Notes under the pieces: generated by a model
Told to the model about the DNA's origin: nothing
Databases searched by the model: none
The model's input: only the letters and a program-made list of their open reading frames with translations
In this document: positions 1-64,000 of the stretch, piece by piece
Layout: each line of letters opens with the position of its first letter
Numbering within the stretch: the first letter of the stretch is position 1
NCBI GenBank assembly: GCA_030998225.1
Contig: JAPYXD010000715.1
Coordinates: 2,914,001-2,978,000 of the forward strand
Direction: 5' to 3'
From: Diplolepis rosae
Lineage: Eukaryota; Arthropoda; Insecta; Hymenoptera; Diplolepididae
DNA length: 64,000 bases
Position numbers and translations under genes: made by a program

Positions 1-284
1 GAATTCAGCGACCTACAACACAAGATCATTCTACGCACGCAAAGTATGAAAATAGTCGAAAAATCGAAACATCGGAATAATCACTTTCAAAGGATCCACT
101 AATTTTGGTTTGGGTTCTACCCACAAATAATGCTCGAAGTGATGGCCCCTGGCGTGTCAACAATACCATATCGATGTGTGTTATCATGGGTATCGTAAAA
201 AATAAAAATAAATGAAAATGATTTTTCGACTATTTTCATATTTTGCGTAACTAGAATGACCATGTGTTGTAGGTCGCTAAATTC
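1..284. repeat. Short inverted-repeat (MITE-like) element
   Basis: Bases 1-65 and 220-284 are near-perfect reverse complements (both arms read GCGACCTACAACACA at the outer end), with about 155 bp of loop. There is no coding capacity. The left end is cut by the window, so the target site duplication and total size are unknown. It looks like a miniature inverted-repeat transposable element or foldback. Confidence 0.7.
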
Positions 285-511
285 GCCTTAAAATCGGCAA
301 TAATGTCAACGAAAAAAAATGCATGGTTCCATTTTAAAAAGTGGAGCTGACCTTGACGTAGCTTCAGCGCCTCCACCGTTAAAAAAAGAGGGTGGTCCAG
401 TATGATGGCCTTCTCGAACACTGAAACTTTTGTCTGGAATATTTTTGGATATGATCAATAGTTGAGTGCTATCGCTCTGTAACGCTTTATGTGCCTCAAC
501 CTGTATATATA

Positions 512-609
512 TGAGGCATTCCATATTAGATTGACAGTCGAAGTCGCAGATTTGAACGACATAATTTTTTTTCTGCGACATCGACTGTCAATCTAATATG
601 GAATGACCC
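512..609. repeat. Compact hairpin repeat
   Basis: Arms 512-549 and 572-609 are inverted copies (core ATTCCATATTAGATTGACAG) separated by about 22 bp. This could form a strong hairpin in DNA or RNA. It lies in otherwise unassigned sequence (300-780) that would be the internal leader of the minus-strand LTR element starting at 819. Confidence 0.7.
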
Positions 610-782
610 ATATATAATATTCGTATCTAATTAAAGAAGGAATTTCTACACATAATTATAATCTCTCTCTTCTTTACACAATATCTACTTTAAAAAAAAT
701 TTTCACTCAAAAGTTAATTATTCATTTTTTTAAATTGATCAATTAATTTATTAAATCTTTTTTCTGTTGTTAGCTTTTTTGT

Positions 783-801
783 TTCCCGGGTCGATGCACC
801 A
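783..801 (-). other. tRNA-Gly primer-binding site of a gypsy element
   Basis: Read on the minus strand this begins TGGTGCATCGACCCGGG, complementary to the 3' end of insect tRNA-Gly with its CCA tail. It lies 17 nt from the LTR edge at 819, the same arrangement as the primer site at 52443-52463 of the complete gypsy element. It marks a minus-strand element whose 5' LTR lies to the right and whose body lay to the left of the window. Confidence 0.65.
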
Positions 802-818
802 AAAATAATAAAAGGGTA

Positions 819-1682
819 TGTAACGTCCTGATTACTCACCCTTTATTCTTATATTTATTTCTCCTCGTTTTTGATCGGAGAAGAGACCTAAAAGATTTCT
901 CAACCGAAACAGGGACGAGGATAGGTAACAAATAAAGTTTACCAAAATTCACAATTATTAACAACATTTATTCTGACAATTTATACCAGAGAAACATAGC
1001 GAGAGAGAACAAGTTGTTGAAATTTCCTTCTGGGGAGGATGTCATTAAATGTAGACTTACAGATTATTTGGAATACCGCCGTGCAGGTGTAGAATCCAAA
1101 CTGGAGGGTTAAAGTTCTTTAGAATACTCAAAGTGGAGTCCTTTAAAATTCAAACCGGAAGCCTTTCATTCTGAACTGGAGCCTTTTTATATGAAAACTG
1201 GAAACTGGAGGAAACACTGATAATCCAAACTTCTGAACAATTGTACTTCAAATTCTTAAATTGTCTTCACGATTTTCACTCTCTAGAGCAGAGTATCGGC
1301 CCAGATGGAAGTTGGCAGGTTCTTGTCGGGCAGAGTAACGGCACGAATAGAGGTACACCCCGGTTCAGATGGTCTTGTAAGGGTAGCTACGGTGAAAACT
1401 GCTTTGGCTGTGTTAAAACGACATATTGCTCGTCTTTGTCCGTTGTCGGCCTCAGAGGACTTAAAAAAGACTAGGTGAAAGGTGACATGTGTGTGTTGTG
1501 GACGGATAATTTGCATGCGATGTTCGTCTTGCGGACGAAGGCAGGCAGAATGTTCGCGTGCTATACGTTCTGGCGAAGGGAATGCGCGAAGTATTGTGTA
1601 CTTTGATTCTCGCACCTCTTGATAACTTCTTTAATTATGGCGTGCGACTAAAGAGAGCGCTTGCGACGCCCCTTCAGTGACA
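819..1682 (-). mobile_element. 5' LTR of a minus-strand Ty3/gypsy element (right edge uncertain)
   Basis: The LTR edge TGTAACGTCCTG at 819 sits next to the tRNA-Gly primer site and resembles the edges TGTTACGTC at 42152, 52480 and 56868. By analogy with the 942-bp LTRs further right, the other edge should end in TGACA; the nearest candidate is 1675-1682 (CAGTGACA). That end is inference. There is no coding sequence inside; short open frames here look fortuitous. Confidence 0.45.
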
Positions 1683-2160
1683 GCCTCAGATTGATCAGTG
1701 CGCGCGACAGAGGCACATCTCTTCCGGCATCGACCGAGAGCATCGGTCTATAGCGTAGCCTCGACTCGGGTGTAGTACTTTGTTTTTGTCTATCATTAAT
1801 CTTGTCACTTTCGGTTATATTCGTTTCTCTGATTGTCTGTGATATTACGCGCGGACGATTCTTCAATATATCAGGTAAGAGATCTCTCGAACTAGAGTCT
1901 AATGATTTATTTTGGATCGCCACTGCCTCAATTTGGTTTGCATTGGTATTTCACTAATATTTCTTCAATGCTGGCCGGGCACTTGGCTCGTGGTTGAGCT
2001 GGCCTCTTCTCCTCTGATCGGAATTTTTGTGTATTAAAGGAAAAAGGGGAGGATATGCTAGACTAACTTTTTCCTCTTCTGGTTTCCCCTAAGTTCCTTC
2101 TTCTCAAGTCGATGCCATTCTAATTTCTTTCCTTTGCTGCGCCAGCTGATATTATTGTGT
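1683..2160. other. Unassigned sequence
   Basis: No recognisable gene or repeat on either strand. It may be LTR or flanking DNA. The right end is the sharp border of the tandem duplication. Confidence 0.4.
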
Positions 2161-2422
2161 ACTTAGCACATTCCAATGAGGTTTCCTCGTTCACACATAA
2201 TTAAGGGTTTGCAATGCTTTTCTATCTATAATTTCACTATTTTCTCTCTTCCTATTACAATTTTACTTCCGGACATTCTATTTTCGTTAAAATCAATACT
2301 TTTTAAAACCTGTTGCTTATGCACGTATTATCGTGAAATCTTTTTATTATTTTTGTATAGCTTAATATTATAAATAAATAAATATTGATGGTCACAGGAC
2401 GCACTTTTTCTAGAAATTTGTA

Positions 2423-2454
<32 letters not shown>

Positions 2455-2709
2455 GAGGAAGGGAGAAATGCTTTATGCACCGTCAAGGGGACTCCGCGCC
2501 CCCCTGGTGTGTGGGACTCTGCTGCTCGCGCAGCCCTACCCATTAAAACTCCCTCTCTGTCTCAAGGCCGTGGAATCCCACCCCGGAACCGCCGTTAGGC
2601 ATTACTTCAGGGTGGGGGCCATCTTAAGGCGATGTTAACCTCTCATCCGTGCTTCTTCGTCTCATTTCCTGGACTTGCACCTCCAGATCTCTTCTCCATG
2701 GCGGCCCTC

Positions 2710-3300
2710 CTAAGGCTTCCTGTTGGGGGCTGCCTCCCGGAAGGCCGCACAGCGCATAGTCCCCGGTATATGATCATTCCGGGGCTTTTCTTCCATTGCC
2801 GCACAGAGGTAGCACCGCGGTTGCCTTGTGCAGGACCCCGCGGTATGACCCTCCTCGCCGCATCTCCAGCAGCACCTACTTCGGTCTGGTCCACGACAGT
2901 CCACTGCCATGTGGCCGAAGCCAAGGCAGCGATAGATAGATAGATATAGATAGATACTCATAAGGTATTCGAAGGAGTCGAGGTAGCATACGGTATCGTC
3001 GATGTCGTACCGCAGCGCCCCGAGCCCCTTCTTCATCTCCTGTATGACATCCTTGATAGGAAGGTGCATGTTCTTCTTCGACCTGGAGAAGTTCTCCATC
3101 TTCTCCAGGGCCGATTCCACCTTCGAGAGGATCTCCAGCTGCTGCTCGTTCCGCTGATGTAGCCAGTTCCGGTACTGCCGTACCTGAGACTTATCCGTCT
3201 CGAACGGATCCGGCGTTTCCTCCGTCACGTCTAACTCCCCTCCAAATAACTCCTCACATACACTTTTATTTAAATTTTTAAACTCCATTTTTATTCCCAC
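2710..3300 (-). pseudogene. R1-type ORF1 (Gag-like) protein, internally deleted
   Basis: 196 codons. The N-terminus (residues about 10-115) is an acidic, then heptad-like charged region (CEELFGGELDVTEETPD ... YRNWLHQRNEQQLEILSKVE) shared with the longer ORF1 at 38650-39786. It then runs into a GATA microsatellite (residues about 115-122) and resumes at zinc knuckles LGFGHMAVDC and CWRCGEEGHTAGSC plus a partial third, CYLC. ORF1 of this clade is an RNA-binding coat protein for the element's transcript. The central domain of about 180 residues present in the 38.6 kb relative is missing, so I treat it as a deletion derivative. Confidence 0.75.
2932..2960. repeat. GATA/GATATA microsatellite inside ORF1
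   Basis: GATAGATAGATAGATATAGATAGATA occurs exactly where the ORF1 central domain is missing, and keeps the two halves in frame. Copy B has the same tract at 9094-9122. Confidence 0.85.
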
Positions 3301-3645
3301 GATTAGCTAGGGAAGTATTCGGTCCGCCCCTGCAGAGCCCCGCATGCAGGGGTAAGGCCTCAATACTCTAGGAGGTGGCCTGATTTCCTAGAGACACCGT
3401 GTGAGACACCACTCCCTGGTGCCATGCAGCCCTCGGCACGGTAGTTAACACCTTGGCTTGGGGGTTATTCCTTCGGGACCATCCCTGGAACATTGTCCGC
3501 GACTGCTTATTTAGTTTTGTATCCGTATTCAGCAGTAACCCTCGGTACAGGGCCCCTCTATTCGCAACCTGAGGACGCGCCCGGTGGCCTGTTCTAGGGC
3601 CTCCTGATCGGTTTCCGAAAAAACCAATGCAGGACCGGGAGAAAT

Positions 3646-3924
3646 TTGTACAATAATAACAATGTTAATAATAATAATAGACAATTGAATCCAGGACAGT
3701 ATGAAAACTTTAACTCAGGGAACTTTCAAAAACGAAATAAACCATACAAAAATAGATTAAAAACTGAACAAAATTCAACTTTCACGGAAATAATTCGCAA
3801 TAACTGCAAAAAACCTGGTAATTTAGTACGAGACTGCAGGATACCACGAAATAAACAATTAAAAACACCTCATCAGGAAAACTTCAAAGCTCTTCCCAGC
3901 ACGGGTGCACTGAGGAAAGCATAA
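3646..3924 (+). pseudogene. Gypsy Gag C-terminus (copy A)
   Basis: 92 residues beginning in an asparagine-rich tract, followed by a damaged zinc knuckle (NNCKKPGNLVRDC; the first Cys position is Asn and the His is lost) and ending ALPSTGALRKA. The Gag of the complete element at 49298 ends ALPSTDALRKA, so these are the same family. Its upstream part continues at 2395-2425 across the R1-type insertion. Gag packages element RNA; this copy cannot bind zinc normally. Confidence 0.8.
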
Positions 3925-3954
3925 ATTGAGAACCACTGGCATCAACTTCTAGCA

Positions 3955-4686
3955 AGCATACAACAATAAATATTTCAAAATCGACTGCAATCTCACCAAT
4001 TATAATACAATATTAACGGAAGCTCTAAAAAATCCAACATACATGATGACTGTTACTGATGCTGCTCAAAATTGAATTAACAAAAGGTTCTCAACCCTGG
4101 AGTACCAATAAATAAACAAAACTCATTAAAACTTACAGGAATTAATAACATTTTTGGTTATCCACCAGTATTTAATATTATTCCTAATGAAGTCTCAGTG
4201 GAAGAAGATGGCGTATAAGGATCAGAATTTTTCAAAAGGCTTAGAAATTCAGAACCACTGTTACCCTTTTAAATCTACCAATACATTAACTATTCCAGCT
4301 CGAACAGTGACAACATTTTATGTTCAAATAAAAAATACAGAAATAAGTGAGGGGTATATACCTCGATTACATATTCACGATGACGTTTACGTAGGAGACA
4401 CAGTTGTAAAAAATCACAAAAGAAAAGCATATTTAAAATTTGCAAACGCAACTAAAACACCAGCAACATTATTAGTTCCAATAGTGAATTTAGAAAACTG
4501 AACAATCAGAATGTAATAAATCAATTAAAAATTTTAATAATTTTAAAGAAATAAATTATATCAAATAACTTTTTAAGAACTGCCAATTCTCTGATTCACC
4601 CATGCAAATTTTATAATTTATTACTAATTTTCTACAACATTCAATTCATACTGTAGATGACTCTCCGATTTTTTCAAGACGATATA
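3955..4686 (+). pseudogene. Gypsy protease and protease-RT spacer (copy A), disrupted
   Basis: Fragments in several frames match the protease-to-RT part of the complete element. At 4160-4240 a protease C-terminal stretch matches the complete element's INILGYPTILNIIPNEV and EDGVLGSEFF, with a stop. The 4262-4501 stretch around TIPARTVTTFYVQIKNTE and EGYIPRLH matches the spacer that follows protease in the complete element (48730-48890). Near 4660 it reaches the RT start (DDSPIFSRRY) and is cut by a mariner. The catalytic DTGA is not recognisable here. Confidence 0.7.
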
Positions 4687-5236
4687 TTAGGTGCGCAACT
4701 AAGTTCCCGCTTTTTTTTATGAAAATGCAACTTTATTGTGAAAAAATGGTTACAAATGAATCGTTCAAAGTATTGCCCACCGTTAGCTACAACTTTTGCC
4801 CATCTTTCTGGTAGAGCTTGAATACAGTTACGGTAAAAGTCTTCATCATTTGAGGCTATCCTCGATTCAAGCCATTTTTCTATATCCTCATATGAGCGGA
4901 AGTGCTGATCAGCCAGACCATGTGCCATCGACTGGAACAAGTAATAATCGGACGGCGCAATATCTGGGAAATACGGCGGGTGGGGTAGAACTTCCCATTA
5001 GAGGGTTTCCAGGTAGGTTTTAATGGGTTTGGCAGCGAGTGGCCGAGCGTTGTCATGCTGTAGAATCACGCTTTCGTGCCTCTGCTCGTATTGTTTCGTA
5101 TTAGTTTTTGGCCTTCCTTCACGCGGGCGGTCGTCAACATCGAAATCACCGTCTTTGGAGCTACGGAACCAATCACGGCACGTTGTTTCAGTTAGAGCAG
5201 CATCTCCGTAAACTTTTTGGAGCTCTCGATGCGTTT
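4687..5236 (-). mobile_element. Internally deleted mariner (copy A)
   Basis: Minus strand; the left terminal sequence TAGGTGCGCAACTAAGTTCCCG is typical of mariner ends. The transposase remnant keeps an N-terminal helix-turn-helix piece, then the second catalytic Asp (QHDNARP), the third (PSDYYLF, just upstream of FQSMAHGLADQHF), and the C-terminus. The segment with the first catalytic Asp is deleted, so it is non-autonomous. It sits in the gypsy RT, and about 500 bp of RT (from the fingers to just before HIIDKNG) is missing at the insertion, so a deletion accompanied or followed it. Confidence 0.75.
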
Positions 5237-6040
5237 CATATAATTGATAAAAATGGAGTACGTCCAGATTCGAAAAAGATAATAGTTGTAAAAAGTTTCC
5301 AGTCCCAAAAATACAGAAAAATGTTTAAAAATTCTTAGGCTCAGCAGGATATTATAGACGATTTATTGGTGGATTTTCGAAAATTGCAGCTTTCGATATT
5401 TTAAAGGCACAATTATGTGAAGAACCACTTTTGCAACGACCTGATTTTCCTCATCCTTTTATACATACAACAGATACCTCAGGACTTGCAATAGGAGGTA
5501 TTTTATAACACGGAAAAATAGGTAAAGATAAGCCAATAGCATATGCTTCACGCAGTCTAAATGATACTGAGAAAAAATGTGATACATTCGCAAAAGAGGC
5601 TCTTGCTATAATATTTTGTGTAACTCAATTTAGTCCTTACTTGTATGAAAGAAATTTCACTCTAGTGACTGATCACAAATCTCTCGTTTGGTTTAAAAAC
5701 TCTAGAGACCCTTATTCACGAGTTTCACGTTGGAGACTGAAACTCGCAGAATATGATTTTGATGTAGTTTAAAAGACAGAAGAAATGAATGTAAATGCAC
5801 ATGCTCTCTCAAGAAACCCCATTAATGATAACAAAGAGAAATCAAAAAACTTACAAAATGATGACAACGCTATTTTTAGAGATTATTTTTAATTATTTTT
5901 TCAAAACTCAAGCAAGAAACAGAAAAAAGAAGAATGCCAAGGAGCCCAAAGATATTACTGAACTTGAAAGCGAAAAATTGAAAAAAAAATGATTCAACCT
6001 CAGAAGACGAAATTAACGACATTGATGTTACGGGCGAGTA
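5237..6040 (+). pseudogene. Gypsy RT C-terminus, RNase H and linker (copy A)
   Basis: Starts at HIIDKNGVRPD (RT thumb), continues through GYYRRFIGGFSKIA and an RNase H domain (TTDTSGLAIGGIL, AYASRSLNDTEK, KEALAIIF, LVTDHKSLVWF, SRWRLKLAEYDFDVV), then ALSRNPI and an acidic/basic linker ending STSEDE. All parts align in order with the complete element at 47700-46140. Stops and frame changes interrupt it. Confidence 0.8.
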
Positions 6041-7190
6041 TAGGTGGTTAAATGTTTTTTTTTGTAAGATCCTGGATTTACATTGCATAGAATTTTATTC
6101 TATACTGTAATAATTCATGACTTACAGGTGAAGCAAGACCACACTTTGTATCGTTCGTAATCTGAGCGTTTTTTGATAAACGCTGCAACTCAGCATTCCT
6201 GATCCGGCAAGCTGGTTCGAGAGCAAGGCAAGTTCTTTACTGATGTATCCAAATTTAAATAATTAAATTTCGAAATCACGTTTTGATAAATCTTCCTACG
6301 GATGCTCTACTTTTTTATGTTTTTCAGTTGCACCTCCTAGAATTAAAATTTCAAAAACACGTCATATATATATATATTTATAAACACAAAATAATATATT
6401 TATGTGTAACTCGCGTAAATAAAAATAAGTTTATGCGCGAGACCGTAAGAACTCAACGTACAATGGAGTACAAAGAGAATGAAAGAGAGCGTAAGAATGG
6501 ATGGGGAGAGAAATGCGAAAGAGAATAGAATATGGAGAAAAGAACAATATAAGAGAGAAAAGAAGTGGGCAATAGCGATGTCGCGCTCATGAAAATTGCT
6601 TGAGAAAAAGAGAATGAAAAGGAGCGTGAAAGAGAATGAAAGCTAGCAGAGAAAGCGAGAGGCAGGTTCTCTTTCATGCAGTACTGGTAGACACTGTACA
6701 CCACTATAGCTTTCTGTCGTTATTTTCTTTATTCCGTATTTCGTCCGCCCAATTAGAAAACTATTGGATTTATCACCTGCCCAAAATTATTCGTTTCTAG
6801 TAATGCTCTGATTTTTCTCTGCAGTTCAACGTGAGGTACAAGATAAACCCTACCTTCTTCATTCCCTGCACCTTTCCTTGAATACTTATGTACTGAGTCA
6901 GCTGATCTCCCACAACAAAAGCCACGTGCTTTTGTAACTAAAAGATGAAACTCATCTGAATATTTGAATTAATTATGTTGACGCTTTCAATTCATATGAT
7001 AATTATAAGCCTGGCCGAATTAAGTATATTTCGATTTATTCTGAAATATATTAGAAACTAAAATCGTTTTTACTATTTAATGACCATGCATCAAATACTA
7101 ATAACAAGTTTTTATTTATTTATTTATTTTATTTATAAATTAAAATTTGACAATTTGGAGCCTCAAACGAACGGACATTTGGATTAAATA
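6041..7190. other. Unidentified insertion within the gypsy linker (copy A)
   Basis: About 1.15 kb with no match to the complete element lies between the STSEDE linker and the Glu-rich/integrase part. It contains a purine-rich, GAGA-like tract at 6450-6690 and a TA/ATT-rich tail at 7110-7140. No ORF of note and no clear terminal repeats. Copy B equivalent: 12203-13352. It could be an anonymous element or an unusual segment of this lineage. Confidence 0.4.
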
Positions 7191-7240
7191 TTTTGATTTA
7201 TATTAAAATCAAATCTTCGTACGTAAAAATTGGAATCACG

Positions 7241-7850
7241 CACGAAGGAAATTATGAAGAAAATATGGAACAGGATTTTGAAGATAATTTTGAAGAAAAT
7301 TTTGAAGAGAAGTTTGAAGAAAACCATGAAGAGAACTTGGAACAAAATGTTGAAGCGTCTTACTTTGAAAAAAACTTTGAAACTAAATCGAAGATATCAA
7401 ATAAACTTTGAAAAAGTCGATAATGATCATAATGATGATAATCGTCCATCCCTAGAGCCCTCTGCACCCAACTCAGATCTATTAGGTAAGTTTTAATGAA
7501 TAAAAATATAGTTGATTGTCGCGATCAATTAGCTATGAGAAAGTATAATTATGCATATTTTGTTGCGACAAATGGAACTCCTCGCGAGAAAGGATCAAAA
7601 ACTTTAGAAAAACGTGAAACTTTAAGCAAATTTAAATAATTACAAAAAAGAATAGCAAAAGAGACTAAAAAAGGAAACTACTACCATTTTGCACTTGCAG
7701 TTGAAGAAGAAACTAAGGACAATTCATCCGAAACTTTAAATAATATGAAATCATCAATTTACCCATTACATGAATTATTTAAGAAATTTAAATTACGATC
7801 AATTAGTATAGTATTAGCAACGAGTTCATTTAATTGAAGAAGCTCATGAT
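7241..7850 (+). pseudogene. Glu-rich repeat and gypsy integrase N-terminal region (copy A)
   Basis: A run of TTTGAAGA-like units encodes repeats such as NFEENFEEKFEENHEENLEQ. It is followed by sequence matching the pre-integrase region of the complete element (CRDQL.MRK, then YFVATNGTPREKGSK, LEKRETL, KGNYYHFAL, LNNMK at 7500-7770). The frame is broken repeatedly and the zinc-binding and catalytic domains are absent. Copy B equivalent 13403-14012 has lost one base near 13537, which opens the frame across the repeat. Confidence 0.7.
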
Positions 7851-8160
7851 AGCTCTCTGGCCATATTTAATTCAAATTGGAATTTTTAAACAAGATGACT
7901 ATAATATTCCCACATGGAGCAGAAAGCTAAACAGTCCAGATACAATAAAAGATATTTTTGGAAAATAAAAACAAGACGACCAAATGCATACAAAAACTTA
8001 ATTTTCAGTTTACGGCTATCAGATCACATTGTCATAGCCGACATGTTGTATATAATAAACTAAGTTCACAAAATACAAAAAATAAATCAATAGCTTCAAA
8101 AAAAATATAACGATGATGAAATTTTTTCTATTTTTATATTACAAACAAAAAAGAGGCTGC
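7851..8160 (+). other. Low-complexity remnant between integrase and glycoprotein (copy A)
   Basis: AT-rich, with no convincing frame. Position suggests degraded integrase 3' part and env leader. Copy B equivalent 14013-14322. Confidence 0.35.
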
Positions 8161-8170
8161 TAATCGAAAC

Positions 8171-8188
8171 CTTCTTTTTCCAGAGATG
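8171..8188 (+). promoter_or_regulatory. Candidate env splice acceptor (copy A)
   Basis: Polypyrimidine tract CCTTCTTTTTCCAG ends at 8183, with an ATG three bases on at 8186. Env of insect errantiviruses is made from a spliced RNA, so an acceptor here fits. Copy B equivalent: 14333-14350. No donor was identified. Confidence 0.4.
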
Positions 8189-8321
8189 GGTAGACAACAG
8201 TCTACGTCATCATAGGATTTGACAGCGGTTCAAATCAATCAAATATTACATCATCCTTACTAGAGGTAGAAGAATGTGATCTACCTCGATCTCAAGTACG
8301 CGTTGAAAGAAATTATATACA
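8189..8321 (+). pseudogene. Chuvirus-like glycoprotein N-terminus, cut by the duplication (copy A)
   Basis: An open frame with short motifs VIIGFDSGSNQSNIT and VEECDLPRSQ, then RNYIQL, matches the mature N-terminus of the class of insect glycoproteins related to chuvirus G that serve as env in some LTR elements (family recognised from motif pattern; not searched). It stops at the duplication junction; copy B continues the same frame. Confidence 0.6.
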
Positions 8322-8583
8322 ACTTAGCACATTCCAATGAGGTTTCCTCGTTCACACATAATTAAGGGTTTGCAATGCTTTTCTATCTATAATTTCACTA
8401 TTTTCTCTCTTCCTATTACAATTTTACTTCCGGACATTCTATTTTCGTTAAAATCAATACTTTTTAAAACCTGTTGCTTATGCACGTATTATCGTGAAAT
8501 CTTTTTATTATTTTTGTATAGCTTAATATTATAAATAAATAAATATTGATGGTCACAGGACGCACTTTTTCTAGAAATTTGTA

Positions 8584-8586
<3 letters not shown>

Positions 8587-8617
<31 letters not shown>

Positions 8618-9801
8618 AGGAAGGGAGAAATGCTTTATGCACCGTCAAGGGGACTCCGCGCCCCCCTGGTGTGTGGGACTCTGCTGCTCGCGCAGCCCTA
8701 CCCATTAAAACTCCCTCTCTGTCTCAAGGCCGTGGAATCCCACCCCGGAACCGCCGTTAGGCATTACTTCAGGGTGGGGGCCATCTTAAGGCGATGTTAA
8801 CCTCTCATCCGTGCTTCTTCGTCTCATTTCCTGGACTTGCACCTCCAGATCTCTTCTCCATGGCGGCCCTCCTAAGGCTTCCTGTTGGGGGCTGCCTCCC
8901 GGAAGGCCGCACAGCGCATAGTCCCCGGTATATGATCATTCCGGGGCTTTTCTTCCATTGCCGCACAGAGGTAGCACCGCGGTTGCCTTGTGCAGGACCC
9001 CGCGGTATGACCCTCCTCGCCGCATCTCCAGCAGCACCTACTTCGGTCTGGTCCACGACAGTCCACTGCCATGTGGCCGAAGCCAAGGCAGCGATAGATA
9101 GATAGATATAGATAGATACTCATAAGGTATTCGAAGGAGTCGAGGTAGCATACGGTATCGTCGATGTCGTACCGCAGCGCCCCGAGCCCCTTCTTCATCT
9201 CCTGTATGCCGTCCCTGATAGGAAGGTGCATGTCCTTCTTCGACCTGGAGAAGTTCTCCATCTTCTCCAGGGCCGATTCCACCTTCGAGAGGATCTCCAG
9301 CTGCTGCTCGTTCCGCTGATGTAGCCAGTTCCGGTACTGCCGTACCTGAGACTTATCCGTCTCGAACGGATCCGGCGTTTCCTCCGTCACGTCTAACTCC
9401 CCTCCAAATAACTCCTCACATACACTTTTATTTAAATTTTTAAACTCCATTTTTATTCCCACGATTAGCTAGGGAAGTATTCGGTCCGCCCCTGCAGAGC
9501 CCCGCATGCAGGGGTAAGGCCTCAATACTCTAGGAGGTGGCCTGATTTCCTAGAGTCACCGTGTGAGACACCACTCCCTGGTGCCATGCAGCCCTCGGCA
9601 CGGTAGTTAACACCTTGGCTTGGGGGTTATTCCTTCGGGACCATCCCTGGAACATTGTCCGCGACTGCTTATTTAGTTTTGTATCCGTATTCAGCAGTAA
9701 CCCTCGGTACAGGGCCCCTCTATTCGCAACCTGAGGACGCGCCCGGTGGCCTGTTCTAGGGCCTCCTGATCGGTTTCCGAAAAAACCAATGCAGGACCGG
9801 G
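8587..9801 (-). mobile_element. Non-autonomous R1-clade element (copy B), with ORF1 at 8872-9462
   Basis: Duplicate of 2426-3639, with the same 14-bp target duplication at 8573-8586 and 9802-9815. The ORF1 remnant of 196 codons differs from copy A at three residues near the N-terminal domain border (KDMHLPIRDG here, KNMHLPIKDV in copy A). The poly(A) tract is slightly longer than in copy A. Confidence 0.85.
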
Positions 9802-9807
9802 AGAAAT

Positions 9808-10086
9808 TTGTACAATAATAACAATGTTAATAATAATAATAGACAATTGAATCCAGGACAGTATGAAAACTTTAACTCAGGGAACTTTCAAAAACGAAAT
9901 AAACCATACAAAAATAGATTAAAAACTGAACAAAATTCAACTTTCACGGAAATAATTCGCAATAACTGCAAAAAACCTGGTAATTTAGTACGAGACTGCA
10001 GGATACCACGAAATAAACAATTAAAAACACCTCATCAGGAAAACTTCAAAGCTCTTCCCAGCACGGGTGCACTGAGGAAAGCATAA
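9808..10086 (+). pseudogene. Gypsy Gag C-terminus (copy B)
   Basis: Same 92-residue remnant as at 3646-3924, with the same damaged zinc knuckle, following the 3' target duplication of the copy-B R1-type insertion. Confidence 0.8.
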
Positions 10087-10116
10087 ATTGAGAACCACTG
10101 GCATCAACTTCTAGCA

Positions 10117-10847
10117 AGCATACAACAATAAATATTTCAAAATCGACTGCAATCTCACCAATTATAATACAATATTAACGGAAGCTCTAAAAAATCCAAC
10201 ATACATGATGACTGTTACTGATGCTGCTCAAAATTGAATTAACAAAAGGTTCTCAACCCTGGAGTACCAATAAATAAACAAAACTCATTAAAACTTACAG
10301 GAATTAATAACATTTTTGGTTATCCACCAGTATTTAATATTATTCCTAATGAAGTCTCAGTGGAAGAAGATGGCGTATAAGGATCAGAATTTTTCAAAAG
10401 GCTTAGAAATTCAGAACCACTGTTACCCTTTTAAATCTACCAATACATTAACTATTCCAGCTCGAACAGTGACAACATTTTATGTTCAAATAAAAAATAC
10501 AGAAATAAGTGAGGGGTATATACCTCGATTACATATTCACGATGACGTTTACGTAGGAGACACAGTTGTAAAAAATCACAAAAGAAAAGCATATTTAAAA
10601 TTTGCAAACGCAACTAAAACACCAGCAACATTATTAGTTCCAATAGTGAATTTAGAAAACTGAACAATCAGAATGTAATAAATCAATTAAAAATTTTAAT
10701 AATTTTAAAGAAACAAATTATATCAAATAACTTTTTAAGAACTGCCAATTCTCTGATTCACCCATGCAAATTTTATAATTTATTACTAATTTTCTACAAC
10801 ATTCAATTCATACTGTAGATGACTCTCCGATTTTTTCAAGACGATAT
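10117..10847 (+). pseudogene. Gypsy protease/spacer remnant (copy B)
   Basis: Duplicate of 3955-4686, including the spacer TIPARTVTTFYVQIK. It differs by single bases, for example near 10713. Confidence 0.7.
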
Positions 10848-11398
10848 ATTAGGTGCGCAACTAAGTTCCCGCTTTTTTTTATGAAAATGCAACTTTATTG
10901 TGAAAAAATGGTTACAAATGAATCGTTCAAAGTATTGCCCACCGTTAGCTACAACTTTTGCCCATCTTTCTGGTAGAGCTTGAATACAGTTACGGTAAAA
11001 GTCTTCATCATTTGAGGCTATCCTCGATTCAAGCCATTTTTCTATATCCTCATATGAGCGGAAGTGCTGATCAGCCAGACCATGTGCCATCGACTGGAAC
11101 AAGTAATAATCGGACGGCGCAATATCTGGGAAATACGGCGGGTGGGGTAGAACTTCCCATTAGAGGGTTTCCAGGTAGGTTTTAATGGGTTTGGCAGCGA
11201 GTGGCCGAGCGTTGTCATGCTGTAGAATCACGCTTTCGTGCCTCTGCTCGTATTGTTTCGTATTAGTTTTTGGCCTTCCTTCACGCGGGCGGTCGTCAAC
11301 ATCGAAATCACCGTCTTTGGAGCTACGGAACCAATCACGGCACGTTGTTTCAGTTAGAGCAGCATCTCCGTAAACTTTTTGGAGCTCTCGATGCGTTT
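10848..11398 (-). mobile_element. Internally deleted mariner (copy B)
   Basis: Duplicate of 4687-5236: same terminal sequence, same internal deletion removing the first catalytic Asp, same position in RT. Confidence 0.75.
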
Positions 11399-12202
11399 CA
11401 TATAATTGATAAAAATGGAGTACGTCCAGATTCGAAAAAGATAATAGTTGTAAAAAGTTTCCAGTCCCAAAAATACAGAAAAATGTTTAAAAATTCTTAG
11501 GCTCAGCAGGATATTATAGACGATTTATTGGTGGATTTTCGAAAATTGCAGCTTTCGATATTTTAAAGGCACAATTATGTGAAGAACCACTTTTGCAACG
11601 ACCTGATTTTCCTCATCCTTTTATACATACAACAGATACCTCAGGACTTGCAATAGGAGGTATTTTATAACACGGAAAAATAGGTAAAGATAAGCCAATA
11701 GCATATGCTTCACGCAGTCTAAATGATACTGAGAAAAAATGTGATACATTCGCAAAAGAGGCTCTTGCTATAATATTTTGTGTAACTCAATTTAGTCCTT
11801 ACTTGTATGAAAGAAATTTCACTCTAGTGACTGATCACAAATCTCTCGTTTGGTTTAAAAACTCTAGAGACCCTTATTCACGAGTTTCACGTTGGAGACT
11901 GAAACTCGCAGAATATGATTTTGATGTAGTTTAAAAGACAGAAGAAATGAATGTAAATGCACATGCTCTCTCAAGAAACCCCATTAATGATAACAAAGAG
12001 AAATCAAAAAACTTACAAAATGATGACAACGCTATTTTTAGAGATTATTTTTAATTATTTTTTCAAAACTCAAGCAAGAAACAGAAAAAAGAAGAATGCC
12101 AAGGAGCCCAAAGATATTACTGAACTTGAAAGCGAAAAATTGAAAAAAAAATGATTCAACCTCAGAAGACGAAATTAACGACATTGATGTTACGGGCGAG
12201 TA
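11399..12202 (+). pseudogene. Gypsy RT C-terminus, RNase H and linker (copy B)
   Basis: Duplicate of 5237-6040, with the same RNase H motif series and the same in-frame stops, so the decay preceded duplication. Confidence 0.8.
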
Positions 12203-13402
12203 TAGGTGGTTAAATGTTTTTTTTTGTAAGATCCTGGATTTACATTGCATAGAATTTTATTCTATACTGTAATAATTCATGACTTACAGGTGAAGCAAGA
12301 CCACACTTTGTATCGTTCGTAATCTGAGCGTTTTTTGATAAACGCTGCAACTCAGCATTCCTGATCCGGCAAGCTGGTTCGAGAGCAAGGCAAGTTCTTT
12401 ACTGATGTATCCAAATTTAAATAATTAAATTTCGAAATCACGTTTTGATAAATCTTCCTACGGATGCTCTACTTTTTTATGTTTTTCAGTTGCAACTCCT
12501 AGATTTAAAATTTCAAAAATTCATCATATATATATATATATTTATAAACACAAAATAATATATTTATGTGTAACTCGCGTAAATAAAAATAAGTTTATGC
12601 GCGAGACCGTAAGAACTCAACGTACAATGGAGTACAAAGAGAATGAAAGAGAGCGTAAGAATGGATGGGGAGAGAAATGCGAAAGAGAATAGAATATGGA
12701 GAAAAGAACAATATAAGAGAGAAAAGAAGTGGGCAATAGCGATGTCGCGCTCATGAAACTTGCTTGAGAAAAGAGAATGAAAAGGAGCGTGAAAGAGAAT
12801 GAAAGCTAGCAGAGAAAGCGAGAGGCAGGTTCTCTTTCATGCAGTACTGGTAGACACTGTACACCACTATAGCTTTCTGTCGTTATTTTCTTTATTCCGT
12901 ATTTCGTCCGCCCAATTAGAAAACTATTGGATTTATCACCTGCCCAAAATTATTCGTTTCTAGTAATGCTCTGATTTTTCTCTGCAGTTCAACGTGAGGT
13001 ACAAGATAAACCCTACCTTCTTCATTCCCTGCACCTTTCCTTGAATACTTATGTACTGAGTCAGCTGATCTCCCACAACAAAAGCCACGTGCTTTTGTAA
13101 CTAAAAGATGAAACTCATCTGAATATTTGAATTAATTATGTTGACGCTTTCAATTCATATGATAATTATAAGCCTGGCCGAATTAAGTATATTTCGATTT
13201 ATTCTGAAATATATTAGAAACTAAAATCGTTTTTACTATTTAATGACCATGCATCAAATACTAATAACAAGTTTTTATTTATTTATTTATTTTATTTATA
13301 AATTAAAATTTGACAATTTGGAGCCTCAAACGAACGGACATTTGGATTAAATATTTTGATTTATATTAAAATCAAATCTTCGTACGTAAAAATTGGAATC
13401 AC
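12203..13402. other. Unidentified insertion in the linker (copy B)
   Basis: Duplicate of 6041-7190 with its purine-rich tract at about 12620-12850. The copies differ most near 12495-12545, where the TA dinucleotide tract has changed length. Confidence 0.4.
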
Positions 13403-14012
13403 GCACGAAGGAAATTATGAAGAAAATATGGAACAGGATTTTGAAGATAATTTTGAAGAAAATTTTGAAGAGAAGTTTGAAGAAAACCATGAAGAGAACT
13501 TGGAACAAAATGTTGAAGCGTCTTACTTTGAAAAAACTTTGAAACTAAATCGAAGATATCAAATAAACTTTGAAAAAGTCGATAATGATCATAATGATGA
13601 TAATCGTCCATCCCTAGAGCCCTCTGCACCCAACTCAGATCTATTAGGTAAGTTTTAATGAATAAAAATATAGTTGATTGTCGCGATCAATTAGCTATGA
13701 GAAAGTATAATTATGCATATTTTGTTGCGACAAATGGAACTCCTCGCGAGAAAGGATCAAAAACTTTAGAAAAACGTGAAACTTTAAGCAAATTTAAATA
13801 ATTACAAAAAAGAATAGCAAAAGAGACTAAAAAAGGAAACTACTACCATTTTGCACTTGCAGTTGAAGAAGAAACTAAGGACAATTCATCCGAAACTTTA
13901 AATAATATGAAATCATCAATTTACCCATTACATGAATTATTTAAGAAATTTAAATTACGATCAATTAGTATAGTATTAGCAACGAGTTCATTTAATTGAA
14001 GAAGCTCATGAT
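13403..14012 (+). pseudogene. Glu-rich repeat and integrase N-terminal region (copy B)
   Basis: Duplicate of 7241-7850. Here a one-base loss lets the Glu-rich repeat read through into FEKVDNDHNDDNRPSLEPSA, the linker just before integrase. In copy A the frames are separate. Confidence 0.7.
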
Positions 14013-14350
14013 AGCTCTCTGGCCATATTTAATTCAAATTGGAATTTTTAAACAAGATGACTATAATATTCCCACATGGAGCAGAAAGCTAAACAGTCCA
14101 GATACAATAAAAGATATTTTTGGAAAATAAAAACAAGACGACCAAATGCATACAAAAACTTAATTTTCAGTTTACGGCTATCAGATCACATTGTCATAGC
14201 CGACATGTTGTATATAATAAACTAAGTTCACAAAATACAAAAAATAAATCAATAGCTTCAAAAAAAATATAACGATGATGAAATTTTTTCTATTTTTATA
14301 TTACAAACAAAAAAGAGGCTGCTAATCGAAACCTTCTTTTTCCAGAGATG

Positions 14351-14610
14351 GGTAGACAACAGTCTACGTCATCATAGGATTTGACAGCGGTTCAAATCAA
14401 TCAAATATTACATCATCCTTACTAGAGGTAGAAGAATGTGATCTACCTCGATCTCAAGTACGCGTTGAAAGAAATTATATACAACTTCTAAAATTGACTG
14501 GATTTTCAAATACAAAAGTAATACAATGCAAAGTAGAAATTCTATGTGCTATTTCTCATTGTGGTGTGCACTCACAAATTTTCATAGTTGCAAATGGCCA
14601 TGGTGAATAT
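14351..14610 (+). pseudogene. Chuvirus-like glycoprotein, 5' segment (copy B, continuous with 3' half)
   Basis: The same frame as 8189-8321 continues beyond the duplication edge: LLKLTGFSNTKVIQCKVEI, then ISHCGVHSQIFIVANG. The cysteine pattern (ECD, QCKVEI, HCG.HS) is characteristic of chuvirus-related G proteins and of LTR-element envelopes derived from them. Such a protein would mediate receptor binding and membrane fusion if intact. The frame is broken at 14611 by a transposon at a TA. Further segments lie at 18979-19500 and 20402-20686. Confidence 0.65.
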
Positions 14611-15410
14611 ACAGGGTGTCTAAAAAGTCCCGGGACGGTTGGATATTTCCTCAGGTAAAATATTTTTCAAAAAAGTGAAGGACATTCCTGAAGTAAATTT
14701 CAACGAGGAATTCAATGGTGAGATTAATTTTGACCTTGAAGTTGACCTTCATGGCTTTTTCAAGGTCAACTTTGTTTTTTAAATGGAACCCCCCTTTTTT
14801 TACATCTGCAATCGATAGAGCGGAAAATTCTGCGTTCAAGCACGTACCCAAGTCATAGGTCAATTGTAACATTCCAGGTCAATTAGAGGTTATTTGAAAT
14901 AAACAAAGTTTTCCAAGAGGTCAGTGCAATTCCTGAAGTATTTTTCAACGGGGAATTCAACCCTGACCTTCATTTTGAAATTGAAGTTGACCTTCATGGC
15001 TTTTTCAAGGTCAAATTTGTTTTTTTAAATTGGAAACCCCCTTTTTTTATATCTGCAATCAATAGAGCGAAAAATACTACGTTCAAGTACGTACCCAAGT
15101 CATAGGTCTATTGTAACGTTCAAGGTCAATTAGAGGTTATTTGAAATTAAAAAAGTTCCAAAGAGGTCAGTGTAATTCCTGAAGTAAATTTCAACGAGAA
15201 ATTCATTGGTGAGCTCTGTATTGATCGTGGTTACAGCGTTTTGAATGTTGTAAAATCATATGTATAGGAAATTTTTCATTAAAAGTTCCAGGAGTTCTGG
15301 TGAGAGTTCTGTTCCTCCCCAAAGAGTTATATCGAAAAGTCCTATACCATTTTTTGATACCTAAGTCAATACCTGAGGCGATATCATAAGTCCTATACCG
15401 TTTTTCTATC

Positions 15411-15757
15411 TTATGATCAAGTTCGTTTGCTTTTTAATCGCACTTTTCGTAATGAAGAAGGGTTAAATCCTGTCTCGAAATCAACAATTGAAAGAACTGT
15501 AAGGCGCTTTATGAATCATGGATCTATCAAGGACCTTCAGAGAACTGGTCGGCCAAAATCTGCAGGATCAGAGTAGATGCAGATGGACATATCCCAAGCA
15601 TTTGTTGAAAACCCACACCTTAGTTTACGTTGAGCTAGTGATGAGCGTGACGTTGCTCCTGAGACAGTGCGAAATATTTTAAGAAGCATTAATTTCCATC
15701 CCTACAAAGTTCAACTGGCTAAACCTAAACGTAAACTGCTTGGAAAAAACCTTGAAA
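15411..15757 (+). pseudogene. IS630/mariner-type transposase, N-terminal DNA-binding fragment
   Basis: Reads a homeodomain-like helix-turn-helix region: LNPVSKSTIERTVRRFMNHG, then SIKDLQRTGRPKSA, a stop, then NPHLSLR and VRNILRSINFHPYKVQLAKP. This is the bipartite DNA-binding domain of the family. The whole catalytic DDE half is absent, so the element is non-autonomous. Two stops interrupt it. Confidence 0.7.
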
Positions 15758-16577
15758 AAACCTTGAAGATCATCACCAAGATCAATACAGAGCTCATCAA
15801 TGAATTTCTCGTTGAAATTTACTTCAGGAACTGCACTAACCTCTTGGAAAACTTTGTTAATTTCAAATAACCTGTAACGTGGTAGATTACGTTAAATTTT
15901 TTTACCTCGACCAGCAACGACAGGATCGAGCCCAAGCCACCTTTTTCAATTAAAACTCAACACTGTCAGGGACAGTCTGAGAGCTGCTCATAAAATTCTT
16001 TTATTTTTGATTGTTTTTCAGGCCGTTTTCTTTTTTTAATTGTTTCATTTAAAAACACCAGCTTAAAGGCGCCGCCAAGGAGATCGCTGTGTTACCATCG
16101 CACGCAGAGGGGTTCACAGGCAAGCCACAGAGGGCATCACCCAGCAGGCATGGCATCTGAAACGACTACGTGCTGCAGCCCATGGTTTCCAACACCGTCG
16201 CACCATTATTATTATAATTAATATAGAAAGGGCATGACGAGTTGGAACAATTATAAATTACATTATGTATTGTATATTAGCGTTGTCTATTTGTAACTGC
16301 TGTGTTGTGCAGTACAAACTCTACGTAGTTTAAACGCACCCCTCTACGTTTTAAGCCAATGGGGCAAGCTGACCGATAGACGCTTCACCTCTTTGGTTAC
16401 CTGGCGCCGTCGTCCTCACAAGACGAGTCGCTCGCGCAAGCCTGAGCTTCATGCGCGTGCGCTAGCCTTTCCAGCTGATGTAATAAAACTGCGCGACATC
16501 CTTGGCGCGCAGCTTCATTCTGTCGTTGTCGCACGAGCGTTAAATAACCTCCCAGAGATCAAAGATTTTATTTTCTG

Positions 16578-16640
16578 ATGGACGCCACCACAGAGTTCGA
16601 TTTGGAGGAACTAAGGCGCGAGATAGCGGCCAGATCACCG
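16578..16640 (+). other. Short ORF ending at a splice-donor-like site inside the solo LTR
   Basis: ATG at 16578 opens MDATTEFDLEELRREIAARSP and runs directly into G|GTAAGT at 16641. A matching polypyrimidine acceptor TATTTATTTCCAG ends at 18293, beyond the inserted mariner. It may be a leader exon of the LTR element or a captured first exon. The protein is not recognised. Confidence 0.3.
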
Positions 16641-17006
16641 GTAAGTCTTTGAGACTATATTCCGGGCCGTTAATAATAGCTCAGCAATCATAGTTTTGCC
16701 ACAAAATTTTTATTCTCGCAAACCAAGTGGCTCTCAGGCTCTCTCAGAGCTCTGCCTTTTTCTTAGGCGCTAATTTTGTTGAATTTATATCGAGCCAGGG
16801 CCTCGCCCATCAATAAATAAATTGTAGCTTTAATTAACCTACAAGTCGCTTAATTTATTTTTGTTTTGTTTGCACAAGAGCTCCTATGTTTAGGTTAAAA
16901 TTCCTTCCTTAACCTCAAAACCTTACCTGATCCGGACTCCCGAATCCATAATTACCCTAGCCGGAACCCCTGCTTGGCTTCGCTTTTTCTTGTTGCATGC
17001 TAAGTA

Positions 17007-18280
17007 CAGGGTGGGCCATATAAAATTTTTAATTTAAAAAGTCAATAAATAAAAACGGCTTGATATTTTTCAAAGGTCTAACATTTATTTAAAAGGTTGT
17101 TTTATGAAATTTATTTGAGGAAAACAATTTCGGACAAATGACCACCACGGCTGAGTTTACAGTAGCTTAACCGATCCACCCAATTTTGGAGTACTTTCTC
17201 GATGGTTTCAGGCCTTATGGCAGCAACAGCAGCTTGAATCTCGTACTTTAGATCTTGAATTGTTTCTGGATGGTTGGCGTAACATTTATCTTTAACAGCT
17301 CCCCACAGAAAATAGTCCAACGGACTTAAATCGCAGCTTCTGGGAGGCCAATTCACATCACCTCTTTTGCTGATTATGTGATTTTCGAAGATAGGGCGTA
17401 AAAGATTGAGTGTAGCGTTTGCTGTATGGCACGTAGCGCCGTCCTGCTGAAACCAAATGTTGTCCAAGTCTTCCTCTTCAATTTGCTTGAAGAAAAATTT
17501 GGATAAAATTGCGCGATATCGTTCACCATTGATGGTTAAGGCGGTTCCTTCTTCATTTTTGAAGAAAAATGGGCCGATGATTCCACCAGTGCTGGGTGCA
17601 TTGGCTTCTCGACGATTATGTGCGGGTTTTCTGTGCCCCAAATACGACAATTCTGCTTGTTAACGTAACCACCGAGGTGGAAATGAGCCTCGTCCGAAAA
17701 GATGATTTTTCGGTAAAATTGACCATCCTCGGTCAAACGATCTTCCGCCCAATCTGCGAACTGTAGACGGCTCGGATGGTGAATTGGCTTCAGCTGCTGC
17801 ACCAATTGAACGTTATATGGCTTCATAGCGAGGTTTTTTGCAAAATTCGTCGCAAAGTTGTTCGTGGAATGTTAAAATCTTGCGATCGACGGCGAGTTGA
17901 GGTGGATGGATTCTCACTAACACATTCAGCCACAGTCGCAATATTTTCGGGTGAACGCGCGGGAAATGAACGTTGACGTTTTGGTTTATCCACCAACGAG
18001 CCAGTTTCACACACACGCTTGACAAATTGTTGCACAAATTGAACTGATGGCACTTTTTGTCTGTCCATTTTTTTTGCCAAATTTCTCACAGTTTGGGTTG
18101 AAGACTCACCACTTTGGAAAAAAGTTTTCAATATTTCCCAGTTTTATTCTAGCGAATAGCGACCCATTTCGTAAATTTTAGACTTTTTACTGAATATCTG
18201 TCACTTTCCGAATGGTATTTGACGTTTTCAATGTCGAAATACAGATACTTCAAATTTAAAACGCTAGATTTCCCACCCTG
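17007..18280 (-). mobile_element. DD41D (rosa-type) mariner element
   Basis: Ends share TACAGGGTGGG, with TA duplicated at 17005-17006 and 18281-18282. Size is 1.27 kb, normal for a full-length mariner. One transposase lies on the minus strand. The element is complete in extent but its gene is frameshifted. It is nested in the solo LTR. Confidence 0.85.
17111..18131 (-). pseudogene. DD41D mariner transposase, frameshifted
   Basis: Three overlapping frames (18131-17823, 17826-17536, 17650-17111) together cover a full-length transposase. N-terminal helix-turn-helix ends at TTLRRILQKTSL. Catalytic residues: first Asp in KIIFSDEAHFHLGGYVN, second in WFQQDGATCHTA, third in CDLSPLDYFLWG. There are 41 residues between second and third Asp, the spacing of the rosa/DD41D group. 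The triad is preserved; two frameshifts, near 17824 and 17640, inactivate it. Confidence 0.85.
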
Positions 18281-18978
18281 TATTTATTTCCAGGGTCTCT
18301 ACATTTATAAATATGGCGTCGAGAGACGCCAGGCGCTCATTTGAGAAGCCGCCTAAGTAACGCCGGTGACGCCGAGGGTAATCCCGAGTCCTCGGGTCCG
18401 CTTTGATAAGTCTTATCTTTTTTGACGTTTCAGCGGAGGTCACCCGTTATAAACCTTTAACTGACCTGGAACGTTACAATTGACCTATGAATTGGGTACG
18501 TACTTGAACGTGGTATTTTCGCTCTATCTATTGCAGATGTGAAAAAGGGGGTTTCCATTTAAAAAAAAACAAATTTGACCTTCAAAAAGCTATGAAGGTC
18601 AACTTCAATCTCAAAATGAAGGTCACCGTTGAATTCCCCGTTGATAAATATTTCAGGAATTGCACCGACCTCTTGGAGAACTTTGTTTACTTCAAATAAC
18701 CTCTAATTGACCTTGAACGTTACAATTGACCTATGACTTGGGTACGTATGTAAACGTAGAATTTTCCGCTCTATCGATTGCAGATGTAAAAAAGGGGGTT
18801 TCCATTTAAAAAACAAAGTTGACCTTGACAAAGCCATGAAGGTCAACTTCTAGGTTAAAATGAAGGTCACTATTGAATTCCTCGTTGAAATTTACTTCAG
18901 GAATGACCTTCAGTTTTTTGAAAAATATTTTACCTGAGGAAATATCCAACCGTCTCGGGACTTTTTAGACACCCTGTA

Positions 18979-19500
18979 TACAAGATGTTACACGAGATCA
19001 ATGTCACAAATGCACACATTAGGAACACTTTTAGTAGCCCCTTCCCCTCAAATATCAAAATTAAAAGTAAATGAAACTTAATTCCACAACGTTACTTTAG
19101 CAGGTTCTGTAAAACCTAACGGAGACTATACTGGCACACAATTTTCTAATCCATACGGAACATGGAATAATTTTATAGTCCAAGCAATATTCAAAATAAA
19201 TTCACAAGAACATTACGCGACTATTCATTTAAATTCGAATAAAATTCAATTAGGATCTGGAATAATATGCACATTTTCTGACACATACTGTACAGACGTA
19301 GAATATGGACAAACATTCTGGAACACATTACCTAACGACGTATGTAATTTTAATAAATATAAAGTTATCTATGGAGGAGCAGCAAATAAAACATGATAGC
19401 ACGACAGACAATTCTGAAACTCTTTGGTCATTACCTACTGAAAATATAACCTTTTTACTGGCTGAAAAAACAAGAAAACCAGTTTAAAGTTACGTTTTAA
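18979..19500 (+). pseudogene. Chuvirus-like glycoprotein, middle segment
   Basis: Resumes the glycoprotein after the TA of the transposon: VTRDQC, a frame change, then MHTLGTLLVA, KVNETTFHNVTLAGSV, YGTWNNFIVQAIFKIN, CTFSDTYCTDVEYGQTFW and LPNDVCNF. Conserved Cys and the DVE.G.TFW block fit chuvirus-type G ectodomains. A TGA at 19394 and later breaks interrupt it. It ends where a second mariner inserts at 19501. Confidence 0.65.
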
Positions 19501-19502
19501 TA

Positions 19503-20399
19503 CACAGTGTATCCCAAAAATAACCGAACTTTTTGGATATAGAATAAGATACACATTATATTATCTTTGAAAGTTATTGTTTATTCAAAATAGGTTCCAT
19601 TAGACTCAAAAAAACGTTTGGAACGATCAACCAATTTATCCATAGACTTTTTAAACTCCGTTTTTGGGATGTTCTTTAGCACCTGTGTCACAGCTGATTG
19701 AATAGTTGGAACGTCATCGTAAAAAGCTCCTTTCATTGCAGTTTTTAGTTTTGGGAACAGAAAATAGTCACACGGTGATAGATCAGGCGAATACGGAGGG
19801 TAGTCCATGACACAAATCTGTTTTTTTATCAAAAATTCGTTGACTTTTTTGGTCTTGTGAGGTGGTGCATTTAACTGATGTGGAACAAAACGTGCAAAGA
19901 CCTTTCTTTTACCCAAATGTTCAGTTAATATTATGTAGATTGTACAGTAAGATAAATTTTATTCTTCTGCCAGCATTCTCACAGTGAAATTTGCATCGAT
20001 AGGGATTATTTCACGTACTTTTTCACTAACTTAGCACGATTTGATGCTTCTCGTCGTCCAGGTCTTGGATCATCATTTAAATCGTCACGGCCATTTTTTA
20101 ATCGTGTGAACCATGTATAAACTTGAGTACGACTCATACAATCATCACCATAATCTTTTTTCAAGTTTAACACAAAATTTTATATTTGCTCTTTGTTCCA
20201 TTTTTGTTTTGTAACATTAGCACACTTTTTCTTTTATTGAAATGGCTGTAACTTTCACATCTGTCATCCGATTTAAATGAATTTAGGTGCGTTTGAAAGA
20301 GGATGGATGTATCTTTTTAATGCTGCTAATTTTAAATAGATGGCGCTGCATGTTGTATGATTTCAATATAAAGTTCGGTTATTTTTGGGACACACTGTG
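19503..20399 (-). mobile_element. Internally deleted mariner in the glycoprotein gene
   Basis: Terminal inverted repeats of about 28 bp (CACAGTGTATCCCAAAAATA and complement CACACTGTG at the other end), flanked by TA at 19501-19502 and 20400-20401; 897 bp. The minus-strand transposase keeps an N-terminal helix-turn-helix fragment (near 20210-20020, about GRDDLNDDPRPGRREA) and the C-terminal catalytic half at 19916-19581. The segment with the first Asp is gone, and the second catalytic position reads HQLNAPPH, so the Asp is replaced by Leu. The third (SPCDYFLFPKLK) remains. Confidence 0.85.
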
Positions 20400-20401
20400 T
20401 A

Positions 20402-20686
20402 TAAACCGAACATCCAAAATTATTGATCTTCGAAAACAGACCTGGAAATTCATTCCTAGAAAACAAACACTTGGCAGTTCAAAATATGGACATTTTAACA
20501 GAATCCGGTATCCAAACAAATTGCAATTATTTTCTTCCGGCAGTGTACCTTTTTGGTGAAACCTGGTACAAATTACTTGCAAATCCTGTTGAGTCTATAA
20601 CATCAACTATAGTTAAACCTTTTACAAGAGCAACCTGGAAATACACAAGTCCTTCATCCTTAGCGACCTTCTGGACCTACTGCTGA
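20402..20686 (+). pseudogene. Chuvirus-like glycoprotein, C-terminal segment
   Basis: Contains FLENKHLAVQNMDI and, downstream, ETWYKLLANPVESI followed by TWKYTSPSSLAT, blocks that occur late in the ectodomain of chuvirus-type G. No transmembrane anchor could be identified downstream, and the frame shifts several times to about 20870. Assignment rests on block order (after 18979-19500) and spacing. Confidence 0.55.
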
Positions 20687-20863
20687 GTTCCATAAAGTAC
20701 TGCTAACAGCTTCAGGGCCAAAAAACCCGAAAGAGACACCCAAAAGTTCAACACATAACGCAAATAACAATTCAGGTAAAGATCACAATAGTACAAACAC
20801 TATTCTTTATCCTCACTCTGAACTAAAAGAAGAACATAGTAGAACATACTATCCTATACAAAT

Positions 20864-20880
20864 CTAACATCTTCAGAATG
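20864..20880 (+). promoter_or_regulatory. Candidate splice acceptor before the dsRBD-like ORF
   Basis: TCTAACATCTTCAG ends at 20876 or 20877, one base before the ATG at 20878. This repeats the arrangement found before the glycoprotein ATG (8186) and the second Env (23230). No donor was identified. Confidence 0.4.
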
Positions 20881-21009
20881 TCGCATGTTCCTTTTACGAA
20901 TTTATTGAACAAACTCATTCAACAAAAAGGAGATCTACCCTTCAATTACGGAATACTCATTGAACAAACCATTAATAACGAGTATTTATTTCACATCAAT
21001 TTGCAATGA

Positions 21010-22232
21010 TGGATCTATAACTTAATTCGTGTGGTTTTTTTTCAAAATTTGAACGTTTATTTAAGAAAAACATGTACAATAGTATTATTAAAAGCATTGC
21101 CCAACTGAAGCTATGAATTTTTCCCATCTTTCTAGCAATTTGTGGATTCCATCACAAAAAAACTGCGCCGGCTTGGCAGCCAAGAATGAATCAAGCCAAT
21201 TTTTTATACCCTGTTCTGATGTGAACCATATTCCAGTGAGGGCCTTCTGCATCGACCGGAACAAATGGTAGTCAGAAGGGGCAAGGTCTGGGCTATAAAG
21301 TGGGTGGGGTAAAACTTCCCATTCACTGTTTTCCAAATAGTTCTTAACTGGAATAGCAACATGGGGCCGAGCGTTGGCATGATGGAAAATTATTTCCTCG
21401 TGTCTGATCGCATATTCCGGGCGTTTTTCGGCTATTGCTCTTTTTAAACGGATTGATTGTGTTCGGTAGCGTTCTCCATTGATAGTTTCACCCGGTTTTG
21501 GCAGCTCATAATACAGCACATCCTTCTGATCCCACCAAATACAGAGCATTACCTTCGCGCCACGGATATTCGGCTTTGCCGTTGATTTGGCTCGTTGGCC
21601 GGGTTTCACATATCATTTCTTGCGCTTGGGGTTGTCGTCATGGATCCATTTTTCATCACCAGTAACAATCCGATGCAAAAATGACTTCTTTTTGTGCCGT
21701 TCCAGCAGCTTTTCGGACATGCGAAACCGCCTTTCAACGTCTCTCGGCTTGAGTTCATGTGGAACCCAATTTCCTCACTTTTGAATGTATCCGACTGCTT
21801 TTAAACGTTTTGAAATGGCTGCTCGAGTGACTCCCAAAGATCCTGCGAGCTCTTCTTGTGTTTGGCAACAATCTTCATCGAGTAATGCTTCCAGTTCTTC
21901 ATCTTCAAACTTTTTTGGCTGCCCAGGACGTTCTTCGTCTTCCAAGCCAAAATCACCACTTTTAAATCGTGGAAACCACTTGTGGCACGTTCGCTCAGCT
22001 AGAGCATGTTCACCATAAACTTCCACCAAAATACGATGACACTTTTGCGGGCACAAAGTTCGACATATTTGAGTGAAAAAAAATTATTGTTGTTTTCGCT
22101 TCAAATGAATGACATATACTGAAAAATACGCACAATGACAGTAGCTTTCCAACGAATATTCGGAATATTGGAACGATGCAATAATAATCAAGTTACGCCA
22201 TCTCTTAGCAAACCGCACGAATTAAGTTATAG
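21010..22232 (-). mobile_element. Full-length mariner inserted in the dsRBD-like gene
   Basis: Inverted ends ATAACTTAATTCGTG (left, from about 21012) and CACGAATTAAGTTAT (right); flanking TGGATCTA and its complement make the apparent repeat longer, so the exact edges are uncertain by several bases. Size is about 1.22 kb, normal for mariner, with a single minus-strand gene. Confidence 0.8.
21088..22056 (-). pseudogene. Mariner transposase with catalytic Asp replaced by Ala
   Basis: Two nearly contiguous frames (22056-21775, 21609-21088) joined by an open stretch after a stop. N-terminal helix-turn-helix (CQTQEELAGSLGVTRAAISK), then the first catalytic Asp in VTGDEKWIH. The second catalytic site reads FHHANARPHVA where the family has HDNARPH, so Asp is Ala. 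The third, PDLAPSDYHLFRSM, is intact. Stops after YIQK and near 21615 also block translation. Confidence 0.85.
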
Positions 22233-23199
22233 ATCCAATATAAAAATTACATAATTATGAGTAGTGGCGTAGAAAAATATAATGTAAAACAAAAGGTAGC
22301 ACGGAAATTATATCAAATCTGAATTAATGAATCGGAAAAAACCAATCAAAATGGCCAACCAAATTTTATTAGTAAAAATTGCAAAAAATTAAACGAAATT
22401 TGAACTCAAAACAAATATGTATATCCAAAATATACGGTATTGCGAATAAAATCTTTATTAGAAAATTCAACATACATAGCAATTTGTTTCATTAAGGATA
22501 TTAAAAAGATAGGAATAGCAAACTCGATAGAAACAGCAAAGGATTTCGCTGCCATAAAAATTATTAATTCTCTTTCGAATAAAAACGAGAAATGTCAACT
22601 AAGTTTGATAAACTCACTCGAAAATTTGCATGTCGCAATTCAAGAATCATTTATAAACGGTCCAAAAGCTTCAATAAGTAACCAAATAACAAAACCTAGT
22701 ACTTCAAATAATATCCGTGTTAAAAATACAAAATTATATAAAATGAAACAAATTAATATTTTTACTACATCTTTCTCTACATAAGCTTTGAAAAATGTTT
22801 TAAATTCGGATATAGACCTCTCAACCAGTACAATAAATTCTAATATAAATATTCCATACCGATTCAGGATATCAACTTCAATGGAGCATTACTACGGCGA
22901 GCCTAACCACGTACTAAGTTACCAAAAAAGAGATTTTTAAACCACGTAGAAAATTTGAGGAATTTTGCAATAAAATCTGGATTGTCATTACCACAATACA
23001 GAGTCTATCCTTATCCGATTTCGAAAACAAAATTATTTTTTCTTGCACAAATTAATATAAACTATCATTTTGTTATACAAGCCGGCCCACCAAGAAACTC
23101 CTCAACATTTAGTAGACTATTTTACTCTTCTCCCCAAAAAACTTCTGGACCTAAATCCAACCACATGTAAGCATCCTATTTTATCGAATATTATTTCTA

Positions 23200-23232
23200 C
23201 TTTTCTTTTTCAGCCTTCCGAGAAGCCTAATG
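23200..23232 (+). promoter_or_regulatory. Candidate splice acceptor before the second Env
   Basis: A strong polypyrimidine tract TTCTACTTTTCTTTTTCAG ends at 23213, followed by CCTTCCGAGAAGCCTA and ATG at 23230. It is the best acceptor of the three in this provirus. Confidence 0.45.
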
Positions 23233-24240
23233 AATCTCCTTAACCGACTAGCATTCGGACTGTCTTTGATTTTAATTTCACTCTTTTATTCCAAAGAAGA
23301 GAAATTCTTTATAGACTCACAATTTTCTCACTCTTCAGGCATTTATTTTAAACCAATTTTGAAAGCCCGTCTTTTTTCTGAAAAATATCATTTTATATCT
23401 TACATCAATGTCTTTCAACCAGACATACTTAAATACGGAATAATAGATTTTTCACATAAATTATATGAATATTGCATGCTTTGAAATATTGCCAATGATT
23501 GTAATTTATACGATCATCAAACACAGCTTGAATTTATACAACGAATCAACTATTTTCTTGAAGAAATATTATTTATATCTAGACAAGCTCGTAATATCAC
23601 TAATATTTTTAAAATTTATCAAATCAAATCTAACAAAGAAGACTCATACCCTTCAACATCCCTTTTTTCTATGTTCGCTCCCTTTGCTAAAATACAATAC
23701 TTTTTATTCGATAAGCTATTCAAATAACCAATCGTACGTTACAACAAATGAAAATTTTCTCAATGCATGTTATCAAAATGGATTCCAAACATTTTGTCAC
23801 CCACCAAGATCTATATCTAACACCAGCAACACCCTCTTTGCGAAACATCAATATTTCTAGGTTGTCAACCATACAAATGTAAAATCTTCATCACTTTTAG
23901 CGAATATCCTTTTCTAACACCATTGCAATTTTATCATGGATGGCTATACTCAACAATTTTCACCCAAAAAATTTGCTCATCATGTCTAAAAAACTCTAAG
24001 ACCTTAGTCACACTCCAAGGAATAGGAATTTTGCAAATAAAGTCAGGTTGCATTCTTCAAAATTAACTTGATCTAAATTCATGTGAACAGTCTTTATATT
24101 CCGAACTTTCACACCACTTTTTTTGCTAAAATTTAATCCTACTTCTTCTAATTCACTTATTATAAAACTAGTCCTATTTTTGTCCTTATCAGCTTGCGCG
24201 TCACTTGAAACACCTAATTCTTCAACTGAACTATTTTAAT
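23230..24240 (+). pseudogene. Errantivirus-type Env remnant
   Basis: ATG at 23230 opens a hydrophobic signal-like N-terminus (LAFGLSLILISLFY), then HSSGIYFKPILKARLFSEKY and FISYINV, a pattern like the start of insect errantivirus Env surface subunits, then Cys-containing segments with stops. A later frame (23860-24060) reads LVTLQGIGILQIKSGC, a block seen in the C-terminal part of such Env proteins. Frames change several times. It is distinct in sequence from the glycoprotein at 14351-20686. Assignment is by pattern only. Confidence 0.4.
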
Positions 24241-24578
24241 CACTCCTGTCCGTAAAATTCCAAACTTCCACTTCCTCAATTAATTGAAGTCCTCCATTCC
24301 GATTGCACGTAACCGTTTTACCTTAAAAAAAACTTACAATACTAAATCTCAGAATTCATGTTCTAACTCTCAAACCATACGCCTCCTTACATTTTTAACA
24401 ACAAATATCAGTCAAAAAGGAAATCTATAACTAATTTTCTCAACACAATTTTATTACCTTATACCAAATAGTCCTCTTCCTGGCGAAACCTTTTTTTTAC
24501 AGCTCACAAATTCTATCTTCCGTTCACTACTTTTTTTTATATAAATGTTTTCTCAATCTTTCTCAGCCATAATAATGC
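24241..24578. other. Unassigned AT-rich sequence
   Basis: Probably the degraded end of Env and 3' leader of the provirus. No polypurine tract or LTR edge could be fixed. Confidence 0.3.
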
Positions 24579-24652
24579 GAGTTCAGGGAACGGTCAGGGA
24601 ACGGTCAGAGAACAGTCAGTGAACGGTCAGAGGATACTCTGACCGTTCTCTC
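24579..24652. repeat. Tandem 12-bp repeat plus hairpin
   Basis: About five variants of GGGAACGGTCA / GAGAACAGTCA in a row, followed by the inverted form CTCTGACCGTTCTCTC, so the tract can fold back on itself. Confidence 0.8.
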
Positions 24653-25540
24653 AACCGGGTCCGCTAGGGTACAGACACAAAAATTTTAAAATCAGTGATA
24701 CCACCGACAGAGAAATTCTAAAAAAATGGATCAAGGCATGTGAAAAGTGTTTTCAAAGAGGGAATTTGGCTCCAAATTCCCGCAACCCTCTATGAAATGA
24801 AAAATATAAAAATGACCCTTAACCATAGGCGCAGACTAGGTCTGGGAAAAATTTAGGGGAGTTGCTAAGAGAGAGAAAATTCCTGATAAAAAGGGATTCC
24901 TAGCGTGAAATACGTGTAAAGTGCAGTTCACCAATTGTTAAGACCCGAGATTCATAAATTTACCGTGGACCTTTTTTCAATCTTTGAAAGGATCTTAGAC
25001 TCAGTGTCCAAGATGTATAATTTCTGTGTCTTCGTCACTCCAATGTAATACGCATTCTGTCCTTGTCATTTTGATTTTCTCGATCTTGTGTTCAATTTTT
25101 ACATTACATTTATCTGTATCGTAATACACAACATTACGCTAATCTTAACTGTAGCGTAAAAACGAGTTTACGCGCCGGAGGAACATAAAATAGAATTTGT
25201 GCCAATGCACACAATTCGGGTGATTACGAGACTCGCTTAAAATGCTCGCAGGACTGATCGCGCCTCGGCTTTGTCTCGGCTTCGTTTTGGCTTTGCCGCA
25301 GCTACGCCTCGACTACGCCTTGGCTTTGTTCTCCTGCGAACAGTGTCGCTCGTCGCGTAATAACCCTCATTATGCGCCTACGCACATAATATACTATTAT
25401 ATTACCTTACGATTTAAAATCAATTCAATTTGCCTTACTTTATTAAACATTGTGTTCTTTACTGACTTATCCTCATCCCTAAGTGAGGATCATTTGATCC
25501 TAACTTGTTACTTTTGATCAATGGTAATTCCATTTACAAA
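24653..25540. other. Unassigned sequence with degenerate CGGCTTTG repeats
   Basis: No gene recognised. At 25255-25340, imperfect GC-rich units (CGGCTTTG, CGGCTTCG, CTACGCCT) repeat. Their open frame is a by-product of the repetition. Confidence 0.35.
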
Positions 25541-25544
25541 TTAA

Positions 25545-26340
25545 TAAATTATTATTCTCTCAAACTATTTGAAAAAGAAACTTATTAACTTTTAAAAAAT
25601 TGGAGAGTAAAACATTTCTTGCAAAAATACAACAAAAACAGATATTTCCATAAATAATACAAATCTGCCAAGAATATATGGTCTTTGATGTAACGTCTTT
25701 ATTTACAAATGTAACAAGCGATCTAGTTAAAAATAGCATACTGAAAAGATGGAATCTTATAAAAAGTTCTACAAAATTGTCTCTACAAATTTCTAAAAAG
25801 GAATTGAATTTCTTATGGATAACACTTTTTTCAGTTTAATAATGAATATTATTATCAAGTTTTTGGTCCTCCAATGGGGTATCACATGTCCTCTATGTTA
25901 GCAGATTTAGTTTCACCAGATCTTGAAGAAGAAATATTTTTAAAATTAAGCTTTAAAGTACACTCGTATTACAGATATGTAATTAGGAAAAGATCCACTA
26001 GGAAGATTTGAAACTTCGAATGTAGTTTATAAGATTCCATGCTTGGATTGCTCAAAAACTTATGTAGATAAAAAAAGGACACAAAAAAACATGAAATTAA
26101 ATGAAAAATATAATTTGGTTACAAAACATAGAATAAATAATAAAAATGATACAGGTATTCAACATTATTTTGATTGAAATAATATTAAAATTTTACATAA
26201 AGAGTCCAATTATTTCAAAAGAATAATTGCAGAAATGTTTTACATAAAAAAAGAAAGAGAAAACGGTATCAATGTTATTGCCGACTTAAAAGATTATAAT
26301 TCTTTTTATGATATTATTTTAGATCAACTTATATAAATAT
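25545..26340 (+). pseudogene. Penelope-like element: RT fragment and GIY-YIG endonuclease
   Basis: VFDVTSLFTNVTSDLV (25682-25730) matches the DVTSLFTNVP block of Penelope-like RT, followed by a frame change and YQVFGPPMGYHMSSMLADLV (25855-25915), corresponding to the PMGSPLSP block. SYYRYV (25965) is cut before the catalytic DD. Next, VVYKIPCLDCSKTYVDKK (26025-26075) is the GIY-YIG endonuclease start with the usual Cys pair. The C-terminus ends near DLKDYNSFYDIILDQ (26330). RT upstream of this is missing. Stops and frameshifts abound. Confidence 0.7.
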
Positions 26341-26446
26341 TAAAAATTTTAAATAAAAAAATTAATGGAAATGTACAATTCACTCTGTATTCTATTGGGT
26401 TGGCAACAAAGTCATGTCGTTTTTTTTTCATGATTTTCAAAGCAAG

Positions 26447-27458
26447 TTTTTTTTTTGGTGAGGACGAAAAATGGCGAAATCCTTTATAGACGTTGTATAG
26501 GACTCTCCTAGGACGGGACTAGGCATACCTGTTGAAACCAAAAACCCCCTTTCTCGAACCAATACACTGCCCGCGGAACCGCGTTTCGGCGTTAAACTTC
26601 GCGAGCGGTTGGTTCCAGCTTAAAGTCGCTTACTACTCTTCCGTCTCCGTTCGCCAAGGACATTCGTCCGCGGCCACACGTGCATTAGACGAACCGACAA
26701 GCCGCACCAGCCAGGAGAAGACTAAAAAGAATCCTCCTCCGGACCAACACAGCACTCGTCAAGACAGTTCTATATGCTGAAACTATTCTCAGCGCGACAA
26801 ATTTCTGCGCCGAGAACAGCTTCCTCTGGATAGCATGGTTTTGTAGGGCATTAGCCCAGACCGGAGCTGCATAGAGCAGCTTCGAATGGACCACGCTCGC
26901 CACCACTCTCCTTTTCGTTTCTCTAGGTCCACCAATGTTTCCTCGGGTATTGGAAGGATCTCCTGTCCGAAACGAGCAAAGCCCCGGTTTTCTCAGGGGC
27001 CATTTTCAGGCCTCTGCTGTCCTACCAGCGCCTCGCGGCGCATACGACAAGTGCGTCATCCGCGAAGCCAATGATGCTCGTCCCAGCAGGTAGGTCCATG
27101 GGCAGGAAATCGTCGTACATGACGTTCCAAACGAGTGGACCTACCCGTGACCCTTGAGGGGCGCTACATGTCATCTCTTCTTTGAGAGGCCATTTTTTCC
27201 CCTCGTTTATCACCCACCTGTCGCTCAAATAGTCATCTATCATTCGCAACAGGTAGTATGGAACCTTTTTCCGCATCATCGCCTCGATTCAGATATTCCA
27301 CCTCCCGATATTTAACGCATTGCGTATGTCAATGCTGATCAACGCGCAGAATCCTTTTCGCTTACCATTTCCTTTTCTTGCATTTGTGGCGATGTTAACC
27401 ACAGCTTGGATAGCGTCCACCGTGGACCTGCCTTTTCTGAATCCGAACTGGTTTTCCG
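26447..27458 (-). mobile_element. 5'-truncated R1-clade retrotransposon fragment, copy 1
   Basis: Minus strand, with its poly(A) as T tract at about 26447-26456. RT pieces: FRKGRSTVDAIQAVV, ISIDIRNA, a frame change, then MMRKKVPYYLLRMIDDYLSD, CSAPQGSRVGPLVWNVMYDD and the catalytic IIGFADDALVV (FADD intact). The upstream RT, endonuclease and ORF1 are missing. Its 3' UTR matches copy 2 at 31717-32060 closely. Confidence 0.8.
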
Positions 27459-27490
27459 AAAATCAAGTTTATTAATATAAATAACAAACA

Positions 27491-28440
27491 CTAATCAATT
27501 ATGTATTGACCATTTTGTTCAATTACCTTTTGCCATATTTCAGTCACCTTCATAATTCCGCTTTCGTAGAAAGTTTGGTTCTTAGAGGCAAAAAATAGAA
27601 TCAACTCATTTTTGACAGCCTCATTTGAATCGAATGTTTGTCCATTCAAATAGTTTTGAAGTGAGCGAAATAAATGATAATCGGATGGTGCTAGGCCAGG
27701 ACTATACGGTGGATTGGGCATCACTTTCCTGCCTAACTCCAATAATTTTTCGCGAGTGACCAAAGATGTATGTGCTCTGGCGTTATCTTGATGGAAGGGG
27801 ACGCCTTACAAGTTGCCAGTTCTGGACGCTTTTCCTTGATTTCTTTGTCCAATTTCATTAGCTGGCAACAGTAGACATTCAATTTGATAGTTTGATTTCT
27901 TGGAAGCAACTTAAAATAAAAAATACTTTTGAAATCCCAATAAACACTCAGCATAACCTTTTTTTGATGAATATCGGCTTATGATGTCGATTGTGCAGGC
28001 TCATCTCGCTTGTTCCATGATCTTTTTCGCACGACGTTATCGTAAACAACTCATTTTTCATGCCCCGTTATGATTCGCTTTAAAAATGGATCGGTTTCGT
28101 TACGTTTCAGCATTGAATCGTAAATGAAAATCCGTTTGATGAGTTGAATTCCGTTTAATTAGTAAGGAACGCAAATATCGAGCTTATTGATGTAACCAAT
28201 TTGTTTTAAATGTCTTTCAATGCATGTATGTGATATGTTAAGCTTCTTTGCGATCTCTCGTGTCGTGCAATGCCAGGTATTTTCTATCATTGCTTTTATT
28301 TTGTCGTCGTCAACTTCAGTTGGGCGTCCAGAGCGTGGTGCATTTTTGAGTTCAAAATCTCCAGAATGAAAACGAGCAAACCATTTCTGGCACTGGCGTT
28401 CTGTTAATAATTTTACACCACATAAACTTCATACAACTTT
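27491..28440 (-). pseudogene. Mariner transposase, multiply frameshifted
   Basis: N-terminal helix-turn-helix traces at 28440-28140, then SVYWDFKSIFYFKLLPRNQT (27950-27890), RPELATCK, a damaged second catalytic block (IKITPEHIH in place of HQDNARPH), then a C-terminal part with NPPYSPGLAPSDYHLFRSL (third Asp intact, neighbouring PD changed to PG). At least three frame changes. Confidence 0.7.
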
Positions 28441-28500
28441 TTCCGAGCTTACACTGCGCTTTTACCTTTTCGGAATTTTACAAATAATTAGTTCTGATGT

Positions 28501-29080
28501 TTTGTGCAAATGTAGAAGGATTTAATGACTATAGGTATTTAGATATTGCTATTGATAATTTTGTGTTTATGAACTTCATAACTGTACCATAATTTTTATA
28601 ATTATTATAGAGTAAATACTGAAATAAATGTATTTTTGACCTGTAGAGGATGACATAATGTCATTGAAACGTTGTCATTTTGAAAGAAAATAAATTTGAG
28701 AAAAAACCATTTGGTCCGAGGTTGGTCATTCTCCTTTCTCCAGTACAGGAATTTAATATGAAATAATGTAATCCTCAAAATACTCCCATGGTACGAAGAC
28801 AAGTAAGCAATGGATTTAAGAGGGTAGACCTGTGTGTCACTTTCGAAAAACCGATTTTTATTGCTTATTTCTAATCTAAAACATGTTAAAAAGCCTTTTC
28901 TAAAAGAGCTTGTTTGAAACCAGCTTAGTTTTTGAGATGCAGGACCTAAAGACTTCCATGGTCGGTTGATCAAAACAATGATTCATCCCGTTTTCAAACT
29001 TTGACCTCGATTTTCTCAAAACCATGTTTTTCAAGTTAATGTACAGGATTGCAGAAAACGGGGACTCTGCTCCATCAAAA
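28501..29080. other. Unassigned sequence
   Basis: No convincing gene. Short open frames at 28605-28973 and 28900-29259 (minus) have no recognisable motifs and probably belong to an anonymous repeat or the 5' flank of the next mariner. Confidence 0.35.
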
Positions 29081-29084
29081 ACAA

Positions 29085-30014
29085 ATATTTGTCGGTAGTA
29101 TGTTGAGTTTAAACGTGGTCGTACAGACACTGAAGATGCTGAACGCTCCGGCCAGCCAAATGAGGTAGTTACACCGGAAACCATAAAAAAAGTCCACCAA
29201 ATCGTTTTCGAAAACCATAAATTAAAATTGCGAGATAGCTGACGCCTTAAATATATCATACGACAGTGTGTTTGCTATCTTGCATGAACATTTGTTTATG
29301 AGGAAACTGTTGTCAAAGTGGGTGCCGCGTTTGTTCACGGTGGATCAAAAACGACAACGTGTCGTTGATTCCGAGCGCTGTTTGGAGTTGTTTCGACGAA
29401 ATAAACCGAATTTTTTGCGTTGGTATGTGACAATGAACGAAACCTGAATCCATCACTACACTCGGGAGTCGAAGCGGTCATTAGGCGAGTGGACTGCAGT
29501 CGGTGAGAAGCGTCCAAAGCTGCAAAAAACACAAATGTGGGCCGGTAAGGTTATGGCCCATGTATTTTGGGATCCTCATGGAGTTTTGTTCATCGACTAC
29601 CTTGAAAAAGGTGAGACGATCAATAGCGAACGTTACATTGGCCAATTGATGCGTTTGAAGAACGAAATGGGTGAGAAACGGCTCCAAATGAAGAAGAAAA
29701 AAGTGCTCTTTCACCAAGACAATGTGCCGTGTCACAAGTCGCTCGCTACCATAGCGAAATTGAATAAATTGAGCTTCAAATTGCTTCCGCACCCACCATA
29801 TTCACCGGATCTGCCCAATAGCGAATGCTACTTGTTTGCAGACCTCAAAAAAATGCTCCAAGGAAAGAGATTCTACTCCAACGAGGAAGTCATCACCGAA
29901 ACGAACGCTTATTTCAAGGCCAAATATAAATCTTTCTACAAGAAAGGTATTGAAATGTTATAGAAGCGCTGGACTGATTGTGTTGCTTTTGAAGGAGACT
30001 ATGTTGATGAATAA
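29085..30014 (+). pseudogene. Mariner transposase with DD34E catalytic site
   Basis: YFKRGRTDTEDAERSGQ (DNA-binding region), LREIADALNISYDSVFAI (helix-turn-helix), a first catalytic block that is damaged (FLRWYVTMNET, stop), then 29535-29963 open: FHQDNVPCH (second Asp), PYSPDLPNSECYLF where the third catalytic Asp is Glu at the usual 34-residue spacing. A TAG at 29961 is followed in frame by KRWTDCVAFEGDYVDE and TAA. Inactive. Confidence 0.8.
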
Positions 30015-30062
30015 AGTCGAGTTTTGCCAAAAAAATGTGTTTTTCCTAGTTAGTCCCGGGAC
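29085..30062 (+). mobile_element. Mariner, nearly full length, 5' end unclear
   Basis: One plus-strand transposase followed by terminus TAGTCCCGGGACTTATTGAT (30050-30069), a mariner-type inverted end. The left terminus was not located, so it may be truncated. Confidence 0.7.
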
Positions 30063-30137
30063 TTATTGATACACGTGTTATTATACTCTCCATAAAACAA
30101 GAATTAAAGGAAGCAACAAAAATTTAATGAAAAATCG

Positions 30138-30442
30138 TTTTCAGCGCCCTGTTTTTTACAGGCGGTACTTTTATTCTACATGGAATGAAGATTATTCCAT
30201 TATACGATGCACCGCATCTCATTAAATGTGTTGGAAACAATTTTCTGGACAAACATCTAGAATTCGACTGGGGTCCAAGGAAATGTGAAAAGGAGATAAA
30301 ATTTGCTAAGAGCAAGCATGTCATTACAGCGTCACTGGTCGCAATTCTTTGTGAAAATATCGCGGTGGACATTGAATCCAAACCAAATGCTAGCGTTTTC
30401 ATCCTATCTGCAAAAGCAAAACATGATTCATCTTTAAAATAA
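30138..30442 (+). pseudogene. P-element-like transposase fragment
   Basis: Open frame with GMKIIPLYDAPHLIKCVGNN then WGPRKCEKEIKFAKSKHVIT. The D.PHLIK..RNN block is typical of P-element/THAP9-type transposases. About 100 residues only; it lacks the N-terminal THAP and the remaining catalytic parts. It borders the foldback starting at 30480. Confidence 0.45.
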
Positions 30443-31686
30443 AAAAACCACACTTTCTCCACCCTCGCAAAGAAATGAGAAAGGCCGTAGGTGGATAAGC
30501 ATGGTCTGGCTGTCACCGCTCAGATTTGATCCATATTGCGACGGTAAGTGGCTCCCATTACAAGATGAATTCACCCCAAGTATTAACTCGAAAAAAAATT
30601 TTTCACAAAAATTATGAACGAATTTTGAAAAATCGAAAAATTTAATTTTCTTGAAAACGGCTCAACCGGTCTTGATGACGAGAATATATGCTATAGATAG
30701 TACTGAAGAGGTCTTGAAAAAAATTCGAGAACCCTTTCCGTTTATAAAAAGGGAGTACTTCATAGTTAAAAAAAATAAAAACTTCATTGGCCCCTAAAAT
30801 GTATGGAACAATTCAAACCCTATGACTCTTTGAAACAATTGTTTCTATACTCATGAAAGTTTTACGTTGATCACGTACAATATCTCATTTATTTTTACGT
30901 ATTTGCTGCATAGTGGACGAAAAAGTACACTTTATATGAATGCGAGGGTGTATCAACAATTATCTGCACCCTGTTTGTGGAATTGATCGTTATCGATTCA
31001 AAGAGAAACAACACATCTCTACATGATCGCCTTGTTTTCAATACGCTTTATCCACCTACCAACAAGCTTTTTCTTTCAGTCACAAAATTCAGTTTATATA
31101 CTTCCCCATATATCTCCTTCGCGAAGCTTGTGCCCATGACGTACGTTTTGCCCTTCCTGAGATTACTACTACGCAGGCTTCGTATGCCGCATGAGTTCGT
31201 TCGCAAAAAGCACCTGATTTTCAATTATTTTGATTCATGCTCAATAGATGTACTTATCTGAGGTTCGCGTTTTTATTTCATTCTCAGATGTAATCGTTTC
31301 CTGATAAGTTGTAGGATGCTGGTATACCGCGTTTGAACTACAGGAAGTTATACCTATTGGAAACAAATGATACTTTTCCCAAACTGTCAAATGACTATAA
31401 TCGTTCTACAACTGAGAATGAAATAAAAACGCGAACCTTAGATAAGTACATCTATTGAGCATAAATCAAAACAATTGAAAATCAGTTGCTTTTTCCGAAC
31501 GAACTCGTGCAGCATTCGAAGCCTGCGCAGTAGTACTCTCAGGAAGGGAAAAACATAGGTCATGGACACAAGCTTCGAGAAGGAGATATATGGGGAAATA
31601 TATAAACTGAATTTTGCGACTGAAAGGAAAAGCTTGTTGACAGGTGGATAAAGTGTATTGGAAACAAGGCGATCATGTAGAGATGT

Positions 31687-34087
31687 GTATTTTTTTTAAA
31701 TTGATTTTTTTTTTTGTGAGGAGGAAAAATGGCGAAATCTTTTATAGACGTTGTACAGGACTCTCCTAGGACGGGTCTAGGCATACCTGTTAAAACCAAA
31801 AAACCCCCTCTCATGAACCAATACACCGCCCGCGGAACCGCCTTTCGGCTTTAAACTTCGCGGGCAGTTGGTTCCAGCCTAAAGTCGCGTACGACTCTTC
31901 CGTCGTCCGTTCGCCCGAGACCCCCATCCGCGGACACACGCCCGTTAGGCAGACCGGCTAGCCGCGCCAACCAGGGGAGGAATATAAAGATTCCTCCCCC
32001 GGCTGACGCAGACAGCCAAGTCCGCCCAAGACGCAACCGCGGGTGTAGGCCCCGATGCGATTTCTACTGGCCCCCATTGTTGCCGGGCTCTGCAGGACCA
32101 TCGAGCTCCATCGTCTTCATCACCAGGATGACGAATGACTCGATAAGCATCCATATCTGTTCAGACTGGAGCATGAGAGAGACCATCGTGTCAGGAGTGA
32201 GTTGTGCGCCCACTGCCTGACCGAAAGACTCCCTTTGCGCGCCCCCACCTGTTAAGCAGGTGAGCTCCTTACGGAGCTGAAAGGTCTCTTTCCTTTCCTC
32301 CGCCAATAAATCTATTGGTGGGACGCTCGCCAGGACCAGCACAGCGCTCGTCGACACAGTATGCATGGTTGTTAAGGCACGTGTCTAGATCGGAGCTGCA
32401 TAAAGCAGCTTCGAATTTACCACGCTCGCCACCAGCCTTCTCTTAGCTTCCCTGGGTCCACCAATGTTGAGCATGAGCCGAGTCAGGGCAGCCCCACATT
32501 GGATGGCTTTGGCAGTCGTGATCTGCAAGTGTTCGCCGAAGCTAAGCCTTTGATCGAACTGCACACCCAGGTACTTAATGCTCTTTTTCCACTTGATTTC
32601 ATGTTCCCCGAGAACGATCCTCGGGTATTTGAAGGATCTCCTGTCCGTGACCAGCAAAGCCTCGGTCTTCTCAGGGGCCATTTTCAGGCCTCTGCTATCC
32701 AACCAACGCTTTGCCCGTCACAGACTATCATTGATCCTCAGCTCCAGGATTTTGACGTCGTCAGCGGCGTACACGACAAGTGCGTAATCTGCGAAGCCGA
32801 TGATGCTCGTTCCAGGAGGCAGGTCTATGCGCAGGAAATCGTCGTACATGACGTCCCAAACGAGTGGACCTACCCGCGACTCTTGAGGGGCGCCACATGT
32901 CATCTCTTCCTTGAGAGACCATTTGTCGCCCTCGTATATCACCAACCTGTCGCTCAGATAGTCATGTATCATTCGCAACAGGTAGTCTGGAACCTTTTTC
33001 CGCACCATCGCCTCCATGCAGATGTTCCATCTCACGGTATTGAACGCATTGCGTATGTCAATGCTGATCAACGCGCAGAATCCCTTACGCTTACCAGTTC
33101 CTCTTCTTGCTTTAGTGGCGATGTCCACCACTGCCTGGATGGCGTCAACTGTGGACCTGCCTTTCCGAAAGCCGAGCTGATTTTCCGAGAGACCATTCTC
33201 GCGGACCATGTGACCCTGTAGTCTTTGTAGGATCATTTCCGCCAGAAGTTTCCCCATCGTATCCAATAAACATATTGGTCTATACGATGAGGGATCCCTT
33301 AGAGGTTGGTTGCCCTTCCTCAACAGGACTAACCTTTGCTTCTTCCAGTCTGCGAAGAACCTCCCCGGACCACGCCGGAACCACTTCGGTCCGGTCTTTG
33401 GAACGCCTCCACATGCGGGAACAAGCTTCGCACGATGTACTTGACTCGATCGTCATTATCCAGGCCCGGGGTCTTTCTTCTAGTCACCAATCTCTTAGTG
33501 ACTATTTCGAAGGCGAGACCCCATGGGTCCTTCTCGATTTCCCCGATCAAGTCTTTCTATCACTGAAGTCGGCTTTTCTTTATGCCTTGACTCAGAGCTG
33601 ATTTTGCTTTTTTCCATGCCTCGCCCAGCAGAGGATCTCCCTTCGAGCGGGTAAACCTCCGCCGCGCTGTAAGGCAATTTCGACGCAGGACGGACAACTG
33701 GTCGTTCCACCAGTACATCGAGCCCCCGGTACGCCTGTGCCCGCGGCGAGGCATGGAGTGGTCACATGCTGCGACCACTTCCCGCCTCGCCGCCCGCACA
33801 GTGTCCTCCAACGACTCTGCAGACCTTGCCCAACCAAGCTCATCCATGAGCCTGGTTTCTTCAAGGCGTTCACGAAGCTTGTCTTTGCTGAGTCGTTTTG
33901 TGTTCCAGAAGGGGCTCCATACCTTGCCGCCCCTTTCCGTATTCACTGGGTGACTCCGTTCCTGGATGCTAAACTCAATGCAATTAGGTCATTCCTGGCG
34001 ACCATCTCAACGACCAAGATTCCCCTCCTGTCCAGACGGGCTTCTCCCCACTATGGCGACTTACTATTAAAGTCGCCCGCAATAAGG
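31687..34087 (-). mobile_element. 5'-truncated R1-clade retrotransposon, copy 2
   Basis: Minus strand, poly(A) as T tracts at 31687-31716, truncated at 34087 inside the endonuclease domain (GDFNSKSP.WGEARLDRRG on the minus strand). ORF1 is absent. The 3' UTR matches copy 1. Confidence 0.8.
32385..34087 (-). pseudogene. R1-clade ORF2: endonuclease C-terminus and reverse transcriptase
   Basis: Frames 33946-33560 (endonuclease-RT linker, EARREVVAACDHSMPRRG, YWWNDQLSVLRR), 33550-33329, 33323-32718 (RT) and 32702-32385 (RT thumb). RT blocks: SSYRPICLLDTMGKLLAEMI, NQLGFRKGRSTVDAIQAVVD, LISIDIRNAFNTVRW, CGAPQESRVGPLVWDVMYDD. The catalytic site reads IIGFADYALVVYA, where the second Asp of FADD is Tyr. 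The thumb has KYLGVQFDQRLSFGEH. Frameshifts and the Asp loss inactivate it. Confidence 0.85.
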
Positions 34088-34714
34088 GATAATTGTTGAT
34101 ACACCCTCGCATTCATATAAAGTGTACTATGTCGTCCACTATGCAGCAAATACCTAAAAATAAATGAGATATTGTACGTGATCAACGTTAAACTTTCATG
34201 AGTATAGAAACAATTGCTTCAATGAGTCATAGGGTATCAATTGTTCCATACATTGTAGGGGCCAAAGAAGTTTTTATTTTTTTTAACTATGAAGTACCTC
34301 TCAGAAAATTTTCGAAAAAATATATATTGTCATTTTTAATTTGAGCATGATATAGAAAAATGGTGGGTGTTCAAGAAGTAATTCACATTAAAAAAATTAT
34401 TCAAAAATCAAACAAAAAAATTTACCCCCTTTTTATTAACGGAATAAGTCCTTGAATTTTTTTCAGAACCTCTTCAGAATCCTCTATAACATATATTTTA
34501 GTCATCTAGATCGATTGATCCGTTTTTGAGAAAATTAGATTTTTTGATTTCTTCCAAATTCGTTCATAACTTTTGTAAAAAAAAATTTTTCGAGTTGATA
34601 CTTGGGATGAATTTATCTTGTAATGCGAGTCACTTATCCTCGCAATATGGATCAAATCCGAGCGGAGGCATCCAGGCCATGCTTATCCTGCTACGGCCTT
34701 TACAAGTAATTACA

Positions 34715-35162
34715 TTGTAAATTCAAAAACTTGAGAAAAGAGTACTTGATTGTCAAGTAAGAATTATCTGTTGTTTAAACTTTTCAAAATATTCCAGAAT
34801 CTTTGTATTTATCGTATTACATTTTCGGAATCATTATAAGTGAAGTTTTTGAACATCAATCAATGTTTATGGTTGTCTTAAAAATTAACACAAAGTTTCG
34901 TGAATATTTTAATAAGGCACTGAGATATAAGGTGTTATACATTTTTTCCTGTGGAAAAAATTTATTTCACAATCTTGTTATGAGTAATGATGAGATAACC
35001 CCTCCCTTAGCCCTTAAGTGCATAAGTACGAACTCGCTGCAGAGGCAGGCAGTTCTGTTCTAACGTCGTAACTGTATACTTGGGAAATAAAGAAGCTGAG
35101 CACCGATTAGTGACTCAGCAGTAATCGGAAAAGTACTAGTTTTCTGATTTCAACGCATAACA
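34715..35162 (+). mobile_element. Candidate 5' LTR of a plus-strand gypsy element
   Basis: Right edge ends CGCATAACA at 35162, three bases before the primer-binding site. AATAAA at 35087-35092 and a starting TGTAAATTC at 34715 are consistent. The left edge is inference, and no matching 3' LTR occurs in the window. Confidence 0.4.
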
Positions 35163-35165
35163 TTT

Positions 35166-35182
35166 TGGCAATCCAGCCGGGA
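35166..35182 (+). other. Candidate primer-binding site
   Basis: TGGCAATCCAGCCGGGA lies three bases after the LTR edge; TGG start and position fit a tRNA 3'-end primer. The tRNA was not identified. It is not the tRNA-Gly sequence used by the 42-53 kb element. Confidence 0.5.
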
Positions 35183-35643
35183 TACCGCAAACTTCTCGAA
35201 TTATAATTCCACGGAATCCTTAAGAAATAATTCGCATAGAAGCGGGACAAAACCTGGAATAAAGTTAAAAAAACAAGGATATATAATTATCTACGGATAT
35301 TGAAGACTGAGCTCCGAACTCTCTACGGAAGTTCGCATTGAATGTCGAATAAAACTAGATCATGAACTAAGTAGGGACTATACGACGTAAATCTGATAAT
35401 CTTGGAAATTTAAAGGGTACGCAACAAACCGCGATAATATGCCTACGAGGCCCGCAATCACGTGGAAGACGCAACGGCGTGATCACAGTCCAGCAACAGG
35501 AGAAAGAAACAAGTTACATCACCAACTAAGGCGGAAACTCGAAGACAAAATACACACCAGATAGGAGAGACGCTAGATACGAGACAGACGAAACGACGAG
35601 TGACTCATCTTTTTCTCCCGAAAAACCAACGTATATAGGAGCA

Positions 35644-36855
35644 ATGACCTCGTTCAGGGCACAATCTCCGAAAAGAACCCAATCTCTCAGTCACTTGACT
35701 ACGGATGAACTATTAACAAGAGTACTACCTCAAATGGAAACATTGACCAATGCATTCAATTCTCTAAAAAAGGAAAATGATAACCATATAGAGGAAATAT
35801 AACAGTTAGCCGGGAAAATAGGATGCTCAGTGGAAGTAGAGACAGTTAAAGAAGCACCAGAATTAGAAATAACAGAAGATATCTCCGACGGAGAACAAGA
35901 ACACGGAAGAGTTAACCCAAAAGAAAATATAAACCGATCAAAATTTTGTACACAACGAACTTACGAAGGCGAAGACCATATCAATGCTACGATAGCTATC
36001 GGAACTATAAGAACGTTGAATGGACAAGACGACATAGGAGTAGAAGATTTTGTGAAGTCAGTAAAAAGAGCCAGAATGAAAACATCACAACCAAATTTAT
36101 TACTAGATTTGATTATAGCGACGAAAATTCAGGGATTAGCAGAAAAGGCAATCAGGTATCAGCAGATCAACTCTTATGACGACCTCTACGAAGCATTAAG
36201 ACAGAACCTTAGACAAACTAGCTCCATGTTAGCCCTTAAGACTAAACTGGAATCATGTAAACAAGGCCTGACCGAAACTGTACAAAATTTCACGTTGCGA
36301 TTTCGCCAAATAGTAAACGAAATAAACTATGCCATCCAATCACGAGACACAAACCTGATTAAAAGAAGGTTTAAGATGAAACTCGAAGAACAGGAAGCGG
36401 TAAATAGGTACCTACTTAATTTAAAAAAAGAAATCGGAATGCAAATTAGATTATTGAAACCAGCCACCATCACCGAAGCCCAAACACACGCAGCTGAAGC
36501 AGAAATGTGCATAAGAGAAAGCCAGCCAACACGAATAAATACGCCTAGAACTGTTATAACAAGTAAATTTATCAAACCGCAGGTATTTAGACCAAGTGCA
36601 AATACAACTAGTAAGAGAATATCCAATCAAAGTCTGCCGTTACTAGATAGAACAAAAATGAACTGTAACAAGTGTGGCAGAATAGGACACCTGGCCAACC
36701 AATGTTATAAACAGGGTTTTCAGGCTGGTCAAAACATAAAAAGACCCCCACTGCCAGTAAGAATAATACAAGAGGAGACAGAGAAAGAATGGATGACCCA
36801 GGAAGAAATAAAAGAGCATCAACGTACGAGGAATCAGCATAATATCAGCTGTTAG
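35644..36855 (+). pseudogene. Gypsy-type Gag with a CCHC zinc knuckle (one in-frame stop)
   Basis: ATG at 35644, TAA at 35800-35802 (after HIEEI), then open to 36855. The second part (341 residues from 35830) has the capsid-like block with ATKIQGLAEKAIRY and YEALRQNLRQ, QNFTLRFRQIVNEIN, then one zinc knuckle CNKCGRIGHLANQC near residue 278. One knuckle and an errantivirus-like layout differ from the two-knuckle Asn-rich Gag at 49298-51196, so it is another gypsy lineage. Pol is missing downstream, where a mariner end and host sequence follow. Confidence 0.75.
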
Positions 36856-36859
36856 TGGA

Positions 36860-37020
36860 AGACACGCTGCGCATGAACTATACGTCCGGCAGATGTCAGC
36901 AATCAACCGATAGGTTCGTGAGGTTTTACTGTTGACGTCCATGCCCCGCAGAGGTTGCTCGAACATTATCGCGCGGAGATATAAAGGTAGGCCCGATACT
37001 TTACGGATAGACCTCGTATG
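36860..37020 (+). mobile_element. Terminal fragment of a mariner
   Basis: GCGGAGATATAAAGGTAGGC, then CGATACTTTACGGATAGACC, ending TCGTA at about 37018: nearly the same as the right terminus of the mariner at 62380-63170. No transposase remains. Confidence 0.6.
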
Positions 37021-37391
37021 TATACATATCGATCGCATCGATAGAAACAGAAGTGATGAAGGGAAAAAATAAAAGGTGCTTGGCGTCTTGGATTATTATG
37101 AACGATATAAATATACATATATATACTCTACAAAAATTTCTCTCTTTTCATTTTGTGCTCCCTGTTTTAATTAAGTCTTCTATTTCTTCTCCTATGTTGG
37201 CACTATCAGAGACATTTAATTTCCTCGAATGTTATTCTCTATGCGCACGAGCACATTGTAGTCACGTGGTAAAAATAAAGTACGAATAACCAGCCGGCCC
37301 GCATATTTTTCCAGCTTCCTAGCGACGCTTAAGAGATAATCGAAGTATTATCCTTTGTCTTTGGGAATTTTTTAATTGGATATCGTATATA

Positions 37392-37603
37392 ATGCCTAAA
37401 ATCAATAAGAATGCGGCGAGTATTGAGTACGCCTACATTTTATTTGGAAATGGCTTGGAGAAAAGTTGTGCCTGTGTCAACAATTCCGGGATTTTTTCCT
37501 AAAAATAGGAAAGATTTTAACAAACAACAAGTGAATGTATGGTGGCTTGGAAAAGGCGACAACGATGATTATTTATACAACGCCAATGTACTGTTATTGG
37601 GAA
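37392..37603 (+). pseudogene. BEN-domain gene, exon 1 (frameshifted)
   Basis: ATG at 37392 opens MPKINKNAASIEYAYILFGN; a +1 frame (ATG at 37411) carries PVSTIPGFFPKNRKDFN and VNVWWLGKGDNDD and ends VLLLG just before a donor A|GTAAGT at 37604. The two frames look like one ancestral exon broken by an indel near 37465. The N-terminal half resembles the N-terminus of BEN-domain proteins common in insect genomes. Starting at 37411 would give a shorter intact exon, so function is not excluded. Confidence 0.55.
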
Positions 37604-37921
37604 GTAAGTATTTATAACCTACTTTTTACTTGTTTCTTTTGTTGAAATAAAGGACTGCTTTTTAATGATAGTAGCATTTTATTGGAAAAAATTATTTATA
37701 AAAATAAAAATCTGGAAAACCGGGAATTTGATTTCCAAAGCAACAATTCTCTGCAGTTATATCTAGTTATGAAAATTGTAACGCATTATATCTTGTAGTC
37801 TTTTTTTATAATGGTTTTAAAACGTAAAAATATTAAATTATAAATGTTTGATCATATTTTATTCACATATTAGTCTAGTCTTTTGAGTATTACTTTTATA
37901 CTGCTGTCACTCTAAATGAAG

Positions 37922-38008
37922 CGGATAACGAAAAAAGTACTGACAGAAATAAGTCATCAGGCAACACCATCAAAGAGAAATGATGTTGATACGGAAATAG
38001 TGCAGAGT
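37922..38008 (+). pseudogene. BEN-domain gene, probable exon 2
   Basis: Bounded by AG at 37920-37921 and the donor CAGA|GTAAGC at 38009. Two frames are open in part: one (reading HQATPSKRNDVDTEIVQ) joins exon 3 in phase but has no valid acceptor phase with exon 1. A frame change inside the exon is therefore likely. Low-complexity, charged linker. Confidence 0.35.
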
Positions 38009-38282
38009 AAGCTTTATGAATATTTTCTTTTCAAACCAAATTTTTAAAATTTTTGAAAGAATTCTCTTCACAATGATTTGCTCCAAAAACGAACAAAATC
38101 CTTATAAATTATATTGGCTTAAATTTGGGATCAAAATCTGAATGTCAATTAAATAATTCTATATCAAAACATAAATGAATTATAATAATTTAGAAGGCAA
38201 ACGTGTCGGCCCATATTGGGGCCCTCTTCAGTGCTGAACGAGGTGATTATGTAATAATAATTTTTTTTTGTTTTTTTTTTTT

Positions 38283-38372
38283 AGGGAGAAATGCTTTATG
38301 CGCCGTTAGGGGGACACCGTTTTTTTGGAAGAAGGGAGAAATGCTTTATGCACCGTCAAGGGGACTCCGTGC
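38283..38372 (-). repeat. Duplicated 3' terminus of the R1-type element
   Basis: AGGGAGAAATGCTTTATGC occurs at 38283 and again at 38334, each with the following ACCGTCAAGGGG-like sequence and each with a T tract on its outer side, so a short second 3' end with its own A tail has been added. Confidence 0.75.
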
Positions 38373-38649
38373 CTCCCTGTTGTGTGGGACGCTGCTGCTC
38401 ACGCAGCCCTACCCACTAAAAAACCTCCCTCCCTGTCTCTAGGCTGTGGAATCCCACCCCGGAACCGCCGTTAGGTATTACTTCAGGGTGGGGGCCATCT
38501 TAAGGCGATGTTAGCCTCTCCTCCTTGCTTCTTCACCTTTGTTGCTGGACTTACTCCCCCAGTTTTCTTCTCCATGGCGGCCTTCCTGAGGCTTCCTATT
38601 TCGGGCTTCCCCCCGAAAGGCCGCGCAACGCATAGTCCCCGGTACGTGA

Positions 38650-39786
38650 TCATTCCAGGGCTTTTTCTCTTTTGCGGCACAGAGGAAGCATCTCGGCTGT
38701 CCGGTGCAGGCAGCGGAAGCACCGGTTCACCTCCTTTTTCCTGCGAACCCGATCTTGATGTGGGGCCCAGAGCAGCTTCTGCGCCCTTGCCTCCTCCAGA
38801 AGCACATACGCCTTCTGGTTTCCTGTATAGGGTGTCTTGCTTAGAGACATCCTCAACTCCAGCTCCGCTTCTTTGTCGAAAAAGCCTCTGACCGCATCCT
38901 CCACGTCTTCCGCTTCGGTAGTTGGATCCAGGTCCGCGATCTCGACCTCGATCCGGGGGATAAAATGACGGACTGTCCCCCTGGCTCGAACTGCCTCTTT
39001 AAAGGCAGTGTCTAGTCTCCCTCTGCTTTTTGTGGAACATGTCAGTTCCACTAGCAAGTCCTTGGAGCGCGTCTCCCTCATTCCCTGGACTGTGGCGCCT
39101 AGTTCGTCAGGATTGACGCGCTTCTTGAGCTCGCGCAGGATTGAGGCGTACCTCATCCCCTCCGCCGGTTTGATGAGCACCGCTTCTGGGCGTGCACGGC
39201 GTGGTTTCTCCGGCGTTTTGAAAGGCTTCTTCCCTTTCCTTTTCTGGATGTCCTTTTTGGGGACCTTGACCCACTCCTCTTCTTTATTGGAGGCTTTAGG
39301 CCTCTTTTCCGCTGGTTTTTTCGCTGCAGAAACTTCCGGACTCGCAGTCGGCTCTCTAACGCGATTGCGCGTGCTCGGTGTGGACATCACAGCTGGCTGT
39401 GGGAGGGTTTGGCTACCCTCGTCCGCAACTTCCTTTCCTTTGGGTGGTCTTACCTCCTTTATCTTATTTACCATCAGACCCCTCATCAGGTACTCGAAGG
39501 AGTCGAGGTAGCAGATGGTATGCTCAATGTTGTACCGCAGCGACCCGAGCTCCTTCCGCGCCTCCTGAATGCCCTCCCTGATAGGGAGGTGCATATTCTT
39601 CTTGGTCCTAGAGAAGCTGTCCATCTTCTCCAGGGCCGTCTCCACCTTCTGTAAGATCTCCAGCTGCCTCTCATTCCTTTCGTGGAGCCAGTCCCGGTAG
39701 TGCCGTACCTGTGACTTATCGCTCTCGAAAGGATCCGGCGTCTTCTCCGTCACATCCAAATCACCTCCAAATAACTCCTCACACAT
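38650..39786 (-). pseudogene. R1-type ORF1 (Gag-like), knuckles lost
   Basis: 378 codons, open. N-terminal charged coil (MCEELFGGDLDVTEKTPDP, YRDWLHERNERQLEILQKVE), basic Lys/Pro-rich middle (KKDIQKRKGKKPFKTPEKP), then an RNA-binding-like core (YASILRELKKRVNPDELGA, PRIEVEIADLDPTTEAEDVE, YVLLEEARAQKLL). It ends at NRCFRCL, the first Cys pair of the zinc-knuckle region, and then goes out of frame. The remaining knuckles are missing. The same family's copy at 2710-3300 has kept knuckles but lost this core. Confidence 0.8.
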
Positions 39787-40309
39787 CGTTTTATTTAAGT
39801 TTCATATCTCCATAATTAATCCCACGAGTAGCTAGGGAAGTATTCGGTTCGCCCCTGCAGAGCCCCAAGACTCTAGGAGGTGGCCTGGTTTCCTAGAGAC
39901 ACCGTGTGAGACACCACTCCCTGGTGCCATGCAGCCCTCGGCACGGTAGTTAACACCTTGGCTTGGGGGTTATTTCTTTGGGACCATCCCCGGAACATTG
40001 TCCGCGACTGCTTATTTAGTTTTGTATCCGTATTCAGCAGTAACCTTCGGTACAAGGCCCCTCTATCCGCAACCTGAGGATGCGCCCAGTGGCCTGTTCT
40101 AGGGACCCCGATCAATTTCCGAAGAAACCAATGCAGGACCGGGAGGGGGGCACCGTAATGATAATAATAATAATAATAATATGTGATAAAAATTATATAT
40201 TAATGATTAAACTTATCGATATCCATTCCGCCGAAGATGAGAGTGTGAACTAAATAATTTAAAATTAAACGTTACTTTCATTTGTTTTTTTTCTACTTTA
40301 CACTTTCAG

Positions 40310-40405
40310 GTAGTTCAAATTCAGTACTTTTGCAACAAAGAACTGCTTCTCGTGATACAATTATCTTGTCAAATTTAGAAGAAGAGCTCCATCATTGAAA
40401 TAACC
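40310..40405 (+). pseudogene. BEN-domain gene, exon 3 (in-frame stop)
   Basis: Clean acceptor TTCTACTTTACACTTTCAG at 40309 and donor CC|GTAAGC at 40406. In the phase set by the neighbouring exons it reads SSNSVLLQQRTASRDTIILS, NLEEELHH, then TGA at 40396. Acidic linker region of the protein. Confidence 0.55.
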
Positions 40406-40558
40406 GTAAGCATAGAAATTTCATACAAATTCTGTGTATAAAATATTTCCTTACAGTTATGATGTATAGAATATTTTATATTTCCACTTTTAAATATTAT
40501 TTTATACTTTGCAATATGTGATATTCTGTTCAAAACTACAATAAATACTTTCTGTCAG

Positions 40559-40773
40559 GTAATTACTCCAGCGTTGGTAGCTCGAGTGATAATAGATCTC
40601 CAATAATTACACGAACGGTGTCAAGGCAAATTTTTTTAACAGAAGAAGAAGTACACAGTAATTCTGACAACCTAACAAATTCGAATGGAAGACGTTCTCG
40701 TATTTCGAGACGTTCACAATCTACACCTGTCCCAAATGTACAAAATCCAATTAATGGAGATGACGACAATATG
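40559..40773 (+). pseudogene. BEN-domain gene, exon 4
   Basis: Acceptor TTTCTGTCAG at 40558, donor ATG|GTGAAT at 40774. Open in the phase inherited from exon 3: NYSSVGSSSDNRSPIITRTV, a Ser/Arg-rich stretch (RRSRISRRSQ), and ends NPINGDDDNM. Low-complexity linker before the BEN domain. Confidence 0.6.
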
Positions 40774-41178
40774 GTGAATATGTGTTTCACTTGATAAAAT
40801 GCCTGCTAATATATTTCTCATGTCGAAATCTATTTAAAATATCTGTTTAACATATGAAGGATGTTATTCTAGAGAGCATATCTTTCAGCACATTTTCCGT
40901 AAAGATTTTTTTCTTAGATTTAAAGTGAAAGAATGCAAATGTAATATGATTTAAACGAAACACTATGACATTTATATGAAAAAGCGGATGATAAAAAGGT
41001 TCGCAATTCAAACCTAGTCTAACATGGAAGAGTTTCTTTTTAGGGATGTCTAAACTGTGAAGTACATTGATAAATACCCTGATAATTCGCGGGACCAAAA
41101 TAAGTTGCAAAGGTTTAATATGTTGATAAATGTCTGATACAACATTCTAACCGATCGTTTTTTCTTCGTGAATTACAG

Positions 41179-41325
41179 GTGTACCTTGGGGAAAATATAT
41201 CAATACATATAGACATTTGGGAGACAATGTTGGCGAAAAATGATTCCAAATTTGTAAGGGATTTGGCTGAAGTTATTTGGGACAGAGAAGTACTGAAAAA
41301 AATGTTTACAAGTAAAGCGAGTTAA
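41179..41325 (+). pseudogene. BEN-domain gene, last exon with truncated BEN domain
   Basis: Acceptor GTGAATTACAG at 41178. Reads VYLGENISIHIDIWETMLAK, NDSKFVRDLAEVIWDREVLK and stops at TAA 41323-41325 after TSKAS. The V.LG..I......W......SKFVRDLA..IW....L pattern is the first half of a BEN domain (protein-DNA and protein-protein interaction module in chromatin factors). The usual distal helix is missing, so the domain is cut short. Confidence 0.6.
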
Positions 41326-42151
41326 TCAGGATGCAGAAACTGAATCGAACTGAATTGCCTTCCAAAAAATATGATCTATAAAAGGGTAAGAAACAAGATG
41401 TGAATTGAGGAACTATACCAAAAAAGGGCAACAATTTTATAATTTTCTGTGAAATTAATTGTAAATAAAATTCAAATGGGTTTTTTATAATAGCGAATTT
41501 TCGGCGAAGTATGAAAATGTACTTTAAACTTAAACTTATAAAATTATGGTTAACAAAAGAAAAATAGATTTCAAATTGGGACATTCAAATTGAATGTGTG
41601 ATTATAGAATCAATATTTTATTGCTGATTGCCTTTACAAAAAGATTACTGATGCCGGAATTCGTGTAAGAGCTAGCGCTGGAAAAATTAGGAGAGTTTGG
41701 CAATATTTGTCCAAGAAGATATACTATGTTTACAATAACAATAAGTGAACGTAGATTCACGGAACGTTCTGAGTACCTCTACACCGTAACATTTAACATC
41801 GTATGATGAATAACCTAGAATTCAAATTGAAACGTTAAATCAAATCCGATTAGTCTTGACGATCTAAAAAGATTCTGGTGTTGTAGCCGATGCTTTAGTT
41901 GTTTATTACTGTGTGAATTCCATATTTTTCAAGCATATCACTTTTATTTGTAAAAAAAGTCTGTCGATTCTGTAGTTCCTATTACTTATTATTCTGTGCT
42001 TTAAGGATAAAATTAATTGACCAAAGTATTTCGGAAGTAAATGAGTTAAGTTTTCCAATAGAAATGTTATAATTATATCAAAAATTAAATGATTATAGAG
42101 TCTAGTTAGCCCGTTGGTATTTCGATTTATATATACATTCTTTATGTTTCT
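41326..42151. other. Intergenic sequence, nothing recognised
   Basis: AT-rich, with no gene or repeat that I can support. It ends at the 5-bp target duplication TTTCT (42147-42151) of the gypsy element. Confidence 0.5.
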
Positions 42152-43093
42152 TGTTACGTCAGAAACGTAACATTTCTCTTCTTAAAAGATCTCCTCGTTT
42201 TATGTCAGGATCAGAAGGATCCTCTCTAAGGGATGAGGAATAGTCAGTGATTGAGAAGGGTTAGGTATATAAAATATATTTATTGACAATTGAAATTATA
42301 TCAGGTAAGCACCATGGAAATGTAAATATAGAATCGTAATTAGAAATACCCTTTTAGTTATCCTGAGTTTGAATTGATTGATGATCAATTGAGTCCAGTA
42401 AGCGAATGTGGTCAGTTGAGTGTAACTTGTAATCTTCAGATAGTTGCTGCTGTATAGTAAATTCGTAATCTAGACAGTTGATCTAGTTGATTCTTCGATC
42501 CCAGTTTCGAGATAATTTGGAAGGCGATTCCCCTTCACTTTCTAATGTCGTTGAACTCAGCGCCGAGTTAGAATTCGGGTTGAGTAGCGGTAGAAATCTG
42601 GAGAAGCTGGACTGACTGGATTGCACTCGCGGTATAGATTCGATGGCACTGGACTGGACTCGCGTTGGTCACATTGTAGAAATCGAACGTTGACTAACTA
42701 ACTGAACTCGCGGTGTAGAGATGATAGTACTGGACTGACTTCTCTTGGAACTTTCGCTTTTTATAGAACTTTGAAAGGTCAGGTATGACGAGTAACATGC
42801 TATGACCAGTCGCATGTTATTACAAGTCACATGCTATTACAAGTCGCATGTTGTGACGGTAGTGTGTTGGTATTGTAGGGCTTCATTCACTTTCTCTCTG
42901 GGTCAGTCGATTTGTTATCATGTGTGGGTATTATAACGACACATGGTAATTTCGTATTGATCATCCTATTGATCTGTAGATTTGTCTATAACTTGCGTCG
43001 ATAAAATCACACTCGCTGTAATGCTGTCTTGATCCCTTTATTGGTTTCTTAATCTGCTTGTTACTTGTGGCGGTAGAGTCGCGGGACGTGACA
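42152..43093 (-). repeat. 3' LTR of the gypsy element
   Basis: Minus strand begins TGTCACGTCCCGCG and ends ACGTAACA. Contains a run of CATGTTATTACAAGTCACATGCTATTACAAGTCGCATG-like direct repeats (about 42800-42850). Confidence 0.95.
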
Positions 43094-43104
43094 CCTCCCC
43101 CCTT
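43094..43104 (-). other. Polypurine tract
   Basis: Minus strand AAGGGGGGAGG immediately precedes the 3' LTR, the site of plus-strand priming. Confidence 0.85.
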
Positions 43105-44475
43105 AATTCGAACGCGGGGAGTTAACGATCCGCGATCGAAACTTCGGTAGAAGAATACATTTTAAATCCAAGATGCTTACTCAATCAAGTACATATTTTT
43201 GATTTAACAATTTATATCATAAAAAATTTCGTTTATACATAGGAATTAACATTTTAAATTATTGTTGCGAATTAAAAATTTATAACAAGTTTTATATAAA
43301 TGCATAGTAATAACAGAGGACACAATTCTAAAAATATTACAATCGTTGATTACATGTGTTATAGTGGTAGTTAGGTAATTTGACAATTATTTTTTTGATT
43401 GATAATAACTATTCAAACTTACAACATAATGATTGTCGATGAAAAGAAGATTAAAAATTGTAAAATTTTATCGAATAGGTATAAAATACTAAAGAGTAAT
43501 TTACAAGTATTACGATGGTTGATGTATACATTAGTAAAAATAATATCTGGAAAGCATTATAAATTATTGATTATACATAAAAAGAGATTGAAATATATAA
43601 CATTAGTAGAGATTAAAAAAAATGTTAGGATCGTTGATTACATATATTAATTAATAGGCGTCGTAACTTGGTACATTAAAGAGAAAAAACTTGGTTAAAT
43701 CTAAATTTGATTTCTTGAAAACATGCATTGCTATTGCTTATTATTACTTTTACATGTTTCTAAAAATTAATTTCATGAACTTCAATTTCATTGGTGTATT
43801 ATTAAATGAATAAAATAATCATAAGAAAAACAATTTTACATAATAACAGGGTAATAGATTTTCCTACAATTCTTGTACTTTTAATTGTTTTTCTAATCTT
43901 TCTTGTTTCTTCATTATTTATGCATGAAACATATGAAGAATAGTAAACATTCAATTTGTTATTGTTGCACATTAATTTCTATTGGAAAAGCAATTTTTAC
44001 ATTAACAATTTTGTAACGCCATCGCACAGTTTACATTTACAGACTCAATATTTGTAGATTATTAGTTTCTTTTTTAAATATTCAATGAACAAAAAAAAAA
44101 AAATGATTGAATCAAATATAAAGAAAGTATTTATAAGAATTTAAAAGAGGTATAATTTTTTTGTGATGATATAAGATTTTTAGTTTGTGCTGAACAGAAG
44201 AGAAAACTTGAAAAACTTTGATCAATTTAGGAAATACTTGCTAGTTTAAGAAGTTTAATATGCTCTTGAAAAAAAAAGACCATGAAATATATTGAAATTT
44301 TTTCATTGCAATTTGAAGGTACAGTGAGCTTCTCGAATCTCTGAAATAGAAAAAATATGATTAGAATAAAATTTCAAAGTATCTTTTTGTTTAAGACACT
44401 TCCTGGTTTAGTTATTCTAAACGCTTTGGTTTTATTCAAAGTTTATATTATTTTAAGTTTGAATTCAAATTCAGT
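43105..44475. other. Gene-free 3' region of the gypsy element
   Basis: 1.37 kb, very AT-rich, no env or other ORF recognisable on either strand. In the related provirus at 14-24 kb this position holds glycoprotein and dsRBD-like genes, so it is either a decayed env region or a non-coding 3' UTR. Confidence 0.5.
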
Positions 44476-44478
44476 TAA

Positions 44479-44880
44479 TCAATTTTGTATATTTATGTGC
44501 GATCTTTTTATTCGATTGACGTGAACTACTGTCGGTTTTCCTTTTATGTTTATTTTTACATTTCCTTTTCCGAGTACATCTAAAACTTCGTGAGGTCCTG
44601 TGTATTGATTATCCAGCTTTTTAATTTTTCCTCCTTTTAATAAAAATACATTATCCCCAATTTTTAATTCCAAGGGATTTATTTTTCTATCGTGGTACAT
44701 ATTTGATTTTTCTTTTGCCTTTATGAGGTTTTCTCTTGCTTGTGTTCGCATTTCATGCAGTTGTGTGACAAAATTGATCAAATGATCATCATAGGTTTGC
44801 AATTTTTCATTCTGTGATAGAGCTTCACTAGAGGGTTCACGGGCTAATTTGCCAAAAACTAATTTGTAAGGCGTACATTT
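44479..44880 (-). pseudogene. Gypsy integrase C-terminal domain
   Basis: 107-codon open frame plus an upstream open part. Reads YDDHLINFVTQLHEM, MYHDRKINPLELKIGDNVFL, QYTGPHEVLDVLGKGNV and HVNRIKRSH: the GPY/F-type DNA-binding module that ends Ty3/gypsy integrases (here YTGPHEV). Upstream NTSVHEATKCTPYKLVFG joins the catalytic core, which is interrupted by the inverted block at 44927-45040. Confidence 0.8.
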
Positions 44881-44926
44881 TGTGGCTTCGTGTACACTTG
44901 TGTTATATTTTAATAATAATAAACAC

Positions 44927-45040
44927 GCTTTTCACCCTCAATCCAATGGCTCACTTGAACGATCACATCATGTCCTAGGTGAATATCTCAAACAATTTGT
45001 AGCAAAAAACTCAGAATGGGACGATTGGCTAGAATTAGCT
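44927..45040 (+). other. Inverted 114-bp block of the integrase catalytic core
   Basis: The rest of pol is on the minus strand, but here the plus strand reads FHPQSNGSLERSHHVLGEYL followed by VAKNSEWDDWLELA, the block carrying the third catalytic residue (Glu of GSLER). Both edges have complementary short sequence (GCTT / AGCT). Minus-strand sequence to the right ends FRTTA and to the left resumes YNTSVHE, so the block has simply flipped. Confidence 0.85.
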
Positions 45041-46034
45041 GTGGTACGAAATTGTTTGATTCTAAAGCGTTTTTCGAATCTTTTTATAAATTGCTTACAA
45101 AATATCTGCCTTAATCCGTTAGTACTCCTTTTGGCGATCCAAATATGCAAATAAATTTTTTCACGAATGCGTCTGCTATTGTACCAGCTTGATGATTAGG
45201 AAGAGGTATTGCTAGAGAGTATTTTGTAAAATTATCTTGTATAGTATGAAGATACAGATTTCCAGACTTTGTTTCTGGTAGTGGACCAACAATATCCATT
45301 GATATTTTTTCGAAGGCAGTAGTAGGTGTATCAGTAATAACCATAGGATTTTTAGTTTTAACCCGAACTAATTTTTTTATTTGGCATTGTAAGCAGCCTT
45401 GAATATACTTTTGAATATCGACTTTCATATTTTCCCAAAAAAATTTTTGGCGAATTCGATTATAGGTCTTTGTGACGCCTTTATGGCCTCCTAATGCTGA
45501 GGAGTGCGCTTCTTCAATTAATTGTGATCTTTGTTCTTTTGCTTGATATTGCGTTATGCCGTTACAAATTATTATTTTCGTAAGTGAATTTGCAAAAACT
45601 AAATCAAATATTAATTTTATTTCTTCCCAAGGTATATGGTTGATTTTTGAAGTCTTTGAAATACTAATTGATCGTAGATTCAATTTTTGAGATAATTCGT
45701 GTAACGAATAAATTGACAATTTCATATTATTCAAGGTTTTAGATAAATTGTCTTGAATTTCTCCTTCAATCGGAAGAGCAAAATGATAATAGTTTCCTTT
45801 TTTAATTTCTTTCGCTGTTCCCTTCTGTGAGTTTTTAAATTTTGGTAAAGTTCCACGTTTTTCTAGACTTTTTGATCCATTATCTCGAGGATTTCCATTT
45901 GTTGTAACAAAATATACATAATTATCTTTTCGCATCGTTAATTGATCGCGACATTCAACGATATTTTTATTAATTAAAATTTGCCTGGTGTATTTTGAGT
46001 TGAGTGGAGGGGGTTCTGGGGGTGGACGGTTTTC
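45041..46034 (-). pseudogene. Gypsy integrase: zinc-binding domain and first part of the core
   Basis: 274 open codons (45935-45111) plus a leader. HH-CC zinc domain: AHSSALGGHKGVTKTYNRIR then CLQCQIKK. Core: first catalytic Asp in SMDIVGPLPETKSGN; second in GSPKGVLTD directly followed by TAA (45111-45113) where the family has Gln (DQG). Past this the frame shifts (RQIFCKQFIKRFEKR) to the inversion edge. Inserts element cDNA in the nucleus. Confidence 0.85.
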
Positions 46035-46136
46035 TTAGAATTCTGAATTATTATCATTTTCAACATTTTCCCTGGTTTTTATTTGTCGATTTTTGTTTAT
46101 TTCAGAATTTCGTTCATAAAAAGTGTCTTTGATATT

Positions 46137-47543
46137 TTAATTTTCAAAAATTTCTTCAATACAAGAGCTTTCAGAGTTCTCTTCATCTTCAGGTTTCATA
46201 TCACTTACTTCGTCTTCAGAAGTAGAAAAATAATTTTCACTTTTTTCCTCTTGAGGTATAATAAATTGTTTAGGTCTTTTGCCATTCCTATTTTTTTTAT
46301 TTTTTGCTTGGATTTCTTTTAAATAGTCCAAATATTCAGGATCAGAATCAGGATCAGAGTCGGAATCTGATTTTACTTTTGTTCGGCTTCCTTCTTGCAT
46401 ATTTATTTCTGGTAATTCATTTTCATATATTTGTTTTCTTGGTCTACCTCTCTTTATTTTTGTTTGAGAGGGAATAATTTTTAAATTTGTAAGTAGAGTT
46501 TTTCTTGGCCTACCTCGAGGTTTTTTCACAAGAGGTTTAGAAGAAAAATTTTCGTCTAATTTTTCGTTGATTTCGATTTGATTTAAATTTTTTAGATTTT
46601 TACGCTCATTTGAATTTTTCATTTGTTCTTGTTTTTTCTTTTTACCCCTAGTAGTCATGGTTTTCCATGGCGAATTTTCATAATTTTTTCCAAGTATTGG
46701 ACTTAAGAGTATAATAGTCATAAACAGAAGCTTTGATGCTAAAAGTTTCAATAAACTTGTATATTTCATAAAATTGTTACAAATGTTATTAGATAATTCT
46801 TCATTGGGAGAAACATTAAAAGTTTCTAAAAAATTAGGATTGATATTTAATATTGGATCTTGTGATGATTCACTAAAGTCATTTATATCATCTTGGGTAA
46901 ATATCGAATTGAAATATTCTCTTTTGGAATTATTTCCTTTTTTGATATTATTTTCTTCGTTATTTTTCATAAAGGTATTCTCAAGATTCGTTTTTTCTTG
47001 AGATGTCATAAAGGTATCGTCATCATCTTCGTGTAAATTTCTTGATCTCTCTTCATTAATAATAGGGTTTCTTGAGAGAGCGTCTGCATTGACATTCATT
47101 TTTCCTGCCTTGTATACTACATCAAAATCATATTCAGCGAGTTTTAACCTCCAGCGCGAAACTCGTGAGCAAGGGTCCTTAGAATTTTGAAACCAAACTA
47201 GTGGTTTATGATCAGTTACTAGGGTAAATTTTCTTCCATATAAATAAGGACAGAAATGAGTGACACAAAATATTATTGCAAGTGCTTCTTTTTCATATGT
47301 GTCATATTTTTTCTCAGCGTCACTTAAACTACGTGAAGCATATGCTATTGGCTTATCTTTGCCTATTTTACCTTGTGATAATATACCTCCTATTGCGTAT
47401 CCTGAGGCATCTGTTCTGAGAACAAAGGGTTGCGAAAAATCGGGTCGTTGTAAAAGTGGTTCTTCACATAATCTTGATTTTAAAATATCAAAAGCTGTTT
47501 GCTGTTTATCGGTCCATATGAAAGGGGTATCCTTTTTTAGAAG
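46137..47543 (-). pseudogene. Gypsy RNase H and long charged linker with two AT-hooks
   Basis: From the TAA at 47544 the frame is open to 46137. RNase H: PFVLRTDASGYAIGGILSQG, KPIAYASRSLSDAEKKYDT, KEALAIIF, TLVTDHKPLVWF, VNADALSRNP. Then about 310 residues: acidic stretch, a hydrophobic segment (LLKLLASKLLFMTIILLSPI), two AT-hook cores PRGRPRK and KRGRPRK about 20 residues apart, SDSDSDPDSDPE and STSEDE. The linker is unusually long for a gypsy RNase H-integrase join. Confidence 0.85.
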
Positions 47544-47546
47544 TTA

Positions 47547-49300
47547 ATTAAGAGGATTGGCAATTTTGGAAAATCCTTCGATAAATCTACGATAATATCC
47601 TGCTAATCCTAAAAATTGTTTGACATTCTTTTGAGTTTTTGGAACTGGAAATTCTTTTACGGCTATTATTATTTTGGGATCCGGTCGAACTCCATTTTTA
47701 TCAATTATATGACCTAAATATCCTATCTCAGGTCGTAGAAATTCACATTTGTCTGGTTGTAAATGAAGGTTTGCTTTTCGAAGACGTTGTTTTAAATTAT
47801 TAAATTTTTTCTCATGTTCTTCTAGTGTATCAGCAAATATGACTATGTCGTCAAGATATACAAAGAGTTCTGTCCCTATTAATCCAGTTAAAGTAATATC
47901 CATTAACCTTTGAAATGTTGCAGGGGCGGTTCTTAAACCAAAGGGCATTCTATCAAATTCATAATGGCCATGAGGTGTAGAAAATGCAGTTTTATGAGAG
48001 TCTTTAGGGTCCATTTTTATATGATGAAAACCAGTAGCTAAATCAAACACTGAAAAATATTTGGCAGATCCGAGTGAATCGAGTATATCGTTTATGTTAG
48101 GTAGTGGGTAAGAATCTCCAATTGTTTTTTCATTAAGTGTTCTGAAGTCTAGAACCATTCGCCATTTTATTTTACCTTTAGAATCTGGTTTTTTAGGAAC
48201 AATCCAAACTGGAGTGTTATACGGTGACTGTGAAGGTTTTATTATTTTATTTTTTAATAATTCGTCAACTTGTTTTGTAATTTCTTCTTTATGAACAGGG
48301 GGAAATCTATATTGTCTTGAAAAAATTGGAAAATCATCTGTAGTTGGAATTGAATGTTGCAAAACGTTAGTAGCTTCAAGTGGTTCTCCTGGGATTTGAA
48401 ATCTGTCTGCACTGTTAATAATTAATCTTTCTACATGTTCGTATTCGTCTTGATTCAAATGATCCAAACGAAGAAGTTTTTTGATGCATTCTATTCTTTC
48501 TTCACCTGTTATGTTGAAAAATCTGCATGGATTGTTGAAAAAATTTTCGGTTTTTACGAAGCTATTCAGAATTTGGTTAGATAAATCGTCATCACTTAAG
48601 TTTTTTAAATTGCTTGATTGACTTGTTACATTTTGAAAATCTCTTTCTTCAAAGTCTTCTAAAGTAATAGCCGGTATTGATATCGTTACTGAAATTTCGT
48701 TTGTATTTGCAAATTTGATATAAGCTTTACCGTTGCAATTTTTTACAATTGCGTCTCCTGCATAAATTCCTTCGCCAAAATGTAGCCGAGGTACGTAACC
48801 TTCGCTTTTTTCAGTATTTTCAATTGGAACATAAAATGTTGTTACTGTTCTAGCTGGAATTGTTAATATCTGTATCGATTCAAATGGATACAGTTTATTT
48901 TGTATTTATAGACATTTTGATACATAATTTATATTGACTTTATTTTCTCGAAAAAATTCTGAACCTAGAACTCCGTCTTCATCTATTGGAACTTCATTAG
49001 GAATTATATTCAATATTGTTGGATATCCTAGAATGTTTATTTGTATTTGTCCCATTGTAAAAAGTGGTAAATTATTTATTCCTGTAAGTTTTAACACTAT
49101 TTTTTCATTTATTGGCAAATTAGGATTTACGGAATTTTGTTTAATCAAATTTCGACCAGCACCGGTATCTATCATCATGCGAGTAGGACTTTGAAGGCCT
49201 TCTGCGCATATCATTATCGATGGAATTATACTTGGTTTGGAAACGCTTATCTTTATAGCCGGTTGATCGTTAGAAGTGGATGCTTCTGGTTCTTGCCTTA
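47547..49300 (-). pseudogene. Gypsy protease and reverse transcriptase
   Basis: One frame (-1 relative to Gag), broken by TAA at 48906-48908. Protease: MMIDTGAGRNLI with DTGA active site and ILNIIPNEVPIDEDGVLGSE. Spacer: TIPARTVTTFYVPI. RT (48467-47544): NKIIKPSQSPYNTPVWIVPK, WRMVLDFRTLNEKTIGDSYP, FSVFDLATGFHHIKM, GLRTAPATFQRLMD, catalytic YLDDIVIF, GYLGHIIDKNGVRPDP. All RT blocks are intact; only stops prevent a full polyprotein. Confidence 0.9.
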
Positions 49301-51196
49301 CGCTTTCCTCAGTGCATCCGTACTGGGGAGAGCGTTTGAGTTTTCCGAATTTTGCGATTGTTGTTTATTTAATCTAACGTTACAATTTGTTATAACATGT
49401 CCTGGTTTTTTACAATAGTTGCATATAACTTCTGATTTTTGTGGATAATTTTGATTTGGTCTACTTAATTGCTGATTTCGCATTTCTCGTTGGCTATTTT
49501 GATTTAAAAATTGTCTGTGATTTGCATACCTGTTGTGATCTAAATTTTCTTGTCTATTATCATTATTTCTGTTTCTCGAAAAATTATTATTATTGTAATT
49601 GTGGAATCTATTGCTGTTAGGATAATTATTTCTGTTACTTGAAAAGTTATTGTAATTGTTGTTCTTGTTCCTTGAAAAATTGTTATTCGGATAGTTATTA
49701 TTATCATAATTGTTATTTCTGTTTCCTAAAAAGTGGTTATTCCGGTAATTATTTCTTGCAGAATTATTGTAAATATTTTCTCGTCGTTGGTGATTATTAC
49801 TAGGCTGTTGATTTTGCATAAAAAAATTAGGACTTTGTTTTCTAGATACTGCTTCTTGTGCTTTTAATAAAAGATAACAATTTTCAGCAACATGACCTGG
49901 TTTTTTACATATTATACAATTTATGTTGTTATCTCGTGCAACATTGAACCGAGTTGTTTTATTATTTCTATTATTTATAGAATCATCCATTTTTAAATAA
50001 TCTGAATTTTTATTTCTGCGTAGTGCGGATGATGCTGCCAAATCTCTTTCTACGTTGATTGTGTCATTGAAAACTTCTTTGAATGTTTCCTTTGTTTTTA
50101 CTCGAATTTCTAAGTCAGGACGCAGACCGCGAATAAAGCATTGAATAACATCTTTTTGAAGGTTCTGTTTGAAGATATTATCTACTTGTCCATTATTGTT
50201 GAGTCTATGAGCGTCTTCGATTCTGTCGGCAATCTCCTTAATTCTAGCTGCATAGGAAAGTACGTTCTCTTTTTCCCACATATAGGTATTCCCTAATTCT
50301 CCTTGTAACTGGTACACACTTTTTGCTGGGGCGTATACTCTTTTGAGTTTCTCAATTAATTCCTCCAAATTATTATAAGTCGATCCAAAGATACATTTTC
50401 TCGCTTCTCCTGATAATTTACTTCTCAATAATCGTCCTAAATTTTCTTGAGCTGCGGGTGTTGGCAGCTTTGCCTTTGCCTCATAACATCCTTCAATAAA
50501 ATGTGATAATGGAATGTTACTTCCATCAAATAAGGGTACTACTTCTAACGCGTCGCGTAAGGATACTTGTTGATTATTAGGTAGGACCATTTCGTTGTTT
50601 CTAATTGGATTAACGTTTTCTGCAGGATTTTTGTGAACAATTTGTTCCATTTGTTCGTTGTCGGTACTATTATCGTCGCTATCGTTATTACTTAAAACTG
50701 TTTGGCGTTTAAGAGAATTTTCTGATAAATTTATTTTAGTTCTTTCTTCGACTGTGTTTTTGGGAATTATCGTTGAACTAAGTAAACTTATATCTTCGTT
50801 GTCAATATAAGTAGTTTCGTTTTTTAATGTTTCGTCTTGATCAATTGATCCACAAATAATACTTGAATTAGTTTTTGAATATGAATTAAACCAATTATTC
50901 GAGTCAGATAAATTGCTTGTTCCAGCAGTTTCGAATTGTTCAAACGTTAAGGTTTTCTCTAAAGAAATATTATCTAGTTGCAAACTGATATTTGTTTTGT
51001 CCTTGTTACAAATATTTTCAAAATTATTTTTAGTTACCTTTTCCTTTACAGTAACTGTTCTTTTTGGTTTAAGGGGACAAGTTTGATTTTGTGACACAAT
51101 TTTTGCAAGTTCAGTATTTTTCTTAACTTGACTGCGCGTAATAGGATTTTCTTGAATTTGTGATTTCCCTAATTCACTGGGATTGGGTCCCGACAT
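49298..51196 (-). CDS. Gypsy Gag with two CCHC zinc knuckles and an Asn-rich segment
   Basis: 632 codons, intact. N-terminal Ser/Thr/Asn-rich region (1-205), capsid-like part about residues 206-400 (DALEVVPLFDGSNIPLSHF, YAARIKEIADRIEDAHRL, CFIRGLRPDLEIRVKTKET), first zinc knuckle CIICKKPGHVAENC, a 120-residue Asn-rich tract, second knuckle CNYCKKPGHVITNC, and C-terminus ALPSTDALRKA. Gag assembles particles and packages RNA. It is longer than most gypsy Gags because of the N-terminal and Asn-rich parts. Protease follows in the -1 frame with a short overlap. Confidence 0.9.
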   Translation of the reverse strand: MSGPNPSELGKSQIQENPITRSQVKKNTELAKIVSQNQTCPLKPKRTVTVKEKVTKNNFENICNKDKTNISLQLDNISLEKTLTFEQFETAGTSNLSDSNNWFNSYSKTNSSIICGSIDQDETLKNETTYIDNEDISLLSSTIIPKNTVEERTKINLSENSLKRQTVLSNNDSDDNSTDNEQMEQIVHKNPAENVNPIRNNEMVLPNNQQVSLRDALEVVPLFDGSNIPLSHFIEGCYEAKAKLPTPAAQENLGRLLRSKLSGEARKCIFGSTYNNLEELIEKLKRVYAPAKSVYQLQGELGNTYMWEKENVLSYAARIKEIADRIEDAHRLNNNGQVDNIFKQNLQKDVIQCFIRGLRPDLEIRVKTKETFKEVFNDTINVERDLAASSALRRNKNSDYLKMDDSINNRNNKTTRFNVARDNNINCIICKKPGHVAENCYLLLKAQEAVSRKQSPNFFMQNQQPSNNHQRRENIYNNSARNNYRNNHFLGNRNNNYDNNNYPNNNFSRNKNNNYNNFSSNRNNYPNSNRFHNYNNNNFSRNRNNDNRQENLDHNRYANHRQFLNQNSQREMRNQQLSRPNQNYPQKSEVICNYCKKPGHVITNCNVRLNKQQSQNSENSNALPSTDALRKA

Positions 51197-52442
51197 AGGT
51201 TATTATACAATAAAATTTACTGATACGTACATGGAGACACTTTTAAAATTTCAATACATAAATTTTAATTTGGATCAACAGAAAATTTTTTTCAAATATC
51301 TTTCGTTTTAAAATATTTTTGTAATCAATAAATGTGATTAATAATTTGTTATTAGAAAATATGAATTGTCTCAATGTTCCGAGTCAGGTAAATTTATAAT
51401 CATCAATCAAAATTCTTAAAATAATATGCCTTAATTCTACCAATTTCCATGTGCTTACAGAAAAAATATTTATTTAGAATTTTTGTTACAAATTTATTCT
51501 TATTGAAACTAATTTTGGTCCTTGTCTTACCTGGGATACTTGATATGTTTTTTTTTATATAATTGTCGAATGGTATAGGTCATAAATGGGTTTTAAATAA
51601 TTGGTACACTCACAAAAAAAAAATTTTTTTTGTTATATTTTTTTATTATACACACATAAACAAAATTATAAATTATACAGAATTCAATTAATGCAAGATT
51701 GGACAAGCCTGACTCAAGCACAACATCTTGGTCAATCTTTTGCAATTAAAAAATATTCTGTTAGTTAACAGAGTTAAAATAAAAGTTTCAAACGATACTG
51801 TATGACTACTTGAATTTTGCCTTACCCAATTGATCGTCGTCAAATGGTGACCGTTCAACGAATCTAAAAAGGACTTATAGTCTCTTGTGCTGCTTTTTCT
51901 CGTTTTAACTCGAATTAAAACTTAGTCAACAATTCAGAATTAAAGAAGTACGAGATTAGACAGGTATGACTCAAGCACAAAATCCTATGTAATCTCTGCA
52001 CTTTCAGAAATTCCGATAATAAAATTTTAAATAAAATAAGTCTTTTGATCACTTAGGTTAGCCTCAAGGTCAAATCCCTGCGTGAATCAACAGAATTTAT
52101 TTTATTTTAACACAGTTTGTACAAAATAACAAGAAATCATGAAATAAAACAATATTTCAAATAAAATAATTATTTAATCACTTAGGTTAGCCTCAAGGTC
52201 AGATCCCTTTGTAATTTGATAAAATTATTTTATTTTAACAAGATATGTGTATAAAATTTCAAATAAAATAAAATGATTATTTAATCACTCAAGTTAGCCT
52301 CAAGGTCAAGTCCTTTCGTGATTTTATCAAATTTATTTTATTTTAACCAATATGTGTGTAAAATCATATAAATTGTAATTGTAATTTATTAATGTTTGAT
52401 TCCTATTAATTATAAAATTTCGATATCCCATTCATTGACTGT
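51197..52442 (-). promoter_or_regulatory. 5' leader of the gypsy element with internal direct repeats
   Basis: About 1.25 kb non-coding between primer site and Gag ATG. Three units of about 105 bp (near 52025-52125, 52156-52255 and 52257-52360) share AGGTTAGCCTCAAGGTC and TTTATTTTATTTTAA. A further pair (51691-51747 and 51945-52010) shares GACTCAAGCACAA. Such leader repeats in Drosophila gypsy bind an insulator protein; function here is unknown. Confidence 0.75.
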
Positions 52443-52463
52443 GATTCCCGGGCCGATGCACCA
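52443..52463 (-). other. tRNA-Gly primer-binding site
   Basis: Minus strand TGGTGCATCGGCCCGGGAATC is complementary to the tRNA-Gly(GCC) 3' end including CCA, apart from one extra G. It lies 16 nt from the 5' LTR. Confidence 0.8.
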
Positions 52464-52479
52464 AAAAAGAGATTGGGTA

Positions 52480-53421
52480 TGTTACGTCAGAAACGTAACA
52501 TTTCTCTTCTTAAAAGATCTCCTCGTTTTATGTCAGGATCAGAAGGATCCTCTCTAAGGGATGAGGAATAGTCAGTGATTGAGAAGGGTTAGGTATATAA
52601 AATATATTTATTGACAATTGAAATTATATCAGGTAAGCACCATGGAAATGTAAATATAGAATCGTAATTAGAAATACCCTTTTAGTTATCCTGAGTTTGA
52701 ATTGATTGATGATCAATTGAGTCCAGTAAGCGAATGTGGTCAGTTGAGTGTAACTTGTAATCTTCAGATAGTTGCTGCTGTATAGTAAATTCGTAATCTA
52801 GACAGTTGATCTAGTTGATTCTTCGATCCCAGTTTCGAGATAATTTGGAAGGCGATTCCCCTTCACTTTCTAATGTCGTTGAACTCAGCGCCGAGTTAGA
52901 ATTCGGGTTGAGTAGCGGTAGAAATCTGGAGAAGCTGAACTGACGGGATTGCACTCGCGGTATAGATTCGATGGCACTGGACTGGACTCGCGTTGGTCAC
53001 ATTGTAGAAATCGAACGTTGACTAACTAACTGAACTCGCGGTGTAGAGATGATGGTACTGGACTGACTTCTCTTGGAACTTTCGCTTTTTATAGAACTTT
53101 GAAAGGTCAGGTATGACGAGAAACATGCTATGACCAGTCGCATGTTATTACAAGTCACATGCTATTACAAGTCGCATGTTGTGACGGTAGTGTGTTGGTA
53201 TTGTAGGGCTTCATTCACTTTCTCTCTGGGTCAGTCGATTTGTTATCATGTGTGGGTATTATAACGACACATGGTAATTTCATATTGATCATCCTATTAA
53301 TCTGTAGATTTATCTATAACTTGCGTCGATAAAATCACACTCGCTGTAATGCTGTCTTGATCCCTTTATTGGTTTCTTAATCTGCTTGTTACTTGTGGCG
53401 GTAGAGTCGCGGGACGTGACA
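52480..53421 (-). repeat. 5' LTR of the gypsy element
   Basis: Same length and ends as the 3' LTR. Differences from it are near 52937, 52944, 53052, 53121, 53282, 53298 and 53310. Confidence 0.95.
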
Positions 53422-53639
53422 TTTCTTATAGTTGTGTATGACTATGTATGTCTATTATTTGATTTCAAAATATGATATTGTTTAAATCTATAACAATGCG
53501 GTGTTTTATTTAGCAATAACCAGTATATATAAATTATAGAACATTATGCTATTTGTGTAATGCGCACATTGTGTTCATAAGACGCATTTTTAATAACCCA
53601 AACTGAAAAAATAATGATTTTTAAAAACTTTTTTTAAAG

Positions 53640-53800
53640 TAGGAAATGACGTCGTGTAAAAGGATGTACAAAAGGACGTCTTTTTGTATCACAATTTGGC
53701 ATTTCCTTTTGTACGGACTTTTGTGCGTACTTTGGTACGTCCCTTTGGACGTACTTTTATACGTCCTTTTGTACGTACTTTTATTCGTCCTTTTTTTTGC
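53640..53800. repeat. Minisatellite with 12-bp period
   Basis: Units around CTTTTGTACGTA / CTTTGGTACGTC repeat about ten times. The minus strand therefore spells TYKST/SYKRT-like peptide repeats in a fortuitous 76-codon frame (53621-53851). Confidence 0.8.
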
Positions 53801-53859
53801 CTTAAAGGCAAGGAGTATGTAAGCGCATTTCAAAAAGTTTCCTGGCAACACTTTTGAAT

Positions 53860-54073
53860 TGAAAATTGAATCTTAGCAAGTAGGGGCTATTCGGAGCCAT
53901 TCTGAAATTCGTTTCCGAACCATTCGGATTCATTCCTAGCCAATCTGCAGAACGTTATGAATTCCGTTGGACGTAAATGGGTTTAAAATTAATTCGACTT
54001 ACTCAGATTTAATCCGATTAAATTCTAATGAATCCGGACTCAATTTTGAATCGAAATCAATCAAAACTCGGAT
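53860..54073. other. Unassigned sequence
   Basis: No gene or repeat recognised. Contains loosely repeated GAATCCG/GATTCAT-type words. Confidence 0.35.
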
Positions 54074-54900
54074 TGATTCTATTCATTAGTTACCTATCGA
54101 TGATTAAAACAGAATTTTTGCAGATTTCTGCAAGGTGTGGACGGGGGTAAAAAAAATAAAAACCATCAAAATACGCATTCTTCCAACATCTTACTATTAA
54201 AGCACATTTTATAATAACAGTAGACAAATGAAAAATACAATTTTATTTGGTAATCAATCTCTAACACGGTTTACTGCTGAAATTTTTGCAAAAATTTTGC
54301 AAAATATTTTGCGAATTTTTATTGTTGCGAAAAATCGAAATTTTTTTCATGCATTGTGATCAAATGGTTGATTGTCGTTATTCGCAAGTCGAAAGAGTGT
54401 TGCGAAAATTTAGTCCGTTCAAAAAGTTTCCGTTTTATATATAAGTGGTATACAAAAAGTAAAATTGGTTTTCCTACAAACTTATAATTATAAACGAAGA
54501 CAGCGATGATGACCAATTTATAATTGAAAAAAAAATTTTATGCTTGGTAAATTTGCAGCCACTTATGGAGTATGAAATGCTATGAAAGTACAATTAACCG
54601 TCTATGTTTGTAAAAACTCGATGGTAGAAAAATATATTTTTGTAGGAAAACCAATGTTACATTTTGTATACCACTTTTATTTAAAACGGACAGTTTTTGA
54701 ACGGACTAAATTTTTTAACGGACCAGATAAAATTGTATTTTTCATTTGTCTACTGTTATTATAAAATGTGCTTTAATAGTAAGATGTTGGAAGAATGCGT
54801 ATTTTGATGGTTTTAATTTTTTTTACCCCCGTCCACACCTTGCAGAAATCTGCAAAAATTCTGTTTTAATCATGGATAGGTAACTAATGAATAGAATAAT
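54074..54900. repeat. Foldback element, 0.83 kb
   Basis: Arms 54074-54480 and 54635-54900 pair over most of their length (outer TATTCATTAGTTACCTAT against ATAGGTAACTAATGAATA; inner TTGGTTTTCCTACAAA against TTTGTAGGAAAACCAA). The arms differ in length by internal indels. No coding potential; the two short open frames here (54319-54516 minus, 54582-54764 plus) are mirror images of each other. Confidence 0.8.
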
Positions 54901-55680
54901 TCAAAAGAGTGGTCGCGCAATTCAAACATGGATAAAATTGCGTGCAAAAATTTTCACAATTAATTTTTCACTAAAAAAAGAAAAAAACGAAAATGGTAAA
55001 AACCGCCATTACTCATTTAAAATGGCAGATAATGATCTGAAAATTTGACAAAATAATCTCTTGCCCAACCCCTTCCATATGGTTGATGCGAAATTTGATT
55101 TGGTTTTAAGGCCGATTTCAGATGGAAACCCGGCTATGCCCTTTTATTCGCATTTTCAAAAAGCAACTTATGTAAAAGACTCCTATATACACAGTTTCTA
55201 AATTTAAATTCATTTCTTTTTTGAAATTTTACATTTAAAAATACAAAATTCAAACTGAATTTTGAAAATTGCTGCTTGTAAAAATTGCAAAAAATCAATT
55301 TAGATATTCAAATTATGCCTAAAACCCTCAATTTGAGTCCTTTTCAAGAGCTGTCAAAATCATATAAATTCTAAAATTATTTAAACATTCATCGCTATAA
55401 AAATTAAATAAGAAATATGTTTAACAAAAACAGAGCTTACATAAAAAGGCAGCAGATAAATCATGTCAAAAAAACACTTATTTTTCATAAAATGTCAATA
55501 AAATAACAATTAAATAAAATTAAAAACTACGTGTAACGACCAACACATATCATGGTCGAAGTCAAGCGGACACTAACTTACAACTAAACAAATACAATCG
55601 AGGATGAGAAACAGAGAGGTCGGAGAACAATAAATAAGATGGCAATATCGAGTATAAAAGTTTATAAATAAAAATAAATC
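54901..55680. other. Unassigned AT-rich sequence
   Basis: No gene recognised. The last part (55530-55680) is the 3' flank or UTR of the Penelope-like fragment. Confidence 0.35.
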
Positions 55681-55683
55681 GAA

Positions 55684-55977
55684 TTATTTCTGTTTCATCA
55701 ATTTTTTAAATAAAGAATCATATAACGGATTCAAACTCTCAGTGTCCTGTCTTTTATTTATATTGGAAAGATTAGTTTTTATGTGGATCATTTCAGAAAT
55801 TAACCTTTTTTTCCAATTACGTTCAATATCCAGGATTTTCACATCATTCCACCTAAAATCATGGTTTTTCTCCAACCGATGCTCAGAGACTACACTGATT
55901 TGTTGAGAACGATGTGAAATGTTATTAAAATGTTCCCTGATTCTCGAAGTGAAAGGAAAATAAGTGTTTTTTGACAT
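55684..55977 (-). pseudogene. Penelope-like element, GIY-YIG C-terminal fragment
   Basis: 97 codons: TSRIREHFNNISHRS, SVVSEHRLEKNHDFRWNDVK, ILDIERNWKKRLISEMIHIK, then INKRQDTESLNPLYDSLFKK. The HR..H.F.W...KILD.E....KR...E...I pattern is the conserved C-terminus of Penelope-type GIY-YIG endonucleases. No RT remains here. The sequence differs from the 25.5-26.3 kb copy. Confidence 0.65.
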
Positions 55978-55989
55978 GATTTATCTACT

Positions 55990-56743
55990 GAAAGTGCTAT
56001 TAGACGTCTAGTAGAGCCCAAATTGGCTGCTAATTCAACTATTTTTGGCGTCTAGAAGACGATCGAAAAGAAGCATCTACAAGACGTCCTTATGTCGTAT
56101 TTTAGAGGAGTGTCATTCGATGAGTTTTAGATTGTTTGTAGAGCTCTATTAGAGCTTGCGATAACCTATTCTACAAGACATTACGAAAATCGTCTTTTAG
56201 ACAACAATTTAAAACTTTGCTAGAACAGGTAAGTAAATATTTCCTAGAGCTCTAGGTTAAGAGCTCTAGAAGAGGTATGAAAAATTGTATTTTAGATATT
56301 ATAAATGGGCTAAAAGTGATATTTTTACATCAGATTTTTTACAAATAAAAGCCGAAAAATGTAGTACAAATATTTCTCTTAAGACCGATATCTAAAATAA
56401 CAGTAAAAGTATCACTTTTATCCCATTTTTTAATATCTAAAATACAATTTTTCATACCTCTTCTAGAGCTCTTAATCTAGAGCTCTAGGAAATATTTACT
56501 TACCTGTTCTAGCAAAGTTTTTGATTTTTGTCTAAAAGACGATTTTCGTAACGTCTTGTAGAATAGATTATCGCAAGCTCTAACAGAGCTCTTCAAACAA
56601 TCTAAAACTCATCGAATGATACCCCTCTAAAAGACGACATAAGGACATCTTGTAGATGCTTTTTTTCGATCGTCTTCTAGACGCCAAAAATAGTTGAATT
56701 AGCGGCCAATTTGAGCTCTACTAGACGTCTAATAGCACTTTCG
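55990..56743. repeat. Palindromic foldback element, 0.75 kb
   Basis: Arms 55990-56345 and 56385-56743 are reverse complements with about 40 bp between. Subrepeats built on AGACGTCT and AGAGCTCT recur through both arms. No ORF. Confidence 0.85.
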
Positions 56744-56867
56744 GCGGAAAATCGGAGCGCCTTCTAGAGCTCACCCGTTTTTCTCAAAAAGCTGTTTTAG
56801 ACGTCTAACAGATGATCTTGTGTTACTTGGGCACAAGTGACAATCCCACCGCTGCCACCAAATCAGC

Positions 56868-58180
56868 TGTTACGTCCCGAGTAAAAGGTGAGGGTAGTTT
56901 GGATTTTGGATGTAAGGGAGGCGGTTAGCTGATTATATCAGGTTGGTAAGGCCTGATAATTTATTTTTGTTTGTGGGTACGTTGTCACTTGTCAGGTCTA
57001 TGGGCCCTGAGTTGTTCACAATGATAATAAAACACTGAATCGATAGATGTATAAGATAATTTATTATAAATAAATAAGTTGTTGCACAAGTTTTCACATG
57101 GAATGATACTTAGTTGGTAACTTACTTTACTACCTCTTAAATTAGAGGGCAAAAAAGAGAATTGTCGTTTTTTACTCCTATTATTGCAAGTCAACGGCAC
57201 AAATCCTTGCAGGATAGTTGGGTTTCGTTTGAGTCTCCGCGAGGTAGCAAAACAACGATAGATTTTGCAGGAGGTATGGTGTAAGGGATGCAAGTCCACC
57301 AGCAACTGATGTGATCAATTATCCGCTTACGTATCTTGCTAAGTACACGAGAAATGAATCAAACATGCACTTGTTAACAAGATAGGTTAATTCGTCCCGA
57401 TTTCAGAAATGAATCACTATTAACCGACACGACTAAATACGACGATACACGTAATCCAAAGGAACTATCTAGCACTACGGTTTCCGGACTTGCACCACGT
57501 AAGGACCTGGGATTTTATTTACCAAGTACCGAATGTTGAGTTGCTCATAGAAATCCAATGAGACTTACGTTTATCGAAGGGTCTGCTCACGACGTTGAAT
57601 TACCGGTCCGGACCTAACAACCGTACAACTGTTCGGAACTTAATGACAAACCTCCAGTGGTGAATCTGGGGTATATATATTATTGGATGATCTTCCAATA
57701 GTGACTGCAGTGGGAGTGGATCCAAGTAAAATCCATGTATGACTAAGAATACCTGCATCTACTTAGTTGTAGCTTATATTTTATGTGTTACAGCCTATGA
57801 TTGATTGATTGATTGATTATCTATAATCAATCAATCCTTATATTTGTGATAACATGTTTTCTTATTTGTAGATGGCTTATGATTAATTGATAAATTATTA
57901 TTGATTTTAATCAATATCAATAATAATTGTATGCTTAAATACTAACAGGGATGGTATACTAATTATTAATTAAAGCAGTAATTAGTCAATGTTAATGGCG
58001 CCATGCCAGTAACCTGTTACCATCTCGTCAGGTCATTAGCGCTGCATCACTATATTATTGACGCGCGGCATGATTCACTGACCAATTACCGCGCGGGTAA
58101 TTACCATATGGACCGAGTGATGCTCTTCTTTATCACTTTTTACCAAGTGTCGAGCCGATTTATCGATGTGAGGTAGAGCA
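56868..58180 (-). mobile_element. 3' LTR region of a second gypsy/errantivirus-like element (right edge approximate)
   Basis: Left edge TGTTACGTCCCGAG at 56868 matches the LTR edges at 42152 and 52480. Minus strand: the Env gene ends at 58315, a purine-rich stretch GGAGGAAAAATAATG lies at about 58179-58193, and the LTR follows. A (TTGA)n-type stretch at 57805-57835 forms a short palindrome. The 5' LTR is outside the window. The 57305-56985 open frame shows no motifs. Confidence 0.5.
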
Positions 58181-58314
58181 TTATTTTTCCTCCATAGAAC
58201 AATTACCCGGTCCAGATAGTAATTACCATAAGACTAAATTTAAAGAGTATTTAATACTTATTTACGCTTGTGTATTACGTATTGCTCATATGCAGGGGCA
58301 ATAATTAAAATTTT

Positions 58315-59101
58315 TTAAGAATTTAACGTTACCGGGATGTAAAATAAAAATGTTTCGCATGCTATATCTAAATTCATAGGTTGTAATGGTATTATCAAAT
58401 ATCCGTTTTGTATAGGGATGAACGTTTCGCGTTGTAATAAAAATGGAGAAGTGTGACATTTAGCTTTTGTCGTTTTTCTTAATAATGTAGCTTCACATGA
58501 ATTGCTTTCTCTTATCATTCTATTAGGTTGTTTTCTTTTACAAATTTTGTATTCAGATATTGATTTACAATAGTAAATAGTAAAACAAAAGTAAGTTTTA
58601 GTAGTTGGTATGTATGAGTCTGTATTTGATTATATAGTCATGTTCAGGAATTAAGGAGAAATAGGTTTTTTGATATAAGTGTGGTATTGGGTTCAAATGT
58701 AATAATGTTCCTACTTCTTTTTCTAATATCGGGATCTCTAGTATGTAGGTAAAGAGTGCTCCTATGACGGCTACTGATAATGTACTTATATCGATTATGT
58801 GTTGATAATTGTCTTCACTATTATCAAAGTGGTATCGTGTTCTCTGGTTGTTTTTGAATTCTTTAATTGTTTCTTTTAACATCGCCGGTGTTAGTATTTG
58901 AGGATGTATAATTCCGTGTTTTCCATCGTTAATTGCGTTTATCGCCAGATCGATATCTTCGTTTATTTTATCTATTAAGACAGCCGCTACTACTAGCTTA
59001 CTGTTTATAAAGTTTTCTTGTATAGCATTATTAATTCCATTGCTTAAATCCCTCGTATAGATGAATTTTAGTTTCCTCCTCAATGTATATATTACCTTCA
59101 A
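58315..59101 (-). pseudogene. Errantivirus-type Env (C-terminal half), broken
   Basis: 59101-58598 and 58518-58315 in nearby frames. A helical region (INNAIQENFINSKLVVAAVL, DIDLAINAINDGKHGIIHPQ, ILTPAMLKETIKEFKNN) then FSLIPEHDYIIKYRLIHTN, followed by SNSCEATLLRKTTKAKC and IPIQNGYLIIP. The order and the Cys spacing match baculovirus-F-like Env of insect errantiviruses. The N-terminal signal, cleavage site and membrane anchor are missing or out of frame. One frame break near 58560. Confidence 0.65.
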
Positions 59102-59242
59102 TATCGTTGATGGTGTAGTTACCCCTAACGATCATTAGTAGAAGTTGAGGGAAGGTCGTCTTCACTATCATCTGAAAAATAAGGCAGGCATTGGTCTATA
59201 TGTATCTTCAATATTTTTTCCTTATTCTAAATTACAATATTA

Positions 59243-59930
59243 TTATTGTCGATGGAATATTGGGATTTCTTCCAAACGTGAACTCGATGGTGTGAATATC
59301 GTAGTTTGATTTGGCGTAGTATTTGAAGTAAAATTTATTACTTTCATGTTATCGTCCCATTTTCTATTATTTTCAGCTATACTTGTTTTGATAAGGTTTA
59401 ATAACGCGGAGTGCATTCGTTCTATATTGCCGTTTGATTGTGGATGGAATGATGTAGTTTTTATATGCTTTATGTTTAAAGCTTCTTCAAATTGTGTTAC
59501 CAGTTCTGATGAGGAATTGGTTTCTTCTTCTGTTAAAATATTCTTAGGTGCTCCGAATGTATAAATGTAGTGATCTAAGAGTGCTTCTACTATAGTATTC
59601 GATGTTTCGTCTTGTAGTGGTATTAGCACGGTGTAATGTGTTAGTCTATCCTGAATGCTTAGTATGTATTTGTTTCCTTTCTTGGTTATCGGGAGAGGTC
59701 CAAAGATGTCCAACGATATTTTTTCGTTTGGGGCAGGTGGTATATCTGGGATTATACTCTCGCCTTGATTTTTTATTCGTACTGTTTTTTGAAGTTAACA
59801 AATTGGACAGGATTGCTCAAATCTTTTTATGTCCTCGTCCATTCCATTCCATATTCCTATTTTACGGGCTTTCTCTATAGTATTCTTTTCCCCAAGGTGT
59901 GTGGAATGGGCTTTTAACATTATCTTCCTT
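59243..59930 (-). pseudogene. Gypsy/errantivirus-like integrase core
   Basis: Open 59713-59243: first Asp in MDIFGPLPITKKGNKY; second catalytic position reads NILTEEETNSSSEL where the family has LTDQGTNF, so Asp is Glu; third residue in SFHPQSNGNIERMHSALL. It ends before the C-terminal domain (a stop after FHRQ). The zinc-binding domain upstream is in other frames (59930-59720, CPICQL-like). Confidence 0.75.
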
Positions 59931-59943
59931 TTTTATTATTTGG

Positions 59944-60771
59944 TTAATTCTTTGGTTGATGAAAAACATACATGAGGACAGGTGAGGATAGAGTTTTGGA
60001 AAAAATTCTATCAATTCTTGATAGATATTTATAGATATTTTCTATTTCTTCTATAATCCACGTGATTTTTGTCAACCATTCTTCTTCGCTATATGGCGGC
60101 ATATCTTCCTTTTTCATCTCTTTCCATAGGTTGCCTGCGACATTTGGTTTTGTTTTGACTTTCCCATAGGATGGGTTTAGTCTCCATTCTATGAAATTGC
60201 TGTATACGGAATTACTGGGATGGTTCGTTGACGGGGTTCTTTCTTCTATCGAGGATTCCTGTATTTTTCTGTGAGGAATTCTGATTTTTTCTTTGTCTTC
60301 TAAAATCCTATCTTCTATTATCGTTGACTTGAGATTTCCTGTAGGTTTTATTTCTTGTAAATTGCTTTCTATGTCTTCCAGCATTTCTTTACTCGTTTTC
60401 CCGCTGTCTAAGTTTAATTCTGCGTTTGCTATTGTCTGTCTAAGGATATCGTTATCGTTTATTGAAAATAACCGAGAGAGACAATCTGCTACTTTATTCT
60501 CCTTTCCTTTCACGTATTCAATATCATAGTCGTATTCCTCCATACGTAATCTCCATCTTAAAAGTCTTGAGCTTGGGTCCTTTACATTGTGTAACCATAA
60601 AAGGTCTTTGTGGTCAGTTTGTTTCTTGAATTTATTACCCAATAAACATTGTCTCAGTCTTTTCATCGCCCAAACTATTGCTAAGAGTTCTTTTTCCGAT
60701 GTGGTATATTTTTCCTCCGCTTTATTTAATGTTCTTGATATGAACAGGCAAGGGTGTCCCTTCTGACTCAA
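59944..60771 (-). pseudogene. Gypsy/errantivirus-like RNase H and linker
   Basis: 275 open codons: PCLFISRTLNKAEEKYTTSE, KELLAIVWAMKRLRQCLLG, QTDHKDLLWLHNVKDPSSRL, LRWRLRMEEYDYDIEYVKGK, ENKVADCLSRLFS, then a charged linker with no AT-hook. The first catalytic Asp region lies upstream in a broken part (60771-60850). Confidence 0.8.
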
Positions 60772-61025
60772 GATGGCTCCTAAGCCTAAGTTTAAGGCGT
60801 TTGTGCTTTTTTAGGTCGTAGAATGCTTTCTCGCATTTGAGAGTCCAATCAAATCCTTTTGCGTTAGCCTAGTTAAGGGTCTGTCAATGTTAGAAAAGTT
60901 TTTTATAAATTTTCTATAATATCCTGCTAGTCCCAAGAAGGATTGTACGTCCTTGACGGTTTCCAATTTTTTTAAATTTTGTATCGTGCTTAATTTTTCA
61001 GGATTGGGTTTTACCCCTTCTTTAG

Positions 61026-61588
61026 TTATGCTATCCCTAAGTATTCAAGTTCAGGTTTCAAATATTCGCACCTAGTCGGCTCTAGTCTCGGTCCTAATTC
61101 CTTTATTCTCTGGAGCACTTTTTCTAAATTTTTATTGTGTTGGTCTAGTGTTTTTCCGGATATCACAATATCGTCGATGTACGCAAAACATTTATTTCCT
61201 ATCAGTCCTCGGAATGCATTATCCATCATTCTCTGCAACGTTGCGGGGGCATTTTTGAGTCCAAAAGGAACCTATTATAGTCAAAATGTCCCTGTGAAGT
61301 AGAGAATGCTGTGTATTTCTTATCTTGTTCTCTCATGGGGAACTGGTGGGATTCAGCGGAGAGGTCAAAGGCAGAAAAGAATTTTGCATTTCCTAGTTGG
61401 TTTAATATATCGTCTATAATTAGTAGTGGGTAGGCGACTTGATCGGTGTCCTCATTGATTTTCCTGCAGTCTACGACCATTCGTAATTTGTTTCCGTTTT
61501 TTGGTACTATCCAAAGTGGGGAGTTATATGGGGACTGTGATTCCCTAATGATTCCTTTTTTAAATAATTTATTACTTTCATCCATCAA
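61026..61588 (-). pseudogene. Gypsy/errantivirus-like reverse transcriptase, frameshifted
   Basis: 61588-61226 and 61238-61026 overlap in different frames. Blocks: KGIIRESQSPYNSPLWIVPK, LRMVVDCRKINEDTDQVAYP, FFSAFDLSAESHQFPM, then FNKFLLDSK-like damage, MQRMMDNAFRGLIGNKC, catalytic CFAYIDDIVISGK, YLKPELEYLG. The catalytic YIDD is intact. A frameshift at about 61230 separates fingers from palm. Confidence 0.8.
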
Positions 61589-61846
61589 AAATTCTCTGTG
61601 TTTATCTGGTAGCCTACGTGATCTTAAATTTATGATTTTTCCAGATTTTAATGTTATTTCATGTTCAGTCGGATCTGTACAGGGTAAGGGCTCGGTATCG
61701 ATCGAGAATACTTCTTGGTATTGCGCTATTAATTTCTCGATAATTTCTCTTTGTTCTGGTTCTAAGTGATTTAGTTTTGATGATTGAAATATTTGTCATG
61801 TTCTCTGGTGTATGTTTCCATTATGTTGGAGTGCTGTTCCCTCTTT

Positions 61847-62275
61847 TTATCTAATTTCAAATGTCGATTCATATTTTTCTAGGTTATTTTTCACTTGTAG
61901 TGGATTCAAGGTATTATTCCGTATTGGGACTTTTACAAATCCTTCATTAACTCTGTAAATACCATGAGGGATATTTTCCTGATCAAAAATTAGGATTTCC
62001 TGATTCACTTCTTCTTTTATTTTTATTCTACATATTTTTTCTGAGTTAGGTGAAACGAATCCCCGATCTTCATATATTGGTAGTTTTATTTTATCTATTA
62101 TCAGATATTCTGATGTTATAGAGTATGTGTCGTATTGGGAGAGGAAATTTATTCCGATTATTCCTTCCTCAGGTAATGGAAAGTCATCTGGTACTATATA
62201 AAAAGTTTGTTCTTTATTAAAAAAGTTTAGAGTGGTTTTTTGTTTTGATACTTGTATATGTACATCTTTTTCCAT
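61847..62275 (-). pseudogene. Gypsy/errantivirus-like protease C-terminal region and spacer
   Basis: 142 codons: QTFYIVPDDFPLPEEGIIGI, NFLSQYDTYSITSEYLIID (protease C-terminal part, with PLPEEGIIG equal to the EDGVLG motif), then PRGIYRV-like and VPIRNNTLNPL spacer motifs. The active-site Asp is upstream and not visible; the mariner at 62380 ends homology. Confidence 0.65.
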
Positions 62276-62379
62276 AGAAAAAGTTTTCTCACATCCTTTT
62301 CTCTCATCCTTTTTGTCCAGAGTTTTTTCTTTTATTTTATTTATTGCTGCTCCTATATCATGCGCACCGTGTCTTTGGT

Positions 62380-63170
62380 TACAAAGCTATTTTTGAGTTC
62401 AGCGAATTTTTGTGATTGTTAAAAATGACTGAAAAACAAGATCAACGAATATGCATCAAATTTTGTTTTCAACTCGGAAAAACAAGTTCGGAAACTATTC
62501 AGATGATGCAGAAGACCTTTGGGAATGAGTGTATGAGCAAAACACGAACAAAAGAGTGGTATAATCGTTTCAAAGGAGGCCGCACTTCTGTTGATAGTGA
62601 TTCTCGTTCTGGTCGACCTTCGATGACAAAAACATTGGATAATATTGAGCGGATGCGACTTGCGATTGAAGGTGATCGTCGATTAACTGTTCATGAACTA
62701 AAAAATGATCTCGGAATGCCGAAAACTACTGTTTGGGAAATTTTGAACAAGATTTCAGGAATGACTCGCGTGTGTGCGGTGACTGGCTTCTTCAACACGA
62801 TAACGCGCCAGCGCATTCATTGAATCTTGTGCAGCAGTTTCTGCGTAAAAATAGTATCGCATTGCTCCGAGAACCTCCGCACAGTCCCGACATAGCCCTC
62901 TGTGACTTCTGGCTGTTTCCAAAACTCAAAAAACCACTCAAAGGACAGCGATTCGATGACAAAACCACGGTTGAAAATAATCCGACAAGCGTACTAAAGG
63001 CCATCCCTAAAAGTGAGTTCCAGGACTGTTTCGAGAAGTGGAAACATCGCTGGAGCCGTGTTATTCAATCAAGTGGGGATTACTTTGAAGGATGCCACCC
63101 GCCCGATGATGAAGAATAACGCCAGCGCGGAGATATAAAGGTAGGCCCGATACTTTCCGGACAGACCTCG
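62380..63170 (+). mobile_element. Internally deleted mariner
   Basis: The right end GCGGAGATATAAAGGTAGGC with CGATACTTTCCGGACAGACC and TCGTA at about 63170 matches the terminus at 36860-37020. The left terminus is not present, so it is also truncated. It sits where gag/protease of the second gypsy element should continue. Confidence 0.7.
62416..63119 (+). pseudogene. Mariner transposase, central deletion
   Basis: 62416-62740: N-terminal helix-turn-helix (RICIKFCFQLGKTSSETIQM, GRTSVDSDSRSGRPS, TVHELKNDLGMPKTTVWEIL). At about 62745-62810 the frame switches and the segment with the first catalytic Asp is missing. From 62811: LLQHDNAPAHS (second Asp), SPDIALCDFWLFPKLK (third Asp at the 34-residue spacing), and C-terminus FEKWKHRWSRVIQSSGDYFE. 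Confidence 0.8.
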
Positions 63171-64000
63171 TATATACTCTGCTCATAAGGTCTGTGGTGG
63201 CATAAACATTGAAGTAAGGAGGACAACGTTATTGTTGATCTCTCTTACTCTAATAAGATTTTCAGTCACACCACATACTAATGCAGGCACCACCGCTTGG
63301 CTGCAGGGTCTATTTTATTGTATTTGAATGAAGCTAAAAGTGAGAAGTTGTCGGTATTTCGCGTTGCTTATTAAGTGAAAATCAGTGATTAGTGCTAATA
63401 TTACGAGATAGATGATTGATTATACATGAACCAAATCAATACGCGAGTACATCATTTATATTTATGCTTTAATATTTGCAATAAAATAAGTATAAAATGT
63501 CGAATTGTGTACTTGAGTAAAGACTAACCTAGACATGCAGTTTACCTCAAACCCTTCAAACTAAATACAATACATACAACGGGCATCCTCCTTTATAAAT
63601 GACATTAGTAACGATCTTTCGGAAGGAATGTTTTTATTATTAAGAATCGGATGTTAAATAAATTTACGAAGCTGAGTGACATGCATGAAAGACAATGATC
63701 AGCATAAGATCGAAAACTTAAGCTCTATTTATTTCCACGAAATTGAAGTGCTTTTAATATTGAAGTTTCTTCCTCTCTTTTTCTTTAATTTTGGATACCC
63801 TACATCCAAATAATTAAGAATTTGAAATGTTTACAAAGTATTTCAAACTTGTGAAGTAGAAAAAAGTGTTCAATAAATTATCTTACTGTATCTTGTAATA
63901 TTAAAATACAATTTATTGAATAACAGTCACCTATTTTGACTAATTCTACGTAATGCAATGATAATTTACGGTTATAATTAAAAATTAAGTAATTTGAAAT
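63171..64000. other. Unassigned sequence
   Basis: AT-rich, with no gene, RNA gene or repeat that I can support on either strand. Confidence 0.5.

What the first reader, a model, noticed from the sequence alone, without database searches (positions are those of the whole stretch)
20878..23170. A gene with three dsRNA-binding-domain-like segments lies inside an LTR provirus, between two envelope-type genes
Seen: three helix-strand-strand-helix blocks in tandem, the second very clear (YVYPKYTV, ICFIKDIKK, TAKDFAAIKIINSL), on the same strand and in line with gag-pol-glycoprotein. Known: Pfam dsrm domains occur in Dicer partners (Loquacious, R2D2, TRBP) and in viral RNAi suppressors. Inference: this may be an accessory gene that protected element RNA from the insect RNAi pathway, or a captured host dsRNA-binding protein. 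I know of no described insect Ty3/gypsy element with such a gene.
Basis: partly seen in the sequence, partly recalled or inferred. Interest (0 to 1): 0.88.

Follow-up and report, generated by a model that had tools for sequence, protein, structure and literature searches.

The report
Retrovirus-like element carrying dsRNA-binding genes
This probably insect genome holds many copies of a retrovirus-like mobile element that carries, besides the usual genes, two unrelated envelope genes and between them two small genes with three double-stranded-RNA-binding domains resembling the host's own RNA-silencing helpers, a combination we did not find described and that could mean the element shields its RNA from silencing.

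Summary
The window copy is dead (a mariner-like insert, stops, frame changes, a deletion), and its pieces score no dsrm hit. Relatives decide it. The domain-2 DNA has 627 first-look candidates in this 758-Mb genome; 40 were scored and all matched, the window included. In 20 further copies that I read over 9.9 kb, dsRNA-binding ORF A lies downstream of a chuvirus-type glycoprotein gene in 20; ORF B follows in 19, baculovirus-F-type env in 19; gypsy pol lies upstream in 17. One copy's LTRs are 99.5% identical. The three domains sit in two ORFs: A (dsRBD1-2, dsrm 1.8e-10) and B (dsRBD3 under the cut-off, plus a CCHC motif). Both are constrained: pN/pS 0.41 and 0.55, nulls 0.77-0.83 and 0.81-0.88. 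Their best PDB matches are Loquacious, R2D2 and TARBP2, weakly, at 19-32% identity, so any capture is old. RNAi suppression is my likeliest role, untested; RNA packaging or export are rivals. Seven paper searches listed no such gypsy element.

The parts
9946..13972 (+). decayed Ty3/gypsy gag C-terminus, protease, parts of RT, RNase H and the segment before the integrase, with a mariner-like insert (a 99.7% tandem copy lies at 3784-7810)
   Evidence: tblastn with the window's own gypsy element; self-BLAST
14356..14610 (+). chuvirus-type glycoprotein, N-terminal piece
   Evidence: PF24664 1.8e-20, profile 19-102
14608..18980 (.). foldback DNA transposon inserted in the glycoprotein gene (TA on both sides; mariner-like transposase pieces inside)
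   Evidence: inverted arms; ends read
19082..19393 (+). glycoprotein, second piece
   Evidence: PF24664 6.3e-29, profile 139-240
20405..20849 (+). glycoprotein, C-terminal pieces (more than one frame)
   Evidence: PF24664 2.9e-16; P0091 match 20667-20849
20878..21006 (+). ORF A start and first half of dsRBD1
   Evidence: 77% identical to P0002 residues 1-43
21007..22238 (-). mariner-like element inside dsRBD1 (ends approximate)
   Evidence: ORFs; matching inverted ends read by eye
22239..22793 (+). ORF A continued: second half of dsRBD1, dsRBD2 (about 22383-22574) and linker, with in-frame stops
   Evidence: 72% identical to P0002 residues 42-229 over 22233-22793; stops shown
22784..22840 (+). 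ORF A C-terminus, in another frame
   Evidence: 84% identical to P0002 residues 227-245
22881..22943 (+). ORF B start
   Evidence: P0102 residues 1-21
22934..23089 (+). ORF B: dsRBD3 up to its third strand, then a deletion of about 270 bases
   Evidence: 83% identical to P0102 residues 26-77
23087..23167 (+). ORF B C-terminus after the deletion
   Evidence: 81% identical to P0102 residues 168-194
23155..24063 (+). broken baculovirus-F-type envelope gene
   Evidence: its pieces match the Env region of related copies, which is Baculo_F PF12259 3.2e-22 in L023 and 7e-21 in L012; no Pfam match on its own
24803..25506 (+). relic of the 3' LTR
   Evidence: 66-88% identical to pieces of the 629-bp LTR of the C95 copy

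Best explanation
The segment is part of a decayed copy of a Ty3/gypsy-type endogenous retrovirus of a presumably insect host. The family's gene order is gag, pol, chuvirus-type glycoprotein, ORF A (two dsRNA-binding domains), ORF B (a third dsRNA-binding domain and a CCHC motif), baculovirus-F-type Env, LTR. Shown: the domains, the order in many copies, and purifying selection on both ORFs. Inferred: A and B descend from a Loquacious/R2D2/TARBP2-like host protein, are made from spliced or polycistronic element RNA, and act as suppressors of the siRNA pathway. A would bind dsRNA formed by sense and antisense transcripts of the element and keep it from Dicer-2. B, whose domain has mostly lost the usual RNA-contacting lysines, would bind a protein, perhaps Dicer-2 or the host dsRNA-binding proteins.
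Confidence: 0.5

Rival explanations
1. A and B serve the element's own RNA: packaging, dimerisation or chaperoning of the genome, with dsRBD and CCHC working like an extra nucleocapsid.
For: CCHC pattern in ORF B in 7 of 120 database proteins, the ones that reach that far; constraint on ORF B similar to that on the structural genes GP and Env.
Against: The related element of this window has its own gag with a zinc-finger match (PF16588 33.4 bits; CCHC 18.5, under its cut-off), and dsRBDs are not usual in nucleocapsids (recalled). The best PDB matches are Dicer partners, not capsid proteins.
Confidence: 0.22
2. A is an RNA export or localisation factor (Staufen-like or Rev-like) that brings unspliced RNA out or to the particle assembly site.
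For: Splice-acceptor-like sequences just before the ATG of A (17 of 19 sequences listed) and before Env (16 of 17 listed) suggest that unspliced RNA must be handled (motif by eye); weak Staufen_C match of domain 2 (0.13).
Against: Staufen is not among the PDB hits (E up to 1, up to 10); no localisation data.
Confidence: 0.13
3. Host dsRNA-binding pseudogene or retrogene that happened to land in one provirus.
For: The window copy is broken and split by inserts.
Against: Glycoprotein-A order in 20 of 20 copies read; constraint in both ORFs; only 16/62, 18/62 and 12/63 identical to the host's Loqs-like domain.
Confidence: 0.02
4. Chance resemblance, no dsRNA-binding domain.
For: No dsrm hit for the window pieces themselves; the AlphaFold models were of no use.
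Against: dsrm E-values down to 4.1e-13 in relatives and 1.8e-10 in a copy.
Confidence: 0.01

Closest known systems
Errantivirus-like Ty3/gypsy elements with a baculovirus-F-type Env
   Same: LTRs, gag, protease, RT, RNase H, integrase, F-type Env downstream
   Different: a second, unrelated glycoprotein and two dsRNA-binding ORFs between pol and Env
Anakin, BEL-Pao elements with a chuvirus glycoprotein (PMC7642597, passages read)
   Same: chuvirus-type glycoprotein (PF24664) downstream of pol inside an LTR element
   Different: gypsy and not Pao; additional F-type Env and dsRNA-binding ORFs. A 2023 survey (PMC10084718, Results section and passages read) saw Gypsy fragments beside such glycoproteins in Hymenoptera and Coleoptera, and one glycoprotein inside an unclassified complete element of Bemisia tabaci, but no clear evidence of capture by Gypsy
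Loquacious / R2D2 / TARBP2 Dicer-partner proteins
   Same: dsrm domains; best sequence matches in the PDB for ORF A and ORF B proteins
   Different: domains split over two ORFs, 19-32% identity over full-length alignments, encoded by a mobile element
dsRNA-binding viral suppressors of RNAi (such as FHV B2, PMC6563508, passages read; DCV 1A and poxvirus E3L as dsRBD examples recalled)
   Same: virus-encoded dsRNA binding is a known way to block Dicer-2
   Different: function untested here; found in an endogenous LTR element; three dsRBDs
Additional ORFs of plant LTR retrotransposons (PMC7264820, passages read)
   Same: extra genes between pol and the 3' LTR
   Different: the terms RNA-binding and RNA binding do not occur in that review's main text; different host kingdom

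Membership tests
dsrm (PF00035) proteins | match above the curated cut-off of 23 bits | tested here: met
   ORF A: 11 of 20 relatives scanned at 23.7-50.1 bits, 41.7 bits in L023. Window pieces: no match. dsRBD1 alone 20.7 and 21.8; dsRBD3 14.4-22.6, always under the cut-off
Loquacious/R2D2/TARBP2 family | closest sequence relatives are members of that family | tested here: inconclusive
   they are the best PDB hits but at E 0.007-0.02, with RNase III behind them; no tree was built
Loquacious/R2D2/TARBP2 family | two or three dsRBDs in one polypeptide | tested here: inconclusive
   ORF A holds two; the third is in ORF B in another frame, so a three-domain chain is not met
Loquacious/R2D2/TARBP2 family | binds Dicer and dsRNA | not testable with these tools
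   no assay
Metaviridae (Ty3/gypsy) | protease-RT-RNase H-integrase order with LTRs | tested here: met
   tblastn pieces of pol in that order, 17 of 20 copies having at least one piece; H2C2 and rve domains in L025; LTR pair in one copy
Errantivirus-like (env-bearing gypsy) | F-type Env downstream of pol | tested here: met
   PF12259 3.2e-22 in L023, 7e-21 in L012, 8.8e-08 in L016; no match in L014
Errantivirus-like (env-bearing gypsy) | clean target-site duplication | tested here: inconclusive
   flanks of one copy agree in 5 of 6 bases, read by eye
Chuvirus-type glycoproteins | PF24664 over most of the protein | tested here: met
   2.5e-246 over profile 6-649 of 653 in L023
Viral suppressors of RNAi | inhibits silencing | not testable with these tools
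   no assay

The most novel reading that the evidence does not exclude
An insect endogenous retrovirus that carries two unrelated envelope proteins and its own split mimic of the Dicer-partner proteins, kept by selection to blunt the siRNA response against the element.
Probability: 0.45. Interest if true: 0.92.

Novelty: new variant of a known kind. Interest (0 to 1): 0.82.

Why it matters
siRNA and piRNA pathways restrain insect retroelements (PMC4246233, passages), but I know of no described insect LTR element with a gene that answers them (recalled; paper searches listed none by title and start of abstract). A many-copy family with constrained dsRNA-binding genes would make that arms race testable. 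The same element shows a chuvirus-type glycoprotein as a resident gene of a gypsy element, where a 2023 survey saw association but no clear evidence of capture, and beside it a second envelope of another class, which raises the question why one element keeps both.

Tried and rejected
Window pieces against Pfam and PDB: nothing for dsrm. Profile A1 against PDB: nothing. Viral contigs and genome-contig scans: no relatives, so the spread beyond this genome is unknown; the unnamed 'ena' proteins may come from the same or a near species. AlphaFold of P0002 and P0102: too poor to use, so no fold search was made. Window Env pieces against the other env of the window: in 0 of 8 comparisons did fewer than 19% of shuffles reach the score; relatives settled it. 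The idea of a splice acceptor before the window's glycoprotein was dropped, because the related copies have other sequence there. A programmed frameshift from A to B was considered: ORF B's start lies 37 nt after the stop of A in 8 of 8 copies checked, in the +1 frame, and fused frames in some database proteins look like indels; not pursued. A dsRBD tree was not built (short domains), and the search of the genome for all dsrm genes did not complete. The host species was not identified.

Full report
What was claimed and what the window shows. The blocks are there. Taken alone, the open pieces of the window give no dsrm match in Pfam (E up to 1, up to 10 for domains 2 and 3), and domain 2 finds only two unrelated EscU sequences in the PDB.

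The genome copies. The window lies in a genome of 757,744,533 bases. The domain-2 DNA has 627 first-look candidates, of which 40 were scored and all 40 matched at 86-100%, the window included; a domain-3 stretch has 554 candidates, 40 scored, 40 matching at 84-100%. Of the 40 I read, over 9.9 kb, all 20 on the plus strand other than the window itself. In one search: ORF A 20 of 20; a glycoprotein piece upstream on the same strand 20 of 20, within 40 nt of ORF A in 18 (L011 and L022 have deletions); ORF B downstream 19 of 20 (not L021); an F-type Env piece downstream 19 of 20 (not L027); gypsy pol pieces upstream on the same strand 17 of 20 (not L009, L011, L021; L027 only by weak pieces). In the three minus-strand copies: A-B 3 of 3, glycoprotein upstream 2 of 3, Env piece downstream 2 of 3 within the stretch held. 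By the pattern, ORF A is open from its ATG to its stop in 8 of 20 copies and ORF B in 5 of 20.

Domains of open ORFs in copies: glycoprotein PF24664 2.5e-246; ORF A dsrm 1.8e-10, two stretches; ORF B dsrm 20.2 bits; Env PF12259 Baculo_F 3.2e-22; integrase H2C2 7.7e-21 and rve 8.1e-13. One Env piece (L014) and one gag piece (L012) matched nothing. In the window itself the glycoprotein is recognised in pieces (1.8e-20; 6.3e-29 and 2.9e-16); the Env is not.

Boundaries. The C95 copy has 629-bp LTRs, 99.5% identical (L029 1436-2064 against L031 179-807), so the family moved recently. Its flanks agree in 5 of 6 bases, which is suggestive only. LTR relics lie at 24803-25506 of the window, 66-88% identical, placing the 3' end of the window's provirus.

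State of the window copy. gag is reduced to its C-terminus, most of the integrase is gone, a foldback transposon (14608-18980) and mariner-like pieces split the glycoprotein gene, a mariner-like element splits dsRBD1 at about 21007-22238, ORF A has in-frame stops and a frame change near its end, and ORF B has a frame change and lacks about 90 residues covering the end of dsRBD3 and the CCHC motif. A related gypsy element in the same window (42152-53421, LTR pair 942 bp, 99.3%) has RT and integrase mostly 62-98% identical to the pieces of the copies (43% in the divergent L027), but none of the extra genes was found in it with the queries used.

Selection. With pooled pairs of the 20 copies, pN/pS was 0.41 for ORF A (20 copies, 190 pairs) and 0.55 for ORF B (18 copies, 153 pairs). 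Redistributing the same base changes at random over the same ORF gave 0.77-0.83 and 0.81-0.88 (30 redistributions each). GP gave 0.58 (null 0.90-0.96), Env 0.54 (0.83-0.91), integrase 0.34 (0.79-0.93), RT 0.37 (0.64-1.16, only 4 copies and 6 pairs) (medians of pairs). The pairs share ancestry and are not independent, and dead copies pull the ratios up. Even so, the dsRNA-binding ORFs were kept as proteins, ORF A nearly as strictly as pol, ORF B like the envelope genes.

How it may be expressed. Splice-acceptor-like sequences precede the ATG of A (CATCTTCAG in the window and 16 of 18 copies listed) and of Env (TTTTTCAG in the window and 15 of 16 copies listed); 2 and 4 of the 20 copies were not listed because that part was missing or not aligned. 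ORF B starts 37 nt after the stop of A in 8 of 8 copies checked. These are motifs by eye, not transcripts.

How it works, most likely. siRNAs restrain retroelements in flies, and gypsy makes siRNAs in preference to piRNAs in ovarian somatic cells (PMC4246233, passages); insect viruses answer silencing with dsRNA-sequestering proteins (PMC6563508, passages). Proteins with dsRBDs that resemble Dicer-2's partners, kept under selection in an element that faces Dicer-2, are best read as suppressors. This step is inference (about one in two). Packaging or chaperoning, supported by the CCHC motif of B, and RNA export are the rivals.

Novelty. Anakin (BEL-Pao with a chuvirus glycoprotein; PMC7642597, passages) is the nearest known element. 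A 2023 survey reported abundant Gypsy fragments beside such glycoproteins, above all in Hymenoptera and Coleoptera, and one glycoprotein in an unclassified complete element of Bemisia tabaci, but 'no clear evidence' of capture by Gypsy or Copia (PMC10084718, Results section and passages). Seven paper searches for dsRNA-binding genes in env-bearing LTR elements, or for two envelopes, listed nothing of the kind: three returned no paper at all, and in the four others I judged by titles and starts of abstracts of capped lists (2 of 2, 13 of 13, 20 of 23 and 15 of 59 papers). That library lacks most subscription papers and holds no bioRxiv collection. I rate it a new variant of a known kind: an env-bearing gypsy element with a new set of accessory genes.

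Noticed in passing
2161-8325 and 8322-14487: A 6.16-kb tandem duplication, 99.7% identical, spanning the decayed pol and the start of the glycoprotein; recent duplication or assembly artefact.
   Followed up: no
42152-53421 (-): A fairly intact related gypsy element with 942-bp LTRs (99.3%) and no detected env or dsRNA-binding gene; a long charged stretch with GRPRK motifs lies between RNase H and integrase.
   Followed up: partly
58315-62386 (-): Another errantivirus-like element with Env pieces just under the Baculo_F cut-off (20.5 and 17.2 bits against 24.1).
   Followed up: partly
14608-18980: Foldback DNA transposon with repeated arms (about 88-94%), TA-flanked, holding mariner-like transposase pieces at 17111-18143.
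   Followed up: partly
P0102 residues 136-149 and 164-170 (relatives of window 22881-23167; missing from the window copy): CCHC motif and a PPPVPPR stretch that looks like an SH3 ligand (recalled) at the C-terminus of ORF B; neither matched Pfam on its own.
   Followed up: partly
L023 6612-6750 and the like in L010, L013, L025, L026: The frame of ORF B is open upstream of its ATG and overlaps the end of ORF A by about 100 nt or less; whether this is used is unknown.
   Followed up: no
25654-26177: Short ORFs that look by eye like Penelope-type retroelement and GIY-YIG pieces.
   Followed up: no
L033 (G000:C252, about 9402060): A host R2D2-like dsRBD ORF of 241 aa; the host Loqs-like exon is on another contig, in L032.
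   Followed up: partly
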